Assembly (NCBI RefSeq): GCF_910592395.1
Contig: NC_088314.1
Coordinates: forward strand, 17,953,998-18,017,997
DNA from: Lineus longissimus
Taxonomy: Eukaryota > Nemertea > Pilidiophora > Heteronemertea > Lineidae
Reading direction: 5' to 3'
DNA length: 64,000 nucleotides
The notes below the pieces were generated by a model. That model was given only the letters and a program-made list of their open reading frames with translations, did no database searches and was not told the origin of the DNA. Below, in pieces: positions 1 to 64,000 of this stretch (positions are counted from its first letter, which is position 1; each line of letters opens with the position of its first letter). The translations under genes were made by a program, and so were the position numbers.

Positions 1-70
1 GTGCATAGTAGTCATTCGAAGACCGCTGATTTGATCCCTTGCTCCTGCCTGTGGCCCCTTCAAGCCCCCT
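1..70. repeat. Fragment of a dispersed repeat
   Basis: This stretch resembles 7909-7970, which lies just after the tail of an expanded SINE. Shared words include the GCTCCTGCCT core and the preceding TTTGA(C/T)CCC stretch. It is probably the flank or end of the same repeat family. The rest of 71-825 is intron of the p38 gene. It holds a weak tRNA-like stretch on the minus strand near 500-600, and I see nothing else in it. Confidence 0.4.
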
Positions 71-825
71 GTATTTTTTAACCCTGTCGAGAGCTCTTCA
101 TCAGAGTGTTTCCTAGGTCACCACAGCTTTTAAAGATTGGAGAATTCTTTGTGTCTTTTCAACATATCCTCCTGCAGCCATCATGTGGAGATAAAAAATA
201 CATTTCGAGAAGAAATTCTCGGGAAAAGTGAATTCATTGAAAATGCCCATCTGCAAGTGCTTTAGATTCTTCTTCATCATCTTTAAGCTTTCCTTCTGTT
301 CCTACTACTTCAGGCCAGAGAATACCTTTTGAAGTTACCAGACCACCCTATGACCGATTTCAAGAGTCATTTCCATATGTGTTCACCTAATGGTAAGAAA
401 AAATATTGAGTTGAGAGTTGAGCGTCAACTGGGACATAATTAGCTCTGTAAACAATACTGTTTGTGATGTAAGTAGGAGGAAACCGGTCCCCCAGGGCGA
501 ATTCTATGCTGTCGAAGGGTTGCCAGGATCGACCGGGACCCGAAATCGGGACCTCAGAGATGAGGTGCTGATGATTCCACTGTGTTAGCCCAAGATGTAT
601 CACCAATGTAAATTTAGGGCCTCCAAATAAAACATCTGGATTTCCAGTCTTGGGAGACTATGGTACATAGCATGCATACACATGTAGCATCAACTGACAA
701 TCTATCGTATATGTAAGCCGCAGGGGTTCGTTATGAGTGCATGCACACTCATGGGGTGTCTCGAAAAAAAAGTTAAGTGAAAAAGTAAACACGTACTGAA
801 TGAGTGGTCTCTTACTCTCTCTTAG

Positions 826-1613
826 CTGTTGATGTCCTCGAGAAGATGTTGGAGATCGACCCAGAGAGGCGGATCAGCGCAGCAGAGGCCCTCCGTCACG
901 AGTACTTTGCCAAAGCACAGGAAATATCAGAGTCAGAAGAACCTGAAGTGGAGCAGGCGTATGACCCCTCGGTGGAGGAGAGGGACTGGACGCTGGAGGA
1001 ATGGCAAGGTGAGGTTGAGGTTTTTCTTCTTCTTAGAATATCTACCTGCAATTGAAATTACTGTTATGTAGTTTTAAAAACGCTTAAAGGGTGTCAAATT
1101 TCACCATATAATGTTTCAGCTGTTTTTGACAAATGACTACGTCACTTTCTCATAAATCGGTAAGGTTTTCGAATCGAAATGCACATTTTCTAGAAATTGA
1201 TGGTTTAATCCCGCCCTTACGGCTCACTTCGATGCCGTTGAAATTGCACTACGCCTACGACGTTTTGGTTGATGCCGTCACAACATGAACATTTTCGCGG
1301 TTGCGGTGGTTTACATTCAGCGATTTTATAATAAATCTATAATCAAAAATGGAAAACTTAAGCTTTACATTTGTGATCAACAATTAAAAACGGACGTATT
1401 TCCGCAAAGTTGTAAATCGCATCATAGTATCACTTTAATTAAAAGAATGCAAATACAACAATATGTGAACAAAAAAGTTATGGTTTGCTGTACACTACGA
1501 CATTACCAAGAGCTGGAGTGTGGGGTGATGGCTTGTGATAACTTGTACTTTGACTTTATTTCTCTCTCTTTTCAGAACTAGTCTACAGCGAGATCGAGTC
1601 ATTCAAGACCTGA
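826..1613 (+). CDS. p38-type MAP kinase, last two coding exons (partial gene)
   Basis: Coding exons are 826-1008 and 1576-1613; the stop TGA is at 1611-1613 and the gene continues upstream of the window. The acceptor is the CTTAG before 826, the donor is GTGAGG after 1008, and the last acceptor is TTTTCAG before 1576. Together they encode about 73 C-terminal residues. They start with the end of the kinase C-lobe (VDVLEKMLEIDPERRISAAE, then ALRHEYFA) and continue through an acidic stretch and the L16-type tail (YDPSVEERDW, EEWQELVYSEI). This order matches p38 MAP kinases, stress-activated Ser/Thr kinases acting in cytoplasm and nucleus; ERK and JNK tails differ. The catalytic core lies outside the window. 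The gene is tail-to-tail with the GNL3L gene. The paralogue (p38 alpha, beta, gamma, delta) cannot be assigned, and invertebrates often have one pre-duplication gene. Confidence 0.9.
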
Positions 1614-1631
1614 GGATGTCGATTAGATATA

Positions 1632-1794
1632 CAGTAGAACCTCCCTTAGCGGACACCTTTCTATAAAGGACACCCTCTCTAAAAAGGACATTGCATTTGG
1701 TCCATTGAATTTGATATCTATAAGCCGGACACCTCTCATTTAAGGACAGTATTTGTCAGTCCAAAGGGGTGTCCTTATTAGAGAGGTTCTACTG
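1632..1794 (+). mobile_element. pogo/Tigger-like MITE, copy 1
   Basis: It begins CAGTAGAACCTCCC after a TA and ends GAGGTTCTACTG. The inside alternates CTCTCTATTAAGGACA-like words with the complementary GTCCTTATTAGAGAG near the right end. The inverted termini and TA target fit the Tc1/mariner-pogo superfamily. The TA on the right is not preserved. Confidence 0.75.
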
Positions 1795-2473
1795 AAAGTT
1801 AATAAGTGTGTTACCCGCACTTTAAACCAGGATAGTGGCACCGCTGTCTACTTATAAGTGTAGCTGCTGATTTTAGAGTCTACCAAACCATGGCGAGTGA
1901 CTGAAATGTATTATTACCATCAATATCATCATCGTCTCAAAAAATTCCACGTGGAAATTTTGCTGCTGATGCTAAAATGGCTAACATGATAAATACTCTT
2001 ATCAAATTGTTATCAGTGGGTAATTTGTCATTATCATTTGAAGCGAGATAAAGTGTCAATCCCACACAATAATCCACGCTTTATTGATTACGCTTTCCTT
2101 TCATTGCATTTATACTCGATAAACCAAGTATACTCTGTTTATCAATTATGGCATCAGACTACGCTATCCGATCATCATACTCAATTATTCAAGTACCGAT
2201 CGTGAATTGTGGAAATTGCCCATTTTTGCAAAATAATGTCCAACTTGATGCTCTGCTCTCAACTCAACATTCTAATATTTTTTTAATTGGCTGTCGAAAA
2301 AAGCTAGTTTGGAGGTAAAAAATGTGCAGCCAAGGAATGCTCTGTTACCATGACAACAATTGTTTTAGTGGGTTTCAATTTGAGAACACTCGCTCGAGTG
2401 TTTTTCTGTTCATCCCAAAAAGGGGGCGTTTCTCTTTCACGATTATTCAGGAACATGCTGTAAACCATAAAAT

Positions 2474-2662
2474 GTGACACACCACGACAAAATGAGTCGC
2501 ATGTCGCACAGAAGATGAGCCTAAAATGACACCAGGACATGATAGAAGAAATTGATATGCTCCGATTTTACAAAAGGAAGACAATGGTGAAATGAACAAC
2601 CAGTCTGTCTCAACCTGTCAAGCTCAGAGCGACATGCGACTCATTTTGTCATGGCGGGTCAC
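2474..2662 (-). mobile_element. MITE with 4-bp target duplication, copy A
   Basis: This is a 189-bp element with inverted ends GTGAC(A/C)C...GGGTCAC, flanked by AAAT at 2470-2473 and 2663-2666. The ends carry the family word GAGTCGCATGTCGC. It is in opposite orientation to the copies at 31189 and 37967. Confidence 0.8.
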
Positions 2663-2818
2663 AAATGTCTATTGCTCTTTATTCCCATATTGTGAAAAAG
2701 CCACAAAAAAATTCATTTTGCCAGATAACAAAATCTTTAGTTTTTCAAATATTCTTTTTGCCAGATTTTACTTTCGTGAATCTAGCTTATTCACAAAATT
2801 GGTGAAAATAACACGTCC

Positions 2819-3070
2819 ATGAAAAATTTGTGGTTGCCAGTAATCAGAATACTTTTATTTTGTTTATTTGTTAGTTTATTAAACGAAAAATATGTGGTTT
2901 TCAGTAATCTGAATAGTTTTATTTTGTTTATTTGTAAGTTTATAAAACGAAAAAATTTGTAGTTTTTAGTAATCAGTATAGTTTTATTTTGTTTATTTGT
3001 AAATTTATACAACGAAAAATTTGTGGTTTACAGTAATCAGAATAGTTTAATTTGTATATTTTTAAGTTTA
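2819..3070. repeat. Minisatellite, about 64-bp unit, 4 copies
   Basis: The unit contains GTGGTTTTCAGTAATC and TTTATTTTGTTTATTTG and repeats about every 64 bp. It is AT-rich and not coding, although it opens a short minus-strand frame. Confidence 0.75.
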
Positions 3071-4089
3071 TGAAATGTTTGTACCGGTTCAATACATGTA
3101 GATCTGCTGGTGAACTTCAATCAGATTTATGATTCTTTTCTAAAAATGCTGTCGAAAAAACTAGAAGTTTTGCCAGCCCAATTTACCCAGTGACACAATG
3201 TTAAGCAAGAGGATGGAATACTCAAAAAGGACAGAGTTGGTTAGTTCTGTGTTTTAAACAGTAGTATGGAAATATTATAGAATTTTTGGTTCCAAGAACA
3301 TTACTCCACTTATATACCCAATGTTGTTCAAATTAGGAGATTGCTTCAAAAAAATTAAAATATTAGCCTGTGTTAGAAAAGCTTATCTTATAGGCTATTT
3401 GGTCATTTTAGAAAAAGGTTTGAGTTTGTGATTTTGTGCTTGTGTTGTGATTATTGCATCACAGCACTGCGGGAAACCATCTACTTGTAAAATTTGAATA
3501 AAGGGTCTGATTCCACATCTGTACTCGGCAGGATGATGGCCGTTTCCTGCCGTCACAGGCTTTGGAGTTAATTTTAATTACATGGCCAGTAACTTGCATC
3601 AAACTTAATCCAACGCCTGTGAAAACCATGCATTCTTGTAGTAGCAGAAACTAAAGTTTTATTTTGGTTTGGAACTAAACAATTGTTTAAAACTAAATGC
3701 CTGAATCCATTTGCGTACTGTGAACAGTGAAATGTTCGCAAAGCTGAAAGTTCACAAATTTGGTTGTAGCAGTAGACTAAATTTAGGATGTTGTGCAAAA
3801 AGTTCCTAATAGGTGCATTACAGTTGAAATTTGTTTACTTTTTAAGTTAGTGTTTGAGATTCGCAAAAATAAAATGCTCATGAACATTTCACATTTTACA
3901 GTATGTGCATGATCTCGTGATGCTAATTTACTTCTATTTTGTAAATTGATGTTATCAGAAATGTGATTTCAATTAAAAGATCCCTCCAAGTGTGTGCATT
4001 CTTTAATATGTATGGGTATGAAGGGAATCATTCCAATTTTCTTGCGAAACATGACTCGTTATAAATTATTTAGTTATTGTTCACGTCTA

Positions 4090-4545
4090 AAGTAATTCAA
4101 GGTCATTAAGTCCTTCAAGTTGTATGTTGAGAAATACCGTATTAAAGTAGTTCAAGGTCATAGTGGACTTTGAGTCGTATTTTGAGAAATACTGAGTATT
4201 AAAGTAGTTCAAGGTCATAGTGGACTTTGAGTCGTATTTTGAGAAATACTGAGTGTTAAAGTAGTTCAAGGTCATAGAGGACTTTGAGTCGTATTTTGAG
4301 AAATACTGAGTATTAAAGTAGTTCAAGGTCACAGAGGACTTCGAGTCGTATTTTGAGAAATACTGAGTGTTATAGTAGATCAAGGTCATAGAGGACTTCG
4401 AGTCGTATTTTGAGAAATACTGAGTGTTAAAGTAGTTCAAGGTCATAGAGGACTTCGAGTCGTATTTTGAGAAATACTGAGTGTTAAAGTAGTTCAAGGT
4501 CATAGAGGACTTCGAGTCGTATTTTGAGAAATACTGTGTGTTTAA
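4090..4545. repeat. Minisatellite, 57-bp unit, about 8 copies
   Basis: The unit contains TAGTTCAAGGTCATAG, a GTCGTATTTTGAGAAA stretch and TACTGAGTGTTAAAG. Because 57 is a multiple of 3, the minus strand stays open for 138 codons with a 19-residue repeat (consensus MTLNYFNTQYFSKYDSKSS). It has no gene context and no start environment, so I treat it as a satellite. Confidence 0.85.
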
Positions 4546-4860
4546 TCTATGTCATTGACCAATACTTATGCGTGTGCTGTTGAAATCGTTTGTCCTTAAA
4601 GGTAGACTACACTTCTGGACATTCCCAAACGTTGGACGTTTTCTGTGATTACATATTTTACATTATTTCTCTCCTGAACTGTTGACACATTTTGTTAGTA
4701 AATACTATACAAGGGCAATGTTTATTTCCTTTGACCTGTTGAACAGAAAAAAACATTGTAAGCAGTAGAATGGTGGAGGGTATCAACATTTTCTTACGTC
4801 CAGGAAATTATTTTAAAACTTTTTGAGGGTCACATGGGAGCAGAGATCTTCCAGTATCGG

Positions 4861-5138
4861 TGTATTATTATTATTTATTATTATTTTATTCATATAAGGC
4901 CTCCGGCCCATACAAATTTAACAATATGCAATTTTTACAGAGAATACAAGTGAATACAATTTGATTTCATTACATTGATAAAAGTGGTTAGATCAGGTCG
5001 TACTGATGGCAAAAACGCTTGTCTTAAATCTGCATGGAATGGACATACATTCAGAAAATGAAAATCATCATCTATCTCATTTCTGTCACAAAAAGTACAT
5101 TCTAAGGCTTCTCTACCATATCTGTTGAAGAAAGTCAA
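4861..5138 (-). mobile_element. LINE retrotransposon 3' end with reverse transcriptase C-terminal fragment
   Basis: The minus-strand frame ending at 4935 encodes 67 residues with the cysteine-rich tail common in non-LTR retrotransposons: CTFC, then EIDDDFHFLNVCPF, then HADLRQAFLP. It is followed by a short 3' UTR with a GGCC-GGA-GGCC hairpin and an AT-rich ATTATT-type tail at 4863-4890. This is the layout of CR1/L2-type LINE ends. The copy is truncated at its 5' end and dead. Confidence 0.75.
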
Positions 5139-6382
5139 GAACTAATAAAGGTTAGTCTTCATTAATTCTTGGTTAAGTATTTTCATTGCATTTCTAACAG
5201 GTTAAAGTTAAATGATGTATATTAGGTTATAGTATTATTTTCAACATGCTCAATGTGAGTTGCACAATATTTGTATTTCATGAACTCATTTTGCAGCTGT
5301 ATATGTTTGTAGCTTCTTCTTACTTATTCAAGAATCACAAGAAATGAGCAATTTTCAAAAGTGGTCATCACCGTAATTGTACCAGGGCTATAAATGTATC
5401 ACCCTACCTTACTTGGCGCACAAATATGTGTACAGTTTACCTTAATCCAGGTTTTCAATTCCTTGTAACAGAGTTCCTTACAATCATCAAAATGAAATCT
5501 GCTTCCAAAGAACCTGGTGTCTAACAACTTATCAAGCACAAATATCTCAGCTCTTACACACCTAGTATGTTTATAATGCATTTTTGTTTGTTGAATAAAA
5601 TTTAATAAATGTTTGACAACGTCATCTGTCTTCAGCGTTCCTACTTATCTGAAGAGTAAAATCGAACCAAATGGTGACGTGTTTTGCTTTTACTCAACGC
5701 CAGGAGGAATCCCCTGTCAACGCTTTTTAGTGCTCATAGCAAGTTTAATGCCAATGTTCTCTATATGTGACCACAATTTCAATGTTGGTGTACACCAAGT
5801 GCCAAACTGGTTCAAAGACGTCACTGGAGTTGGCTGGGTCATGTGTGCTGAATGCCACCAGACACACTCCCAAGGATAGCAGTCCGATAGGCAGCCGAAA
5901 TCAAGGCTGTCCATAAGGCCGGAGTTATATAGGGTTTACGTTGTCACTTGTCACAAGTTGACTGGCTCAGACTTGAAAACACGACATGAGGGTGAAAAGT
6001 GACATTGTGAATTATGTGTAGCCCGCTCTTTAGAAATGACTTGTTCTTTCTTCATGTCGTTCATCATGTCGTTCACTCATAGGGCTAAAGTGAACAGTCA
6101 CACGTTACATGTGAAAACATGAATTCTGTATAATCGCAGCCAAAGAGACCTGGTAATGTTTAGTAGAAGTAGAGATGAGGCAGCTCACTCTGACCTTGGG
6201 AGATCCATAGACAGGCCATCAACCGAACTGGATGGAGACTGAAGATTGAAGCCTTTTGTGCCCTCAAGGCATGAGGAGGACCAAGTAAGTATTTCAATGC
6301 TGGCAATCACCATCGTTTCTGTTGAGTTTTGCCATCTCCCCTCCTGGATTGACTGGCCTCCAGCCAGGTGCGGCTGTGATTA

Positions 6383-6610
6383 TACACCGATCTCGATGGC
6401 CTAGTAGATAAGGTGTCCGCCTCGTGAACGGAAGGTCAGGGTTTGAGGCCCGCTGGTAACCTCTTTCCGGTGCGGCTGGTTGGTTAGTTAAATAGGGTAC
6501 AAGCTGCCTTCTCACCAGGAGCCTGGCATTAGAGATAGGAGTTTGGAAGTAAAGAGTGTCTCATAAGCTGAAAGCTGGCTGGCCCTTTCATTAGGGATGA
6601 CACTATAATA
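6383..6610 (+). mobile_element. tRNA-derived SINE, family 5
   Basis: An A-box-like TGGCCTAGTAGATAAG and a B-box-like GGGTTTGAGGCC are spaced as in a tRNA. They are followed by an unrelated body ending in an AT-rich tail near 6600. It is not a tRNA gene because the acceptor and anticodon arms do not close. Confidence 0.6.
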
Positions 6611-6696
6611 AACAACCTTTACTTTTACAAATATCGAGGCAGAGATCATGATCGGGAATCGGACGTAACCCAATCCCCTGACTATGCTTCATAGTC

Positions 6697-7905
6697 AAGC
6701 CTTCTAGATGAACTGGCATGGCTTTCAATTAACCAAGATTCCTTGCTCTTCAGGTTCCCTGTATCTGGTGTCAATGCGAGGGCGGGCAAAAGACCCCATT
6801 AAGTCAGAAACATGAGTAGTTTGCGTGTACTCTACCTGTGTCTGAAGTCAGAGACACTATGCTGATAAACCCAATTGGGGCAGAGGTTCCCTGTATCTGG
6901 TGTCAATGCCAGGGCGGGCAAAAGACCCCATTAAGTCAGAAACATGAGTAGTTTGCGTGTACTCTACCTGTGTCTGAAGTCAGAGACACTATGCTGATAA
7001 ACCCAATTGGGGCAGAGGTTCCCTGTATCTGGTGTCAATGCCAGGGAGGGCAAAAGACCCCATTAAGTCAGAAACATGAGTAGTTTGCGTGTACTCTACC
7101 TGTGTCTGAAGTCAGAGACACTATGCTGATAAACCCAATTGGGGCAGAGGTTCCCTGTATCTGGTGTCAATGCCAGGGAGGGCAAAAGACCCCATTAAGT
7201 CAGAAACATGAGTAGTTTGCGTGTACTCTACCTGTGTCTGAAGTCAGAGACACTATGCTGATAAACCCAATTGGGGCAGAGGTTCCCTGTATCTGGTGTC
7301 AATGCCAGGGCAGGCAAAAGACCCCATCAAGTCAGAAACATGAGTAGTTTGCGTGGACTCTACATCTGTCTGAAGTCAGAGACACTAGGCTGATAACCCC
7401 AATTGGGACCGAGGTTCCTTGTATCTGGTGTCAATGCCAGGGCGGGCGAATGACCCCATGAAGTCAGAAACACGAGTAGTTTGCGTGGACTCTACCTCTG
7501 TCTGAAGTCAGAGACACTAGGCTGATAACCCCAATTGGGACCGAGGTTCCTTGTATCTGGTGTCAATGCCAGGGCGGGCGAATGACCCCATGAAGTCAGA
7601 AACATGAGTAGTTTGCGTGGACTCTACCTCTAGCTGAAGTCAGAGACACTAGGCTGATAACCCCAATTGGGACTGAGGTTCCTTGTATCTGGTGTCAATG
7701 CCAGGGCAGGCGAATGACTCCATTAAGTCAGAAACATGAGTAGTTTGCGTGGACTCTACTTCTGGCTACAGTCGTAGTCACCAGGCGAAAAGCCCAATGT
7801 GGGCCTCAACGGTAGTTGCAAATAAACTCGCTCATCCTGCTTTAGAGGAGGAATCCCTCCAAGTGTAGAGCGAATGCTGAAGAAGAAGATGAAGATGACT
7901 GTGCA
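6697..7905 (+). mobile_element. SINE family 1 copy with internal 132-bp segment amplified about 8-fold
   Basis: The outer parts match the complete SINE at 21951-22350: the GATGAAC(T/C)GGC(A/G)TGGCTTT stretch at 6705 and the CCCTCCAAGTG...GAACGCTGAAGAAG-like tail near 7855-7900. Between them a segment starting GGTTCC(C/T)TGTATCTGGTG repeats at 6753, 6885, 7017, 7149, 7281, 7413, 7545 and 7677, exactly 132 bp apart. The first five units are nearly identical. The last three share their own variants (for example GACTCTACCTC), so they form a separate subgroup. Confidence 0.85.
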
Positions 7906-8001
7906 TATCAGTCACCTGAAGATCACCAATTTGACCCCGAGCTCCTGCCTATAGTCCTGCATCTCAGAGACAAAGACAAGAAAATATTTTAGCATCAGAC
8001 T

Positions 8002-8007
8002 TTTATT
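8002..8007 (-). other. Polyadenylation signal of GNL3L
   Basis: AATAAA on the minus strand, about 210 nt downstream of the GNL3L stop codon. It is the nearest canonical signal, and a U-rich stretch follows. Confidence 0.6.
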
Positions 8008-8215
8008 AGATCGATATTTGAATTTTTACATTGTTTGTACATCAACTGGGATCACTCCCAGACCAAGTTTATCCGCAGATGTGAGCTCTTTTTGTCCCAC
8101 ATAGCAACGATTGTGATAACAGGTCTCAGCAACAAAAATCCCTTGTTTGTAGCTTTTCGATGATTTCATAGTTTACAAAATCAGACCAAAGTTCACAGTG
8201 CCGTTATCTCTCAGT

Positions 8216-11200
8216 TCATTTAAAGTCCACACCAAAGTCGTAATCTTCGTCTTTTTTCCCTCCAAGGGAGGCCATGGCTCCTTCCAACGCATCAGACAAC
8301 TTCCCGGCTATTTTATCTGCAACAGAATAAAACAGGAGTTAGAAACCAACATGTCCTCCAAAATAACTGTGATATTTTGAGCAGAATTCTTCAATTTTTG
8401 TTTTTTAAAATGCAAGGGGTTTCTATGTTTTTTCTTCTATTCCCCAAGAGGTGCTGCTGTGGTCTAGAGGCTCATACATTCTACTAACGGCCCAGAAGAA
8501 CCTGGTTCCGTCCCCACAGTCAGTGTGAGACTTTAGGCAGGTATCTTGGTCTAACTTGCCTTAATCCACCGAGATGAATAAATGGATACTGCTCAGAAAT
8601 GCTCAGACTGCAGTGCCGATTGAGCTTCTCATCTGAGTTCTACTCAAATGGTTCTGAATAGACCAGGATGGAAATGTTATGTCAGATGATAGCCTCTACA
8701 GTGGTTCATATCAGACTATAAATCCAAAACTGTTTACCCAACTCAACACTTTAGTGACATAATCAACTTTTCATTAATCTGTTCTCTGATATGTCAGAAC
8801 ACCTCCTACCTGCTCTTTTCCTTTGCTTCTTCACTTTCTTGGCAGCCTCCTTCTTGGCCTTGCCCCGCTGCAGGTTGCCAGCGTTCACGGGGGCCAACGC
8901 TGGCGCCTCCTTCTTGGCTCGGGTAGACGCACGTGTCTCGCGACCGCTTGGTTTCTTAGAGTCCATGGCGATGGTTACGTCCTTCAACTGAAATGATCAA
9001 CAAGGTTTGTGTTTAACTTGCCCATTCCTACAGCGGTTACCAATTTCGTTTAACAGATCGAAGGCCACTTTGTAGATATTCAAGAAACTGGGGACATTAT
9101 TCCAAATGTTCCAATTTCAATAGATAATTGGTTTATGACACCAAGCTGTCCAACGGTCAGGACGTCATATTTGGGTTTGGCCTTTGTGTCAATTTGGTAG
9201 CTAGTAAGTAACTAAGCGGTCTTTGATCGGTGAAACTTAAGTAATTTCAATAACGTACAGATTTATATAGTGGTATTTAAATCCACTCATCAGAACCTTA
9301 ACAATATCATCAACTGGTCAAGGTCTTTTGGTGTGCTCTTGTAGCAGCAAATGGACACCCTAAAGACTACAGCCAGAGTGTGGATACTTGAACACTAAAT
9401 AATCTTTTCCGCGCACCCCCCATCCCCAACTCTCCTAGTTTTATCGTGGCACTCAAGTACATGTAGCCAGTAGAATATGTCACGTGAATGCCTATCTCAG
9501 CCAAATCCAATACAACAGGGGGAGACAGGCTTTTCCCTGCAATGTGCTTCTCTATGAACAAAGAATAATACTAGTTAAAAGAAGAAGACGGGGCCAGCAT
9601 TTTCACAGTCCAACAAGAATCGATAGAGCTTCAGCATAATGGGAAATGACTACTATCTCACTTTGGCATCAATGACTCTACTTACCTCATTTTCTTCATC
9701 CTCGACCATCTCTTCCTCAGAATCACCATCATCTAGACATTCGATTTCTTCATCAACTATTTCGTCATCCTCCTCTTCCATGACACCAGCCATCGGACCT
9801 TCCGATGTGATGGCCATGTGATTGGCATTAAGAGGCTTACACTCTGAAATGATGGCAGAATTTTAGTGATACCTTATAGGAGCCTCATAGCCTAGTGGTT
9901 AACACTGCTGGCCACCATGCAAAAAGGCCCGGGTTCGATCCCGGGGAGAACCCAGGATTGTATTTCTGGATGAACCGGCGTGGCTTTCAAGGAACTAAAA
10001 TTCCTGGCTCTTCACAACACGTACATTAACGTATGAAATAGTCGAGGGTCTGTCGGATGAGACTAAAAGCCGTGGTCCCTTGTACCTGAGTGTCTATGCC
10101 AGGGCAAGTAAAAGATCCCACATAGGTGGGCAGTAGCCTATAGTGGACTCCATACCTCCGGCAAAAATCCAATAGGGTTACGACACCGGTAATGATGATG
10201 ATGATGAATGATGATGATACCTAGTGGAATCTCCCTTAGCGGATACCACTCTATTAAGGACAACCTCTTCATTGAGGAAACTAGTTTTGTCCAAAAGTGG
10301 TTGCTTCCACTCAATTTGACCTCTCTAATCAGGACACCTCGCTATACAGGACAGCACTTGTCAGTCTTGAAGTTGTCCTTAATAGAGAGGTTCCACTGCT
10401 TGGAGTTTTGAAAGTAGTATTGAAATGCTGAATTCATACCACTTCTATCAATCTACTTAACATGCCTTGCCAGCCAATGGATGGCTCCTGCCATTAAATT
10501 CAACGTCATTGAGAAACCACCCCGGAGTCATGATGTCATTCAAACTGTGAACTTCGAACAAGACAGATGCAAGTCAACCCCAGCCACCCTGATGAAGCCT
10601 AGAGGGGCAGAAACGCGCGTCGGTGGAGCAACACAACAGCCCAACAATAGGGACCGATGGACATTGTTGTAAACTACAGTGACGGTATCCAGTTTTACTT
10701 CTACTATCCTGCTATTAACTTACCACTAAGAGCCTCTTCTTCCTGCTGAATCAGGGAGTCTATATCAAACTCCTTTGCCATGGTTTGCACCAAGGTTGCA
10801 CTGACGTGTGTCAGCTTGCTTGCCTCTTCTGGGGGATGCGTGTAGTACGTGATCCTACCGCTGAAGTTTGGAATAAGAAGTTACGTAAATGAGGGTATAA
10901 ACTACCTACACATACACAAACCATTGGGACAAGCATGAATACGCTTACGGCTTCCCAATGGCAAAGACCCAAGTTTTGGCTGTGATGCCAATATGGATGA
11001 CTGATGATGATGATGATGATGAAGATGATGATGATGACTGATGATGATGATGATGATAATGGGTTTCTAGAGATTAGAAAACAAGTCCTGGCCCAAAAAT
11101 TACCAAAAAAAAAATGCTCAGTTGTAATCTAACGCAAATTTCTCTGAGAAAATACCTTACTGCTTTGTGCCCAAACATTGCCAAGGGGCGTTTTTTGGGT

Positions 11201-13289
11201 TGGTGTAAGTTCAAAGCTTTGATCAATAGGGTACCTGCAAAACAACGGCAGCCGCTATGTGGTGCCGACGGTCACTTGGGTACTGCATTGGTGTGGCAGA
11301 GATGTGATGTTAATAATGTCTGCGGTTTGACATCATTTTGACACATATCTGATTGAATATCGGTGACAGGCTTACCTTGACCAGTCCTGCAGAACAGACC
11401 TAGCGGCCACCTGGATATCAGGAATGCCGCCCTTCTTTAATTTCCCGTGTCGTTGCGCAAGCAGGGATAGAAACTCGTTGGCACTCGTGAAGTTCCCTAT
11501 CCTGTAATGTAGCATGAGCTTCTCCTTGTTGCATCGCCGGAGGATTGCCTCCACTGGAGGGATGGGATCATCTATTGTCTCAATCTGAAGAATAACGGAA
11601 TGGTATTTGTCACCTCATGAAAAAATTATTTCTTTAAATCTCAGATTTCATCCCCGGACAGTAGGTTTACCGGAAACAAACAAGCAGACGCCCTGGCCCA
11701 AAAGGGCTGCAAACAGCAGCAGAAGAAAAAAACACTTCCTACAAAACATCCACAGAGACAGAACTCTCTTGGACAGCCGACTTCGTTACCGAAAACAGAC
11801 TGACGGTCTACCATGCATCTCGAAAATTCTGACACAGAAGAAGACAAAGAAGATTTTCTTCAAGCAGGGATGGAGTAGACCTCACTGCATTATTATGGCA
11901 TTGTGTGTAACTGAACTTTTATTTCCTGAGCCAACAGCGTACCCCTTTAAAGGCCCACTGCAGCGAATTAAAACTTGCTACACGTTGCTACTTACTTTTA
12001 CACAGTTTCTAAGGATCACAGCTGCATCTGAGTCCCCCTTGGCCATCACTATACCAGGACTGTCTAACAGTTTGATGTGTTTGTCTAACAGAACCTCCTG
12101 CATAACCCTGGAAGCGATGAAATAATAAACATGTCAGAAAACAGAGGACGGCAACGGTGTTTGAGTATTCCATGGCCTTGGCCATCAGCTGGGCTATCTG
12201 ACAATTTGATGTGGCAGGCTAACAGAACCTCCAGCATCATCCTGGACGAGAAGGACAATATCCACGTTTGCCTTGTTTGAAAAGAAAACTTCAAACATTA
12301 TGATTTTATATAGTAAGCAAGATCCCACCTTCCAGCCAGAAAAACCTGGAGATTCTAGTCAGGCGGCCCAACTGGTTCAGGGGCGATCAAGGAAACCCTT
12401 AACATCCGGAAGTATAAGCTCTCACTGAATCGATATGGGGACACTACCAACTGCCCTGGATATGGGACAACCTAATATCACCTCATTGTCACCGAGGAAA
12501 CAGTTCGATTACTGCATCAATGCAAAAGTTTTGGAAACTTTATGCTGTCTAAAAGTTTCAAAACTACTTGAGAACATGAAATATCACAGGTTTACAAGAG
12601 ACTTACTTGGTGACCCCAGGAGTATTGCCGACGTTGCACGCTTTAGACCGCTTCAAACTGTTAATGACGCTACTCTTTCCCGTGTTGGGAAACCCAACTA
12701 CGCCGACCATAATCGTCGTCTTCAAGTCTTTATTGCGGCAATAATTGTTGAGAAGTTTCATTAACGTACTCGCACCGAGGCATCGACTGGTTTTCATCAG
12801 TTCGTCCGAGGACAGTTTGATGGGCATTTTGCTCTGGGACTGAAAAATAAGACAGAGGTAAAAAGCTGAACATTGGCTGAGATTATGACTCCCAACATTA
12901 GAAAAATCTGACAAGTGCTTGCAGAAATCCAAGCTGTTGAGAAACCTCATAGACTCAAGATTAACACTGCTGGTTACCACGCAATAGGGACCAGGTTTGA
13001 TCCCGAGGAGAACCCAGGATTGTATTTCTGGATGAACCAGCGTGGCTTTCAAGGAACTAAAATTCTTGACTCTTCACAACAAGTTTGAGGCTCAATATGA
13101 GATAGATTAATGAGGGTCTCTCAGATGAGACTAAAAGCCGTGGTCCCTTGTATACGAGTGTTTGTGCCAGGGCAAGTAAAAGATCCCACATAGGTAGACA
13201 GTAGCCTTAAGTGACCTCTGTATCTTTGGCAAAAATCGGGTTACGACGCCAGTAACAATGATGACGATTATTGAGATGCTTGTCTAATA

Positions 13290-13362
<73 letters not shown>

Positions 13363-16300
13363 CGACGATGACCATGATTTAAAGTCGGTACTCACCAAGT
13401 TCTGTCTCTGCGTCTGGGTTGACGCTTTGAACAGCACTGTGGGGAACTCATTCTTTAAATACTTCAACCACTTTTCAACAATTTCTCGCGGAACCAAATC
13501 GATTTTGTTTAACAAAAGCACCAGTTTCTTTGCGGCTCCAGAGTTTACGACGGCCTCCTCAACTTCAAGACAGCGACTACCGATTGGGTCCCTGGCATCG
13601 AGAACCTCAACAATGACATCAGCGGCATCCACAACCTTTAGAAAAACAAATCGAGTAAACATATCTAAAATGGGTATGAAATGGCCAGGGCCATTGTGCT
13701 CACCTCATGTGGAGGAAAGATGGACAAAGAGCATGGTCTTGTGTCATGTAGTGTTAGGTTTGATGTAGGTCCAAGCAATTACAATTTCCCCAAAATGGCC
13801 AATTTACAGTACATTCGACCTCTGTGACCTTGAAAAGTAGGTCAAATCAAAGAAGACCCGGGTGACACATTGAATGGTTGTTAGAATTAGATGTACCTAT
13901 GATATAAAATTGGTGCCAATCGGGCAAGTCATTACTAGGAATAATGGCATTTTGAAGAATTTAGGATTTGGCCCCCTCCCTGGAGGCCAAACGGCAAATC
14001 AGATCGCACCAAACTTCGGTACCTGAGATCACCTGACCAAGGGGTACATGTGTACTTAATTTGTGATCAATAGTCATTGCAGTTAAGAAACGTGCCATAG
14101 TTACGGCCTGACGGCGAATTTACGCCATTTGACCTCTGTGACCTTGACAAGAAGGTCAAATTAAAAACCTGTGTGACATATACTGTATGGTGGTTAGATG
14201 TACCCATGATATCAAATTGGTGGCAATCGGGCAAGAAGTTAAGGAATAATCACATTTTTAAGGTTTTTGGATTTTGCCCCCTGGTGGTCAAGTGGTGAAT
14301 CATATTGGACCAAACTTTGGTCCCTGAGATCACCTGACTAAGGGGTAAATGTGTACCAAATTTGGTATCAATAGTCATTGCAGTTTAGAAACGTGCCATC
14401 GTTACATCCTAACGGCTAATTTACACCATTTGACCTCTGTGACCTTGAAAAGGAGGTCAAATCAAAAACCCGGAGGATATATGATGCACCTTTGCTAGAA
14501 GTACCTACCATATTTTTTTCAAAATTTCCCGACTACTATTAAGGGAGATATTGCATATTTTCACTTTTAACGTTTGTCCCCCTGGTGGCCAAACCATGAA
14601 ACGAATCGGACCGAAACTTGGTCTCCCAGGTGTCATTACATAAGGGTACATGTGTACCAAGTTTCAACTCAATAGCTCTAACAGTTACGAAACGTGCCCT
14701 GCTAACGGACGACGGACGACGACGACGACGACGACGACGGACGACGGACGCCACGGTATGGGATAAGCTCACCTCTGCTAAGAGGTGAGCTAACAAGGAA
14801 GTTCTTTCATTCTATTATAATTTAAAATATTTTTCACAGATCCGGCCTAAGCTGATCTCTTGTCACTAACCTGTAATAGTGTGATCACAATAGTAATGTT
14901 ACACAGCCCCGGGCAGCCGGTGTTACAAGTGACCAGCTTTCGTTGACACCGTGAATGAACATTGGTCAGGCCTACCTTGGAGATAATCTAGGGTTGCACA
15001 CCACTATCTTTACCTTTTTGAACTCTTTAAAATAAGCCTTTCTGGAAGTTTCAATGTCATCACTGGCGCCAAATTCCATCGCCGTTGCTCCTTGTGTAAC
15101 AGCTTGTTTCTTCTCAAATGCCGCTGATCGTTTCTGTGCATCAGTGACGAGACTGCTCAGACTCCTCTTCTTCTCGAGCAGACGGACTCGGTCTTTCTTT
15201 CGTTTTTCTCTCATTCTTTCACGCTCTGCTTCAATCTGCGAAACAAGTTTAAACATTTATAACCACAAAATCAAAATCAAACAGATTCCGATTTTGTGAT
15301 TACCTATTTGTTTGCATTTCTGCTGAAATTTCCTTTCCAATGACACCAAATTCATATCAAATACTACTTATCAAAAGACAACCGATTGCCAAGTTTGGAT
15401 TTGAAATCTTCAAAGAAAGACCAAACTGATGATTCAGAATCAAAGGTTAAGTCTTGAAGACTTTATGTACAGAGTCTCTAACCATTTGCGTTTAACAGGA
15501 CATCATAAGGGAGGGAATTACCCCTGCTAGAAAGGAAATGTCGATCTTCCCATTTTCTTACCCTATTCTTCCTCTCTTCGGCCTCCTTCAAGATCTGATC
15601 CTTGAACGGATAACTGTTAGGGATACCAGGATCCTTCTTCTCTGTAAATAAACAACAAAATATTTTTGGAGGGGGAAGGGGAGTACCTGTCCTGATGTCT
15701 CATTAGAAAAAAATCCTGACACAAAATATTGCTCCTTTTCAACTTTCCCGAATCTCGCCACAATATGGGCGTCTGCCCCAAAAATCCTGGCTGTTATTTG
15801 GTCTGTTTTGTGGCCCTATACACTCACTTTTGGGGTGCGGATTTTTCTTTGCGTCCCTTCTAAGTTTCCTATTGTGTTCTCGGACCTAAAATAATGTAAA
15901 GAATTTTTAATAACATCACATATCATTTAGGCCCTACTCCTCATCGAGAGCTTCATCAGCCGACTGTCACTATACTATGATATGAGTAGGCTCAGCCTAC
16001 CTGCAAACATGATGACGGATGTGATTAATACACTACACTATGCTACGGTATCACCATGATGACCATCATGCGATGCGATTATTTACATCACGTCCACGAT
16101 TTAACACATGAAGAAGACTGCCATGTATTGATGTACGTTACCGGCGTATCTGGCAAAGGGCCTATCAAACACAGATCACCGAGATTGGTGGTGCAATGCT
16201 TACTTAGTTATCATTATTATGCATAGCACTGACCACTGTACTGTACTGGGCTTGCATGCATGTGTATCAGTGTATTGTGTGTGTGTGTCTTTTACTGACG

Positions 16301-16472
16301 ACTTTAGACTCACCTTTTTCTGTATTTTGTACTTATTCCGGCAGGTCTGCCGCTTGCTCGTCTTCTCTGAAAGGTACAATGTAAATATTACTGCAATATA
16401 CATTACATTAAACATTTCAAATAGTTGTTGTTGAGGCGAAAAGGGAAACTTACTGCCAAACCCTTTCGGCAT
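8216..16472 (-). CDS. GNL3L: Nucleostemin-family GTPase, GNL3/GNL3L type, 13 coding exons, 599 aa
   Basis: Coding exons in transcript order: 16472-16454, 16366-16314, 15885-15828, 15641-15562, 15235-15014, 13635-13396, 12839-12607, 12107-11996, 11584-11376, 10860-10724, 9843-9686, 8987-8810, 8316-8216. All junctions are GT-AG and phases agree (1800 nt). The N-terminus is basic ([20 protein letters not shown]), as in the nucleolar targeting region of the family, then a lysine/arginine-rich coiled-coil-like stretch. The GTPase is circularly permuted: DARDP at about 157-161, NKID (G4) at 187-190, GFPNTGKSS (G1) at 273-281, DSPG (G3) at 317-320, so all key motifs are intact. An acidic segment (exon 11) and a basic tail follow. 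The DSPG motif, TK(V)MQEV and [12 protein letters not shown]-like end resemble GNL3L; the last residues ([10 protein letters not shown]) resemble GNL3. It is probably the single pre-duplication gene, acting in ribosome biogenesis in the nucleolus. The symbol is by closest motif match. Confidence 0.93.
8451..8740 (+). mobile_element. tRNA-derived SINE, family 2
   Basis: GTGGTCTAGAGGCTCA resembles an A box and CTGGTTCCGTCCCC a B box. The body shares GAAATGCTCAG and TATCAGACTATAAATCC-type words with the element at 50874. It lies in the last intron of the GNL3L gene (between exons 12 and 13). Confidence 0.6.
9879..10216 (+). mobile_element. tRNA-derived SINE, family 1, with (GAT)n tail
   Basis: The tRNA-like head has A box TAGCCTAGTGGTTAACA and B box GGGTTCGATCCC. 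The body contains GATGAACCGGCGTGGCTTTC, and the copy ends in a GATGAT repeat. It lies in intron 10 of GNL3L (transcript order) and is followed directly by a pogo-like MITE. Confidence 0.8.
10221..10398 (+). mobile_element. pogo/Tigger-like MITE, copy 2
   Basis: The left end is slightly degraded (CTAGTGGAATCTCCCTTAGC); the right end is GAGAGGTTCCACTG. It abuts the SINE at 9879 and lies in a GNL3L intron. Confidence 0.75.
11640..11880 (-). repeat. Dispersed repeat shared with 56200-56500
   Basis: The reverse complement of this stretch matches the plus strand near 56215-56300, sharing for example TTTTCGGTAACGAAGTC- and CTGTCC(A/T)AGAGAGTT-like words and a CTTCTTCTT-rich side. It is probably a SINE-type element. 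It lies in GNL3L intron 8 and carries no coding exon. Confidence 0.5.
12160..12245 (-). pseudogene. Decayed duplicate of GNL3L exon 8
   Basis: On the minus strand this stretch parallels real exon 8 (11996-12107). It has a CCAG acceptor remnant, then a GGAGGTTCTGTTAGC-type segment, an ACATCAAA(T/C)TGT-type segment and ATGGCCAAGG. It lacks about 5 nt just after the position of the G3 aspartate-serine-proline, so the frame is broken and the G3 glycine is lost. It lies between exons 7 and 8. It appears to be a local tandem duplication that has decayed, and including it would frameshift the protein. Confidence 0.7.
12943..13380 (+). mobile_element. SINE family 1 copy with very long (GAT)n tail
   Basis: The tRNA-like head is degraded (GGTTTGATCCCG as B box). 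The body matches the copy at 9879, and the 3' tail runs into about 28 GAT repeats (13288-13372). It lies in GNL3L intron 6, and the tail ends about 25 nt from the exon 6 donor at 13395. Confidence 0.8.
13690..14795. mobile_element. Dispersed repeat with three ~300-bp internal units and hairpin end
   Basis: The word TTGACCTCTGTGACCTTGA recurs near 13815, 14130 and 14431. Each unit also carries a CATGTGTAC...CAATAG(T/C) motif and an AAACGTGCC motif. The right end has a (GAC)n run (14706-14752) and then a strong hairpin (GCTCACCTC, loop, GAGGTGAGC). GTGCTCACCTC also occurs at the left end near 13698. This is a common style of non-autonomous element in marine invertebrates, but the superfamily is not clear. 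It lies in GNL3L intron 5. Confidence 0.6.
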
Positions 16473-18109
16473 GCTGAAACCACATGTATAAACTGGCAAA
16501 ATGAGTAATATTCGTTGAATGACTTTTTATTTTGATGACGTCATTACGAGGATGCTCAATCGTCTACGATGCCCCATAAGAAATATTTACATTTTTCAGG
16601 AATGAGCTTAAAAACTCAAACGGAATCTAACTTGGTAATATTACAACAGCAAACATGCAATTCAAATAAAAACGTTCAAGAAACATTTCAAATACCTAAA
16701 AGGCCTTTTAAAAAAATGAAAAGAAGAATGAGAATGCTTAATTTTCGGCATTCGAGTTTTATATCTTTGACAAATTCAAATTCAAATTCAAATTAGTTTA
16801 TTAATCAAAAGGCCCGGAGGGCAAAGGTACACATGGTACAATAGAGATACAATGATTTTGATTGAAAGTACATAAGACATACAAAGGATACATGACAAAA
16901 GTAACAATATAAAGTCTACTACCGGGGTCAAACCTGGAGTAGATACTAGTAGGTGGGAGAGAGGAGGTCCTTATTTTATGCGATCAGAAAAGCATTTCTG
17001 TAAAAATGATGATAGCTTCTGACAAATTCCAGGGTCCTCATTTGAAAGAAGCCAGATAAATTTTGATGGCTATTTATTAAATCCGGCACCGTAGATAGGT
17101 TTGGAAATTCTTTTTATGACGTCACTAAAACCCGATTCATAAATTTTGCCGAACATGGACCATTTTGCAATTGCATTTTGTGTTTTTTTAATATTTTAGT
17201 GCTATAAATGTCGAATTCATCCATTCACTGCTCTTCAAACGCTTTTGAATTAATCTAGGCTATACACCTCACTCATCAGCTTCCACGGGTCAGGATAATC
17301 TGATCAGAGTCATAGTAGCAAGTAGGCCTACTTGTTTTATGTGAAAAATTACTTTGTAAGTGAGAAAACTTTGACATGTTTGGCCCTGTCCTAGTGTGAA
17401 AGTAAATGTAGTCCCCCAGGAAAATTGGTCCTAATCTATTGTTGAAGGGATTTGAAAATTCTGCGGCTCAATTGCAGAATCCCTGACAAATTCCAGAAAT
17501 GTTCTGACACTTGAATATTCAGTATAGTCAAGACTATGTCAAGATGTGTGGTTGACAATTACATGATTTATTATGAGTTACCGGAGTGGCGGAGGCATGA
17601 CAATTGACATTGCATTAGGGATTAGAAGAGTAATCCAAGAATGAAATATGGTTTAGGGAATTGATACCACACTCTCAGTAGTGGCTGTCTCAACAAAACT
17701 AGTTGGAGGGCGGAGCTAAAATGTCAACCAAAGCCGAGGAAATTGTTTTGGTCTGAATGTGAATTCCTGAAATGTTCTGTGTCACGCACTATCACCAATA
17801 GGCAATACACATATGTCTCGTGCACAACCTGGTCCTTTTTTTCCGGACTTTGCATTGACACATGGTCATATTTCCTATCATTGCAGAATACCCGTCCAAC
17901 CCCACTTGAAGAAAGTTGACTTATCCAGTGATGTTGCAGAAGGCCTATTATAAAAGGCCCATATCAGCTGGAACTGCTCTCTGCCTATAACAAGTGCTGT
18001 CACTGCCCAGTCTGATCTGCCAGTAACCGCTGCTGCCATCGACAGGATCTGCATGGACTGTTTGTGAGGCCTGGCTAATCCATATCACCTGTGCCACTGA
18101 GGATATCAC
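16473..18109. other. Intergenic region between divergent GNL3L and MFSD5
   Basis: GNL3L and MFSD5 start codons point away from each other with about 1.6 kb between them. The interval holds a LINE tail (16777-16960) and otherwise unique-looking AT-rich sequence. No TATA box or CpG-dense block is obvious, so a shared promoter is not supported. Confidence 0.5.
16777..16960 (-). mobile_element. LINE 3' tail
   Basis: A TTCAAA repeat at 16777-16796 is followed by TTTATTAATCAAAAGGCC and the stem GGCCCGGAGGGC. The arrangement parallels the LINE end at 4861-4935: a short simple-repeat tail, an AATAAA-like word and a GC hairpin. It is a 5'-truncated relic with no recognisable coding part. Confidence 0.55.
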
Positions 18110-21100
18110 ATGATGTCGGGCTTTATTATTGGTTTCTGGCTCCTTCTGTTGATCTGCGGACTTTTGTTCTGGTACACCAGACAAACCATTCCGTCCGTCG
18201 GCGATGCTAACTTCAGGAAGTTTCAGAGGACTTATTTGGTGGTTTATCTGTTTGCAACGGGTGAGTACGGTTACCAAGAATATCAGGAAGTTTCAGAGGA
18301 CTTATTTGGTGGTTTATCTGTTTGCAACGGGTGAGTACGGTTACCAAGAATATCAGGAAGTTTCAGAGGACTTATTTGGTGGTTTATCTGTTTGCAACGG
18401 GTGAGTATGGTTACCAAGAATATCAGAGTACTTTATGAGTACTTATCAGGAATATCAGAGTACTTTATGAGTACTTGTCAAGAATATCAGAGTACTTTAT
18501 GAGTACTTATCAAGAACATCAGAGTAATGAGTACTTTTTATGAATACTTATCAAGAATATCAGAGTACTTTATGAGTACTTATCAAGAATATCAGAGTAC
18601 TTTGTGAGTACTTGTCAAGAACATCAGAGTAATGAGTACTTTATGAATACTTATCAAGAACATCAGAGTACTTTATGAGTACTTATCAAGAATACTAGAG
18701 TACTAATAAATACTTGTTGTGTTGACCGATCTTCTTACCTAAAGATTCCTGGTCTACTCAGTTCTTTGCTTGCTCTGTCTAAGAGTCGCTATATCGTCGA
18801 GTTTCCTTCTGCAGTCCTGACACATGTCTTTCGGGTTTCTTGGTATAGCTTTTGAGAGCTTTTTGTCATTCAAGGGACCAACCTGGTTCCCATTACTCAC
18901 TTTACAATGAGGACCCAAATGGGTTGGCCTCTGGGGTGAGCGTAACAACAAACTTATCAAGCTCTGCCAGTGTGGGTGCATTTTATGTAACTTCAAAAAA
19001 GTAGAGAGTACAGATACATGTATGTTTCCTTGAAATATTGAGTAAAGACCATGTTTTTGGCATTTTGGACGCAGAATGTACCGTTCAACAGAAATCATCA
19101 GATGACACATTATTTTTTCAGCTGCCGACTGGCTCCAAGGTCCGTATGTGTACGCGTTGTACGATCATTATGGGATGTCGCAGTATGACATCGAGATTTT
19201 GTTCGTCGCCGGCTTTGGATCCAGTATGCTTGTTGGGACGTTTGTTGGATCCGTTGCTGATAAATAGTAAGTTGAATAGAGTGGAACCGCCCTCGAATTT
19301 CTTCCACAAGAGGGATCTGTCAGTGTTGACGTTTGGCTAATGATTAACACTGGTACTAGCATTAGTACTAGGTGTGATGTCATTTTTTCGTGGTGACGAC
19401 GTCGCCCAAGGCGGCTCTCATGAATTAAGAATTCGATATTTTCCACAGTGACATTTTTTATTGTACTGTTTAATATTATTGTGATGATAAATGTTGTCAG
19501 TCCACCTTAAAAATTCACACTATTTTGATTGTTAACCCATGGGTCGTGATGCAACAAGTTACCCCCAAGCCTCTCTTTAACATTCATAAATTGATCGAAA
19601 TTTAACCATTCAAGCTTCAAAATGAGCTGTTGATAAACCATAGAAGATCAGATGAAAATGAATTATATACATTTTGTATGGGTGGTGTTTTATGTGAATT
19701 TTTAGAATCTCAAACACTGAGGTATAATTTTGTTTCATATTTTACTATTTCAGCGGTCGTCGGGCAAATTGTGTATTGTACGGCATACTTTATGGGCTTG
19801 CCTGTATTACAAAGGTAAAGAAATTATTTAAGGATTGTCAGACAGTGAATTGTGCCTTGTTATGTTAAGCCTCTTTACATTCAAACTACTTTTAAAAAAA
19901 CCAGCGCATAGTACGAAATAAAGACATAGCTGTGAAAAAACCTGGTGTATTTGTTAAGGAATTAAGTTGGTTATAAAAACAAGCTGGGTAGCCTACATGA
20001 ACATGTACCCGGGGGCCCATGTCGTTTATTTTGTTGTCTAAAGTATTGTTACTGGTGGTGATAAGAACGGTGCCTCAAGTTAGCTCTGGGTCTTACAGGG
20101 GGTGATTTTCATTTTCAATGAACACCGATGTAGCCTAGTGCACACATACCCTAAATTAACATGCAGCATTCGGGAAAATTGATACACCTACCAACTTTAT
20201 ACTGATAGTGATGAGGCACAAGCATGCAATCATGTACCTCACATTATGACTGACTATTAGCGCCATCTTGCCTTAGAAATAGGAAAAACATGTAGAAGTT
20301 GAACCAACAGTAAATATATGCAAATGAAAAGCATACAAACCCCTTAAAAGACGATGATGATGCATAAAAAATAAAAACCTATGAAATTTTTTGCTTTTCT
20401 TTCAGCATTTCAATAATTTCTGGATATTGATGCTGGGACGTCTTCTGGGTGGTACAGCGACCAGTATACTGTATAGTGCGTTTGAATCATGGCTGATTTG
20501 TGAGCACAATAAGGTACGGAAAAGAGTTCTGTTAAAATTTACTATTCCTGATCGGAAATGATGTACGTGTAGTTTGATTGGATTCAACTATAAATCCATT
20601 GAACTCCATTAATCGTTTCTTTTGCACTTTCCTCACCACTAGATGAGCACTGAGAGTACAATTTGTGACCAAAAAAAGAGTAAGGGGGGGGTCACTGTTA
20701 ACAAATCTTTTGTGCTAACTTCTCGGTATAACTTGCAAATGTGAATGAACACCTTAGTTTGTATGGCAAGGATAATCTTTTGATCAAGACTGTACCTCTC
20801 ATGTATCTCATCCAATTTCAGCGAGGGTTCGATCAGGATTTGTTATCAACAATCTTCTCGCATGCCGTCCTCGGAAATTCAGTCGTTGCCATTTTCTCTG
20901 GGGTTATTGCCCAACAATGTGCCGATGTATTTGGCTATGTGTGAGTAAAACAACTTTTGAAAAGTCGCCTCTACAGGGTGGCCCAGAATTATTTTCCCTC
21001 ACACAATGGATACACAATAGAATTCTATTGTGCAAGGGAAAAATTTTCTGGGCCACCCTGTGTTCATCTGCATCCTGTGTAGTTGGAATCGCGACTGGGC

Positions 21101-24100
21101 GTCAAGATGATGGAAAAGTCTCCTTTCATACTGCTAATCTGGTCTCGTAAAGCAGAGACAAACTGTCTCCTGGAAGAGAAATAAAGTAGAACCTCTCTAT
21201 TAAGGACACCCTCGGGACTGACAAGTGTTGTCCTTAATAAAGAGGTGTTTATTAGAGAGGTCAAGTTGAATGGAATGTACCAATTCGGGACTAAAACTAG
21301 TGTCCTATATTGCATCCCATATATGTTCTTGTTTTTTCACCCAGGTCACCGTTCGATCTCTCCCTGGTCATGTTAATTATAATGACAATCATCACCATGG
21401 TAACGTGGTCAGAAAACCATGGTGACCGCACCGGAGATGTGTCAAAATCATTCAAAGATGCCATCCATGCCATTAAATCAGGTAAGTTTTGTTTTTGAAC
21501 CGATTTTTTTCAACAGAATGGCTTTGTTTTTTGGTCATCTAAACTTGTGATTTTTTTGTGGCGATCAAACCCTGAATATCATCTTCAACGAGTTTCTCCC
21601 TGTTGATGTCAAAGGGGTGCACCATCCCGGAGCCTGTGAACATTTCATAGGGCCTCAAACCTCCGCTAATTGGGAATTGGCACAGAATTGGCCTTTTCAA
21701 AACAGGGGATTTGTCTTCATTTTCAGTATAAAAAGGAATTTGGTCTTTTTTGGAAATTTTTAAAAGGAAATTTTGAAGATATGTTTTAGTTTTTGAGCAG
21801 CTTTTGCAAAATAGCAAAAACCAGCAAATGTATTCATGAAAACATTTCGGGGGGTATATTTTGATCGTGTAATGAATGAAATTACTTTCATTGGCGTGAC
21901 TCAGTGCAGAGAACTTTGGAATGGATGATATACATTGATGCTAAAACCAAGGAGCCTCATGGCCTAGTTGTTTACACTCCTGACCACCACGCAATAGGGC
22001 CCGGGTTCGATCCCGGGGAGAACCCATGATCGTATGTCTGGATGAACCGGCGTGGCTTTCAAGGAACTAATATTCCTGGCTCTTCACAGTCCTTCGAATG
22101 AGACTCAAAACCGAGGTTCCTTTTACCTGGTGTCTATGCCAGGGCAAGCTAAGACCCCACCAAGTGAGAAACATGAGTAGCTTGCGTGGACTCTATCTCT
22201 CTCGCCAAAGTCGGACCACTAGGCCAATAAACCCAATTGGCGCCTAACCGTAGTGGCACGCAGGATACGTTCATCCCGCCTTGGAGGATTACTCCTAGGA
22301 GAATGACCCCTCCAAGTGCAGAGCGAACGCTGAAGAAGAAGAAGAAGATGCTAAAACCTTTCTAAGAAAGAAGCTATAATTTTCTCCTCATTTTACTCCC
22401 ACTTTTTTTCAGACCATAAGATCCTCTGCCTCGGCTTGATCCAGGCGTTGTTCGAAGGTGCCATGTATACATTTGTGTTGGAGTGGACACCCGCCCTGAC
22501 GCCGCCAAAACCTGTCGTACCAGCAGCCGGTTCTGTCACGGACGAAGGGAACGATGGTCACCGGGGAACGATACCTCATGGATATATATTCGCCGCATTT
22601 ATGGTGAGTAGAGGAATCTCTTCAATGAGGAAAGTCAACCACTCTGCTGTGGAATGTCATTTGTGGCAAAGACACTACGTCATTCTTTGCCTCATGTGTC
22701 GTAAAACATTGCCTTGCCATCTCTTTAAATCAACTAGAAGAAGGATACGCCAAAAATCAGTTTGAATCAACTGGACTATGTGTCTGTCTTTCCAGGTTGC
22801 CATCATGATTGGTTCATCTTTATTCAAAATACTCAACAAACACATCGCTGTCGAGTCCTTTATGAGGTAAGAGAATTTCTTAATTACAGTAGAACCTCTC
22901 TATTAAGGACACTTCAGGACTGACAAGTGCTGTCCTTAAAGGCCATATATCAAGGTTTGAAGACATGCTTGATACTCATGAAATATGTTGAGGGTTAAAA
23001 AAACAAGATCCCAGACATTAAAAAAATTCTAATAATAAAGTCATTATTTAGTTATTTCAATTTTCAATTTTAAACTATTTGAATTTCCCACCACACACAA
23101 CTTTAGATTAGTTCCACTAGGGATTTTTTGATGACGTAGATCAGGTCAGTCAGAACAAAGCAAGATGGCTTCCGCATACAGTTCAGAGAGTGAGAGCAGT
23201 GAATTTGAGGATGTTTTGGTCGATACAGAAGGATATTTAAACGTTGAGCCGTACATGTTCGAGCCATTAATATCACTAGATCATAATGAGAGTGATCATT
23301 CGGACGAAAGTGATTAGAATTTGTGGTTAATCAATTTGCATGGCAGACCTGCCGATATAGCGAAGAAGACATTGATAGACGGTTGCAGATGCATAACATG
23401 TATGATTTTTGAACAGACCAATGTTGCACAATATTGTTTCGCCTCGTCAGTGTTGTATCGCCAGTTATGTCATGACGCTGAACTACTATTGAAAAGTGAC
23501 GGTATTATGCACAATCATCTTGACGTGACGATATAATGCCGTGCAACGTTAGATAGGCCTAGATGTCAGATGACAATAATCTGTCATTGACAGTGGCTGT
23601 CACTGACACTGACCTGTGTCGCTGTCACCTTGCTATGGCTGGAACACAAGAAGACACTATGCGGTATCACAGGCCCCAATAGGGCCTACACATTATGTAT
23701 AACAACCGACCTCAGCAGCCTCGGGCATTAAATGCAATTGACATGGTTGGAACAGCTGTTTTTACAAGTGGCATTTAATATTCAGTTGGATGCAGATATC
23801 CGGCTTCATGTGATAATCCGTATCGATAAAGTGATCACTGCAAAGTTTGGCCGAAGGCCCAGGCTTCCAACACTCCAAACGTTTGCACTTCCGAATCCAC
23901 AGCTTCCTCCTCTCTCGTTCAACTGGCTTTGGAAATTCATGAAAATGGGTCCCATCCGTCATTCGATTGTTCTTTGTGCTATCCTTGACACAATTCGGAG
24001 CCACACAATACACCATAGTGAATGAAACACATTACTTCCAGGTGTGCATAATTAATTAAGGCCCTCCTGCTTTTATGATTGCATGACATGTACAGATAAC

Positions 24101-27100
24101 CTGATCTACATCACAACTTTTGCTGAACCCGCCGCCTGGCTCTAACAAGCCAGTTGCTAGCCTGATTAGGTAATCAAGTTGTCAAACACATAATTGGCTA
24201 TATCTTCAAAATGGATGGAGCTAATTGCATTTGGTTTTCTGTATTGTATAAAGTGTTAGGTACACTTTTGAAATCGTCTTACAGCAGAAAATGGCAAAAA
24301 ACCTTGATATATGGCCTTTAATATAAAGGTGTTCTGATTGGTGAGGTCAAATTGAATGGAGGCAACAACTTTGGGACCAAAACTAGTGTCCTTAATAGAG
24401 AGGTTGTCCATAATAGAGAGTCGTCCGCTATGACAGGTTCTTCTGTACCTCTACTTCGTGCTGTCGCATGTTATATAATGAGATCCAGGTGAGCTATGGT
24501 CCATAGGTCATTTCATTTGCTATTTGTTCTTAGGTAATCACACATTTAGCATACAGTTTATACATCTCTACATGTCAACTTTGTTCTTTCAGATTCGTAC
24601 TTCTAGCTGCCGCATTGTCATTGTTGACACCTGTCCTATTCCCGTTTGTAAGTATAAAAACTCATCAAGGTTTGTTGTGTCCCTAGTAGGTAGCGCAGTG
24701 GAAGAGAGTCGGCCTCATGATCAGGAGGTCGTGGGTTCGACTCCCGGCCGAGTCACTGCTTAGTACTCCTACTGGTCGAGTTCAAGTGAGCACCTTCTGG
24801 GGTTGCTCCTTGAAACCCCTGATTGATTTCTGTGGAGACCGGGGTAATAATATGATATCCCCAAGCGCTTTGAGCGGCCAGTTGATGGTTGGATACTGCG
24901 CTATATAAGACTCGTATTATTATATTATATATAGTAAAATTCCACTCGAACCACCAGAGAAAAATCAGCAGCTGAAAGTATTTTTGATGCAGTTTATTTT
25001 TATCTTGCAAATAGCTTCCATAACTTTCACAGATATGTGGGGAAAGCGACATAAAGTTTTGAAATATTACTCCGTCCTCGTCTTGCCTAGAGGGCACATA
25101 AGGCTTTCATCATCAGTTTCCACCCTGTTAGGTCGGCAGCCTGTCCATGGATAATTCCCTAGGTCAGACCAGGCTGATTCATCTCCTCTCTACCATCCGT
25201 GCCAGGTCACTTTTAGACAGCCCTCGGTTTTTTCCCACCGGCCGTCCATCGGTGGTCTGTCCTTGGGAGTGTGCCCAGTGGGGTGAGTGGCACTATGCAC
25301 TGTTGTTCCAGCCAACGCCAGCATCGTCCTTTGAACCATTTTAGCAATTGGTGTGGAAATACCATATTAGCTTCTTGAAAATTTCCCGTCTGAAGCCGAC
25401 TGGACCAAATGGCTTTGTGTGAGATTTTGTTCATAGTCCTTTCTTGTATTTTCAGAATCAGCCTGTGATTTTTTGTGGATTTCTTGTCTTTGAGGCCTGC
25501 GTCGGGATATTCTGGCCATCGCTGAGCACGATGAGAGGCAAATATGTCCCTGAAGAGAGTAAGTTGATATTATATTTCATCCTTTTATGTGTCAAGGGGT
25601 CAAAAGATCCTTTGGATTGTATTTTTGGTCTGAAAAAGGGCATGTTTTGAAGTAAAGTAATGAAGAGATGCTATTTCTTTTATTGTCGACTGTTATTGGG
25701 CTTTTATTATGATTGTACAAAAAAATTGTTGCGCAAGTGTACAAATTCTAACAAAATATTCTTTGAAAGGAAAACAAGAAGAAATTTAGAAAGTTTTCTT
25801 TTAATTTCGTGAATCTCAAAAATAAAGTGTTGTGTAAAGTTGGTAGTTTACAGTACTGTATTGAAATCCTGTCTAATGTTCAAACTGATGAATGGTCTGG
25901 CATCAAGTGTAATTTTGTCAACAAAATCATTATTGTTTGTTGTGACCCTGAGTACACACGTCAAACCAAGGCACACTACAACTGTACACAGTTTTTGGTA
26001 TCCAGGAGGTGCTGCCATCTGTCAGCATCTGCTATAACTACAGTATTTAATCTCATAGTGTGGTGCTTATTATTTAGAGAGCTGGAAAAAGGGAAGGGTG
26101 ATGGTCTGGTAGAAATTTCAATGGGTATATAACCTTGTACTGTACTGTTTTGAGCCCTCTATTGGCAGTGCAAGTTATTTTTGTTGGATTATCGTGAGGG
26201 CCTAAAGGGTATAGAACCTAGGAATGATTTAGTTGAATTTTAACAGTCTATCGTGAGGATTTTATATAAAGGGCAAAAAGAGCCTTGTGATGGTTTGGTG
26301 AAATTTTACCGGGTCATATTGAAGGTCTCATCATATTTGCCACACAATTAACCTTTTTTAATGGCAGTTTCTTCATTTTGCACTAGAAGTTAATAAAAGG
26401 GTTAAAGGATGGGTACCAAAGGTCAAAGGTCGCATGAAATGACACTGTCCTTTTTTCCTATGTCCTGAGTGGCGTTCGATCATTATGTCACCACAGATCA
26501 GGGCAGAAACACTCAACAAATAATGACCTGACTGTCCCAGGCAGCTACACACCAGTAGCCATGGCAACTGGGATCTTGAGAATGGCACTTCTATTGAATG
26601 AAAGCGACAATCCTGTCGTCCATGCCAACACAACGTGTCAAAGAAACTTGTACATTTAAGTGAGGATATTCACATCAGTGACAATTTGATTTCATCAAAC
26701 TTAAAATGAATTCCGATCAAAATTAAGTTCCGTCTTACTTGACAAATCATGTATACTTTGTTGTACATTCACATGTACAAATGTACAGCATTTCTCGTCA
26801 TACTAGAATTGGCATGGACCCAGTCAATTTTGAAAATCTTCTTGATGTCTAAGAGAAGCAGGGACTTAGAAAGCTTATCAATTATCCTCTAATGCGTAAT
26901 GTAATTGCTTTTTATTTCTGTCATTGCAGCCCGGGCCACGATAATGAATTTCTTCCGAGTTCCTTTGAATTTGATTGTGGTGGTTATTTTGGTTCAGGTA
27001 AGACCAGTTGTGGTTATTATACGCCCGCTCCAGAGCGTATTATGGTATGGCGCTCGCTGTCCGTCTGTCCATTAACTTTTCATTGTCCGCGCAATTACTG

Positions 27101-30100
27101 AAATTCTACATCATGTATAGTCACCAAACCTGGTTTGCAGGGCACTAGTATAGGCCCGAAGAAGCCTATTGATTTGGAGGTCAAAAGGTCAAAGGTCAAG
27201 GTCACGAAGACCTGTTTCCATTTTCCGCTTACCTGTTACTTCACACACTTTTCACCCTGACCAACCACCCTTTACTCTTCTGGCGGGCGTATAATGTGCT
27301 CGCTCTGCGTAGCTCTTGTTTTTCAATTAAATTCTAACATTGTCTTTGTGATTTAAGTCCATAGTAGATGTTTTCATGTCCACCAAGTATCAAGGATTGA
27401 CGTCCACAGATTTTGCGGGCATAACAGTGTATGGAAGTTTTCACGTTTATAATTTATTTTCACCTTTTTATTTCAGGATATGAACATGTCTGTGATATTC
27501 GTCTGCTGTTTTGTGTTTCTCATCCTCTCAACGATATCTCAGCAATGGCTATTCATGTAAGTATAAGAGCAGTATGCCAGAGGCAGTATACATCTGCCTA
27601 CACCTGCTGCTATAGCCCCATGCATCTTTACGAGCAAAAAGCTTATTGCCAAATATGACATAAATCTACTTGAGTATGGCCAGCTACAGATACAAATACA
27701 GTGGAACCTCCCTTAGCGGACACCTCTCTATTAAGGACAACCTCTCTATTAAAGACACTAGTTTTGGTCCCAAATTGGTTGTTTACATTCAATTTGACCT
27801 CTCTAATCAGGACAGCACTTGTCAGTCTGGAGGGTGTCCTTATTAGAGAGGTTCTACTGTAGATGTTAATTGAGGTTGTTTGCGGTGATTGGAAATATGA
27901 TCCCTGATCAAGTAGACAGTGCTGCGTAAAGCAGATCTGCAGGTATAAGCTGATGAATACTACCTTTAATATACTGCTCGTATAAGATGATATAGCTACT
28001 TCATCTGCAGTGGCTGGGGCTGCTCAGCTGTGGGAGTAAATAAGTTTCTCCAAAGTCTAGTATTCTTGACCTCTGCAATATGGACTTATAATGCTTGCTT
28101 TAGAGGCATAGAGCGGGAGGTCATAGTGGTCATTAGAGTGGCAGGCTTGTGTTCAGATTTTATGTAGCCATCATAACCTCAGCTTGGCATTAAAGGACGA
28201 CGATTCCCTGGTGGAAGTGAGGTAGTGGTCTTGTATTATACATTGGGTATGTTGGAGAATGGTTGGCTATTCCGTCTGCTACTCCAAGGATAAGTTTTGA
28301 TATGATTTCATGAAATTGCCAATTGGAATCGATTGATTTGTAGAAAGCAAGTTGCCGGTAAAAACTTGGCCATAAGAACCTTGGACGTTCTTTTCAAATT
28401 GACAGTTCAATGTTTACCATTTTAGCACATTGGAGCCAGATAAAACTTTATAGGAGTAATAATAGGTGAAAACAAGTTTTGATTATGAAATTTGTCTTTA
28501 ATAAACCTCTTGTTTTGTCTATGAGGGCAGCACTGTATTTGTGGTTGTTAAGGAGTCCGTAGATGGCATTTAAAATCGTACGAAATACTGCTTACCTATG
28601 AGAAACCAGCAATAGAAATCCGCTCAGAAGTTTCATGTTATTTTTTAATCCTCGCTGACTACACTATTAATGTACATCAGTGCAGTTCAAATCTACTTAC
28701 TCTTTAACCTTAACACCCCCAGGTTTTGGAATGGACTCTTCTTGCGCATTAACAAGAAGAGTCTATACAGCGAAATGGGGGTGAAAAGGTCGAGAATTGT
28801 TGGCACTGTTGGTGGAGGAGTTCAAAATGGAGTCTGTCTTGTCTTCGGTCATCAGCTTCAGAAATTTTTAACAGTCGTGGTGATTTTGGTGGCAAAAAGT
28901 TTACTTGTTATTGTGCTTTACTCTCTATTTTCAGTTTAATTTGTAAGGTAAGCTGGTACAATTATGGCCCTGTTATAATTATTGCCTCAGTGTACATTGA
29001 TGTATGCTTCGGTATCTATTCAACAGTGTATAAAGGGCTATTAATTGTACCACTCTACTTTACATTTTTAGCTTCAGTGACAGCTCAGTCAGTTCCTGTC
29101 AAACGGTTTATTTAGTTTAATCGTTAATTGGTCAAATATATAATACACATGAGACTGAGCTGTAGCAGAGAATTAGTCTAGTGGCTCAGTTAGTCGTCCA
29201 TTGAGGAACTTTCCCCGCCCGCTCATTGGTTCATAAAATATTAAACCCCTTTATTTTTAGGTACAGCCATGTAAAATCAAGTGTGGCATCTGACTAGCTT
29301 ATGTTCAAAGCAGCACTATAAATATTTAGTTCTTGGTGTCATCATCATCATCATCATCTGGTAACTATGGCAACAGTCTTGGTTTGGTGTCTTCTGCCTT
29401 TTTACAAAAACTCCAGATAACACTTTTAATAACATGTTTAAAATCTATTTCACCAATCACATCCTGGAGTGTCTGTTGCTGCGGTCACCTGATTTTTATG
29501 TTGGTGATGCTTACAGTCCAAATCACAATTGACATCCTTCCTGCTTCGCGTCATTCAACGTACGCGCGAGTTGTGTGCAGAGTTGCGAGTTGCGTGCAGA
29601 GTTGCGCGTCAGTGATGCACCAGTGACGTGCTGATCTCTATGTTTCGCTGGGTAGCGCGCCAATGACGCGAATTTAGGGATGACAGTTTTGGTTTGGACT
29701 GTAATTCAAAAGGAGACTTAACCCGATTCAGTTGCAGGAATCTCTACTCATTTTTTTGCACATCAGATTTTTTGATAAGGATTTTTTGGAAAAAATTTAT
29801 CAGTAATCTACTTCACTTTATAAATTAAGCAGTTGGGTTTGATAAAAACACATGTTTAAAGAAGTAACTGTTTTGAAGTTGCTCACATGGGTTGATAAAA
29901 ACACATGTTTAAAGAAGTAACTGTTTTGAAGTTGCTCACGTGGGTTGATAAAAACACATGTTTAAAGAAATAACTGTTTTGAAGTTGCTCACATGGGTTG
30001 ATAAAACACAGTTTAAAGAAGTAACTGTTTTGAAGTTGCTCACATGGGTTGATAAAAACACATGTTTAAAGAAATAACTGTTTTGAAGTTGCTCACATGG

Positions 30101-30504
30101 TTTGATAAAAACACATGTTTAAAGAAATAACTGTTTTGAAGTTGCTCACATGGGTTAGAATTTACATATCAGTTCCAGAATAACCCTGCGCACTTAATAT
30201 TTAGTTTCCACTGCAATGGGAAACTGTAACAGATGCAGTATTTATTATGCTTTAGTAGAAAACTTTAATCTAACAAGATAGATATTGGCTGATATTTATA
30301 AAAGACTAATAAATGCTTTTACTTTAAACTTCATGTACATTTACACTAGCCATCTCTGTAGAAAACTGTCGTAAAAGCATTTACTAGTCTTTATAAATAT
30401 TAGCTATTGTGTATTTCAGGCTTAAGTCTAATGTGGTGAAGATGGACAAGGCCAGGACGAACGATCGGGCAAGACTCATGGGAGAGGAGGAAGAGGAGGC
30501 ATAA
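18110..30504 (+). CDS. MFSD5: MFSD5, major facilitator superfamily protein (molybdate-anion transporter type), 13 exons, 457 aa
   Basis: Coding exons: 18110-18260, 19122-19266, 19754-19814, 20406-20513, 20822-20940, 21345-21481, 22413-22603, 22796-22866, 24593-24647, 25456-25558, 26930-26997, 27477-27556, 30420-30504. All splice sites are GT-AG and phases join without a stop (1374 nt). The length is close to human MFSD5 (about 450 aa). Hallmarks in order: an N-terminal hydrophobic helix; AADWLQGPYVYALYDHYG; the loop 2-3 motif DKYGRRANCVLYG; LMLGRLLGGTATS; FESWLICEH; IQALFEGAMYTFVLEWTPAL; CVGIFWPSLSTMRGKYVPEE; and NFFRVPLNL. It ends in a charged cytoplasmic tail with a run of acidic residues. 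It is a polytopic membrane protein; the family is reported to transport molybdate. The first donor site is triplicated in tandem (see findings). The start is the first of two adjacent ATGs; the second has an A at -3 and may be used instead. Confidence 0.94.
18212..18421 (+). repeat. 70-bp tandem triplication across the MFSD5 exon 1 donor
   Basis: Three copies of a 70-bp unit contain the last part of exon 1 (TTTCAGAGGACTTATTTGG through TTTGCAACGG) plus the donor GTGAGTA and intron start. Identical donors therefore stand at 18261, 18331 and 18401. Only the first keeps the frame with exon 2, because 70 and 140 are not multiples of 3. Confidence 0.9.
18416..18715 (+). repeat. Minisatellite (AAGAATATCAGAGTACTTTATGAGTACTT-type units)
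   Basis: About nine imperfect copies of a ~32-bp unit built from ATCAGAGTACTTTATGAG and TACTTATCAAGA follow the donor triplication directly. The unit start (CAAGAATATCAG) is also the end of the 70-bp repeat, so one array probably grew from the other. It lies in MFSD5 intron 1. Confidence 0.8.
20974..21060. mobile_element. Short palindromic mariner-type MITE
   Basis: An 87-bp hairpin element runs from CAGGGTGGCCCAGAA to the complementary TTCTGGGCCACCCTG and is preceded by TA. The ends resemble mariner termini. It lies in MFSD5 intron 5. Confidence 0.65.
21186..21305 (-). mobile_element. pogo/Tigger-like MITE, truncated copy
   Basis: It starts GTAGAACCTCTCTATTAAGG and continues in the reverse orientation of the family as far as the ACTAGTGTCC word, then stops. 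The outer end is missing. It lies in MFSD5 intron 5. Confidence 0.65.
21951..22350 (+). mobile_element. Full-length SINE family 1 with 12-bp target site duplication
   Basis: The tRNA-like head has A box TGGCCTAGTTGTTTACA and B box GGGTTCGATCCC. The body has one copy of the GGTTCC...CCCAATTGG segment (22113-22236), and the copy ends in a GAAGAAGAAG tail. GATGCTAAAACC flanks it on both sides (21937-21948 and 22347-22358), which shows insertion by target-primed reverse transcription. It lies in MFSD5 intron 6. Confidence 0.88.
22887..24445 (-). mobile_element. pogo/Tigger-like MITE interrupted by a TTAA element
   Basis: The left part (22887-22935) begins CAGTAGAACCTCTCTATTAAGG; the right part (24322-24445) continues the family consensus and ends near TTCTTCTG. 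Both ends have TA. The copy is split by the element at 22940-24317. It lies in MFSD5 intron 8. Confidence 0.8.
22940..24317 (-). mobile_element. Kolobok-like DNA transposon with THAP-domain remnant
   Basis: A 1378-bp element has inverted ends AGGCCATATATCAAGG and their complement, flanked by TTAA on both sides (22936-22939 and 24318-24321). A minus-strand frame at 23762-24016 encodes about 84 residues with a THAP zinc-finger pattern: MVYCVAPNC, HFHEFPKP, LWIRKCKR, LCSDHF. A plus-strand frame at 23165-23317 encodes a 50-residue acidic peptide starting MASAYSSESE. TTAA targets together with a THAP domain fit Kolobok elements, though piggyBac elements also use TTAA. No complete transposase is present. 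Confidence 0.75.
24683..24935 (+). mobile_element. tRNA-derived SINE, family 3
   Basis: The tRNA-like head has GGTAGCGCAGTGG and GGGTTCGACTCCC. The 3' end has GCGCTATATAAG followed by ATTATT, a tail seen in several invertebrate SINE families. It lies in MFSD5 intron 9. A second copy is at 35102-35290. Confidence 0.75.
27011..27310. mobile_element. MITE-like repeat with TTATACGCCCGC ends
   Basis: ATTATACGCCCGCTCCAGAG near 27016 is mirrored by CTCTTCTGGCGGGCGTATAAT near 27290. The middle carries the GGTCAAAGGTCAAGGTCAC motif common in marine invertebrate repeats. It lies just after MFSD5 exon 11. Confidence 0.6.
27699..27859 (+). mobile_element. pogo/Tigger-like MITE, intact copy
   Basis: CAGTGGAACCTCCCTTAGCG to GAGGTTCTACTG, with TA on both sides (27697-27698, 27860-27861). 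It is a good reference copy for the family. It lies in MFSD5 intron 12. Confidence 0.85.
29835..30160 (+). repeat. Minisatellite, ~54-bp unit, 6 copies
   Basis: The unit contains GATAAAAACACATGTTTAAA and TGTTTTGAAGTTGCTCAC. It lies in MFSD5 intron 12. Confidence 0.85.
30287..30404. mobile_element. Hairpin MITE next to the last MFSD5 acceptor
   Basis: The left arm GGCTGATATTTATAAAAGAC and the right arm (complement of AGCTAATATTTATAAAGAC) pair over about 35 bp. Nearly identical to the copy at 42482. It ends 15 nt before the last MFSD5 exon, so the branch point probably lies inside it. Confidence 0.75.
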
Positions 30505-31188
30505 TCTCATTGGGAAGATTCGCATTGGATACAGACGGCATATCAGGGAAATTTTACTCCCCAGAAAAAGAAAATGAGCATGGAAAAAATACCCTCCAAA
30601 TTTTATGAAAAATGTTTTTCTTGCTGTTAATCAAAGACACCTCTTAAAGGGGGACTATAGGCAGGAGGAGAGGGGCTAATTTTGCCATCTTCAAGTGACT
30701 AGTATACCCAGTAAGAGCCCTTGGTCATGTCAAACTTAGCACTAAATATATCCCTCGTACGAGCGTGAATCATTTCAACCTACTGTGAGATGTGAGAGAC
30801 CCCTTTTGGTCGCTTTGTGTAACTTTATCTTGCCTGCCTATTTTGTCCCTTTAACTGCCTCAAACATCCAATTGGACTTGTTTAAATGCAAGTTTTCAGG
30901 TGCATCTTTGTATTGACGTTAAAATTTAGTGCAGTAAACCATCAAATTTTGACAAGTCTTTCATTTGGCAAATAATCTCAAAATAATCTGCAAAATTCAA
31001 AATCTCAGAAATATTTATTTATACAAAAATGGATAGAAATTCTGTAATCCACCAAAATGAAAATGTTCGCAATTTTAGAAAGGTTTCACTATTTTAGAAA
31101 AATTTTCACTATTTTAGAAAATTTTGTAGTAAAAACTGTATTCAACCACAATTATCGCACTCACAAACTTTTGTTGTTGATGACAATT

Positions 31189-31376
31189 GTGACCCGTCAC
31201 AGCAAAATCAGGCGCATGTCGCTCTGAGCTTGGCAGGTTGAGACGGACTGTTTGTTCATTTCTCTATTGTCTGCCTTTTGTGAAATATGAGCACATCAAT
31301 TTCTTCCATTATCTCCTGGTGTCATTTAGGATCATCTTCTGTGCGACATGCGCCTGGTTTTGCTGTGACGGGTCAC
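31189..31376 (+). mobile_element. MITE with 4-bp target duplication, copy B
   Basis: 188 bp from GTGACCCGTCACAGC to its complement GACGGGTCAC, flanked by AATT at 31185-31188 and 31377-31380. The subterminal word GGCGCATGTCGCTCTGAGC matches copies A and D. Confidence 0.8.
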
Positions 31377-32154
31377 AATTCTCATGTGATTATTAGCTTC
31401 AACTTTCAGAATCACCTCGACTACTCAGACAAATTTTTATTGGCAGTATTCTTCACAAAATGTAGTCGTTTTGTAGTGTTAGTGTGCAGGGAGTGTATAA
31501 GTGTTAGCATTAGAATGATAAATTATTTCGTAAGTAGTGTCAACACATTCATGGCAGGACCATCAACCCCTCTTCGAATGCCCAGAAAAAACTAAGCAGC
31601 AATAAATAAGCAGCAAATGTATTTTACAATACGCGTAGCTGCTCCATTATGCTAGAATCCCGAATCAATCAGAAAAATATAGCTACACCCCCTTACTTTA
31701 TTTGATTTTTTGTCGAAGAAATGTAGAAAAATGGCTGAAATGACCCCATTTCATTTTAATTTGTAAAGGCTCCTCTCTGGATATAACATCAAAAGGTCAC
31801 AAAACTAGGTGTTATTGTTACCAAAATACATGTATGTGTATACTCGCTTAAATCATTTATGGCTTGTTTGCTAAAGTTATGATATTTTATTTTGCTCTTG
31901 TGAAGTTTTTTACTTTAGGTCGGATTCCATTACAGTGGGAAGCCGTCACGGTTTCCAACATTCCACAGGCTATGTGATCAGTTACTATTGCAAAGCAAGT
32001 AACTTATATGAAAATTAATCAAACGCCTGTGAAATCCCTGTAGTTTTCCATGTTTTCAGTGGTTCCTGATCTAGTGGATTCAGACCTATGTTGTACAGTG
32101 ATATATCTTTCATATTTTGCTTTTTTTCTCAAATATGCCTCTATCATATTTGAG

Positions 32155-32552
32155 GTCAAGTTCACGTAGAAGTCATCTTGTCACGTGTCATGTTCTATAT
32201 TCACACGAGAACTGAAGAATGAACAAGTCATGTTCACTATTCACACGTGAAATGAAGAATGAACAAGTCATGTTCACTATTCACACGTGAACTGAAGAAT
32301 GAACAAGTCATGTTCACTATTCACACGTGAACTGAAGAATGAACAAGTCATGTTCACTATTCACACGTGAAATGAAGAATGAACAAGTCATGTTCACTAT
32401 TCACACGTGAAATGAAGAATGAACAAGTTATCATCAAAGTCCGAGCTTTGTAGGACACCAGGTTCTCGTGTCTCGTCAAAAAGTCTTCCGTTCACACGTG
32501 AATTTTCATGCGCGTCTTGTGACACGTGAAAGACTTCTACATAAACTTGCCA
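32155..32552. mobile_element. Inverted-repeat element containing a 40-bp minisatellite
   Basis: CAAGTTCACGTAGAAGTC on the left pairs with GACTTCTACATAAACTTG on the right. Inside, a 40-bp unit (TCACACGTGAA(A/C)TGAAGAAT and the following GAACAAGTCATGTTCACTAT) repeats exactly at 32241, 32281, 32321, 32361 and 32401. Confidence 0.7.
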
Positions 32553-33983
32553 TGTGTTAGGTTTATATCCATGACCTGTCAAATGCTCCTTCCATTTTCA
32601 GCAACATTCCAAAATGTCTCTTTTTAATATATATTCAAGGCTTTCATTCTCGTATAAGCATCAAATTTGGAACACTTTCACTAAAAACACAAATGGGGTA
32701 GTGAAAACTATGGATCGGGAGGTACTTCAAGTTACTGATAGATGGCAGTGCGTATGAGTTTTTAAGCAACACAGTAGCTTTTCAATCACTGGCATAACAT
32801 TTGAGAAATGTACTATCTTTTTGTGCATTTTGCTGTACATCTCTTTCTGCATAATGTAGCAAATGAAGAGAGTCTTAAGTCAGACTCAGAATTCAAACAC
32901 TTTTCAAGAAGTGTTGAGTTGGACTCAGGAGTCAAAAATCGGATGCGATTCTGAAGGATACTCATCCAGAACTTATTTGCAATGAGGAACCTGCAGAACT
33001 ACAAATCCAGATGGCAGCACCAGTACTAAAAGGTACACTTCCAGTGCATTTTCCATTAAAGTTAAGTTTTGCCCTACTCAGTGTAATGTATATGCAAAAT
33101 GTATGTGTGTGCCTGTATGCCCATCAAGATTGACGAAATCATATTTGTGTTAATTTTCATAGATTTGTTTGTCTTATGTTTTGTTAACATGTGAAGTTTA
33201 TTTTATGATGCACATCACTTTATACTATTAAATGTTATACATGTTTGATGATGTATTGATGTGACAAATTCTGCAAAAATAGAAATAAATAGCTCTAAAT
33301 TTCAACAATCTTCATTTATCTGTTGGCCTACATGTCATCTGATGATATTGATTCTTGACCTTTGAGGAGAGGGACTCTCATTGCAGTTTGTGGAGTGGCA
33401 GATTCCTGGTGAGGTTTGTTGAGCCAAAGTGTCCTGTTATGGTACAGAGGTGTCTACGTCCAACTTTTTTTATAGCACAGCTTTGGATATTGCCCAGTTG
33501 TTGATCGATATGTATCGTAGAGATAGTCAATCCAGGGACTGCAACACAGCCTGGAGCCTGGATTCTCCTTTTTATGTCAGCTTAATTGCTGTGGAGAGCC
33601 TGGCCATTTGAGCCTGTTCCAGCAGTACCATGTCTCCTAAAATTGTCACAACCAGTCTATGTCTCTGGCATACTGGCCTCCATGTGCTGATTGTCACAAC
33701 CAGGTTATCATATTTGGACAAGGACAACACGAGATACTTCTTTAAAAGACACTTTAATAAACTTTAGTTAACACTGTGAAAGAGCATTTGTTAGTCCCAC
33801 TCTAAGGATAATCTAGTGTTGTGAAAACCACTACCTTTTGGTAAATGTGATCTAGTCACATTCCTGACTTCAACTCAGTACCATTGACCAGAACGATATG
33901 AAGGACACTTTTCATGCATCAAAGTTATCTCTTGAATAGTGCATATCACAGATCAGTCATTTTCAAATCATTCCGAAACTTTG

Positions 33984-35683
33984 TTAAGAAATAGCCTCCT
34001 TCCGTTCCTTGGCTTCTTCAAGTTTTCTCTTTTCATCCTCGAATCGTTTTCTCTCGCTTTCTACGACAGAGTCCATGTCCTGAAAATATAAAGAATACAG
34101 TGAATTGCAAAATTTTCCAGGGCACCTTTCCCAGGACAGGCCACCTCGGCAAGTTGGAAAGCCTGCCGTATTCTCGGCAAGCTTGGGAATCAATTTTCCA
34201 GGGTGAAACTCCACATCAAAGTCAAAGCATAAGAAGGGTAAATCACATAACAGGTCATTATAAAAGATTCCTTCTTCATGATTTCATGACTGTATGATTT
34301 TATTATAAGGTTCAAATTATACAAACTCAAATTGCAGTAAGTAGACATGCCTCTCTGCCGTACTGAACTTCAAGCAGTATTGCCCCTGTAGCCACTCCCG
34401 TGCATTGTCTGGAAGCGGAGCAATGGCAACACATTGAGGATCGAGATGCCTTTCTCCTTCTGCCGAAAATCAGATTTGATTTTCTTAAAAGTAATCGTGT
34501 AAACCCCTTTATTTTCGTGGCCCTATATGTTCCCAAAAACATAATTTTCCAATTCTGCGTTCATTTATTTCCACAAATGACTGCATATTCCAATGATAAA
34601 ACGGAAACACATTCAATTGTATCCTCTTGTGAAAATGTGGAAATAACCGGTTTACGGTATCTAGTTTGTTTACACTTTATCTTCTCCTTTCTGTTGACAT
34701 TTGTATGAAGCTTAACGCAAACATATAATTTGTCAATGACCATTTTCCAATTTCTTAATAACCTATGGGCAACGAAAAAAATTAATCAATATTTCATCAA
34801 ATAGGAAAATCATATATTGAGTTTTCTTCTGAGATAAGAGATGATGGAGCAAAAAATATGGATGCAATTGTGATGTTTTGACATTTGCAAAGAATTTTTA
34901 ATATCGAGCGGAAAATATCATGAGTTGATCTTTGGACAAATGTCAAAAGAAGGAGGGACTGTCTTACAGGAGATTACAGACAACAGGTAATATTGAAATT
35001 TTATGTTTTGCATTTGGTAAAAGGGATGTTTATGATAAAGATGACAATGATATTGCCTTTTTTTAAAGCGCTTTTCCATGTTTTTCTGTTCAAAGTACTT
35101 TTGGATACCATACTATAACTATATATTGCCCCGGTCCCACAGAAATCAATCGGGGGTTCAAGGCACAACCAGAAGGTGCTTACTTGAACTTGACCAGTAG
35201 CGGAACAATGCACTGACCAGGCCAGGAGTCGAACCCACGACCTCTTGATCATGAGGCCGACTTTCTTCCACTGCACAACCGCTGCATGACGATGTCTAAT
35301 TGCGCTATCCCCTTCACACATTTTCATTCAAAACGTTTGTAAAACGGTTTTTAGTGGGGAAATTCCTTGGTCTACAATACTTAATCTATCATTTTGAGAA
35401 CGAACTTAGTCAGAAGCATGAAGAAAAATGTCTTCTCACCTCCAGAGGTTTGTAGAACATCATTCAAAACGTTTGTAAAACGGTTTTTAGTGGGGAAATT
35501 CCTTGGTCTACAATATTTAATCTATCATTTTGAGAACGAACTTAGTCAGAGGCATGAAGAAAAATGTCTTCTCACCTCCAAAGGTTTGTAGAACGTGTGA
35601 ACAACCTGAGCACCAGCAAACATGGTGAGGAGAGCTGCTCCGGTAAATTTGAGATATGTCGGCCACGTTACACCAGCTGGCAT
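33984..35683 (-). CDS. UQCC6: BRAWNIN / UQCC6 (C12orf73 homologue), complex III assembly microprotein, 67 aa
   Basis: Coding exons are 35683-35576 and 34079-33984 (stop TAA at 33984-33986). The donor is GAG|GTGAG and the acceptor TTTTCAG|GAC; both are phase 0. The N-terminus reads MPAGVTWPTYLKFTGAALLT and continues MFAGAQVVHTFYKP, closely matching the start of human C12orf73/BRAWNIN (MPAG, TYLK, MCAGAEVVH, YYRP). The C-terminal half is a charged helix rich in E, K and R. The human protein is about 71 aa, so length agrees. In vertebrates it is an inner-membrane mitochondrial peptide needed for assembly of respiratory complex III. The single hydrophobic stretch at residues 12-28 would be the membrane segment. 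The start codon lies 40 nt after the SMIM4 stop in the same exon, so translation probably occurs from a shared mRNA. The ATG has A at -3. A 136-bp tandem duplication covers the donor site. Confidence 0.93.
34600..35290. other. BRAWNIN intron content
   Basis: The intron (34080-35575) is AT-rich. It holds the SINE at 35102-35290 and the duplicated donor segment, and I see no other exon in it. Confidence 0.5.
35102..35290 (-). mobile_element. tRNA-derived SINE, family 3, minus-strand copy
   Basis: The reverse complement gives GTGCAGTGGAAGAAAGTCGG and GTGGGTTCGACTCCTGGCC, matching the family 3 copy at 24683. It lies in the BRAWNIN intron. Confidence 0.72.
35325..35596. repeat. 136-bp tandem duplication spanning the BRAWNIN donor site
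   Basis: The segment starting CATTCAAAACGTTTGTAAAA occurs at 35325 and again at 35461. Each copy carries a minus-strand TTCTACAAACCT plus a donor GAG|GTGAG. The real donor is at 35575; the second donor, at about 35439, follows a 20-nt relic of exon end. Confidence 0.85.
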
Positions 35684-35723
35684 CTTGCCTCACGCAATAC
35701 AGTAGATGAAACTAAACCAATCT

Positions 35724-36550
35724 TCAATTCAGCTGTTCACTTCTGATGATTTTCTCAGCTTGCTTTTTCTTGTAAGTATTATCTGAAAAGATATTGAAAC
35801 GTCTTTCAGGCAAGAAGTAGTATTGGATTTAAAAGGATAACTGAACAGCCCTATGAAATGTAAATCACTTGGTAAGGACTTGTGGCCCCCATGTCCTAGA
35901 TGCAAGGCAAGGCCACATCAACAGAGGATCTCGTTTACAGGCTGATGGCATAATTGACCTTTTTGAAAATGCTTGTTATGTTTGGGCACTAAACACTTGT
36001 GCGCTTCACCTGGAACAAAGGGTCACACTGGCTTATGGCATTTACCGAAGTCAACTTCTAAGGCCTTCTGACGTGTTCTGAGTGAGAGCATGTATTCGAA
36101 TTGTTTTGCCTCTGATATTCATCTTCTTCGAAAAGGCGTAGGCGTAGGTGATATACCGCCAGTAAGTTTTCGGGTAAAAATGGGATACCTGACATTATGT
36201 ACTCAACCGGTTTAGTTAAATCAGCCCAACCTAAATTTCAGAGCATCCTTGTGTAGGGCATACTGTCTGCAGTATAGTCACCGAGTATTGACTATTGTAT
36301 TATGAATGATGATGCATACATACATACATACATACATAGGCCTACATACAGTGCATTTCAAGGTGAATACACGTAGCAGACAGCAATTTTGATGCTTACA
36401 AAAGTTGACTTCTCCGGCGTGCCAATTGATCATAGAAAATTCTAGAGCTGCTCCAAGGAAGAAGAAGAATGGCATAAACCTATAAAGGCCAAATCTTTCC
36501 TTTCCTGGCCACTTTTGGAGGAGTTTTTGTATATTTGAACTTCGCCGCAT
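35724..36550 (-). CDS. SMIM4: SMIM4 / UQCC5, complex III assembly microprotein, 69 aa
   Basis: Coding exons are 36550-36400 and 35782-35724 (stop TGA at 35724-35726). The donor is T|GTAAGC; the acceptor is TTTTCAG|AT, giving a split Tyr codon. The protein contains QKWPGKERFGLYRFMPFFFF, then LGAALEFSMI, then GEVNFYNTYKKKQAEK. Human SMIM4 has the same order (a VPGKQRFGIYRFLPFFF-type core, a short membrane helix, a TFYDVYRRK-type end) and is 70 aa long. The family acts at the mitochondrial inner membrane in cytochrome b/complex III assembly. The hydrophobic span at about residues 25-41 is the single membrane helix. The last exon continues without a splice site into the BRAWNIN start codon 40 nt downstream, so both proteins are expected on one transcript. 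The -3 base is G, a moderate start context. Both internal ATGs (residues 26 and 40) are in the SMIM4 frame. Confidence 0.93.
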
Positions 36551-36560
36551 TTCGAAATTT

Positions 36561-36590
36561 TCAAGACATGGGCGCAGCCATCTTGCTAAT
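36561..36590 (-). promoter_or_regulatory. Upstream ORF and YY1-like motif in the SMIM4-BRAWNIN leader
   Basis: On the minus strand, AAGATGGCTGC at 36584-36574 resembles a YY1 initiator-type motif. If transcription starts upstream, its ATG (36581) opens a 6-codon reading frame (MAAPMS) ending in TGA at 36561-36563, just before the SMIM4 start. Such motifs often lie at transcription starts of housekeeping and mitochondrial genes, so it may mark the start itself. Confidence 0.45.
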
Positions 36591-36965
36591 TATATAACCT
36601 TAGTCAGCCGTGTCGGAGTCGTTGATTGGTCGAAACATTAAATTGATTATATTTTAAGCCAATCAGATTGATTCTTTTGAAATGCTCAGTGTTTAGATGA
36701 ACACAGACTTTTAAATGGACAAAGCCTTCACACCTTGAGATTTTGCTTAGATTTAACGGGCTGCATGTGCGAAGATTGGAATTCAATTGTCACTAGGAGA
36801 AACAGGTACATCTATACGTTGTAATGGTGTAAACTTTTTGAAAATCGGGCTCATAATTTTGCGTGAGTTGGTGTCCCAAGATCAGCAATTTTTGGCCTGC
36901 ATCTCTTGCCTGGGCTGGTGCATGTGCATGTAATCTGATTCAATGCATGCTGTGCTGTGGGCTAT

Positions 36966-37196
36966 ATGGCTTCACGTGTACTACAAGAATACACGTTGAC
37001 TGTTCAGTCGGATGGTTTCGATACATCATTTCTAAAGCCCGAACGACTTTACAATCCCCCGTTCACTGCCCAAAAATTGAAAAAAGGTCGTTGGTTGACT
37101 ATAAAGTATAAAGAAGCACCACTGTTTAATGGATTTATTGTTGAATGCGATCAAACTACCCCTACGTCATTTCCGATCGGGGATTGTAAATGTTAA
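36966..37196 (+). CDS. Unrecognised 76-codon open frame
   Basis: From ATG at 36966 the frame reads MASRVLQEYTLTVQ and later PERLYNPPFTAQKLKKG and RWLTIKYKEAPLFNGFIVEC, ending at TAA... TGT TAA near 37196. The composition is mixed and protein-like, unlike the satellite frames nearby. It lies about 0.4 kb from the SMIM4 start in the opposite direction. I recognise no family; it could be a small gene, an exon or a transposon remnant. Confidence 0.25.
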   Translation: MASRVLQEYTLTVQSDGFDTSFLKPERLYNPPFTAQKLKKGRWLTIKYKEAPLFNGFIVECDQTTPTSFPIGDCKC

Positions 37197-37524
37197 CCCC
37201 AAAGTCTAACGATTGACATCGAATGGTTGTTGGAAATGACTGAGCTTTTTTGGCGGATTTGTGTCGGAACGCGAAAGGTTTTATATTTTCTTAAATGATT
37301 TGGCCAAATGCCAGCTCTGCTAACATCGCTATGCCTGTGCCTATGGACATGATGGGCACTGATCAGTCATGCGTTTCACCTGGAACAAAGGGTCACAGCA
37401 GCTTATGACATTGTCCGAAGTTTGCATAGGCCTTCTGACGTGTCCTAGGTGTGCGCATTAGTTTTGTTTGGGCCCTGTTGTCGAAAAGATCCAAAATTAT
37501 AATATCATGCACTTGATCTCATTT

Positions 37525-37745
37525 GTGACTCGCTCTACCAAAACTAGGCGCTTGTCGCATCTGAACTTGACAGGTTGATACGGACTTGTTGTTCATTTCC
37601 CTATTGTAGACCTTTTGTGAAATCTATTACAAACTGATTTGGTCACATTTCACAAAAGGTCTACAATAGGGAAATGAACAACAAGTCCGTATCAACCTGT
37701 CAAGTTGAGATGCGACAAGCGCCTAGTTTTGGTAGAGCGGGTCAC
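37525..37745. mobile_element. MITE with 4-bp target duplication, copy C (near-perfect palindrome)
   Basis: 221 bp flanked by ATTT at 37521-37524 and 37746-37749. The two arms of about 99 bp are complementary with about two mismatches, around a short loop. The outer words (GTGAC, CTTGTCGCATCT, CTTGACAGGTTGA) are those of the left end of copies B and D, so this copy is a left end facing itself. Confidence 0.85.
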
Positions 37746-37966
37746 ATTTATTTCATCACCTTTTCCCTGGAATCGGAACATGATGGCTTTGCGATATTTA
37801 TAGCGAATGGCGACATACAAGATTTTAGTTTGAATCCAAGGATGCCCAAGAAGCATAGCATCTAACTAATGGCACAGTAATTCATCCCTGAAGTACTTTT
37901 GTCACTAAGAGCCCTTAGGAGATCACTGCAGTGTAAGAAATGATTTGTAACAGGCAAAACAAAAAT

Positions 37967-38161
37967 GTGACCCGCCATGACAAAATGAGTCGCATGTCGC
38001 TCTGAGCTTGACAGGTTGAGACAGACTGGTTGTTTATTTCACTATTGTCTGCCTTTTGTAAAATCGGAGCATATCAATTTCTTCTATTAATATTATGTTC
38101 TGGTGTCATTTTAGGCTCATTTTCTGTGCGACATGCGACTCATTTTGCCGTGGTGGGTCAC
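37967..38161 (+). mobile_element. MITE with 4-bp target duplication, copy D
   Basis: 195 bp from GTGACCCGCCATGAC to GTGGTGGGTCAC, flanked by AAAT at 37963-37966 and 38162-38165. Closest to copy A (2474). Confidence 0.85.
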
Positions 38162-38635
38162 AAATATGGATTGGGAGGAATTGTCAGGATACTGATAGTA
38201 GTCCTTGAAGAAAAAAATTCTTCAATTCTTTTTTATTCAAATCTCAGGTTGCATAAAACAATGATAATAATAATTATCATGACAATAATATTGCATAATA
38301 ATAAATATACTGACAGCCCCCTCCCAGTTCTCTATTCGGTTCTCTTCTCCATTATCGCACACTCCTTTGAAATATTCCGACTGCGCTGCATTAGTTCTGT
38401 TAGTTGATGTATTCTACAAAAAAGAATAAAATTAATTTTCTTTCTATTCCGACTCCATTACGCGAATTTCTGATTCCCCGTTTTCCATTAAATGCATATG
38501 GTCACCATGGCAACAAGCATTGAAATTATTGCTCTAGGTGTTATGTAAGTTTCTTTACCAGTTTGTTTATTATCATTAAAATGATGGATGTAACTTTTTT
38601 AATATTCACTTTGTAACCCTGTGGTGAGTTGATTG

Positions 38636-38890
38636 TACTCTAAGTTCTAGAACCTTAGGGGTAGTTCAGCCTTGTCAACATTTCATAAGTCCAAAGGGTA
38701 CTGTAGGAGGGAGGGGGTAGAAACCTTTATACTCTCTCTGTGGTGAGTTGAGAGGGGTGGTTTTGCCTTGTCAACATTTCACAAGTCCAAAGGGTACTGT
38801 TGGAGGGAGGGGGTAGTAACCTTTATACTCTCTCTGTGGCAAGTTGAGAGGGGTGGTTTAGCCTTGTCAACATTTTATAAAGAAACCAAA
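38636..38890 (+). repeat. Minisatellite, ~115-bp unit, 2-3 copies
   Basis: The unit contains GGTGAGTTGAGAGGGGTGG, GCCTTGTCAACATTT and AGGGAGGGGGTAG. It abuts the SINE fragment at 38893. Confidence 0.7.
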
Positions 38891-38892
38891 AG

Positions 38893-39043
38893 GTACGCCA
38901 GGAGTTTTAGCTCCTTGAAAGCCACGCCGGTTCATCCAGAAATACAATCCTGGGTTGTCCCCGGGATCGTCCCCGGGATCGAACCCGGGCCTTTTGCATG
39001 GTAGCCAGCAGTCTTAAACAACTAGGCTATGATTGAAGCTCCC
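38893..39043 (-). mobile_element. SINE family 1 head, minus strand
   Basis: The reverse complement contains CGGGTTCGATCCCGGGG and GATGAACCGGCGTGGCTTTC. A short internal duplication (CCCGGGATCGT repeated) sits at the B box. The 3' half is missing. Confidence 0.75.
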
Positions 39044-39449
39044 CGTGAGTACAGTAATTCTACACCATTGTGAACCCTTTGTAGGCCTACCTGACATGCC
39101 TGAAACAACAGTCACACAAGTCTGTACAAGACATTTCTAATAAATATTGAACTTTCAGGTGTTTGTTTACCTTCTCTTGCGTTTGATCACTGGTCTGAAT
39201 AGTAATGCTTACATAAACAAGACAATAGAAACTGTTTGATGAATGCCAAATTGCAAATATTTTCATTTTCTTTCGTTGAAAGACTTCAAAGGAAGAATTT
39301 CATATTTTCACTTTTGGTTGATTTTTATAGAAAATAGTGTAATTGCTGTAAATTGGACTTTGTATAATTTAATTGAAAATTCTAATAAGAAAAAGAAATG
39401 TGCCTCAGTGATTAGTTTGTGTAGCATGCATTTTTTTTCTGTGACGGGA

Positions 39450-39574
39450 TGTGGACAATGGTTTTGGGCCCAAAGTGGTTGTTTGCATTCAATTTGACCT
39501 CTCTAATAAGGACACCTCTCTATTAAGGACAGCATTTGTCAGTACGAAAGGTGTCCTTAATAGAGAGGTTATAC
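39450..39574 (+). mobile_element. pogo/Tigger-like MITE, 5'-truncated
   Basis: It contains the inner family words (TGTTTGCATTCAATTTGACC, CTCTCTATTAAGGACA) and the right end GAGAGGTTATACTG followed by TA. The left end is missing. Confidence 0.7.
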
Positions 39575-39931
39575 TGTACTTGTAGTTGTACATTTCGGTT
39601 GCTGCCATACCTTGTCGGACACTACATGTGACGCTGATGATTGATTCACCAGCACAGGATGACCTCCACCGAGATTGCCTCATCTTTCCTTTGAATGCTG
39701 ACATCATTTGCATAATAATTGGCGCTGCCAGATTCATCATAGTAGTTACTCATCCAGCGGGAATTGAGATGCTTTCACTAGACTGAAGTGATGCTGGGAT
39801 AGATTTCCAATATACCGCTGGTACTGTGCTGATTGGGAAATGAATTGTTGCAAAAAGATACAGGCGTACATGACTACCGGTACATGAACTAGCTATGTAA
39901 AATGGTTAGGGGAAAGAAAAAGGCCCATGTA

Positions 39932-40269
39932 CAGAAGAACATCCCTTAGCAGATACCTCTCTATTAAGGACAACCTCTCTATTAAGGACAACCTCTCTAT
40001 TAAGGACAACCTCTCTATTACGGACAACCTCTCTATTAAGGACAACCTCTCTATTAAGGACAACCTCTATTAAGGACAACCTCTCTATTAAGGACAATCT
40101 CTCTATTAAGGACAACCTCTCTATTAAGGACAACCTCTCTATTAAGGACACAAGTTTTGGTCCCGAGTTTGTTGTTTCCATTCAATTTGACCTCTCTAAC
40201 CAGGACACCTCACTATTAAGGACAGCACTTGTCAGTCCTTAGGGTGTCCTTATTAGAGAGGTTTTACTG
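39932..40269 (+). mobile_element. pogo/Tigger-like MITE with amplified 18-bp core
   Basis: Ends are CAGAAGAACATCCC and TTTTACTG, with TA on both sides. Inside, CTCTCTATTAAGGACAAC repeats about ten times (39956-40150), whereas typical copies have one or two. The growth explains the element's larger size and the open frame on the minus strand. Confidence 0.8.
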
Positions 40270-41036
40270 TATATTAAAAGACTGGCTGGTCCAGAAATTT
40301 GGAAAAAGGGGGCACAACTCCGGCCAGAAATCCCTGAAGGTCCAGGTGGTCTGGGAGCCCTCCCCAAAAGTGCTAATCATGCGTTTGCCAGGCATCTGAA
40401 GGCTAAAAATAGAAGTAGCTAATTGTTTCTTGAGGAGAGGCAAACTGAAAAATCGTCCTCCCAATGAAAAAGGCATCCTGAAATCTTAGAATCCAAGTTG
40501 AGTGCGTACCTCGGAGGAATCCATGCTCTCTTCTCAAAACATTTGATTTAATTGAAACCACTCATTAATGATTACAATTAACATTTGCTGATTATAAATG
40601 AATTTATATGCCCTCACTGTCGACTTAATCTCATTTCTATTATTGGCTATACTTGCCTGAAGCATGAGAGGCTGGATGTTGCTGCTATGAATTCCATGTC
40701 TACTGATGACTTCATTATCTCCCATTCATAAAGTCTATTCTAACCCGAGTTGGCCAGATGCATGTACACATATTGTATGTAAAATGCATGTGTTTGTATT
40801 GACGATCGCGACCAAGTTATACTGGCGTCTACTCTGCGCTGTATTAATAAACACAGATCACATGATTGATCACATGTCTTTGAGATGATTGCTTAGTGTG
40901 GATCTTGTTTATTTTAGCCAACGAATTGATGAGAATTAGTGCTGGCGAAAAAAGGTCTTGTTTGATCTTATCAGATCTGGAGTGGAATGTTGCATTTTCG
41001 TTGCAGTACTGTACAAGTCGACATCGTTATGATATA

Positions 41037-41236
41037 CAGTGGAACCTCCCTTAGCGGACACCTCCCTATTAAGGACAACCTCTCTAATAAGGACAACCTC
41101 TCTATTAAGGACACTAGCTTTGGTCCAAAGTTGGTTGTTTCCATTCGATTTACCTCTCTAATCTGGACAACTCTCTATTAGTATTAAGGACAGCACTTGT
41201 CAGTCCCGAGGGTGTCCTTAATAGAGAGCTTCCACT
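41037..41236 (+). mobile_element. pogo/Tigger-like MITE
   Basis: CAGTGGAACCTCCCTTAGCG at the left with TA before it; the right end is degraded (GAGAGCTTCCACTA). Three partial 18-bp core repeats. Confidence 0.78.
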
Positions 41237-41744
41237 ATATTGAGAAAATTGGGAAATGAGTACAGCCAGTATTTTCAAAATTGTTGAGTTTGTGTTGCAA
41301 GATTATATTATGCAATGTTCAGGTCAGGACTTGGCACCAATTTTCATATTACTGGGGTAGATCAAGCTGAAAGCTCCCTGCAAACTAGCAATTCGATTGC
41401 TGCGACCTTCTACAAATATTGCATGCAGCAAAAATTGCATGTTTTGGATGATTGCAGTGAGTCTGGCAGTTGTTTGTTTGCAGTGAATAATCAGCAATGG
41501 CAGCAACCCGCAATCAATCGAGGACTACCGGCCATTTTCAAATCACACCATTTATGTTACCTGTCTTCATAATGGCACATTTCCGTTGATAAAGATTCCG
41601 TGTTTCCGGGGAATGTTACTCAAATGGTGGGTTGGAAGAACCGCGAAGTCAAAATATTTCAAACTGCGGTCGTCATCTACGGAACTTCAACTTTATAGGC
41701 CTGCTGCATGGTTGCTCAGCATCAACAGTAGTAGATACTGCTGG

Positions 41745-42150
41745 TATCAATAGCTGCGCTTACACCACGAAATATTGGTGGACCAATTGCACGTACACCA
41801 CCACATTGCCGCGACAAATTGGTTCGGCAATCTATTGCCGATACAAATTGCCAGGCGAATTTGTCCCACCAAGCTTGATGGTCCAAATTCGCCCGGCTTG
41901 TTAAAAGCTCGGCTTTGTCGTGGTGTACGTGCAAATGGATCGGCAATTAGCTAGTTAGATGGTTCGGCTCCAGGCGGCGTTTTCGAAATAGTGCTTTCTG
42001 CTTATTGTTTGCTCGCCATCTGTAGCTGGATTTTATAACTAGCTGCAGCGCTGGTGTAAGCGCTTGGTGGATTTTCGATGGTGCGGCATTGGTTCGCGAA
42101 CCAAGATTGGTGGTCCATTTTCAGGTGGTGTACGTGCGGCTAGTGACATC
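41745..42150. mobile_element. Inverted-repeat element with CACGTACACCACC words
   Basis: GCACGTACACCACC at about 41788 is mirrored by GGTGGTGTACGTGC near 42126, with further copies of the word inside, including the complementary GTGGTGTACGTGC at 41920. It is probably a MITE. Boundaries are approximate. Confidence 0.45.
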
Positions 42151-42481
42151 AATATCTGCACATGATCTTGATTACATCTACCATGACTTGTATGCTGTCA
42201 TCATCATCCAGCACATCATTTCTCCATTCTTTTGATGCACAATTCCTGCCTGTCACTAGCAGTTTTACCATTCTCCACATGTATGCATTATCTCAGTCCT
42301 TTTAAGAGGAACTTCAGTTTCTATCAATTTTGTTTTTATCAGAGGCTGGCTAATGTAATCAAACTTTCATTCACTGATTCAGTTCTGTGGTGTGGGAGTC
42401 ATTCGGTATTTTGGATTTCCTGATCGAGTCTCAGGTGATTCTGCGACTTGCAGTTACTTCAGGGTTGTCTGTCACTAACAT

Positions 42482-42602
42482 GGGCTGATATTTATAAAAG
42501 ACTAGTAAATGCTTTTACTTTAAACTTCATGTACATTTACACTAGCCATCTCTGTAGAAAACTGTAGTAAAAGCATTTACTAGTCTTTATAAATATTAGC
42601 CC
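42482..42602. mobile_element. Hairpin MITE (same family as 30287)
   Basis: GGGCTGATATTTATAAAAGA at the left and the complement of GGGCTAATATTTATAAAGAC at the right. It is almost identical to 30287-30404 along the whole length, so both moved recently. A third, diverged copy is at 62523. Confidence 0.8.
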
Positions 42603-43291
42603 TGCTAGTGCTATGCCTTATTGATATCATTTGAGGGGGGATGTGCCTTCTTATTCTGGTATCTCTGCATTGTCACCACTTTGAAGCTTTCTTTCAATTT
42701 GAAACGGACGTAAGAACAAAATCGTCGTTTGACGGCATATTTTGAATAATCGGTCATGAGAGTGAATTGTGGTTGTCATGAACCAGCCGGCCAGGTAAAA
42801 TTTTGTCGACTTAAAAAAATTGGTTTCGAATGGTGACACCCTGATCAAGGAGAACCTCCCCACTCATGTTCGCCTGACCTGATCTATTGGAATGCTAGAG
42901 TATCTTGCCTAAAAATGATATGTTTTTCTGTGCATTCCCCAACTTAATACCAGCAATAATGGCTGATATTGTATAAACACTGCATCAGACACAGTCGTCA
43001 ACTCACATTTTTGATTGAGCTCCTTTCGACTGCCTTTGACAACAAAACTCTATTATCAATCCAATGATGAAGTAGAAAATAGAAAATCGTAAAAAGTGCG
43101 CGAGCAAGAAAAAAATGTCGTAAATGGCAACGTTTCATAAAAAAGGAGCATTTTCTAATTAATCTTTCCATGTCAGCGAATATCAAAGGGACCAAGATGC
43201 ACCTGTATTGACGGAGAGGCTTGTCTCCCGGGAGTGTTCAGCTTTTCATTCGCTCCGGGGATGAGTCAGGTCTATTGAGTCAAGTGTGTGT

Positions 43292-43790
43292 ATTCCATCT
43301 TAGCTTGGAGTGTCATTTCTGTGCATCAGTCTGTAGGATTGCACTGGTATTTTGGGCAAGTTAGGGTGATGCAGTTGAAGAGGGGTACTCCATCTTAGCT
43401 TGGAGTGTCATTTCTGTGCATCAGTCTGTAGAATTGCATTGGTATTTTGGACAAGTAAGGGTGATGCAATTGAAGAGGGGTACTCCATCTTAGCTTGGAG
43501 TGTCATTTCTGTGCATCAGTCTGTAGAATTGCATTGGTATTTTGGGCAAGTTAGGGTGAAGCAATTGAAGAGGGGTACTCCATCTTAGCTTGGAGTGTCA
43601 TTTCTGTGCATCATTCTGTAGAATTGCATTTGGATGTTAGTCAAGTTAAGGTGATGTAGGTGAGGAAGTGTATTTCATCTTATTTTGGAGTGTCATTGCT
43701 TTATAAAATGTATATCATTCTCTAGTATTGCATTGAGACTTTGGGCAAGTTGAGTTGATGTAATTGAAGAAATGCATTTCATCTTAGCTT
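43292..43790 (+). repeat. Minisatellite, 95-97-bp unit, about 5 copies
   Basis: TCCATCTTAGCTTGGAGTG occurs at 43292, 43389, 43484 and 43579, with decayed copies after. Confidence 0.85.
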
Positions 43791-44180
43791 TGACTGTCGT
43801 TGCTGTGCATTCTGTGCAGTGGTTGTATTTGGGCATCGGTGCAAGTTAAGGTGACTTTTGTTGTGACGTGCTTGGCGCGTCTCATCTTTTGTTGAACTGT
43901 TGTCAGGCGCAGATCCAAGGGGTGTGCACTACCCCCTAATTCTTGAAAAATCTTTGGATTTAAATTTTGGTGAGAAATGCAGCGATGCCCACCTCTTTCT
44001 GGCTCCTCTATCCCCCTGGTTATAGATGTGCAATGTTGTGTCTGTACGATAGGTTCAGGTTGGAATGACCCTATGGTAAAGTACATTTTGATGTCTTGCC
44101 AACTAGAACAAAATGGCGGTAGATTGTGGTGGTCTGAGCGTATCTTGATATCCTATTTTCATGAAATGGCCTTTCATGTA

Positions 44181-44360
44181 CAGTAGAACCTCTCTATTAA
44201 GGCACCCTCGGGACTGACAAGTCTTGTCCTTAAATGATAGAGAGGTATCCTGATTAGAGAGGTCAAATTGAATCGAAAAGGCCATTTGGGACCAAAACAA
44301 GTGTCCTTAATAGAGAGTTTGTCCTTAATAGAGAGTTGTCCTCTAGGGGAGGTTCCACTG
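44181..44360 (-). mobile_element. pogo/Tigger-like MITE, reverse orientation
   Basis: CAGTAGAACCTCTCTATTAA to GGGGAGGTTCCACTG with TA on both sides. It sits 33 bp from another copy in the opposite orientation. Confidence 0.82.
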
Positions 44361-44393
44361 TATGTATTTTCAATCTACATGTATGTACATGTA

Positions 44394-44571
44394 CAGTGGA
44401 ACCTCCCTTAGCGAACACCTCTCTATTAAGGACAACCTCTCTATTAAGGACACTAGTTTTGGTCCCAAATTGGTTGTTTCCATTCAATTTGACCTCTTAA
44501 ATCAGGACACCTCTTTGATAAGGACAGCACTTGTCAGTCCCAAGGGTGTCCTTAATAGAGAGGTTCTACTG
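44394..44571 (+). mobile_element. pogo/Tigger-like MITE
   Basis: CAGTGGAACCTCCCTTAGCG to GAGAGGTTCTACTG with TA on both sides. It forms a head-to-head pair with the preceding copy. Confidence 0.85.
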
Positions 44572-45367
44572 TATAATGTAGAAAGAAAACTCCTGTTCTG
44601 ATCGACACTCTTAGCACACAGTGTGCTGATTGCGTGAGTCCTATTGATCAAGTTAGAATGGAACACATCGTACAACTACAAGCACCTCCTTGTAAACATG
44701 GCCGTTGATTTGATGACTAACTATATGAACTGATGACACAATCGTTTTCGTTGAGTGTCATTGATGTTGGGTCTGTCAATTAATGATAATATCATGTGAC
44801 TGTATTTTCAGTATTTATGGTGCATGTGAATGAAACTGAATTTGGATGTGCAGAGTCTCCATTTCATTAGAACGCAATGACCTTTAAAATGGGCGACTTG
44901 CGAAAGTGGATAATTAGATTGTGTAGTTTTTTCAAGAGCAGATGTGACGTTTACAACTACCAGACGAATAGGCAAAATTCGTCTTAATTGGATTAGATTG
45001 AAATAATTCTATTTTGCCTATTTGGTTCTTTTTCCGTGACTGTTACATCGTAAGTGGATTTTCAGCTTTTGATAATTGTGTGGTTTCTTTTGTACTTTTG
45101 GTTGGATGTTTTGATTCTCATTGGAGTTGTCTAGGATGTGTTTTGCTACTGATGACAGAGTATACACCTTTCCAGAAATGGGGCGCTCAGTGTCCGAAAT
45201 AGTGATGTCATAAGGGGAAACTAGGCCTTATGGTGGAGGGACAAAGGAGATAGTCATGGTTGACCAACTCACTTGAATGCCTTTGATGACGGACAAGGGG
45301 AAAAAGTTAGTTCCAATGCAAGCCATCAATTTTGGGAAGCATGTATAGGGTTCACTGAGGGCCCCAA

Positions 45368-45590
45368 TAGGGAGCACGATGGCACAGACGAGGAAAGTCT
45401 GACTTGTAATCGCAAGGTCATGGGTTCGATTCCATCAGATAACTGAGTGAACTCAACTGGCCTGGAATGGCCAAGTGCTCCTTGATAGTTTCTACAGAAA
45501 GATTTCTGGATTGACCTGGGGAATAAGTGTAAAGCGCTCTGAAAATGTTGTATGTTATTAAGCGCTGTACACAACCTTAAAGTACGTCGT
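45368..45590 (+). mobile_element. tRNA-derived SINE, family 4
   Basis: GAGCACGATGGCACAGACG may be an A box; the B box GGGTTCGATTCC is good. The body ends TAAAGCGCT...AAGCGCTGTACA, a tail style shared with other invertebrate SINEs. Confidence 0.65.
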
Positions 45591-46004
45591 TAGTGAATTT
45601 CAGATTACTTTCAATTTTAATCCTATGAAATCTCATGTTGATTAAGAAAATGTCTCATCTTCTGTGTCATGCTTATCACTTCATTTATGATTCGATAATG
45701 AGAGTGATTACTAGATTAATTTTTAGACTGCGAAAGTGGAAATTTAATTTCGTCTTTGCTCCTGCATCAATCGAGTTGATTGTCAAATCGTTTCATTTTG
45801 TGATTCATTGAGCAGAGCTGGTTCGTTATCATGTTTACTCCGACAAGTAACGTCACTCGACATATCATCGTCAGTTGTCGGAATTTTGTGCGTTTTATCG
45901 CCACTTTATTCATTGGGAATTTAAGTCATAAGGCAAATCGCAATAACACACACAACGTGGTGATATTGTATCATCCGACATTACAGTGGGTTAAATAAGA
46001 AAGA

Positions 46005-47305
46005 ATATACTGTCAACAGCCAATATACTGTAAAACAGCCAATATACTGTAAAACAGCCAATATACTGTTAACAACCAATATACTATAAACAGCCAATAT
46101 ACTGTAAACGGCGTGGTGATATTGTATTGTCTGACATTACAGTGAGTTAAATAAGAAAGAATATACTGTAAACAGCCAATATACTGTAAAACAGCCAATA
46201 TACTGTAAACAACCAATATACTGAAAACAGCCAATACACTAAACAACCAATATACCATAAACAGCCAATATACTATAAACAGCCAATACATTGTAAACAA
46301 CCAATATACAGTAGAACCTCCCTCTGCGGACACCTCTGCCAGGCGGACACCTCTACATAACGGACACGTCCGGCCAGTCCCGATTTTTTCTAAGTCATTT
46401 CCAATAACAAAAACCTCTGTACGGCGGACACCTCTCTATTCCGAATTGCGGACAGGGCGATAGCCAATTTTTGGTCCAATTCCCTCCCAATTACGGACAG
46501 TAGGCAAAAACAATGGCTTCCCGCTTGCGCTTGGAGAGTCAAGTAGGCCCGACAGGTGTGATATTCGCGCAATTAATCAACGTAATTACCCCATGGCATT
46601 GTGTTTTTGTATCCTAATTAAGCCGCGGCATTGGCATTGTGTTTTTGTATCCTAATTAAGCCGTGGCATTTGTTTACTCATCTTTTCAACTAATCACATA
46701 GGCCTTTTGTGTCTACGGACACTCATAAATCCACGCGGTTTTGTCAGTGTTGCGGCGAATATGCGTTAGTAGAGAAATTAGAAAAAAATAATTATTTATC
46801 AAAGGTGGCTGATGGACAGAAATTATGGTGTTTTTTGACACATTATCACATGTCGAGGAGATTTTGCAATAAAAGGGGCACCTTTTACTAGAGAGATTAT
46901 TCACGCTCTGAGTTCCAAAGTAGCTCACGTCATTCAACGCAACATCACAAGCAAATACCGATCAGCCAACAGGTTTAAAGTTTCTACGCTAGATGTCGAC
47001 ACAGAGAAAACCAAGACCTAGAAGGCGGGAACTTCAAATCCACCTATCGGACGATTTGGCATAACCTCTCTATTGCGGACACCTCTCTATTGCGGACACC
47101 TGGGCCCAGTCCCATGGGTGTCCGCAATATAGAGGTTGTACTGTACTGTAAACAGCCAATATACCATAAACAGCCAATATACTGTAAACAGTCAATACAC
47201 TGTAAACAACCAATATACCATAAACAGCCAATATACTGTAAACAGCCAGTATACTGTAAACAACCAATATACCATAAACAGCCAATATACTGTAAACAGT
47301 CAATT
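46005..47305. repeat. 18-19-bp minisatellite (CAATATACTGTAAACAGC), split by a transposon
   Basis: The array at 46005-46308 continues at 47144-47305 on the other side of a pogo-like element. A few units are slightly longer (AAAACAGCC). Confidence 0.85.
46309..47143. mobile_element. pogo/Tigger-like element, 835 bp
   Basis: It starts CAGTAGAACCTCCCTCTGCG and ends AGAGGTTGTACTG, with TA at 46307-46308 and 47144-47145. GCGGACACCTCT words recur at both ends. It is longer than the MITE copies but has no recognisable transposase. A ~33-bp internal tandem duplication is at 46592-46670. Confidence 0.8.
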
Positions 47306-47930
47306 TTTTTCCCGTGTTTTATTTTCAATAATAAAAATCGCGAATAAACAGTTTTTGATTGGAGATCAGTGACGTTGAAATGGGAAATGGCCAGATTTTT
47401 CTGTGTGGTAGATTAAGCTCAGGGTTTCAACATGATTACTGGGAATTTTTAGCCAATGCCAGTGCCAGCATCAAATCTCACAGAGAATGGTTTCATCTCA
47501 TATAATAATAGCATAACATGATATCTTGTATAAAAAATACGGAGGCTGCCTGGGAAGGATTCTCATACAGTAAAAATAACAAAAGGATAAGAAAATGTCA
47601 TTCACTGCTCCAACAATACTCATGCATTTGGCCCACCATGCTGATATTATTGAAATGTATGCTGTGAAAAAGGCAGGATGGTGGCCATGTATTTTTGCAG
47701 AGGCTGGAAAATCAATATTGAAAATGAAATAACTCTGCTTTTTCTGCTGCATGGAGATAATGCATCAGGCTATGAATAGTACATTGACTTTACGGGATGC
47801 TGTGCGTGGATTGGTGATGTCGGAGAATTATTAAGATGTCAGTCTTTATTTGCGAGGAGCAAAGGTGATGTTGTCAATACCTGGTGTTGCTGTTAGTGGA
47901 TTGATAATGGGTTTGAGAGTTACATTGGAA

Positions 47931-48108
47931 CAGTGGAACCTCTCTATTAGGGACACCCTTTGGATGAATGCTGTCCTTGATATAGAGGTTTCCTGAATCA
48001 GAGGCGAATGAAATTAACAAATTTGATACCGAAATCAGTGTCCTTTTTAATTAGAGAGAGTTTCCTGCTGATACTTACAGAGGTGTCCCTATTAGGGAGG
48101 TTCCGTGG
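47931..48108 (-). mobile_element. pogo/Tigger-like MITE, reverse orientation
   Basis: CAGTGGAACCTCTCTATTAG to AGGGAGGTTCCGTG. It lies 285 bp upstream of the first identified TDG exon, probably within its 5' intron. Confidence 0.72.
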
Positions 48109-48422
48109 TACATTTATGTTGTTGCTTTCAATGTAGAATAGGAACCACATTTTGACGTCTCGTAAAAATGACTGCTATGATTATTTCATTGTTGACAGAA
48201 ATTTAGTGGTTAATCTTTTTTGCGAAACACTTCAGTTGTTTTGAGTATTTTGTTGTTGTTGTTGTTAAAAAACATGTTGCATGTTTGGTTGGATTCTGTC
48301 CTACTCCACCTGGTGTGATGTAAACTATTGAAAGATAAGACTTGATTTTGGCGACAAGAAATTATTATGCTTTGTTGTTCTTTTACTTACAGGTGGAGTC
48401 AAGCAACACCGAGAACACAATA

Positions 48423-51400
48423 ATGGACCATCAAAGCCCTTATTTGTAAGTAACCTTGATCTATTCCATTATCCGTAAAGCTTTAAATAGTCGTACATGC
48501 TGCAAATTGAACAAAGTATACACAAAATGTCAAATGGTATTGTTGTAAAACATTCGAGTTGTAAAACACTCGATTTACTCATGGTAATGTATATGTATAT
48601 GTAAGCGCTTTGTCTTAGTCATCTTGACCCGCAATGTTTTGAGATCGCTAAATAGCTCGATAGTGGTGACGCAAACTCATGAGAGTCAGGATGGGTCTCG
48701 GTCTAAAGTCACTTGACCGATGGGTCGGAATGCCGGAAACTGCAGTCATGGGCATGTTACCATCTTTGAGCAAGAAGAAAAAAGGCTGCTGCCGTAACAC
48801 AGTATGACAGAGTACTATTGGATGACTGTAAACTCTTATCCTGTTCCAGTATGCCCCGGATCAAACAGGAGCCCGTGGACTTCCACCCAGGTTCCGTGTA
48901 CGATCTCCCACAGATCAAACAGGAGCCCGTGGACTTCCACCCAGGTTCCGTGTATGATCTCCCACAGATCAAACAGGAGCCTGTGGACTTCCACCCAGGT
49001 TCCGTGTACGATATCCCACAGATCAAACAGGAGCCCGTGGACTTCCACCCAGGTTCCGTGTACGATCTCCCACAGATCAAACAGGAGTCCGTGGACTTCC
49101 ATCCAAGGTTCCGTGTACGATCTCCCAGTGCCACCCATCCAGCCACCACCCCCTGCCAAACCTTACATTGATATCTTCTCTTTCAGTATGCCCCAGATCA
49201 AACAGGATCCCGTGGACTTCCACCCAGGTTCAGTGTACGACCTCCCAGTGCCACCCATCCAGCCTCCACCACCTGCCAAACCTTACATTGATATCTTCTC
49301 TTTCAGTATGCCCCAGATCAAACAGGAGCCCGTGGACTTCCACCCAGGTTCTGTGTACGATCTCCCAGTGCCACCCATCCAGCCTCAACCACCTGCCAAA
49401 CCTTACATTGATATATTCTCTTTCAGTATGCCCCAGATCAAACAGGAGCCCGTGGACTTCCACCCAGGTTCCGTGTACGACCTCCCAGTCCCACCCATCC
49501 AGCCTCCACCACCTGCCAAACCTTACATACGACCTCCCAGTGCCACCCATCCAGCCTCCTCCACCTGCCAAACCTTACATTGATATCTTCTCTTTCAGTA
49601 TGCCCCAGATCAAACAGGAGCCCGTGGACTTCCACCCAGGTTCCGTGTACGACCTCCCAGTGCCACCCATCCAGCCACCACCACCTGCCAAACCAAAGAG
49701 GACCAGGAAGAGAAAAGCTGAGTAAGTTTCAAACTGTAATTCACCAAGTCAGAAGTGTTCTTCTTGCCTTCATCTTCTAACAGGTCCAATCCAGAGTTGC
49801 CAAAAGATGTTGCCAAAGTGGTCTTCATCTTCAGCGTTCAGTATGCTAGAGGTGCAAGTTTGACAGGCAGTCCATTTTCGGTAACACAGTTGGCAGTCTT
49901 TACATCACATTGCAGTCTCCAATGTCTTTGGTTGTTTTCAAATCAGAGGTATCCAAATTCTTGATGAATTGAAAGGCATGAAAGAGTAAAAAAGAATATG
50001 CTTGATCTAAGACTTTTGTTTATTTTGGTGTAAGGCACTTTGGCCAGGGTTCAACCTTCGCATAACCATTATTGCTAAATGCCTCTGCCACAGAAAGGGT
50101 AGATTTGATGCTTGACTGGTGGAGGCTTTAATTTCACTGGCCATTCGGGAATGTCTGGCATTTTGGTCAAGAAAGAGAGATAATCCTCTTGGATAATCCT
50201 CTTGGAGATAATCCTCTTTATCAGCCCTGGCACTAGTGGCAGAGTCATCAGGTCCAATGAACCTAACTTTCAGATCTGATTCAAAAGACTACCTCACCAA
50301 GGGTTTGATTTGTTGATTCATACATAGTTTGATATACCTCGATATAAAGCTGCCACTCTCGCACTTCCTTCTGGCTTCCGTGTCCACAGGGAAGAGAAGT
50401 TCCGGTCTGTGAAGCACATCACAGTGTTTATCCATTTACGATGACCGTTGATATCTTTCATCATCATCATTATTGTTTCAGTGTGGCGGGGAATGGGGAC
50501 CATGGCGGGAAACCACCGGCCAAGACGAAGGTGAAACAAGAGAAGCTTACCGGTCCGGACGGTATGCCGGTCAAGAAGAAGCGAGACCGGTTTAACGGCA
50601 TGCCGGAGGAGGAGGTGATAGCGCGCGGATTACCGGATCATCTGGCTCCTAATCTCGACATCGTCATCGTTGGTATCAACCCAGGCCTGATGGCGGCGTA
50701 TGTGGGCCATCATTATGCTGGGCCAGGAAATCATTTCTGTAAGTCTGTTTCATCGGTTTGACACTTACATTGTATGTGTAGTTTGATATACACAACTCCT
50801 TTGACAACATTGGGTTTCTAGCACAGCTCATGGTATGGAGCCGAGTATGTTATTGATAGTGTGGCTTTTTAGGAGCCACTGTCGCCCAGTGATTCAGACT
50901 CCTAGCTAGCTGTCAAGAGGTCCCTGGTTCGAACCTCACACTCGGTGGGTATTGGTCAGAAATGCTCAGGTTGTAGCTCTGAAAGAGTAGCTTGTCTGTG
51001 TTCTGCGGAAAAGAGTCAGGATACATCTTGTAGACCAGGGTTAAAGTTGAAGTTGGGTGACGTCTCTGCGGCAGTTGATATCGGACTATGAACCCAAACT
51101 TGAACATTATTTAATGCCAGCTGCTCTTTAAAATATCCCCCCCCTTCCATGTAATTTTCAAGTTACCTGATTGCTGATTAAAGTCTAAGTTGGGTGACGT
51201 CTCTGCGGCAGTTGATATCAGACTATGAACCCAAACTTGAACATTATTTAATGCCAGCTGCTCTTTAAAATATCCCCCCCCCTTTCCGTGTAATTTTCGA
51301 GTTACCCGATTGCTGATTCATGCCAGTGCCTGGTTAGTTGTCTGATTGACTGTGACCAAAGATGCTGTCAGGAAGGAAGGGACTAGGCCTGCCCTTTCTC

Positions 51401-53633
51401 CATGCTACAAACCGACTTCTTAATTGACCATTTCCCCATTATAACCCTCCGTTTATTTCAGGGAAATGTTTGTATCTCTCTGGCCTGATCCCTGAACCCA
51501 TGACGGCGTATGACGATTATAAACTGATGAAATGTGGCATCGGATTTACGAACATTGTGGCCAGGACGACCAAGGGTAGTGCGGACTTGACGAGAAAAGA
51601 GATCAAGGAGGGTGGAGAAATACTCATTGAGAAACTACGCGAATATAAACCAAAAATAGCTGTTTTCAATGGAAAAGGTAAAATCAATTTTCATTAAACT
51701 TGTGATGCAGGCAAGATTTGGTGTCTAAGGGGTGTGGGCTAAGCCAGATGGTTTTCAATGAAGAAGATCCGGGGTTAAAGTGTGCAAAACTTTCCATCGG
51801 AGCGGGTCATCTTATGCTTTATTAGTCCCGCACATCGGTGAAGAAGACATACTCTAAAGTTGCATGCAGTGGCTGCGGCTGAAATTAGGAAAGGCCAAGA
51901 ATCAGAAAAGTTCTGTTTCAAATACCGGTATATAAATTCGGCTCCTCTTTTCAGGCATTTATGAAGTTTTCTGTGGCCACAAGAACTTCTATATCGGCAA
52001 GCAACCAGAACCACTTCCAGGCACTGATATAGTAAGTATAGTTTAAGGTATATCTGAGGACTCGGGAAGTTTCTGATGTTTTTCCAATTTTGTTTCAACT
52101 CGTGGCATAATTCATGATTGTTAGCACCCATAACTTCTGGTGTGGGAAACCATCCACACCTCCAGAGTGCACCCAATTGCACCCTATGATCTGAGGTCAT
52201 AGAGAACAACTCATGAGTCATAATGCTGTTCCCAGCCTCTACCCGGTGCGTTTACGAAAGCATTGATCAGCGTGAATGATCACAGCACGGAGGACTCTCT
52301 TAGCTCTTTCCTGCTAGCGTTCAAGGTCAAGTGAGTGCTCAGTAACTTCTCCTTAGCATCTCCCAAAGATTCTGCGATGATGAAATGCTGTCCAGGGAAA
52401 TGTGTTTTAAGAATCGAACTCCGCACTTGTCTTCTGTCAGTTTCTCTAAGATTATTTGTTGTGTTATTTCAGGTTGTGTACGTTATGCCTTCCTCCAGCG
52501 CCCGATGCTCACAGTTGCCTCGCGCCGTCGACAAGGTGCCTTTCTACGCGTCTTTGAAGAAGCTCAGGGACTACCTCCGCGGCGATGTGGACACCCTCGA
52601 CGAATCCGAAGTCTGCTTCCCCGACCTTGAACTCAAGGTCAAGGTCAAAGCGGAGAAACAGGAACCAGTCGATAACGGTGACAATGCTACTCAGAACAAT
52701 CAGTCAGTGCCTCATGGGAACTTTAATAACATGCCGATGGTAAAAGCGGAGTCTGGATACGACCAACAGTGTTTCGGTATGATGCCACAACATCATCCGA
52801 ATAATGCTCATCATATGGGAATGCCACCTCAGAACTATCAATTCCCGCCACAACAGAATCATTTCGGTCAGCAGGGTCAACATTGTATGCCTGGCGGGAA
52901 AGATGGTGGACCGTCGTGTACGGAGCTTATGCCCATGCGGCCAATCAAACAGGAGCCTGGACAGAATTACTGTAATCAAACTGTACGCTCTGTGATGAGT
53001 TCGGAAGGGAGTTTCCCGTCTGTTACGAGTCCACTGTTGTATCAAATGGCCAACATGGCGCCACCATATCCTTACAACTTCGACCAGAACCCACCGCCGT
53101 TCTCCCAGGCGCCGAGCAACGCATCGAACACATATCCTTCCTCAAGTCAGTCTTGCCAACCGCAGAATTCAGCCTTCCTGACATTCGGGCAGAATTCGTC
53201 ACAAGATGGACATTATCCCGGCATGCCTGTGGCTCCTGCTGCAGTCCCTGGCCCACCTCAGCCTAACCAAGGATACAATCATAGCTCCCCCTCCAACGAG
53301 ATGGGTCAGGCGTTCGTCAATCTCAATCAGAATTATCACCCACCGCAAGGAAGTCCTCAGAGTTCGGGTTACAATGCTACCCCACCTCCCCCACAGGGTA
53401 GTCCTAATGCGAATAGCATGGGTCACAGCCCGAACAGAGGTCGTAGCCCGGGACCTGGCGGATACATGCAGAATAACATGTATACTTCGGGCCAGGCGTC
53501 TAATCCCAATGGCTTACAAAATGCTGCGGAAAACGTCGGTCACAGCCCTCGATCTCAGAGCCCACGATACATAGGGAGCCCGGCTAATAGCGGTAACGCT
53601 GCTATGGGCGCGGGAAGCTACCCGCCGTGTTAG
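48423..53633 (+). CDS. TDG: Thymine DNA glycosylase (TDG), 6 coding exons, about 618 aa
   Basis: Coding exons: 48423-48445, 49599-49721, 50482-50738, 51462-51677, 51955-52031, 52473-53633 (stop TAG). Phases join to 1857 nt. A 5' UTR segment starts at the acceptor before 48393. The glycosylase core holds [29 protein letters not shown] (active-site GINPG at about 113-117, with the catalytic Asn at 115), [35 protein letters not shown] and VMPSSSARC (237-243, the DNA-intercalating loop). These are the defining parts of TDG, which removes T or U from G mismatches and 5-formyl/carboxylcytosine in the nucleus. Exon 2 encodes [11 protein letters not shown], a proline-rich stretch and the basic KRTRKRK. 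The tail of about 320 residues is rich in Q, N, P, S and M and contains VKAE, VKAE and IKQE motifs (sumoylation consensus). The human protein is 410 aa; the extra length is the tail. Exon 2 is preceded by decoy copies with acceptors. Confidence 0.92.
48850..49598 (+). repeat. Serial copies of TDG exon 2 with its acceptor (54-bp and 120-bp units)
   Basis: Five 54-bp units (48851-49120) each encode P(Q/R)IKQE(P/S)[11 protein letters not shown]-type peptide. They are followed by 120-bp units with acceptor TTCTCTTTCAG|TATG at 49187, 49307 and 49427, then a 172-bp step to the real acceptor at 49599. A one-base insertion near 49103 and a short partial copy near 49528 put the array in three different frames. 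Read from the acceptors at 48850 or at 49187-49427, translation stops before exon 3 (at 49171 or 49583). Only the acceptor at 49598/49599 keeps the TDG frame. Confidence 0.88.
50874..51107 (+). mobile_element. tRNA-derived SINE, family 2
   Basis: The head has TCGCCCAGTGATTCAGA and B box TGGTTCGAACCTC. The body words GAAATGCTCAG and GACTATGAACCCAAACTTG match the copy at 8451. It lies in TDG intron 3. Confidence 0.7.
51042..51325 (+). repeat. ~137-bp tandem duplication covering a SINE 3' end
   Basis: AGTTGGGTGACGTCTCTGCG to CGATTGCTGATT occurs twice (51049 and 51188), with C-run lengths of 8 and 9. It duplicates the SINE tail and its flank in TDG intron 3. Confidence 0.8.
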
Positions 53634-54407
53634 CTGTCTAGACGTAGGAGGTGTTGTCAAACATTCCTCGATGTCGTCTCGACCATTGGTCATCGCATGG
53701 TGAAAATGCGAGTTTGACTTTGACTATCCAGGTGAAATGTGGCTTTAGAATTTTAGGGAAAATGTGGAGTTAGTCATTGAATTGGGAGTGTAACCAGCAG
53801 TATTCATCTGGCCTATCACCCCATACATCCTTATGAGCACTGAGCCTACATGTAAGGATAGTATTTCATATTTACCAGGTTCTCTCCAGGCATGTAAAAT
53901 TGGTCTGCTTGATTGTTTAAGCACTGCTTGGACACTGCAAGCAACTGAGGGGAGTTTATAAATAGAATTTCTAATCAAGTAGAGAGTTCTGCTAATTGCA
54001 GATTTGCAGGTATAGTTCAGATGTATACTGCCACTCATTAACTGCTGGTGTAACTTGTAACGAGTTTTGTGATTGGACGTTGTGAGATGATTTCTATTGA
54101 TTGCTAGTCAGTGTTTGGCCGTGACCAATCACAGCACTTGTTACATTTATTCAAATTAAGAAAGATAATGCTACTTCTTCTCTCAGCCGCTTGGTTTTTG
54201 ACACCTGGATGGCCAAAATTTCATGATATGGTACATGAATGTTGTTATGGACCCTCATGATGAGTTGTAATTCAACTTCCACTTGTTTTCACCAAAGTTG
54301 TTAGCTGCAGTCTGGGGCACACATCTAGCGATACAGAATCTCAGGGTGCTTTTTCTTAAGCGAACTTTTGAAATAGTGCCAGATGAATTTGGTCTCTTCT
54401 TACTTGA

Positions 54408-54760
54408 CGATATACTGAGCATGAGCCTGTACTGAGTCTGAGCCAGTACTGAGCATGAGCCAGTACCAAGCATGAGCCGGTACTGAGCATGAGCCAGTAT
54501 CAAGCATGAGCTAGTACAGAGCATTAGCCGGTACTGAGCCTGAGCCAGTATCAAGCATGAGCTAGTACAGAGCATGAGCCGGTACTGAGCCTGAGCCAGT
54601 ATTGAGCATGAGCTAGTACAGAGCATGAGCCGGTACTGAGCATGAGCCAGTATCGAGCATGAGCTAGTACAGAGCATGAGCCGGTACTGAGCATGAGCCA
54701 GTATCGAGCATGAGCTAGTACAGGGCATGAACCGGTACTGAGCATGAGCTAGTATTGAAA
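54408..54760. repeat. Minisatellite of ~15-17-bp GAGCATGAGCC(A/G)GTACT units
   Basis: About 20 units arranged in a higher order of roughly 45-48 bp (CCGGTA, CCAGTA and CTAGTA variants rotate). The regular order opens minus-strand frames; they are not genes. Confidence 0.85.
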
Positions 54761-56204
54761 AAGGCCGGTAATGAGCATTTTTTTGCTGGGAACTTTTATA
54801 TTGCTTTGAATTTCTGAAAAATTAGGATGTCTGATTTTTATGAGCCTGGATTTTCTACTGAATTGCGGAATTCCGTAGAGTAAAAATATTTGGAGAAAAT
54901 TTGTCGGAGTAAAAAAATCATGCATCAGTTTGAATGCTTCCTATGCTGGGTGATGAATCCTGGCAGTTTTGAAAGTATTAACTAATAATTATTACTAATT
55001 GGTGATGGATAATCAACTTAACCGCGTGCCTTTTTGATGTCGGAGAAAATGCCGACAAAATTTGAGCTTCTGAGGCTTGTATTCATTGATTTTTTTGTCA
55101 GTTGTTCGATGGAATTTTTCACTGCAAGTTTGGAAACTGAACTTCTGTTTTAAGGGAATCTACAGTACTGTCTGTCGCGTATTCAGGTACCTCTCTCTAT
55201 GGACCTAGGTGGTTGATTGTGTACCTGTACCAGTACTGTTTGGAATTGTACTGTAACCCCGAAATATTTGCGTGCCTTTTAATTTCGCGTTTAAAGATAA
55301 TTGCAAAATCTAAACCATGAAAAAAACATCTCATTGGAATTATGGTTACAGGATTGTCAAAGCGCTCAATTAAGTACATGTACGCAAAATTTGCAATTTG
55401 ACAAAACCACAAAATAAATGACAAAGAATATTTCTGGGTTAACAGTATTCTGCTCGGGCGCTGCGATGAGAATTCATTTGTCGAAAAGTAGCGTCCTTGG
55501 TATTTAGTTGTTGTGTGTTTCCGGGTCGAACAGTGATTCTGTGTCGTGTCCGTTCATTTTAGATGACATGCTAGAATTTTATATAACTGTTGTACGATCT
55601 TATACATAATTATTATACATAGCGCGGTCAGAATGTTTAGTCTCCAAGTTTTACAGCAGTTGTAAATATTTCTTCTTTCGATTTTATTTATTGGTGAACT
55701 TTGACGCAGGAATGTCTAATTTTTTGGCGCATCTGTGTTTTGCATGACCTACCACTTTTTTGTTGGGAAATGTGTCAAAAATCCAATAATTTGAGAGGAG
55801 GTTCTACAACAGTCTAGCTAAGGGTGCTATCTTTTACAGGTTTTCACTTTGAAACCTTGAAAAAGCAATACATTCGTGTAACAACACATCATGAATGCCA
55901 CAGCTTCTTTTCTGTGGCCGTTAGTTTAACGCGTGATATTTGCAAGCGCTTTTGGTTGCAGAAATGTTATCATGAAATGCACAGGGTTGATGTAAACTTT
56001 ATGATTGATTTTTTTATCTGAGGCTACTTCTACTGCTTTGGAATAGATCTCATAAAAAAATAACTTGAGAGGCAGAAAAACGGCCTACTGGTGCATTTTC
56101 TCGCCAGGTTTGACCCAAAAAAAACCAAATCGACTGAAACTTTAAATTCTGAGCTCAGTGTTGAACTCTTTTTTTTCTCCAAATTTGCTGAAAAGCCAAT
56201 CAAA

Positions 56205-56500
56205 TGTTCTTCTTCTTTTTGAGATGCGTGCTAGACACTCAGTCCGTTTTTGGTAATGAAGTCAGCTGTCCTAGAGAGTTCCACCACAGAGCCCAAGAGC
56301 TTTGTGGTCAGGGTGGTGTACTTCGGCCAGTCTTCCTCTCTATTCCTCGTAAGGGAGAAGGTCTGAAGCCACAGAGCCCAAGAGCCTTGTGGTCAGTGTG
56401 GTGTCCTTTTGCCAGTATTCCTCTCTATTCTTCATTGGGGAACAGGTCTGGCGCGCATGAGCTAAAGTCTGATCTCCAACTCCACATGATTCTGTCTGTC
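56205..56500 (+). repeat. Dispersed repeat shared with 11640-11880
   Basis: Matches the reverse complement of the GNL3L intron 8 repeat at TTTTTGGTAATGAAGTCAGC and the neighbouring CTGTCCTAGAGAGTTC. Followed by two copies of a CACAGAGCCCAAGAGC-type segment about 90 bp apart. Confidence 0.5.
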
Positions 56501-57284
56501 ATGCTATGAGTTTCCCCTACTATCATGCAAAAGGCAGCATCATGAACCATTCAAGGTTCCCACAGAATCCTCACAACGTCACGATGGCCACGTGGAGCAC
56601 CGATTTTGCCGTATGGTGTGATCTTGGGGCAGTTCTCATTTCGACTGTCACTAGGAACCTAAGTTGATTTAGTAGTATGTGATTATTTTAACATGTTTTA
56701 TTCATTTTGTTAGTCATGTGCGTTATATGCGTTATATTTAGCATTTTGCGAATTATGTATACACTCTTATTTTGCTCAGGACGAAGTATGCGTTTTGTTT
56801 CGAGTGTGGATCCTGTCTTTGTGAATTGGTTGTGTTTTGTTTTGCTCTGTTTGGCACCTCTCCACTGCCAATTTGTTTACTATTAGATTAATTAGCATAT
56901 TAATGAACTAATTCACATTATTTATGATAATTAGTGGATGTACTAAGTGTATTGATATTGCAGTAAATATGTCTTGTATATTCTGGCATTTGAAGAAAAC
57001 ATTGGAAAGATTTTTATTTTGATAGTTCTTTTTCAATGAGAAGTATTGGGCATGTTGTAATGTATTCTTGGATTGACAACACTGGACTCTTCGACAAATC
57101 ATTTGTCAGTACACTGCACTGCGTATAGTTTTCAGCGCTGTGCTGTACGACCAATTTAGGGGGATAGGGGGGGGGGGGGTTACATGGTATACATTGACCA
57201 CTGCATTAGGTAAGCAGAATATTTCTCTAATCGCATGCACCTGTACTCAGTTCGGACCAAAGTGACTGAACCCTTGGTTTTAAG

Positions 57285-57535
57285 GTCATGAAGTGGATGG
57301 TCCAGCAAAATGACAAATATGATTTGTATGACTATGATTCGGAGGTCATGATTCTAAGGTCATTATAAAGTGGATGGTCCAGCAAAATGTATGACCATGA
57401 TTTAGAGGTCATGATTCTAAGGTCATTATGAAGTGGATGACCTAGCAAAACAATAGAAATTTATTGTTGGACCATGATTCTAAGGTCGTAAAGTGGATGG
57501 CCCAGCAAAATGTATTGTTTGACCATGAGTAAAGA
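57285..57535 (+). repeat. Short tandem duplications with GGTCATGA / AAGTGGATGG words
   Basis: AGTGGATGGTCCAGCAAAATG-like segments recur four times at 60-70 bp intervals, alternating with GATTCTAAGGTCAT. Imperfect. Confidence 0.65.
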
Positions 57536-57769
57536 CATCTATGTGCAGTTCTCTTGAACCTTTAATAGGAAATGCATGTATAGAAAGAAAAATGTAGTGA
57601 AAAACTCCCAGAAATAAAAATCTGCATTTTGTAATGTGTCTAAATAGTGTTTCTTGTTTTAGTTCTTACTTTAGAGGAAAGATTTCTTACTCTCTCTTCA
57701 GAGAAAAGACTTCTTACTTCGAAGGCTCTGTAAGTTGAGTATTCATGACAAGTTCATACTCGAAATTCC

Positions 57770-58990
57770 TGCTTCACCAGCCGCAGGTGTGAAAACGGGT
57801 CACTTTATCTCCTTACCACCAGAGGCAGGGTGTAAAAGAAGGAGGATTAAGCTGTAAAAGACTGGACTATGCCTTTTGCTACACCAGTCACGAATGGGAA
57901 AATATACTGCCTGTTTCACCAGCGAAAATGCCCAAAAGACCAAAAACTACCAGTATTCCTCCTTTTTCACCAGTCCGCAGTCTGTGAAGGACATGGTACT
58001 TTTCCTCCTGCTACACCAGCCCGCAGTCTGTGAAGGACATGGGACTATTCCTCCTGCTACACCAGCCCGCAGTCTGTGAAGGACATGGGACTATTCCTCC
58101 TGCTACACCAGTCCACAATCTGTAAAGGACATGGGACTATTCCTCTTGCTACACCAGTCCGCAATCTGTGAAGGACATGCGACTATTCCTCCTGCCATAC
58201 CAGTCAACGGTTGTAAATGACAGGGGACCAAGTTGTGAAAGACAAGGGGGCATTCCTCCTGCTACACCAGGTGATTGTTGTGAAAGACAAGGGACAATAC
58301 CCCTAGCTTCACCAGCCACAGGTTGTGAAAGACCAGGGAGTACAACTCTAACATCACCAACTACAAGTTGTGAGAGGTGGTGTACCAATTCAGTTGTGAA
58401 AGACAGTGAAGTATTTATTCCTCTTACTATATCGACCACAGGTTGTGAAAGACAGGGGACAAAGTTGTGAACGACGACAGGTGACTTTTCCTCATGTGAC
58501 ATCAGCTACAGTTTTGGGAAACTGGGACAATCCTCCTGCTACACCAGGCGCTTGTTGTGAAAGACAAGGGACTATACCTGGGGTCTATATCTCCTGCCTC
58601 ACAAGTCACAGGTTGTGACAGACAGGCAACTGCACCCATGCTAGAGGTTGCTTCAAGTTTCACTGCTTGTGAGAGACAAGTTACTCTGCATCATGCGTCA
58701 CCAGCTACAGGTTGTGAGAGACAGGAGACCCAGCTGTAAAAGAGAGGTGTTCCATCTACTCCAGCCGCAATGGGTGAAATACATGTACAGGGAACTTTAT
58801 CTCCAGCATTGCCAGCCATAATTTTTAAAGGCAGGGGAATATTTCTTCCTGCTACACCAGCAACAGGTTGTGAAAGATAGGGACCATTCTTTCTGCTGCA
58901 CCAGGCGCAAGCTATGAAAGACTGGGGACCATTCCTCCTTCTATCGAGACTGTTTCCTCCTGCATGCTACAACAGCAACCTGTTGAGAAA
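57770..58990 (+). repeat. Minisatellite field, plus orientation
   Basis: Repeats of GACTATTCCTCCTGCTACAC plus a GTTGTGAAAGACA-type word, unit about 45-70 bp. It is the mirror image of the field at 59130-60860. Confidence 0.8.
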
Positions 58991-59023
58991 GACACTGGAT
59001 CTCAGACACCAAGAATGGTTAAC

Positions 59024-59117
59024 CTACTGAAGGCTTAGGGGCAGGATCGGTTCACCACTAGCTGGTCAGATGGTGGGTGCCTCTGGTGGTCTACTGATTC
59101 TTCCCCTAAGCCTCAAG
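59024..59117. repeat. Inverted repeat at the turning point of the minisatellite field
   Basis: CTACTGAAGGCTTAGGGGCA pairs with the complement in TTCCCCTAAGCCTCAAGTAG about 45 bp away. It lies where the surrounding satellite changes orientation. Confidence 0.75.
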
Positions 59118-59129
59118 TAGGCCACCCAG

Positions 59130-60860
59130 TCTGGGTGTAGCTGGTGTAGCAGGAGGAATAGTCCCGAATCTTTCATAACTTGGTCCCCTGTCGTTCACAA
59201 ACAAACAGTGGCTGGTGTAGCAGAAGGAATAGTCCTCTGTCTTTTACAACTTGGTCCCCTGGTGTAGCGGGAGGAATAAGCCCCAGTCGTTTACAACTTG
59301 GTCGCCTGTGTTTAACAACCAGTGGCTGGTGTAACAGGAGGAATAGACCCCGGTCCTAACAACCTGGTTTCCTGTCGTACTCATCTGGTGGCTGGTGTAA
59401 CAGGAGGAATAGTCCCCTGTCTTTCACCACCTGGTCTTCTGTCGTTCACAACCGGTGGCTGGTATAGCGTGAGGAATAGTCCCCCGTCTTTCACATTTTG
59501 GTCCCTTCTCGTTCACAACCGATGGCTGGTGCAGCAGTAGGAATAGTCCCCTGTCTTTCGCCGCCTGCGGACTGGTGTAGCAAGAGGAACACAATGTAGT
59601 TATCTGTCTTTCGCAACTTTTGGCTGGTGCAGCAGGCGACAATAGCCCCATGTCATTCTTTAATAGTATGTGACTGATAGCCGGAAAATAGGCCACGGTC
59701 TTTCATAACCTAGCAATTCACAACCGGTGGCTGGTGTAGCAGGAGGTATAGTCCCTGGTCTTTCCACAACTTGGTATCCTGCCGGCAAAGGGTGGCTTGT
59801 GTAGCAGGAGAAATAGTCAGGAATAGTCATAAGTCTTTCTTAACTTGGTCTTCTGTCACTCACAACCAATTGCTGGTGTAGCAGGAGGACTAGTCCCATG
59901 TCTTTCACAACTTGGTTCCTTGTCGTTCACAACCGGTGGCTGGTGTAGCAGGAGGAATAGTCCCCAGCCTTTCACAACTTGGTTCCTTGTCATTCAAACC
60001 GATGGCTGGTGTAGCAGGAGCAATAGTCCCCAGTCTTTCACATCTTGGTTCCTTGTCATTCACAACCGATGGCTGGTGTAGCAGGAGGAATAGTCCCCAG
60101 TCTTTCACATCTTGGTTCCTTGTCATTCAAACCGATGGCTGGTGTAGCAGGAGGAATAGTCCCCAGTCTTTCACATCTTGGTTCCTTGTCATTCACAACC
60201 GATGGCTGGTGTAGCAGGAGCAATAGTCCCCAGTCTTTCACATCTTGGTTCCTTGTCATTCAAACCGATGGTTGGTGTAGCAGGAGAAATAGTCCCCAGT
60301 TTTTCACAACTTGGTCTCCTGTCGTTCACAACCGGTGACTGGTGTAGCAGGAGCAATAGTCCCCAGTTTTTCACAACTTGGTTCCCTGTCGTTCACAACC
60401 GGTTGCTGGTGTAGCAGGAGGAATAGTCCCGTCTTTTATGACTTGGTCTCCTGTGGTTCACAATCGGTGACTGGTGTATCAGGAGGAATAGTCCCTGGTC
60501 GTTCACAGCTCGGTCTCCTATTGTTCACAACCGGTGGCTGGTTTAGCAGCCAGGAGGAATAGTCCCCAGTCTTTCACAACTTGGTTCCTTGTCGTTCACA
60601 ACCGGTGGCTGGTGTAGCAGGAGGAATAGTCCCCAGTCTTTCACAACTTGGTCTCCTGTCGTTCACAACCAGTGACTGGTGTAGCAGGAGGAATAGTCCC
60701 CAGTCTTTCACCACCTGGTCTCCTGTCGTTCACAACCGGTGACTGGTGTAGCAGGAGGAATAGTCCCCAGTCTTTTACAACTTGGTTCCTTGTTGTTCAC
60801 AACCGATGGCTGGTGTAGCAAGAGGAATAGTCCTCTGTCTTTTACCACTTGGTCCCCTGT
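59130..60860 (-). repeat. Minisatellite field, minus orientation, ~66-67-bp units
   Basis: About 25 units of GGCTGGTGTAGCAGGAGGAA, TAGTCCCCAGTCTTTCACA and TTGGTTCCTTGTC(G/A)TTCA. Units near 59940-60300 are nearly identical, so the array homogenised recently there. Confidence 0.88.
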
Positions 60861-61515
60861 TGCTGTGGGATAGAACCTCCACCAGAGGGGAGAGGCCGTG
60901 ATATTGCCCTAGGGGCATTAGGCACTTCAAGTAAGCTATTTAGGTTGTCTCTGGCCAGGCTGGGCCCGTCTTCAAATGCGTTGTGGGATAGAAACTCCAC
61001 ACCCAAGGCAGAAGGGTCCTGATTGTCCCAGGGACGCAAGGTACTTTGAGTAGGCTACTCAAGTTGTCTCTGGCCAGGCTGGGCCTGTCTTCAAATGTGT
61101 TGTGGAATAGAAGCTTCACAACCAAGGCAGAAGGGTCCTGATTGTCCCAGGGACGCGAGGTACTTTGAGTAGGCTACTTAGGTTGTCTCTGGCCAGGCTG
61201 GGCCTGTCTTCAAATGTGTTGTGGAATAGAAGCTTCACAACCAAGGCAGAAGGGTCCTGATTGTCCCAGGGACGCGAGGTACTTTGAGTAGGCTACTTAG
61301 GTTGTCTCTGGCCAGGCTGGGCCTGTCTTCAAATGCGTTGTGGAATAGAAACTCCACACCCAAGGCGGAAGGGTCCTGATTGTCCCAGGGACATGAGATG
61401 CTGTAGTCAGGCTGCTTGAGTTGTCCCTGGCCAGGCTTGGCCGGTCTTCAAGCGCAATGTGGGATAGGAGCTCTCTCAGAGGCAAGTTCTGCTGTTGTCC
61501 CAGGGACATAAGGAG
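60860..61515. repeat. 119-bp tandem repeat, about 5 copies
   Basis: GGCCAGGCTGGGCC-type motif at 60953, 61072, 61191, 61310 and 61429, exactly 119 bp apart. The unit also has GTCCTGATTGTCCCAGG. Confidence 0.9.
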
Positions 61516-61677
61516 ATTTCAGGGGTAGGTCGCAACAAAGAAGAGAAGCAAGGTTGTCTTCGTCATCGGAGCAAGGGTCTCATCTCGGAGGAGTCTGAAG
61601 ATTAGCTTGTCGAGGTCAATTCATGTTTAGCCCAAGGGAGACCATTACGGCCAATGATATAGAATGTCTTCAAGTTC

Positions 61678-62075
61678 AGAAATACATAAATTAGGAATTC
61701 TGAGAAGTGGGGTGTTCTGGGGTAGGCTTAGCAATCTCACACTCTTTTTTAATCGAGTGCGAATTATGGAAAGGGGCTTAACAGAGGAACAGGACAAAGC
61801 CACAGATACTGTTCAAAGAGTTTTGTCTCACGGGTTTCAAGGTTAAGAAAAGTAGCAAAATTTACCAAACCCGGGGAGGTCTGAAATACATCAATTAGGA
61901 ATTCTTAGAAGTGGGGTGTTTTGGGGTAGGCTTAGCAATCTCACACTCTTTTTTAATCGAGTGTGAATTATGGGAGGGGCCCAACAGAGGAACAGCAGAA
62001 AGCCACAGGTACTGTTCAAAGAGTTTTGTCTCACGGGTTTCAAGGTTAAGACAAGTAGCAAAATTTACCATTGCC
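61678..62075. repeat. ~203-bp tandem duplication
   Basis: ATTAGGAATTCT occurs at 61690 and 61893; both copies continue through CACACTCTTTTTTAATCGAG and CAAAGAGTTTTGTCTCACGG with about 5-8% difference. Confidence 0.85.
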
Positions 62076-62522
62076 TGGGGAGGTCTGGGGTTTATTTCTT
62101 CCTGAAAGATCAACACTGGTGCATGTATAGTACCCCCAGGTTTATGGCACGGCTAAACCGGCCGGCCATGAGGGAATTCCTTTATGGCCCAGTGGTTGGT
62201 GCGTTGGCCCCAGAGTGGAGCAGTTGGCCCCAGAGTTAAGCAACGTTGAGCGCGGTCAACCTTTGGATCGGTGACCGGCACGTACAATACAGTGCAAAAG
62301 GATCACACTCAATAAAGACACAAGACAATTTTACGATATATGACAATAGAATAAATTTATTAATAAACTTGCTACATGTCCATTACAACTATTTCGTCAT
62401 CTATATAGTACACAATCATAATAAAAACTTTTTTGAACATTTTGATTCACTTAGACATTACAACATTGGACACTGGAATGCTCCAAATTAAAACAACATT
62501 GAGGTGACCTTTTACTTCGGTA

Positions 62523-62640
62523 CCCTGATATGAATAAAGTCTAGTAAATGCTTTTACTTCCATTTTGTACAGAAAGGTGTAGTGTAAATGTACATGGAGT
62601 TTAAGATAAAAGCATTTGCTAGTCTTTATTCATATCACCC
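62523..62640. mobile_element. Hairpin MITE, diverged third copy
   Basis: CCTGATATGAATAAAGTCTA and the complement of GGTGATATGAATAAAGACTA at the ends. The inner GTAAATGTACATG motif is inverted relative to the copies at 30287 and 42482. Confidence 0.65.
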
Positions 62641-62850
62641 ATTGCCTCATAGTTTTAAAAGGCCTACTCGCTCATAGATTGGTGAAATTAGAGTACGCGA
62701 CATATAGGACACAGAAGCAAAAATTTACCATACCTATTATGACCAAATCAACTATAGTCGTACTTCCAGCTATCAAATCCCTGTGTCTTTTGCGCTTACA
62801 CCTATGAATTGCCGTGTCTAAATAGACCCGTGTGTCAAATCCACGTGTCT

Positions 62851-62880
62851 ATTAGCCCCATCGAGCTCGATGGGGCTAAT
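62851..62880. repeat. Perfect 30-bp palindrome
   Basis: ATTAGCCCCATCGAG followed directly by its exact complement. It sits within a wider block (62795-63190) where ATTGCCGTGTCTA (62809) is mirrored by TAGACACGGCAAT (62937) and CACCTAT by ATAGGTG, so it may be the centre of a transposon. Confidence 0.8.
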
Positions 62881-63322
62881 CGGGGGCTAATTTTGACCCG
62901 TTTTCAACACGGGTTTTTTGATAGGTGGAAGCTGAATAGACACGGCAATGGCAAGTTCTAAGATCCGGCGACATATGGCGCGGTGTAGTTGCCTCGGTAT
63001 TGCACATGCGAAATTCCCCTCCAACGGGAAAGAAACACAGGAGAGCTCCCTACCTACAGCGCACCTGTCGCCGGGGCTATTAACCATTATCTAACACCAC
63101 TGATAGGTGTAAGTGCGCCCCAGGTTTTTTGACACACGGCGAAGACACAGGTCTTGAAAAAACACGGGGTTTTATGATAGGTGGAACTACGACTTATGAC
63201 CGTTTTGACTGTAAAATGCATTGAACTAAATAAAACAAAAGCGTCCATGTAAAATGTCTATCTGTGATGATGCTGGCAGTTTTCTATAAGCTCTTCTTCT
63301 AATTTGACACCTGAAACGCAGA

Positions 63323-63830
63323 TTGAAGAACTGGTCAGAGAGAAGTGAAAAGGACCCAGTTAAGAAAGAGCATGCATGCAGCTCCATTTATGGAATGAGG
63401 AACTCAAAGTCATCCACAGGGACTGTCCTTGGCATGAAGTGTCAACGGTTTACGAAATTCTTCGAGACTTGTAGAAGGAGTGGTAATGAAAAAGTAAGAA
63501 TGTCTGTAAATTTAACAATAACGGGACAATCAAATGCCAGAAACGTACTAGAAGTGAACAATTTTGTAAATTTTGTAAATGAGGAAAGGACTACAGAGGA
63601 GTATGGACAGATGTCGGAAATGATACGTGATTTATTAATAAAAAGAGATAGTGAAGATTATCATTTCCTTAACAGAATAGAGATAAATGACTTGTTAATA
63701 TACCTGTGTGTTCACTAGTAGTGAACTTTATATATATATATATTTTTTTTTCTTTTCAAGCACCTTTGTAAATAGTTGCACCAACTGTACACTGTACGAT
63801 CAGAAATAAATAAATAAAAAAAATGGAAGA
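63323..63830 (+). other. Unassigned segment with 131-codon frame and AATAAA-rich end
   Basis: The frame at 63323-63718 has ordinary composition (ends MIRDLLIKRDSEDYHFLNRI) but I recognise no family. It is followed by a TA run, then AATAAATAAATAAA at about 63806, which looks like the end of a LINE or an expressed RNA. A different frame across 63390-63480 also looks protein-like, so frameshifts are likely. Coding status is uncertain. Confidence 0.25.
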
Positions 63831-64000
63831 TGTACAGCTCATTGACTGAAACCAATGATGCTTTTAAAGAGGCAAGTGGCAACTTACATTTGCCTTGCAC
63901 GTAACGAGGATTGGGGCTGTCGCAAACTTTCAAGAATGTGGGACGAAATCTTCATTTCACGACATAAGTTCACATTTGCCTACAGATTACGCAACCATTA

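Follow-up and report, generated by a model that had tools for sequence, protein, structure and literature searches.

Gene structure of the SMIM4-BRAWNIN locus

We analysed a stretch of 64,000 nucleotides of Lineus longissimus DNA (the window) and observed two complete ORFs, one of the SMIM4/UQCC5 family and one of the BRAWNIN/UQCC6 family, lying in this order within a three-exon gene structure in which the middle exon is common to both (Table 1). Joining of the exons 36550-36400 and 35782-35724 gave, on translation, a SMIM4 product of 69 aa that matched the Pfam family PF15114 (UPF0640; 1.6e-34, residues 3-66, profile 2-65/67) with 118 bits, above the curated cut-off of 27 bits. The BRAWNIN product of 67 aa, translated from the joined exons 35683-35576 and 34079-33984, matched PF14990 (DUF4516; 1.1e-18, residues 1-44, profile 1-44/46) with 67 bits, also above a curated cut-off of 27 bits. 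Its MPAGV start is invariant across the eight aligned rows. The coordinates assigned to both genes by an earlier sequence-only reading of this DNA were all correct when checked by translation, splice joins and Pfam.

Table 1. Features of the locus and of its neighbourhood, in positions of the window
Feature	Position	Strand	Details
GNL3 (nucleostemin)	8219..16364	-	11 GT-AG introns; residues 8-599 of P0034, Lineus longissimus
Candidate poly(A) signal ATTAAA, 3' of BRAWNIN stop	33753..33758	-	motif match only
BRAWNIN/UQCC6 coding part 2	33984..34079	-	stop TAA 33986-33984
Intron 2	34080..35575	-	1496 bp, GT-AG, after PLE
Shared exon	35576..35782	-	SMIM4 C-terminus and stop, 40-nt spacer (35723-35684), BRAWNIN N-terminus
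BRAWNIN/UQCC6 coding part 1	35576..35683	-	ATG 35683; Pfam DUF4516
SMIM4 coding part of shared exon	35724..35782	-	stop TGA 35726-35724
Intron 1	35783..36399	-	617 bp, GT-AG, phase 1 after VNF
SMIM4/UQCC5 coding exon 1	36400..36550	-	ATG 36550; translation, splice join, Pfam
Upstream ORF MAAPMS, six codons	36561..36581	-	ATG 36581 within CAAGATGGCTGC, YY1/TISU-like
Promoter-like stretch	36574..36665	-	motif matches only
YY1-like AAGATGGC	starts 36584	-	motif match only
TATATAA	starts 36596	-	motif match only
Extended CCAAT matches (two)	36623-36629, 36659-36665	-	motif match only
TDG (thymine DNA glycosylase), catalytic-domain exons	50636..52583	+	composite vs PDB chains

Intron 1 is bounded by the donor TTTT/GTAAGC and the acceptor TTTTCAG/ATA, and a break at its position (VNF/CK) was also present in P0025, P0027, P0028 and P0032, that is, in 4 of the 13 SMIM4 homologues fetched out of 26 found. 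Intron 2 has the donor GAG/GTGAGA and the acceptor TTTTCAG/GAC; among seven BRAWNIN homologues, P0007 is broken at the same position (PLE/VRM). Splice sites were scored with a matrix derived from the 11 GNL3 introns of the window. Both acceptors of the gene fell within the top 2% of 3838 AGs, the one at 35782 scoring 9.6 (99.4th percentile). The SMIM4 donor (36400, TTTGTAAGC), on the other hand, scored only 2.0, lower than all 11 GNL3 donors in leave-one-out scoring (3.2 to 11.9). We accepted this exon join despite the low score because a conserved protein results from it. A duplicated second donor for BRAWNIN at 35440 was rejected, as a stop in the BRAWNIN frame precedes it.

Comparison of the SMIM4 (14 rows) and BRAWNIN (8 rows) profiles, both of them shallow, gave a probability of 0.1% and hence no detectable homology. 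In a search of solved structures up to E = 1, SMIM4 had no match and BRAWNIN had five matches of chance level only (0.9-0.98, T-complex protein 1 zeta).

The shared exon and the origin of the proposed transcript

The BRAWNIN ATG lies 40 nt past the SMIM4 stop in the same exon, in frame +1. In its layout the locus is of the sloth1-sloth2 type: both families are present, SMIM4 comes first, the frames are separate, the spacer is short and no intron is needed between stop and start. In addition, P0002 (a BRAWNIN match) and P0011 (a SMIM4 match) are each on a 1043-base contig from the same source, which is probably one contig.

The earlier claim that the 40-nt spacer holds no splice acceptor turned out to be too strong. 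Four AGs in it would open an exon at 35721, 35711, 35688 and 35683, the best-scoring of them being that for 35721 (3.4). As the real acceptors ranged from -6.8 to 8.8 in leave-one-out scoring, the matrix does not separate these AGs from them.

We then consider where transcription could begin. The extended CCAAT, YY1-like and TATA patterns, which were picked after inspection of the sequence, all occur within the 170 bp that precede SMIM4, and intron 1 and 35684-35782 contain no match to any of them. Intron 1 and the spacer each hold a single plain CCAAT. If BRAWNIN had a promoter or first exon of its own in intron 1 or in the shared exon, the two genes would overlap and their mRNAs would be mostly separate. 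A second strong acceptor-like site within intron 1 (36009, score 9.9), together with two initiator-like matches and the plain CCAAT of this intron, is consistent with such an arrangement. However, the distribution of the three promoter-like patterns, the spacer of only 40 nt and the start sites in fly, which are described as predicting only one transcript (PMC9681215), make this very improbable.

A single mRNA carrying both SMIM4 and BRAWNIN would rather arise from one promoter just upstream of SMIM4 and end near the ATTAAA at 33758. Poly(A)-type motifs are also present within intron 2 (three AATAAA and two ATTAAA), and therefore a shorter transcript could end there. The proposal that an ancestral dicistronic gene is retained at this locus fits the shared exon, the published order and frames, the recurring introns and the promoter-like motifs, which are mainly upstream of SMIM4. 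We consider it highly likely that this locus represents, in Lineus longissimus, the ancient UQCC5(SMIM4)-UQCC6(BRAWNIN) dicistronic gene, probably expressed as one mRNA and presumably read by leaky scanning.

Proposed translation of the second cistron

The SMIM4 start (ttcgaaATGcg) has G at -3 and C at +4 and is not clearly a weak initiation site; the BRAWNIN start (ggcaagATGcc) has A at -3 and C at +4. As noted in the sequence-only reading, the ATGs between both starts are all in the SMIM4 frame (mRNA offsets 0, 75 and 117). The absence of out-of-frame ATGs in the SMIM4 coding sequence was not significant under three codon models (P(0) = 0.26, 0.18 and 0.57), and selection against such ATGs as a sign of scanning was therefore rejected.

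Upstream of SMIM4 there are further ATGs, including that of the MAAPMS ORF, of which the sequence-only reading made no mention. The ATG at 36581 is in a strong context (A at -3, G at +4), and the stop of its ORF is 10 nt ahead of the SMIM4 ATG. The surrounding CAAGATGGCTGC is one mismatch away from the TISU consensus. In the window, the TISU-like 12-mer had two matches against 0.44 expected (at least two in 8 of 100 shuffles), and the shorter core CAAGATGGC had three against 0.48 expected (at least three in none of 100 shuffles).

Under leaky scanning, some ribosomes would miss the SMIM4 AUG, with its G at -3 and C at +4 and perhaps very near the cap, would bypass the two more in-frame AUGs, which have T at -3, and would initiate at the BRAWNIN AUG with A at -3. 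Leaky scanning would in this way maintain the co-expression of two partners that act in a single module of complex III assembly. The mechanism may be altered by the upstream ORF with its strong start context. In a transcript beginning upstream of 36581, this ORF would withhold ribosomes from SMIM4, and some BRAWNIN would be made by late reinitiation. The ORF could also starve both cistrons.

The same single mRNA could also be decoded mainly by late reinitiation rather than by leaky scanning. The 40S subunit would resume scanning after the six-codon ORF, pass the SMIM4 AUG 10 nt further on while still uncharged, and initiate ∼260 nt downstream at BRAWNIN. The strong context of ATG 36581 inside the TISU-like 12-mer, the enrichment of this 12-mer and its core over expectation, and the closeness of the ORF stop to the SMIM4 ATG argue for this route. 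On the other hand, TATATAA at 36596 would imply a transcription start near 36565, which is downstream of the upstream ATG, and the fly data are reported to favour leaky scanning (PMC9681215). We regard late reinitiation as the main route to BRAWNIN as rather unlikely, and leaky scanning is preferred.

Genes flanking the locus and the vertebrate separation

The SMIM4-BRAWNIN gene is placed between GNL3 and TDG, and all three lie within 46 kb. The TDG composite matched (2.6e-55) chains in the PDB that carry the name G/T mismatch-specific thymine DNA glycosylase, and the full gene probably spans about 48.8-53.6 kb. MFS_5 and THAP ORFs are also present between GNL3 and the dicistron. No homologues of STAB, NT5DC or GLT8D were found in the window (20 ORFs compared with Pfam, and by eye), and neither an Rfam search of it at gathering thresholds nor a tRNA scan gave any match.

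In mammals, one block consists of STAB1, NT5DC2, SMIM4, PBRM1, GNL3 and GLT8D1, and another of STAB2, NT5DC3, HSP90B1, BRAWNIN, TDG and GLT8D2. These look like copies of one block: SMIM4 and GNL3 share the interval bounded by STAB1-NT5DC2 and GLT8D1, and BRAWNIN and TDG share that bounded by STAB2-NT5DC3 and GLT8D2. The genes that are split between both vertebrate blocks (GNL3, SMIM4-BRAWNIN and TDG) are linked in Lineus. The GNL3 and TDG neighbours suggest an explanation for the location of the human genes on different chromosomes, which the sequence-only reading had left unexplained. As the Lineus block GNL3-[SMIM4-BRAWNIN]-TDG appears to be the unduplicated form of both mammalian blocks, we infer that an early vertebrate genome duplication likely copied the dicistronic gene, and that complementary loss left human SMIM4 and BRAWNIN as its halves. 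Lamprey is reported to keep the joined form (PMC9681215).

Translocation of one cistron, without genome duplication, would also separate the two genes. A duplicated but unreduced copy has so far not been seen, and Bosch et al., where they touch on the separation, state only that the ORFs 'became unlinked' (PMC9681215); both points leave room for translocation. However, SMIM4 and BRAWNIN occupy corresponding intervals, STAB1-NT5DC2/GLT8D1 versus STAB2-NT5DC3/GLT8D2, and GNL3 and TDG, which flank the gene in Lineus, divide between those same two intervals. Translocation is thus quite unlikely in our view, and duplication followed by opposite losses is the preferred explanation. We found no paper describing a vertebrate split of this dicistron through genome duplication, and no precedent for such a split of any dicistronic gene, as judged by titles and the openings of abstracts.

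Two-protein mRNAs are rare in animals. The neighbours turn 'became unlinked' into a specific event, genome duplication and then opposite losses; if this is true, a genome duplication dismantled, through complementary losses, a two-protein mRNA of eukaryotes.

Searches of wider collections were as expected for their content: the BRAWNIN alignment gave 36 pattern matches in viral contigs and the SMIM4 alignment gave 30 in contigs of prokaryote genomes, and no relative was confirmed in either. The protein collection returned no record for Lineus SMIM4 and BRAWNIN, whereas it did return Lineus GNL3, and microprotein genes of this kind may therefore escape annotation.

Comparison with known systems

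The dicistronic SMIM4-BRAWNIN architecture is already known. In fly, sloth1-sloth2 (CG32736-CG42308) is expressed as a single transcript according to cDNA and RT-PCR, in agreement with the sequence-only reading, and leaky scanning is supported there by reporters (PMC9681215). A similar architecture is listed for sea squirt, lamprey and choanoflagellate (Bosch et al. 2022, PMC9681215), which makes the Lineus arrangement less new; it adds a case from Lophotrochozoa. With this lophotrochozoan copy beside those of fly, tunicate, lamprey and choanoflagellate, the joined form is likely to be ancestral for animals.

Lineus has in common with sloth1-sloth2 both protein families, their order, the separate frames and a short spacer, although the latter is 40 nt in Lineus and 5 nt in fly (PMC9681215). 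The first start has G at -3 in Lineus, whereas that of sloth1, ACACATG, is termed non-optimal (PMC9681215). An upstream ORF is present in Lineus. The fly cistrons are described as distant paralogues (27% similar), and the protein levels of the two partners as interdependent (PMC9681215, citing others for the latter).

Human SMIM4/UQCC5 and C12orf73/BRAWNIN/UQCC6 belong to the same families as the Lineus proteins and are complex III assembly factors (PMC10199267, PMC9681215), as the sequence-only reading had it. It also placed the human genes correctly on different chromosomes: SMIM4 is on chromosome 3 and BRAWNIN on chromosome 12, and they are reported to be on separate chromosomes in jawed vertebrates, unlike in Lineus (PMC9681215). 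The pri/tal and Sarcolamban genes also yield more than one small-ORF protein per mRNA but of other protein families (PMC9681215), and human STREMI likewise shares its mRNA with another protein, but it is encoded by an upstream ORF and belongs to another family (PMC13303939).

Two reading frames with a shared exon

The sequence-only reading had placed SMIM4 (UQCC5) and BRAWNIN (UQCC6; human C12orf73) in tandem with a shared exon, and this was found to be correct: the ORFs, the GT-AG borders at both introns and the Pfam families agree. The first ORF (69 aa, ending at 35724) belongs to UPF0640 (PF15114; 1.6e-34) and the second (67 aa, from 35683 to 33984) to DUF4516 (PF14990; 1.1e-18), both far over the curated cut-offs. 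Match names in the protein search are consistent with Pfam: small integral membrane protein 4 and sloth 1 among the matches to the first ORF, ubiquinol-cytochrome c reductase complex assembly factor 6 among those to the second. A single hydrophobic stretch of 19 residues is present in each protein.

Using a splice scoring matrix made from the window's 11 mapped GNL3 introns, we observed that the dicistron acceptors lay at the 99.4th and 98.3rd percentiles among 3838 minus-strand AGs. The BRAWNIN donor scored 10.0 and the SMIM4 donor 2.0, the latter lower than all 11 GNL3 donors. We infer that SMIM4 and BRAWNIN lie on a single transcript.

Coordinates of the features in the window
Feature	Position	Strand	Basis or location
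SMIM4 exon	36550-36400	minus	
Shared exon (SMIM4 end and BRAWNIN start)	35782-35576	minus	
Third exon (rest of BRAWNIN)	from 34079	minus	
GNL3	16364-8219	minus	PDB chain match and P0034 mapping
MFS_5 transporter ORFs	20732-22765	plus	between GNL3 and dicistron
THAP-domain ORF	23765-24031	minus	between GNL3 and dicistron
TDG	~48.8-53.6 kb	plus	PDB chain match
C-terminal kinase exon	804-1052		weak Pkinase match (0.0016, under curated cut-off); p38-MAPK-like by eye

Intron 2, within BRAWNIN, has features of its own. A 136-bp tandem duplication (35323-35594; 132/136 identical) repeats the 3'-terminal 19 bases of this exon, together with the 5' splice site, inside the intron. The duplicated donor (exon end 35440) scored equal to the BRAWNIN donor; its use for BRAWNIN was rejected, as a stop in the BRAWNIN frame precedes it. 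By eye, 35150-35290 resembles a tRNA-derived repeat (GTCGTGGGTTCGACTCC), and a similar reading frame is also present near 24690-24905. A tRNA scan of the window reported no gene.

The protein-collection search returned no Lineus longissimus record for either protein; the best matches were 64% identical for BRAWNIN (7 matches) and 70% for SMIM4 (26 matches). Thirteen of the 26 SMIM4 homologues were fetched and compared for intron position, and four of them (P0025, P0027, P0028 and P0032) showed apparent read-through into an intron directly after VNF, the position of intron 1 in the window. Likewise, one of the seven BRAWNIN homologues (P0007) appeared to read through after PLE, the intron 2 position. 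The BRAWNIN record P0002 and the SMIM4 record P0011 are probably on one contig, since each comes from a lone 1043-base contig of common source; this size fits a transcript or a compact gene. An NCBI name was present on 10 of the 26 SMIM4 matches versus one of the seven BRAWNIN matches, the search sensitivities being unequal, and second cistrons may be under-annotated.

Transcription and translation signals

Promoter motifs (CCAAT, YY1-like, TATA, initiator-like) were picked after the sequence was read. Within 170 bp 5' of the SMIM4 ATG are two extended CCAAT boxes, the YY1-like AAGATGGC and TATATAA. Counts over the whole 64-kb window are 36 for the extended CCAAT box, 4 for the YY1-like motif and 79 for the TATA pattern. 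The motif search found none of these three patterns in intron 1 or in 35684-35782. Intron 1 and the 40-nt spacer between the ORFs each contain one plain CCAAT, which counts against a promoter solely 5' of SMIM4; two initiator-like matches in intron 1, beside one upstream of SMIM4, are further counter-evidence. A search for AATAAA and ATTAAA found none in the spacer. ATTAAA is present at 33758, downstream of the BRAWNIN stop, and intron 2 contains three AATAAA and two ATTAAA.

The claim that only SMIM4-frame ATGs precede BRAWNIN holds for the interval between the two starts, but chance alone would give this lack of out-of-frame ATGs in 18-57% of recodings. At -3 the SMIM4 start carries G and the BRAWNIN start A; both have C at +4. 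A six-codon upstream ORF, MAAPMS (36561-36581), starts with the ATG at 36581 in CAAGATGGCTGC and stops 10 nt 5' of the SMIM4 ATG. Its start context, directly 5' of SMIM4, is TISU/YY1-like; CAAGATGGCTGC has one mismatch to the TISU consensus.

Use of the TATA-like element would give a leader of ~15 nt, leaving the MAAPMS ORF outside the mRNA; short leaders favour leaky scanning. If transcription starts further upstream, the transcript would include the MAAPMS ORF, and ribosomes that reinitiate would tend to pass SMIM4 and favour BRAWNIN. Either route could supply BRAWNIN. We would rank leaky scanning over reinitiation because reporter tests in fly, in the cited passages of PMC9681215, back leaky scanning.

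GNL3 and TDG flank the dicistron

The GNL3 exon composite was 96% identical over 100% to P0034, a Lineus longissimus record named guanine nucleotide-binding protein-like 3 homolog (next match 63%). Residues 8-599 of P0034 mapped onto the window with 11 GT-AG introns and exact agreement at the residues checked around each junction. These results assign the window to Lineus longissimus or a species very near to it. Against PDB chains, the composite matched guanine nucleotide-binding protein-like 3 at 1.6e-65, with nucleolar GTP-binding protein 2 and NUG1 ranking lower. The TDG composite gave 2.6e-55 against chains named G/T mismatch-specific thymine DNA glycosylase. The MFS_5 ORFs are presumably MFSD5-like.

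A minisatellite of 54- and 120-bp units (48860-49627) lies in the TDG-like gene region and reads as repeated protein units (nine matches in three frames, including two variants). IKQEP in this repeat resembles a SUMO attachment motif, and TDG is a known target of sumoylation. An 18-bp unit similar to ACCTCTCTATTAAGGACA forms dispersed tandem arrays across the window, for example at 39955-40150, 44302-44452 and 47064-47101.

Origin of the vertebrate separation

Human SMIM4 lies between NT5DC2 and PBRM1. It has the same orientation as GNL3, and C12orf73 and TDG diverge; both orientations are those of the window. The published lists, the human chromosome 12 list excepted, match the expected gene order. 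The cited passages leave map order unstated: for human 3p21.1 they list STAB1, NT5DC2, PBRM1, GNL3, GLT8D1 and SPCS1 (PMC4101866), SMIM4 between STAB1 and PBRM1, NT5DC2 being given in another column (PMC6906185), and SMIM4 in the same interval alphabetically (PMC5545733). For cattle chromosome 5, the cited passage lists STAB2, NT5DC3, HSP90B1, C5H12orf73, TDG, GLT8D2, HCFC2 and NFYB (PMC10818672), and a second gives the identical run as far as GLT8D2 (PMC8888742). The passage on the human chromosome 12 interval lists NT5DC3, HSP90B1, GLT8D2, HCFC2, NFYB and TDG, without C12orf73 (PMC11061283). Therefore, three gene pairs (STAB1/2, NT5DC2/3 and GLT8D1/2) in the same order are common to two vertebrate blocks, one enclosing SMIM4 and GNL3 and the other BRAWNIN and TDG. 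No MFS_5 or THAP gene appears in the cited lists, so the linkage is imperfect.

The simplest account is an early-vertebrate genome duplication of an ancestral block that linked GNL3 and TDG to the dicistron. This block would have been duplicated along with the whole genome; BRAWNIN and TDG would then have disappeared from one copy, SMIM4 and GNL3 from the other. The joined form reported for lamprey in the cited part of PMC9681215 fits this account. Our search, which covered mostly papers available without subscription, found no published duplication-and-loss account for SMIM4/C12orf73, and none of these papers named five of the six genes STAB1/2, NT5DC2/3 and GLT8D1/2. A term search of the available text of PMC9681215 and PMC8719881, two of the nine papers that name two of SMIM4, C12orf73, UQCC5 and UQCC6, returned no mention of genome duplication. 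The GNL3/dicistron/TDG neighbourhood is the part that may be new, and it may explain the human gene arrangement.

Comparison with known dicistrons

The architecture itself is already known. The cited passages of Bosch et al. 2022 (PMC9681215) describe fly sloth1 and sloth2, orthologues of SMIM4 and C12orf73/BRAWNIN, on one transcript, state a similar architecture for choanoflagellate, sea squirt and lamprey, and place SMIM4 and C12orf73 on separate chromosomes in jawed vertebrates. Lineus longissimus (Nemertea, Lophotrochozoa), whose genome is given as 391 Mb, mostly within 19 chromosomal molecules, in the cited passage of PMC8593623, adds an animal group unnamed in those passages. The two fly ORFs are 5 nt apart, whereas those of Lineus are separated by 40 nt.
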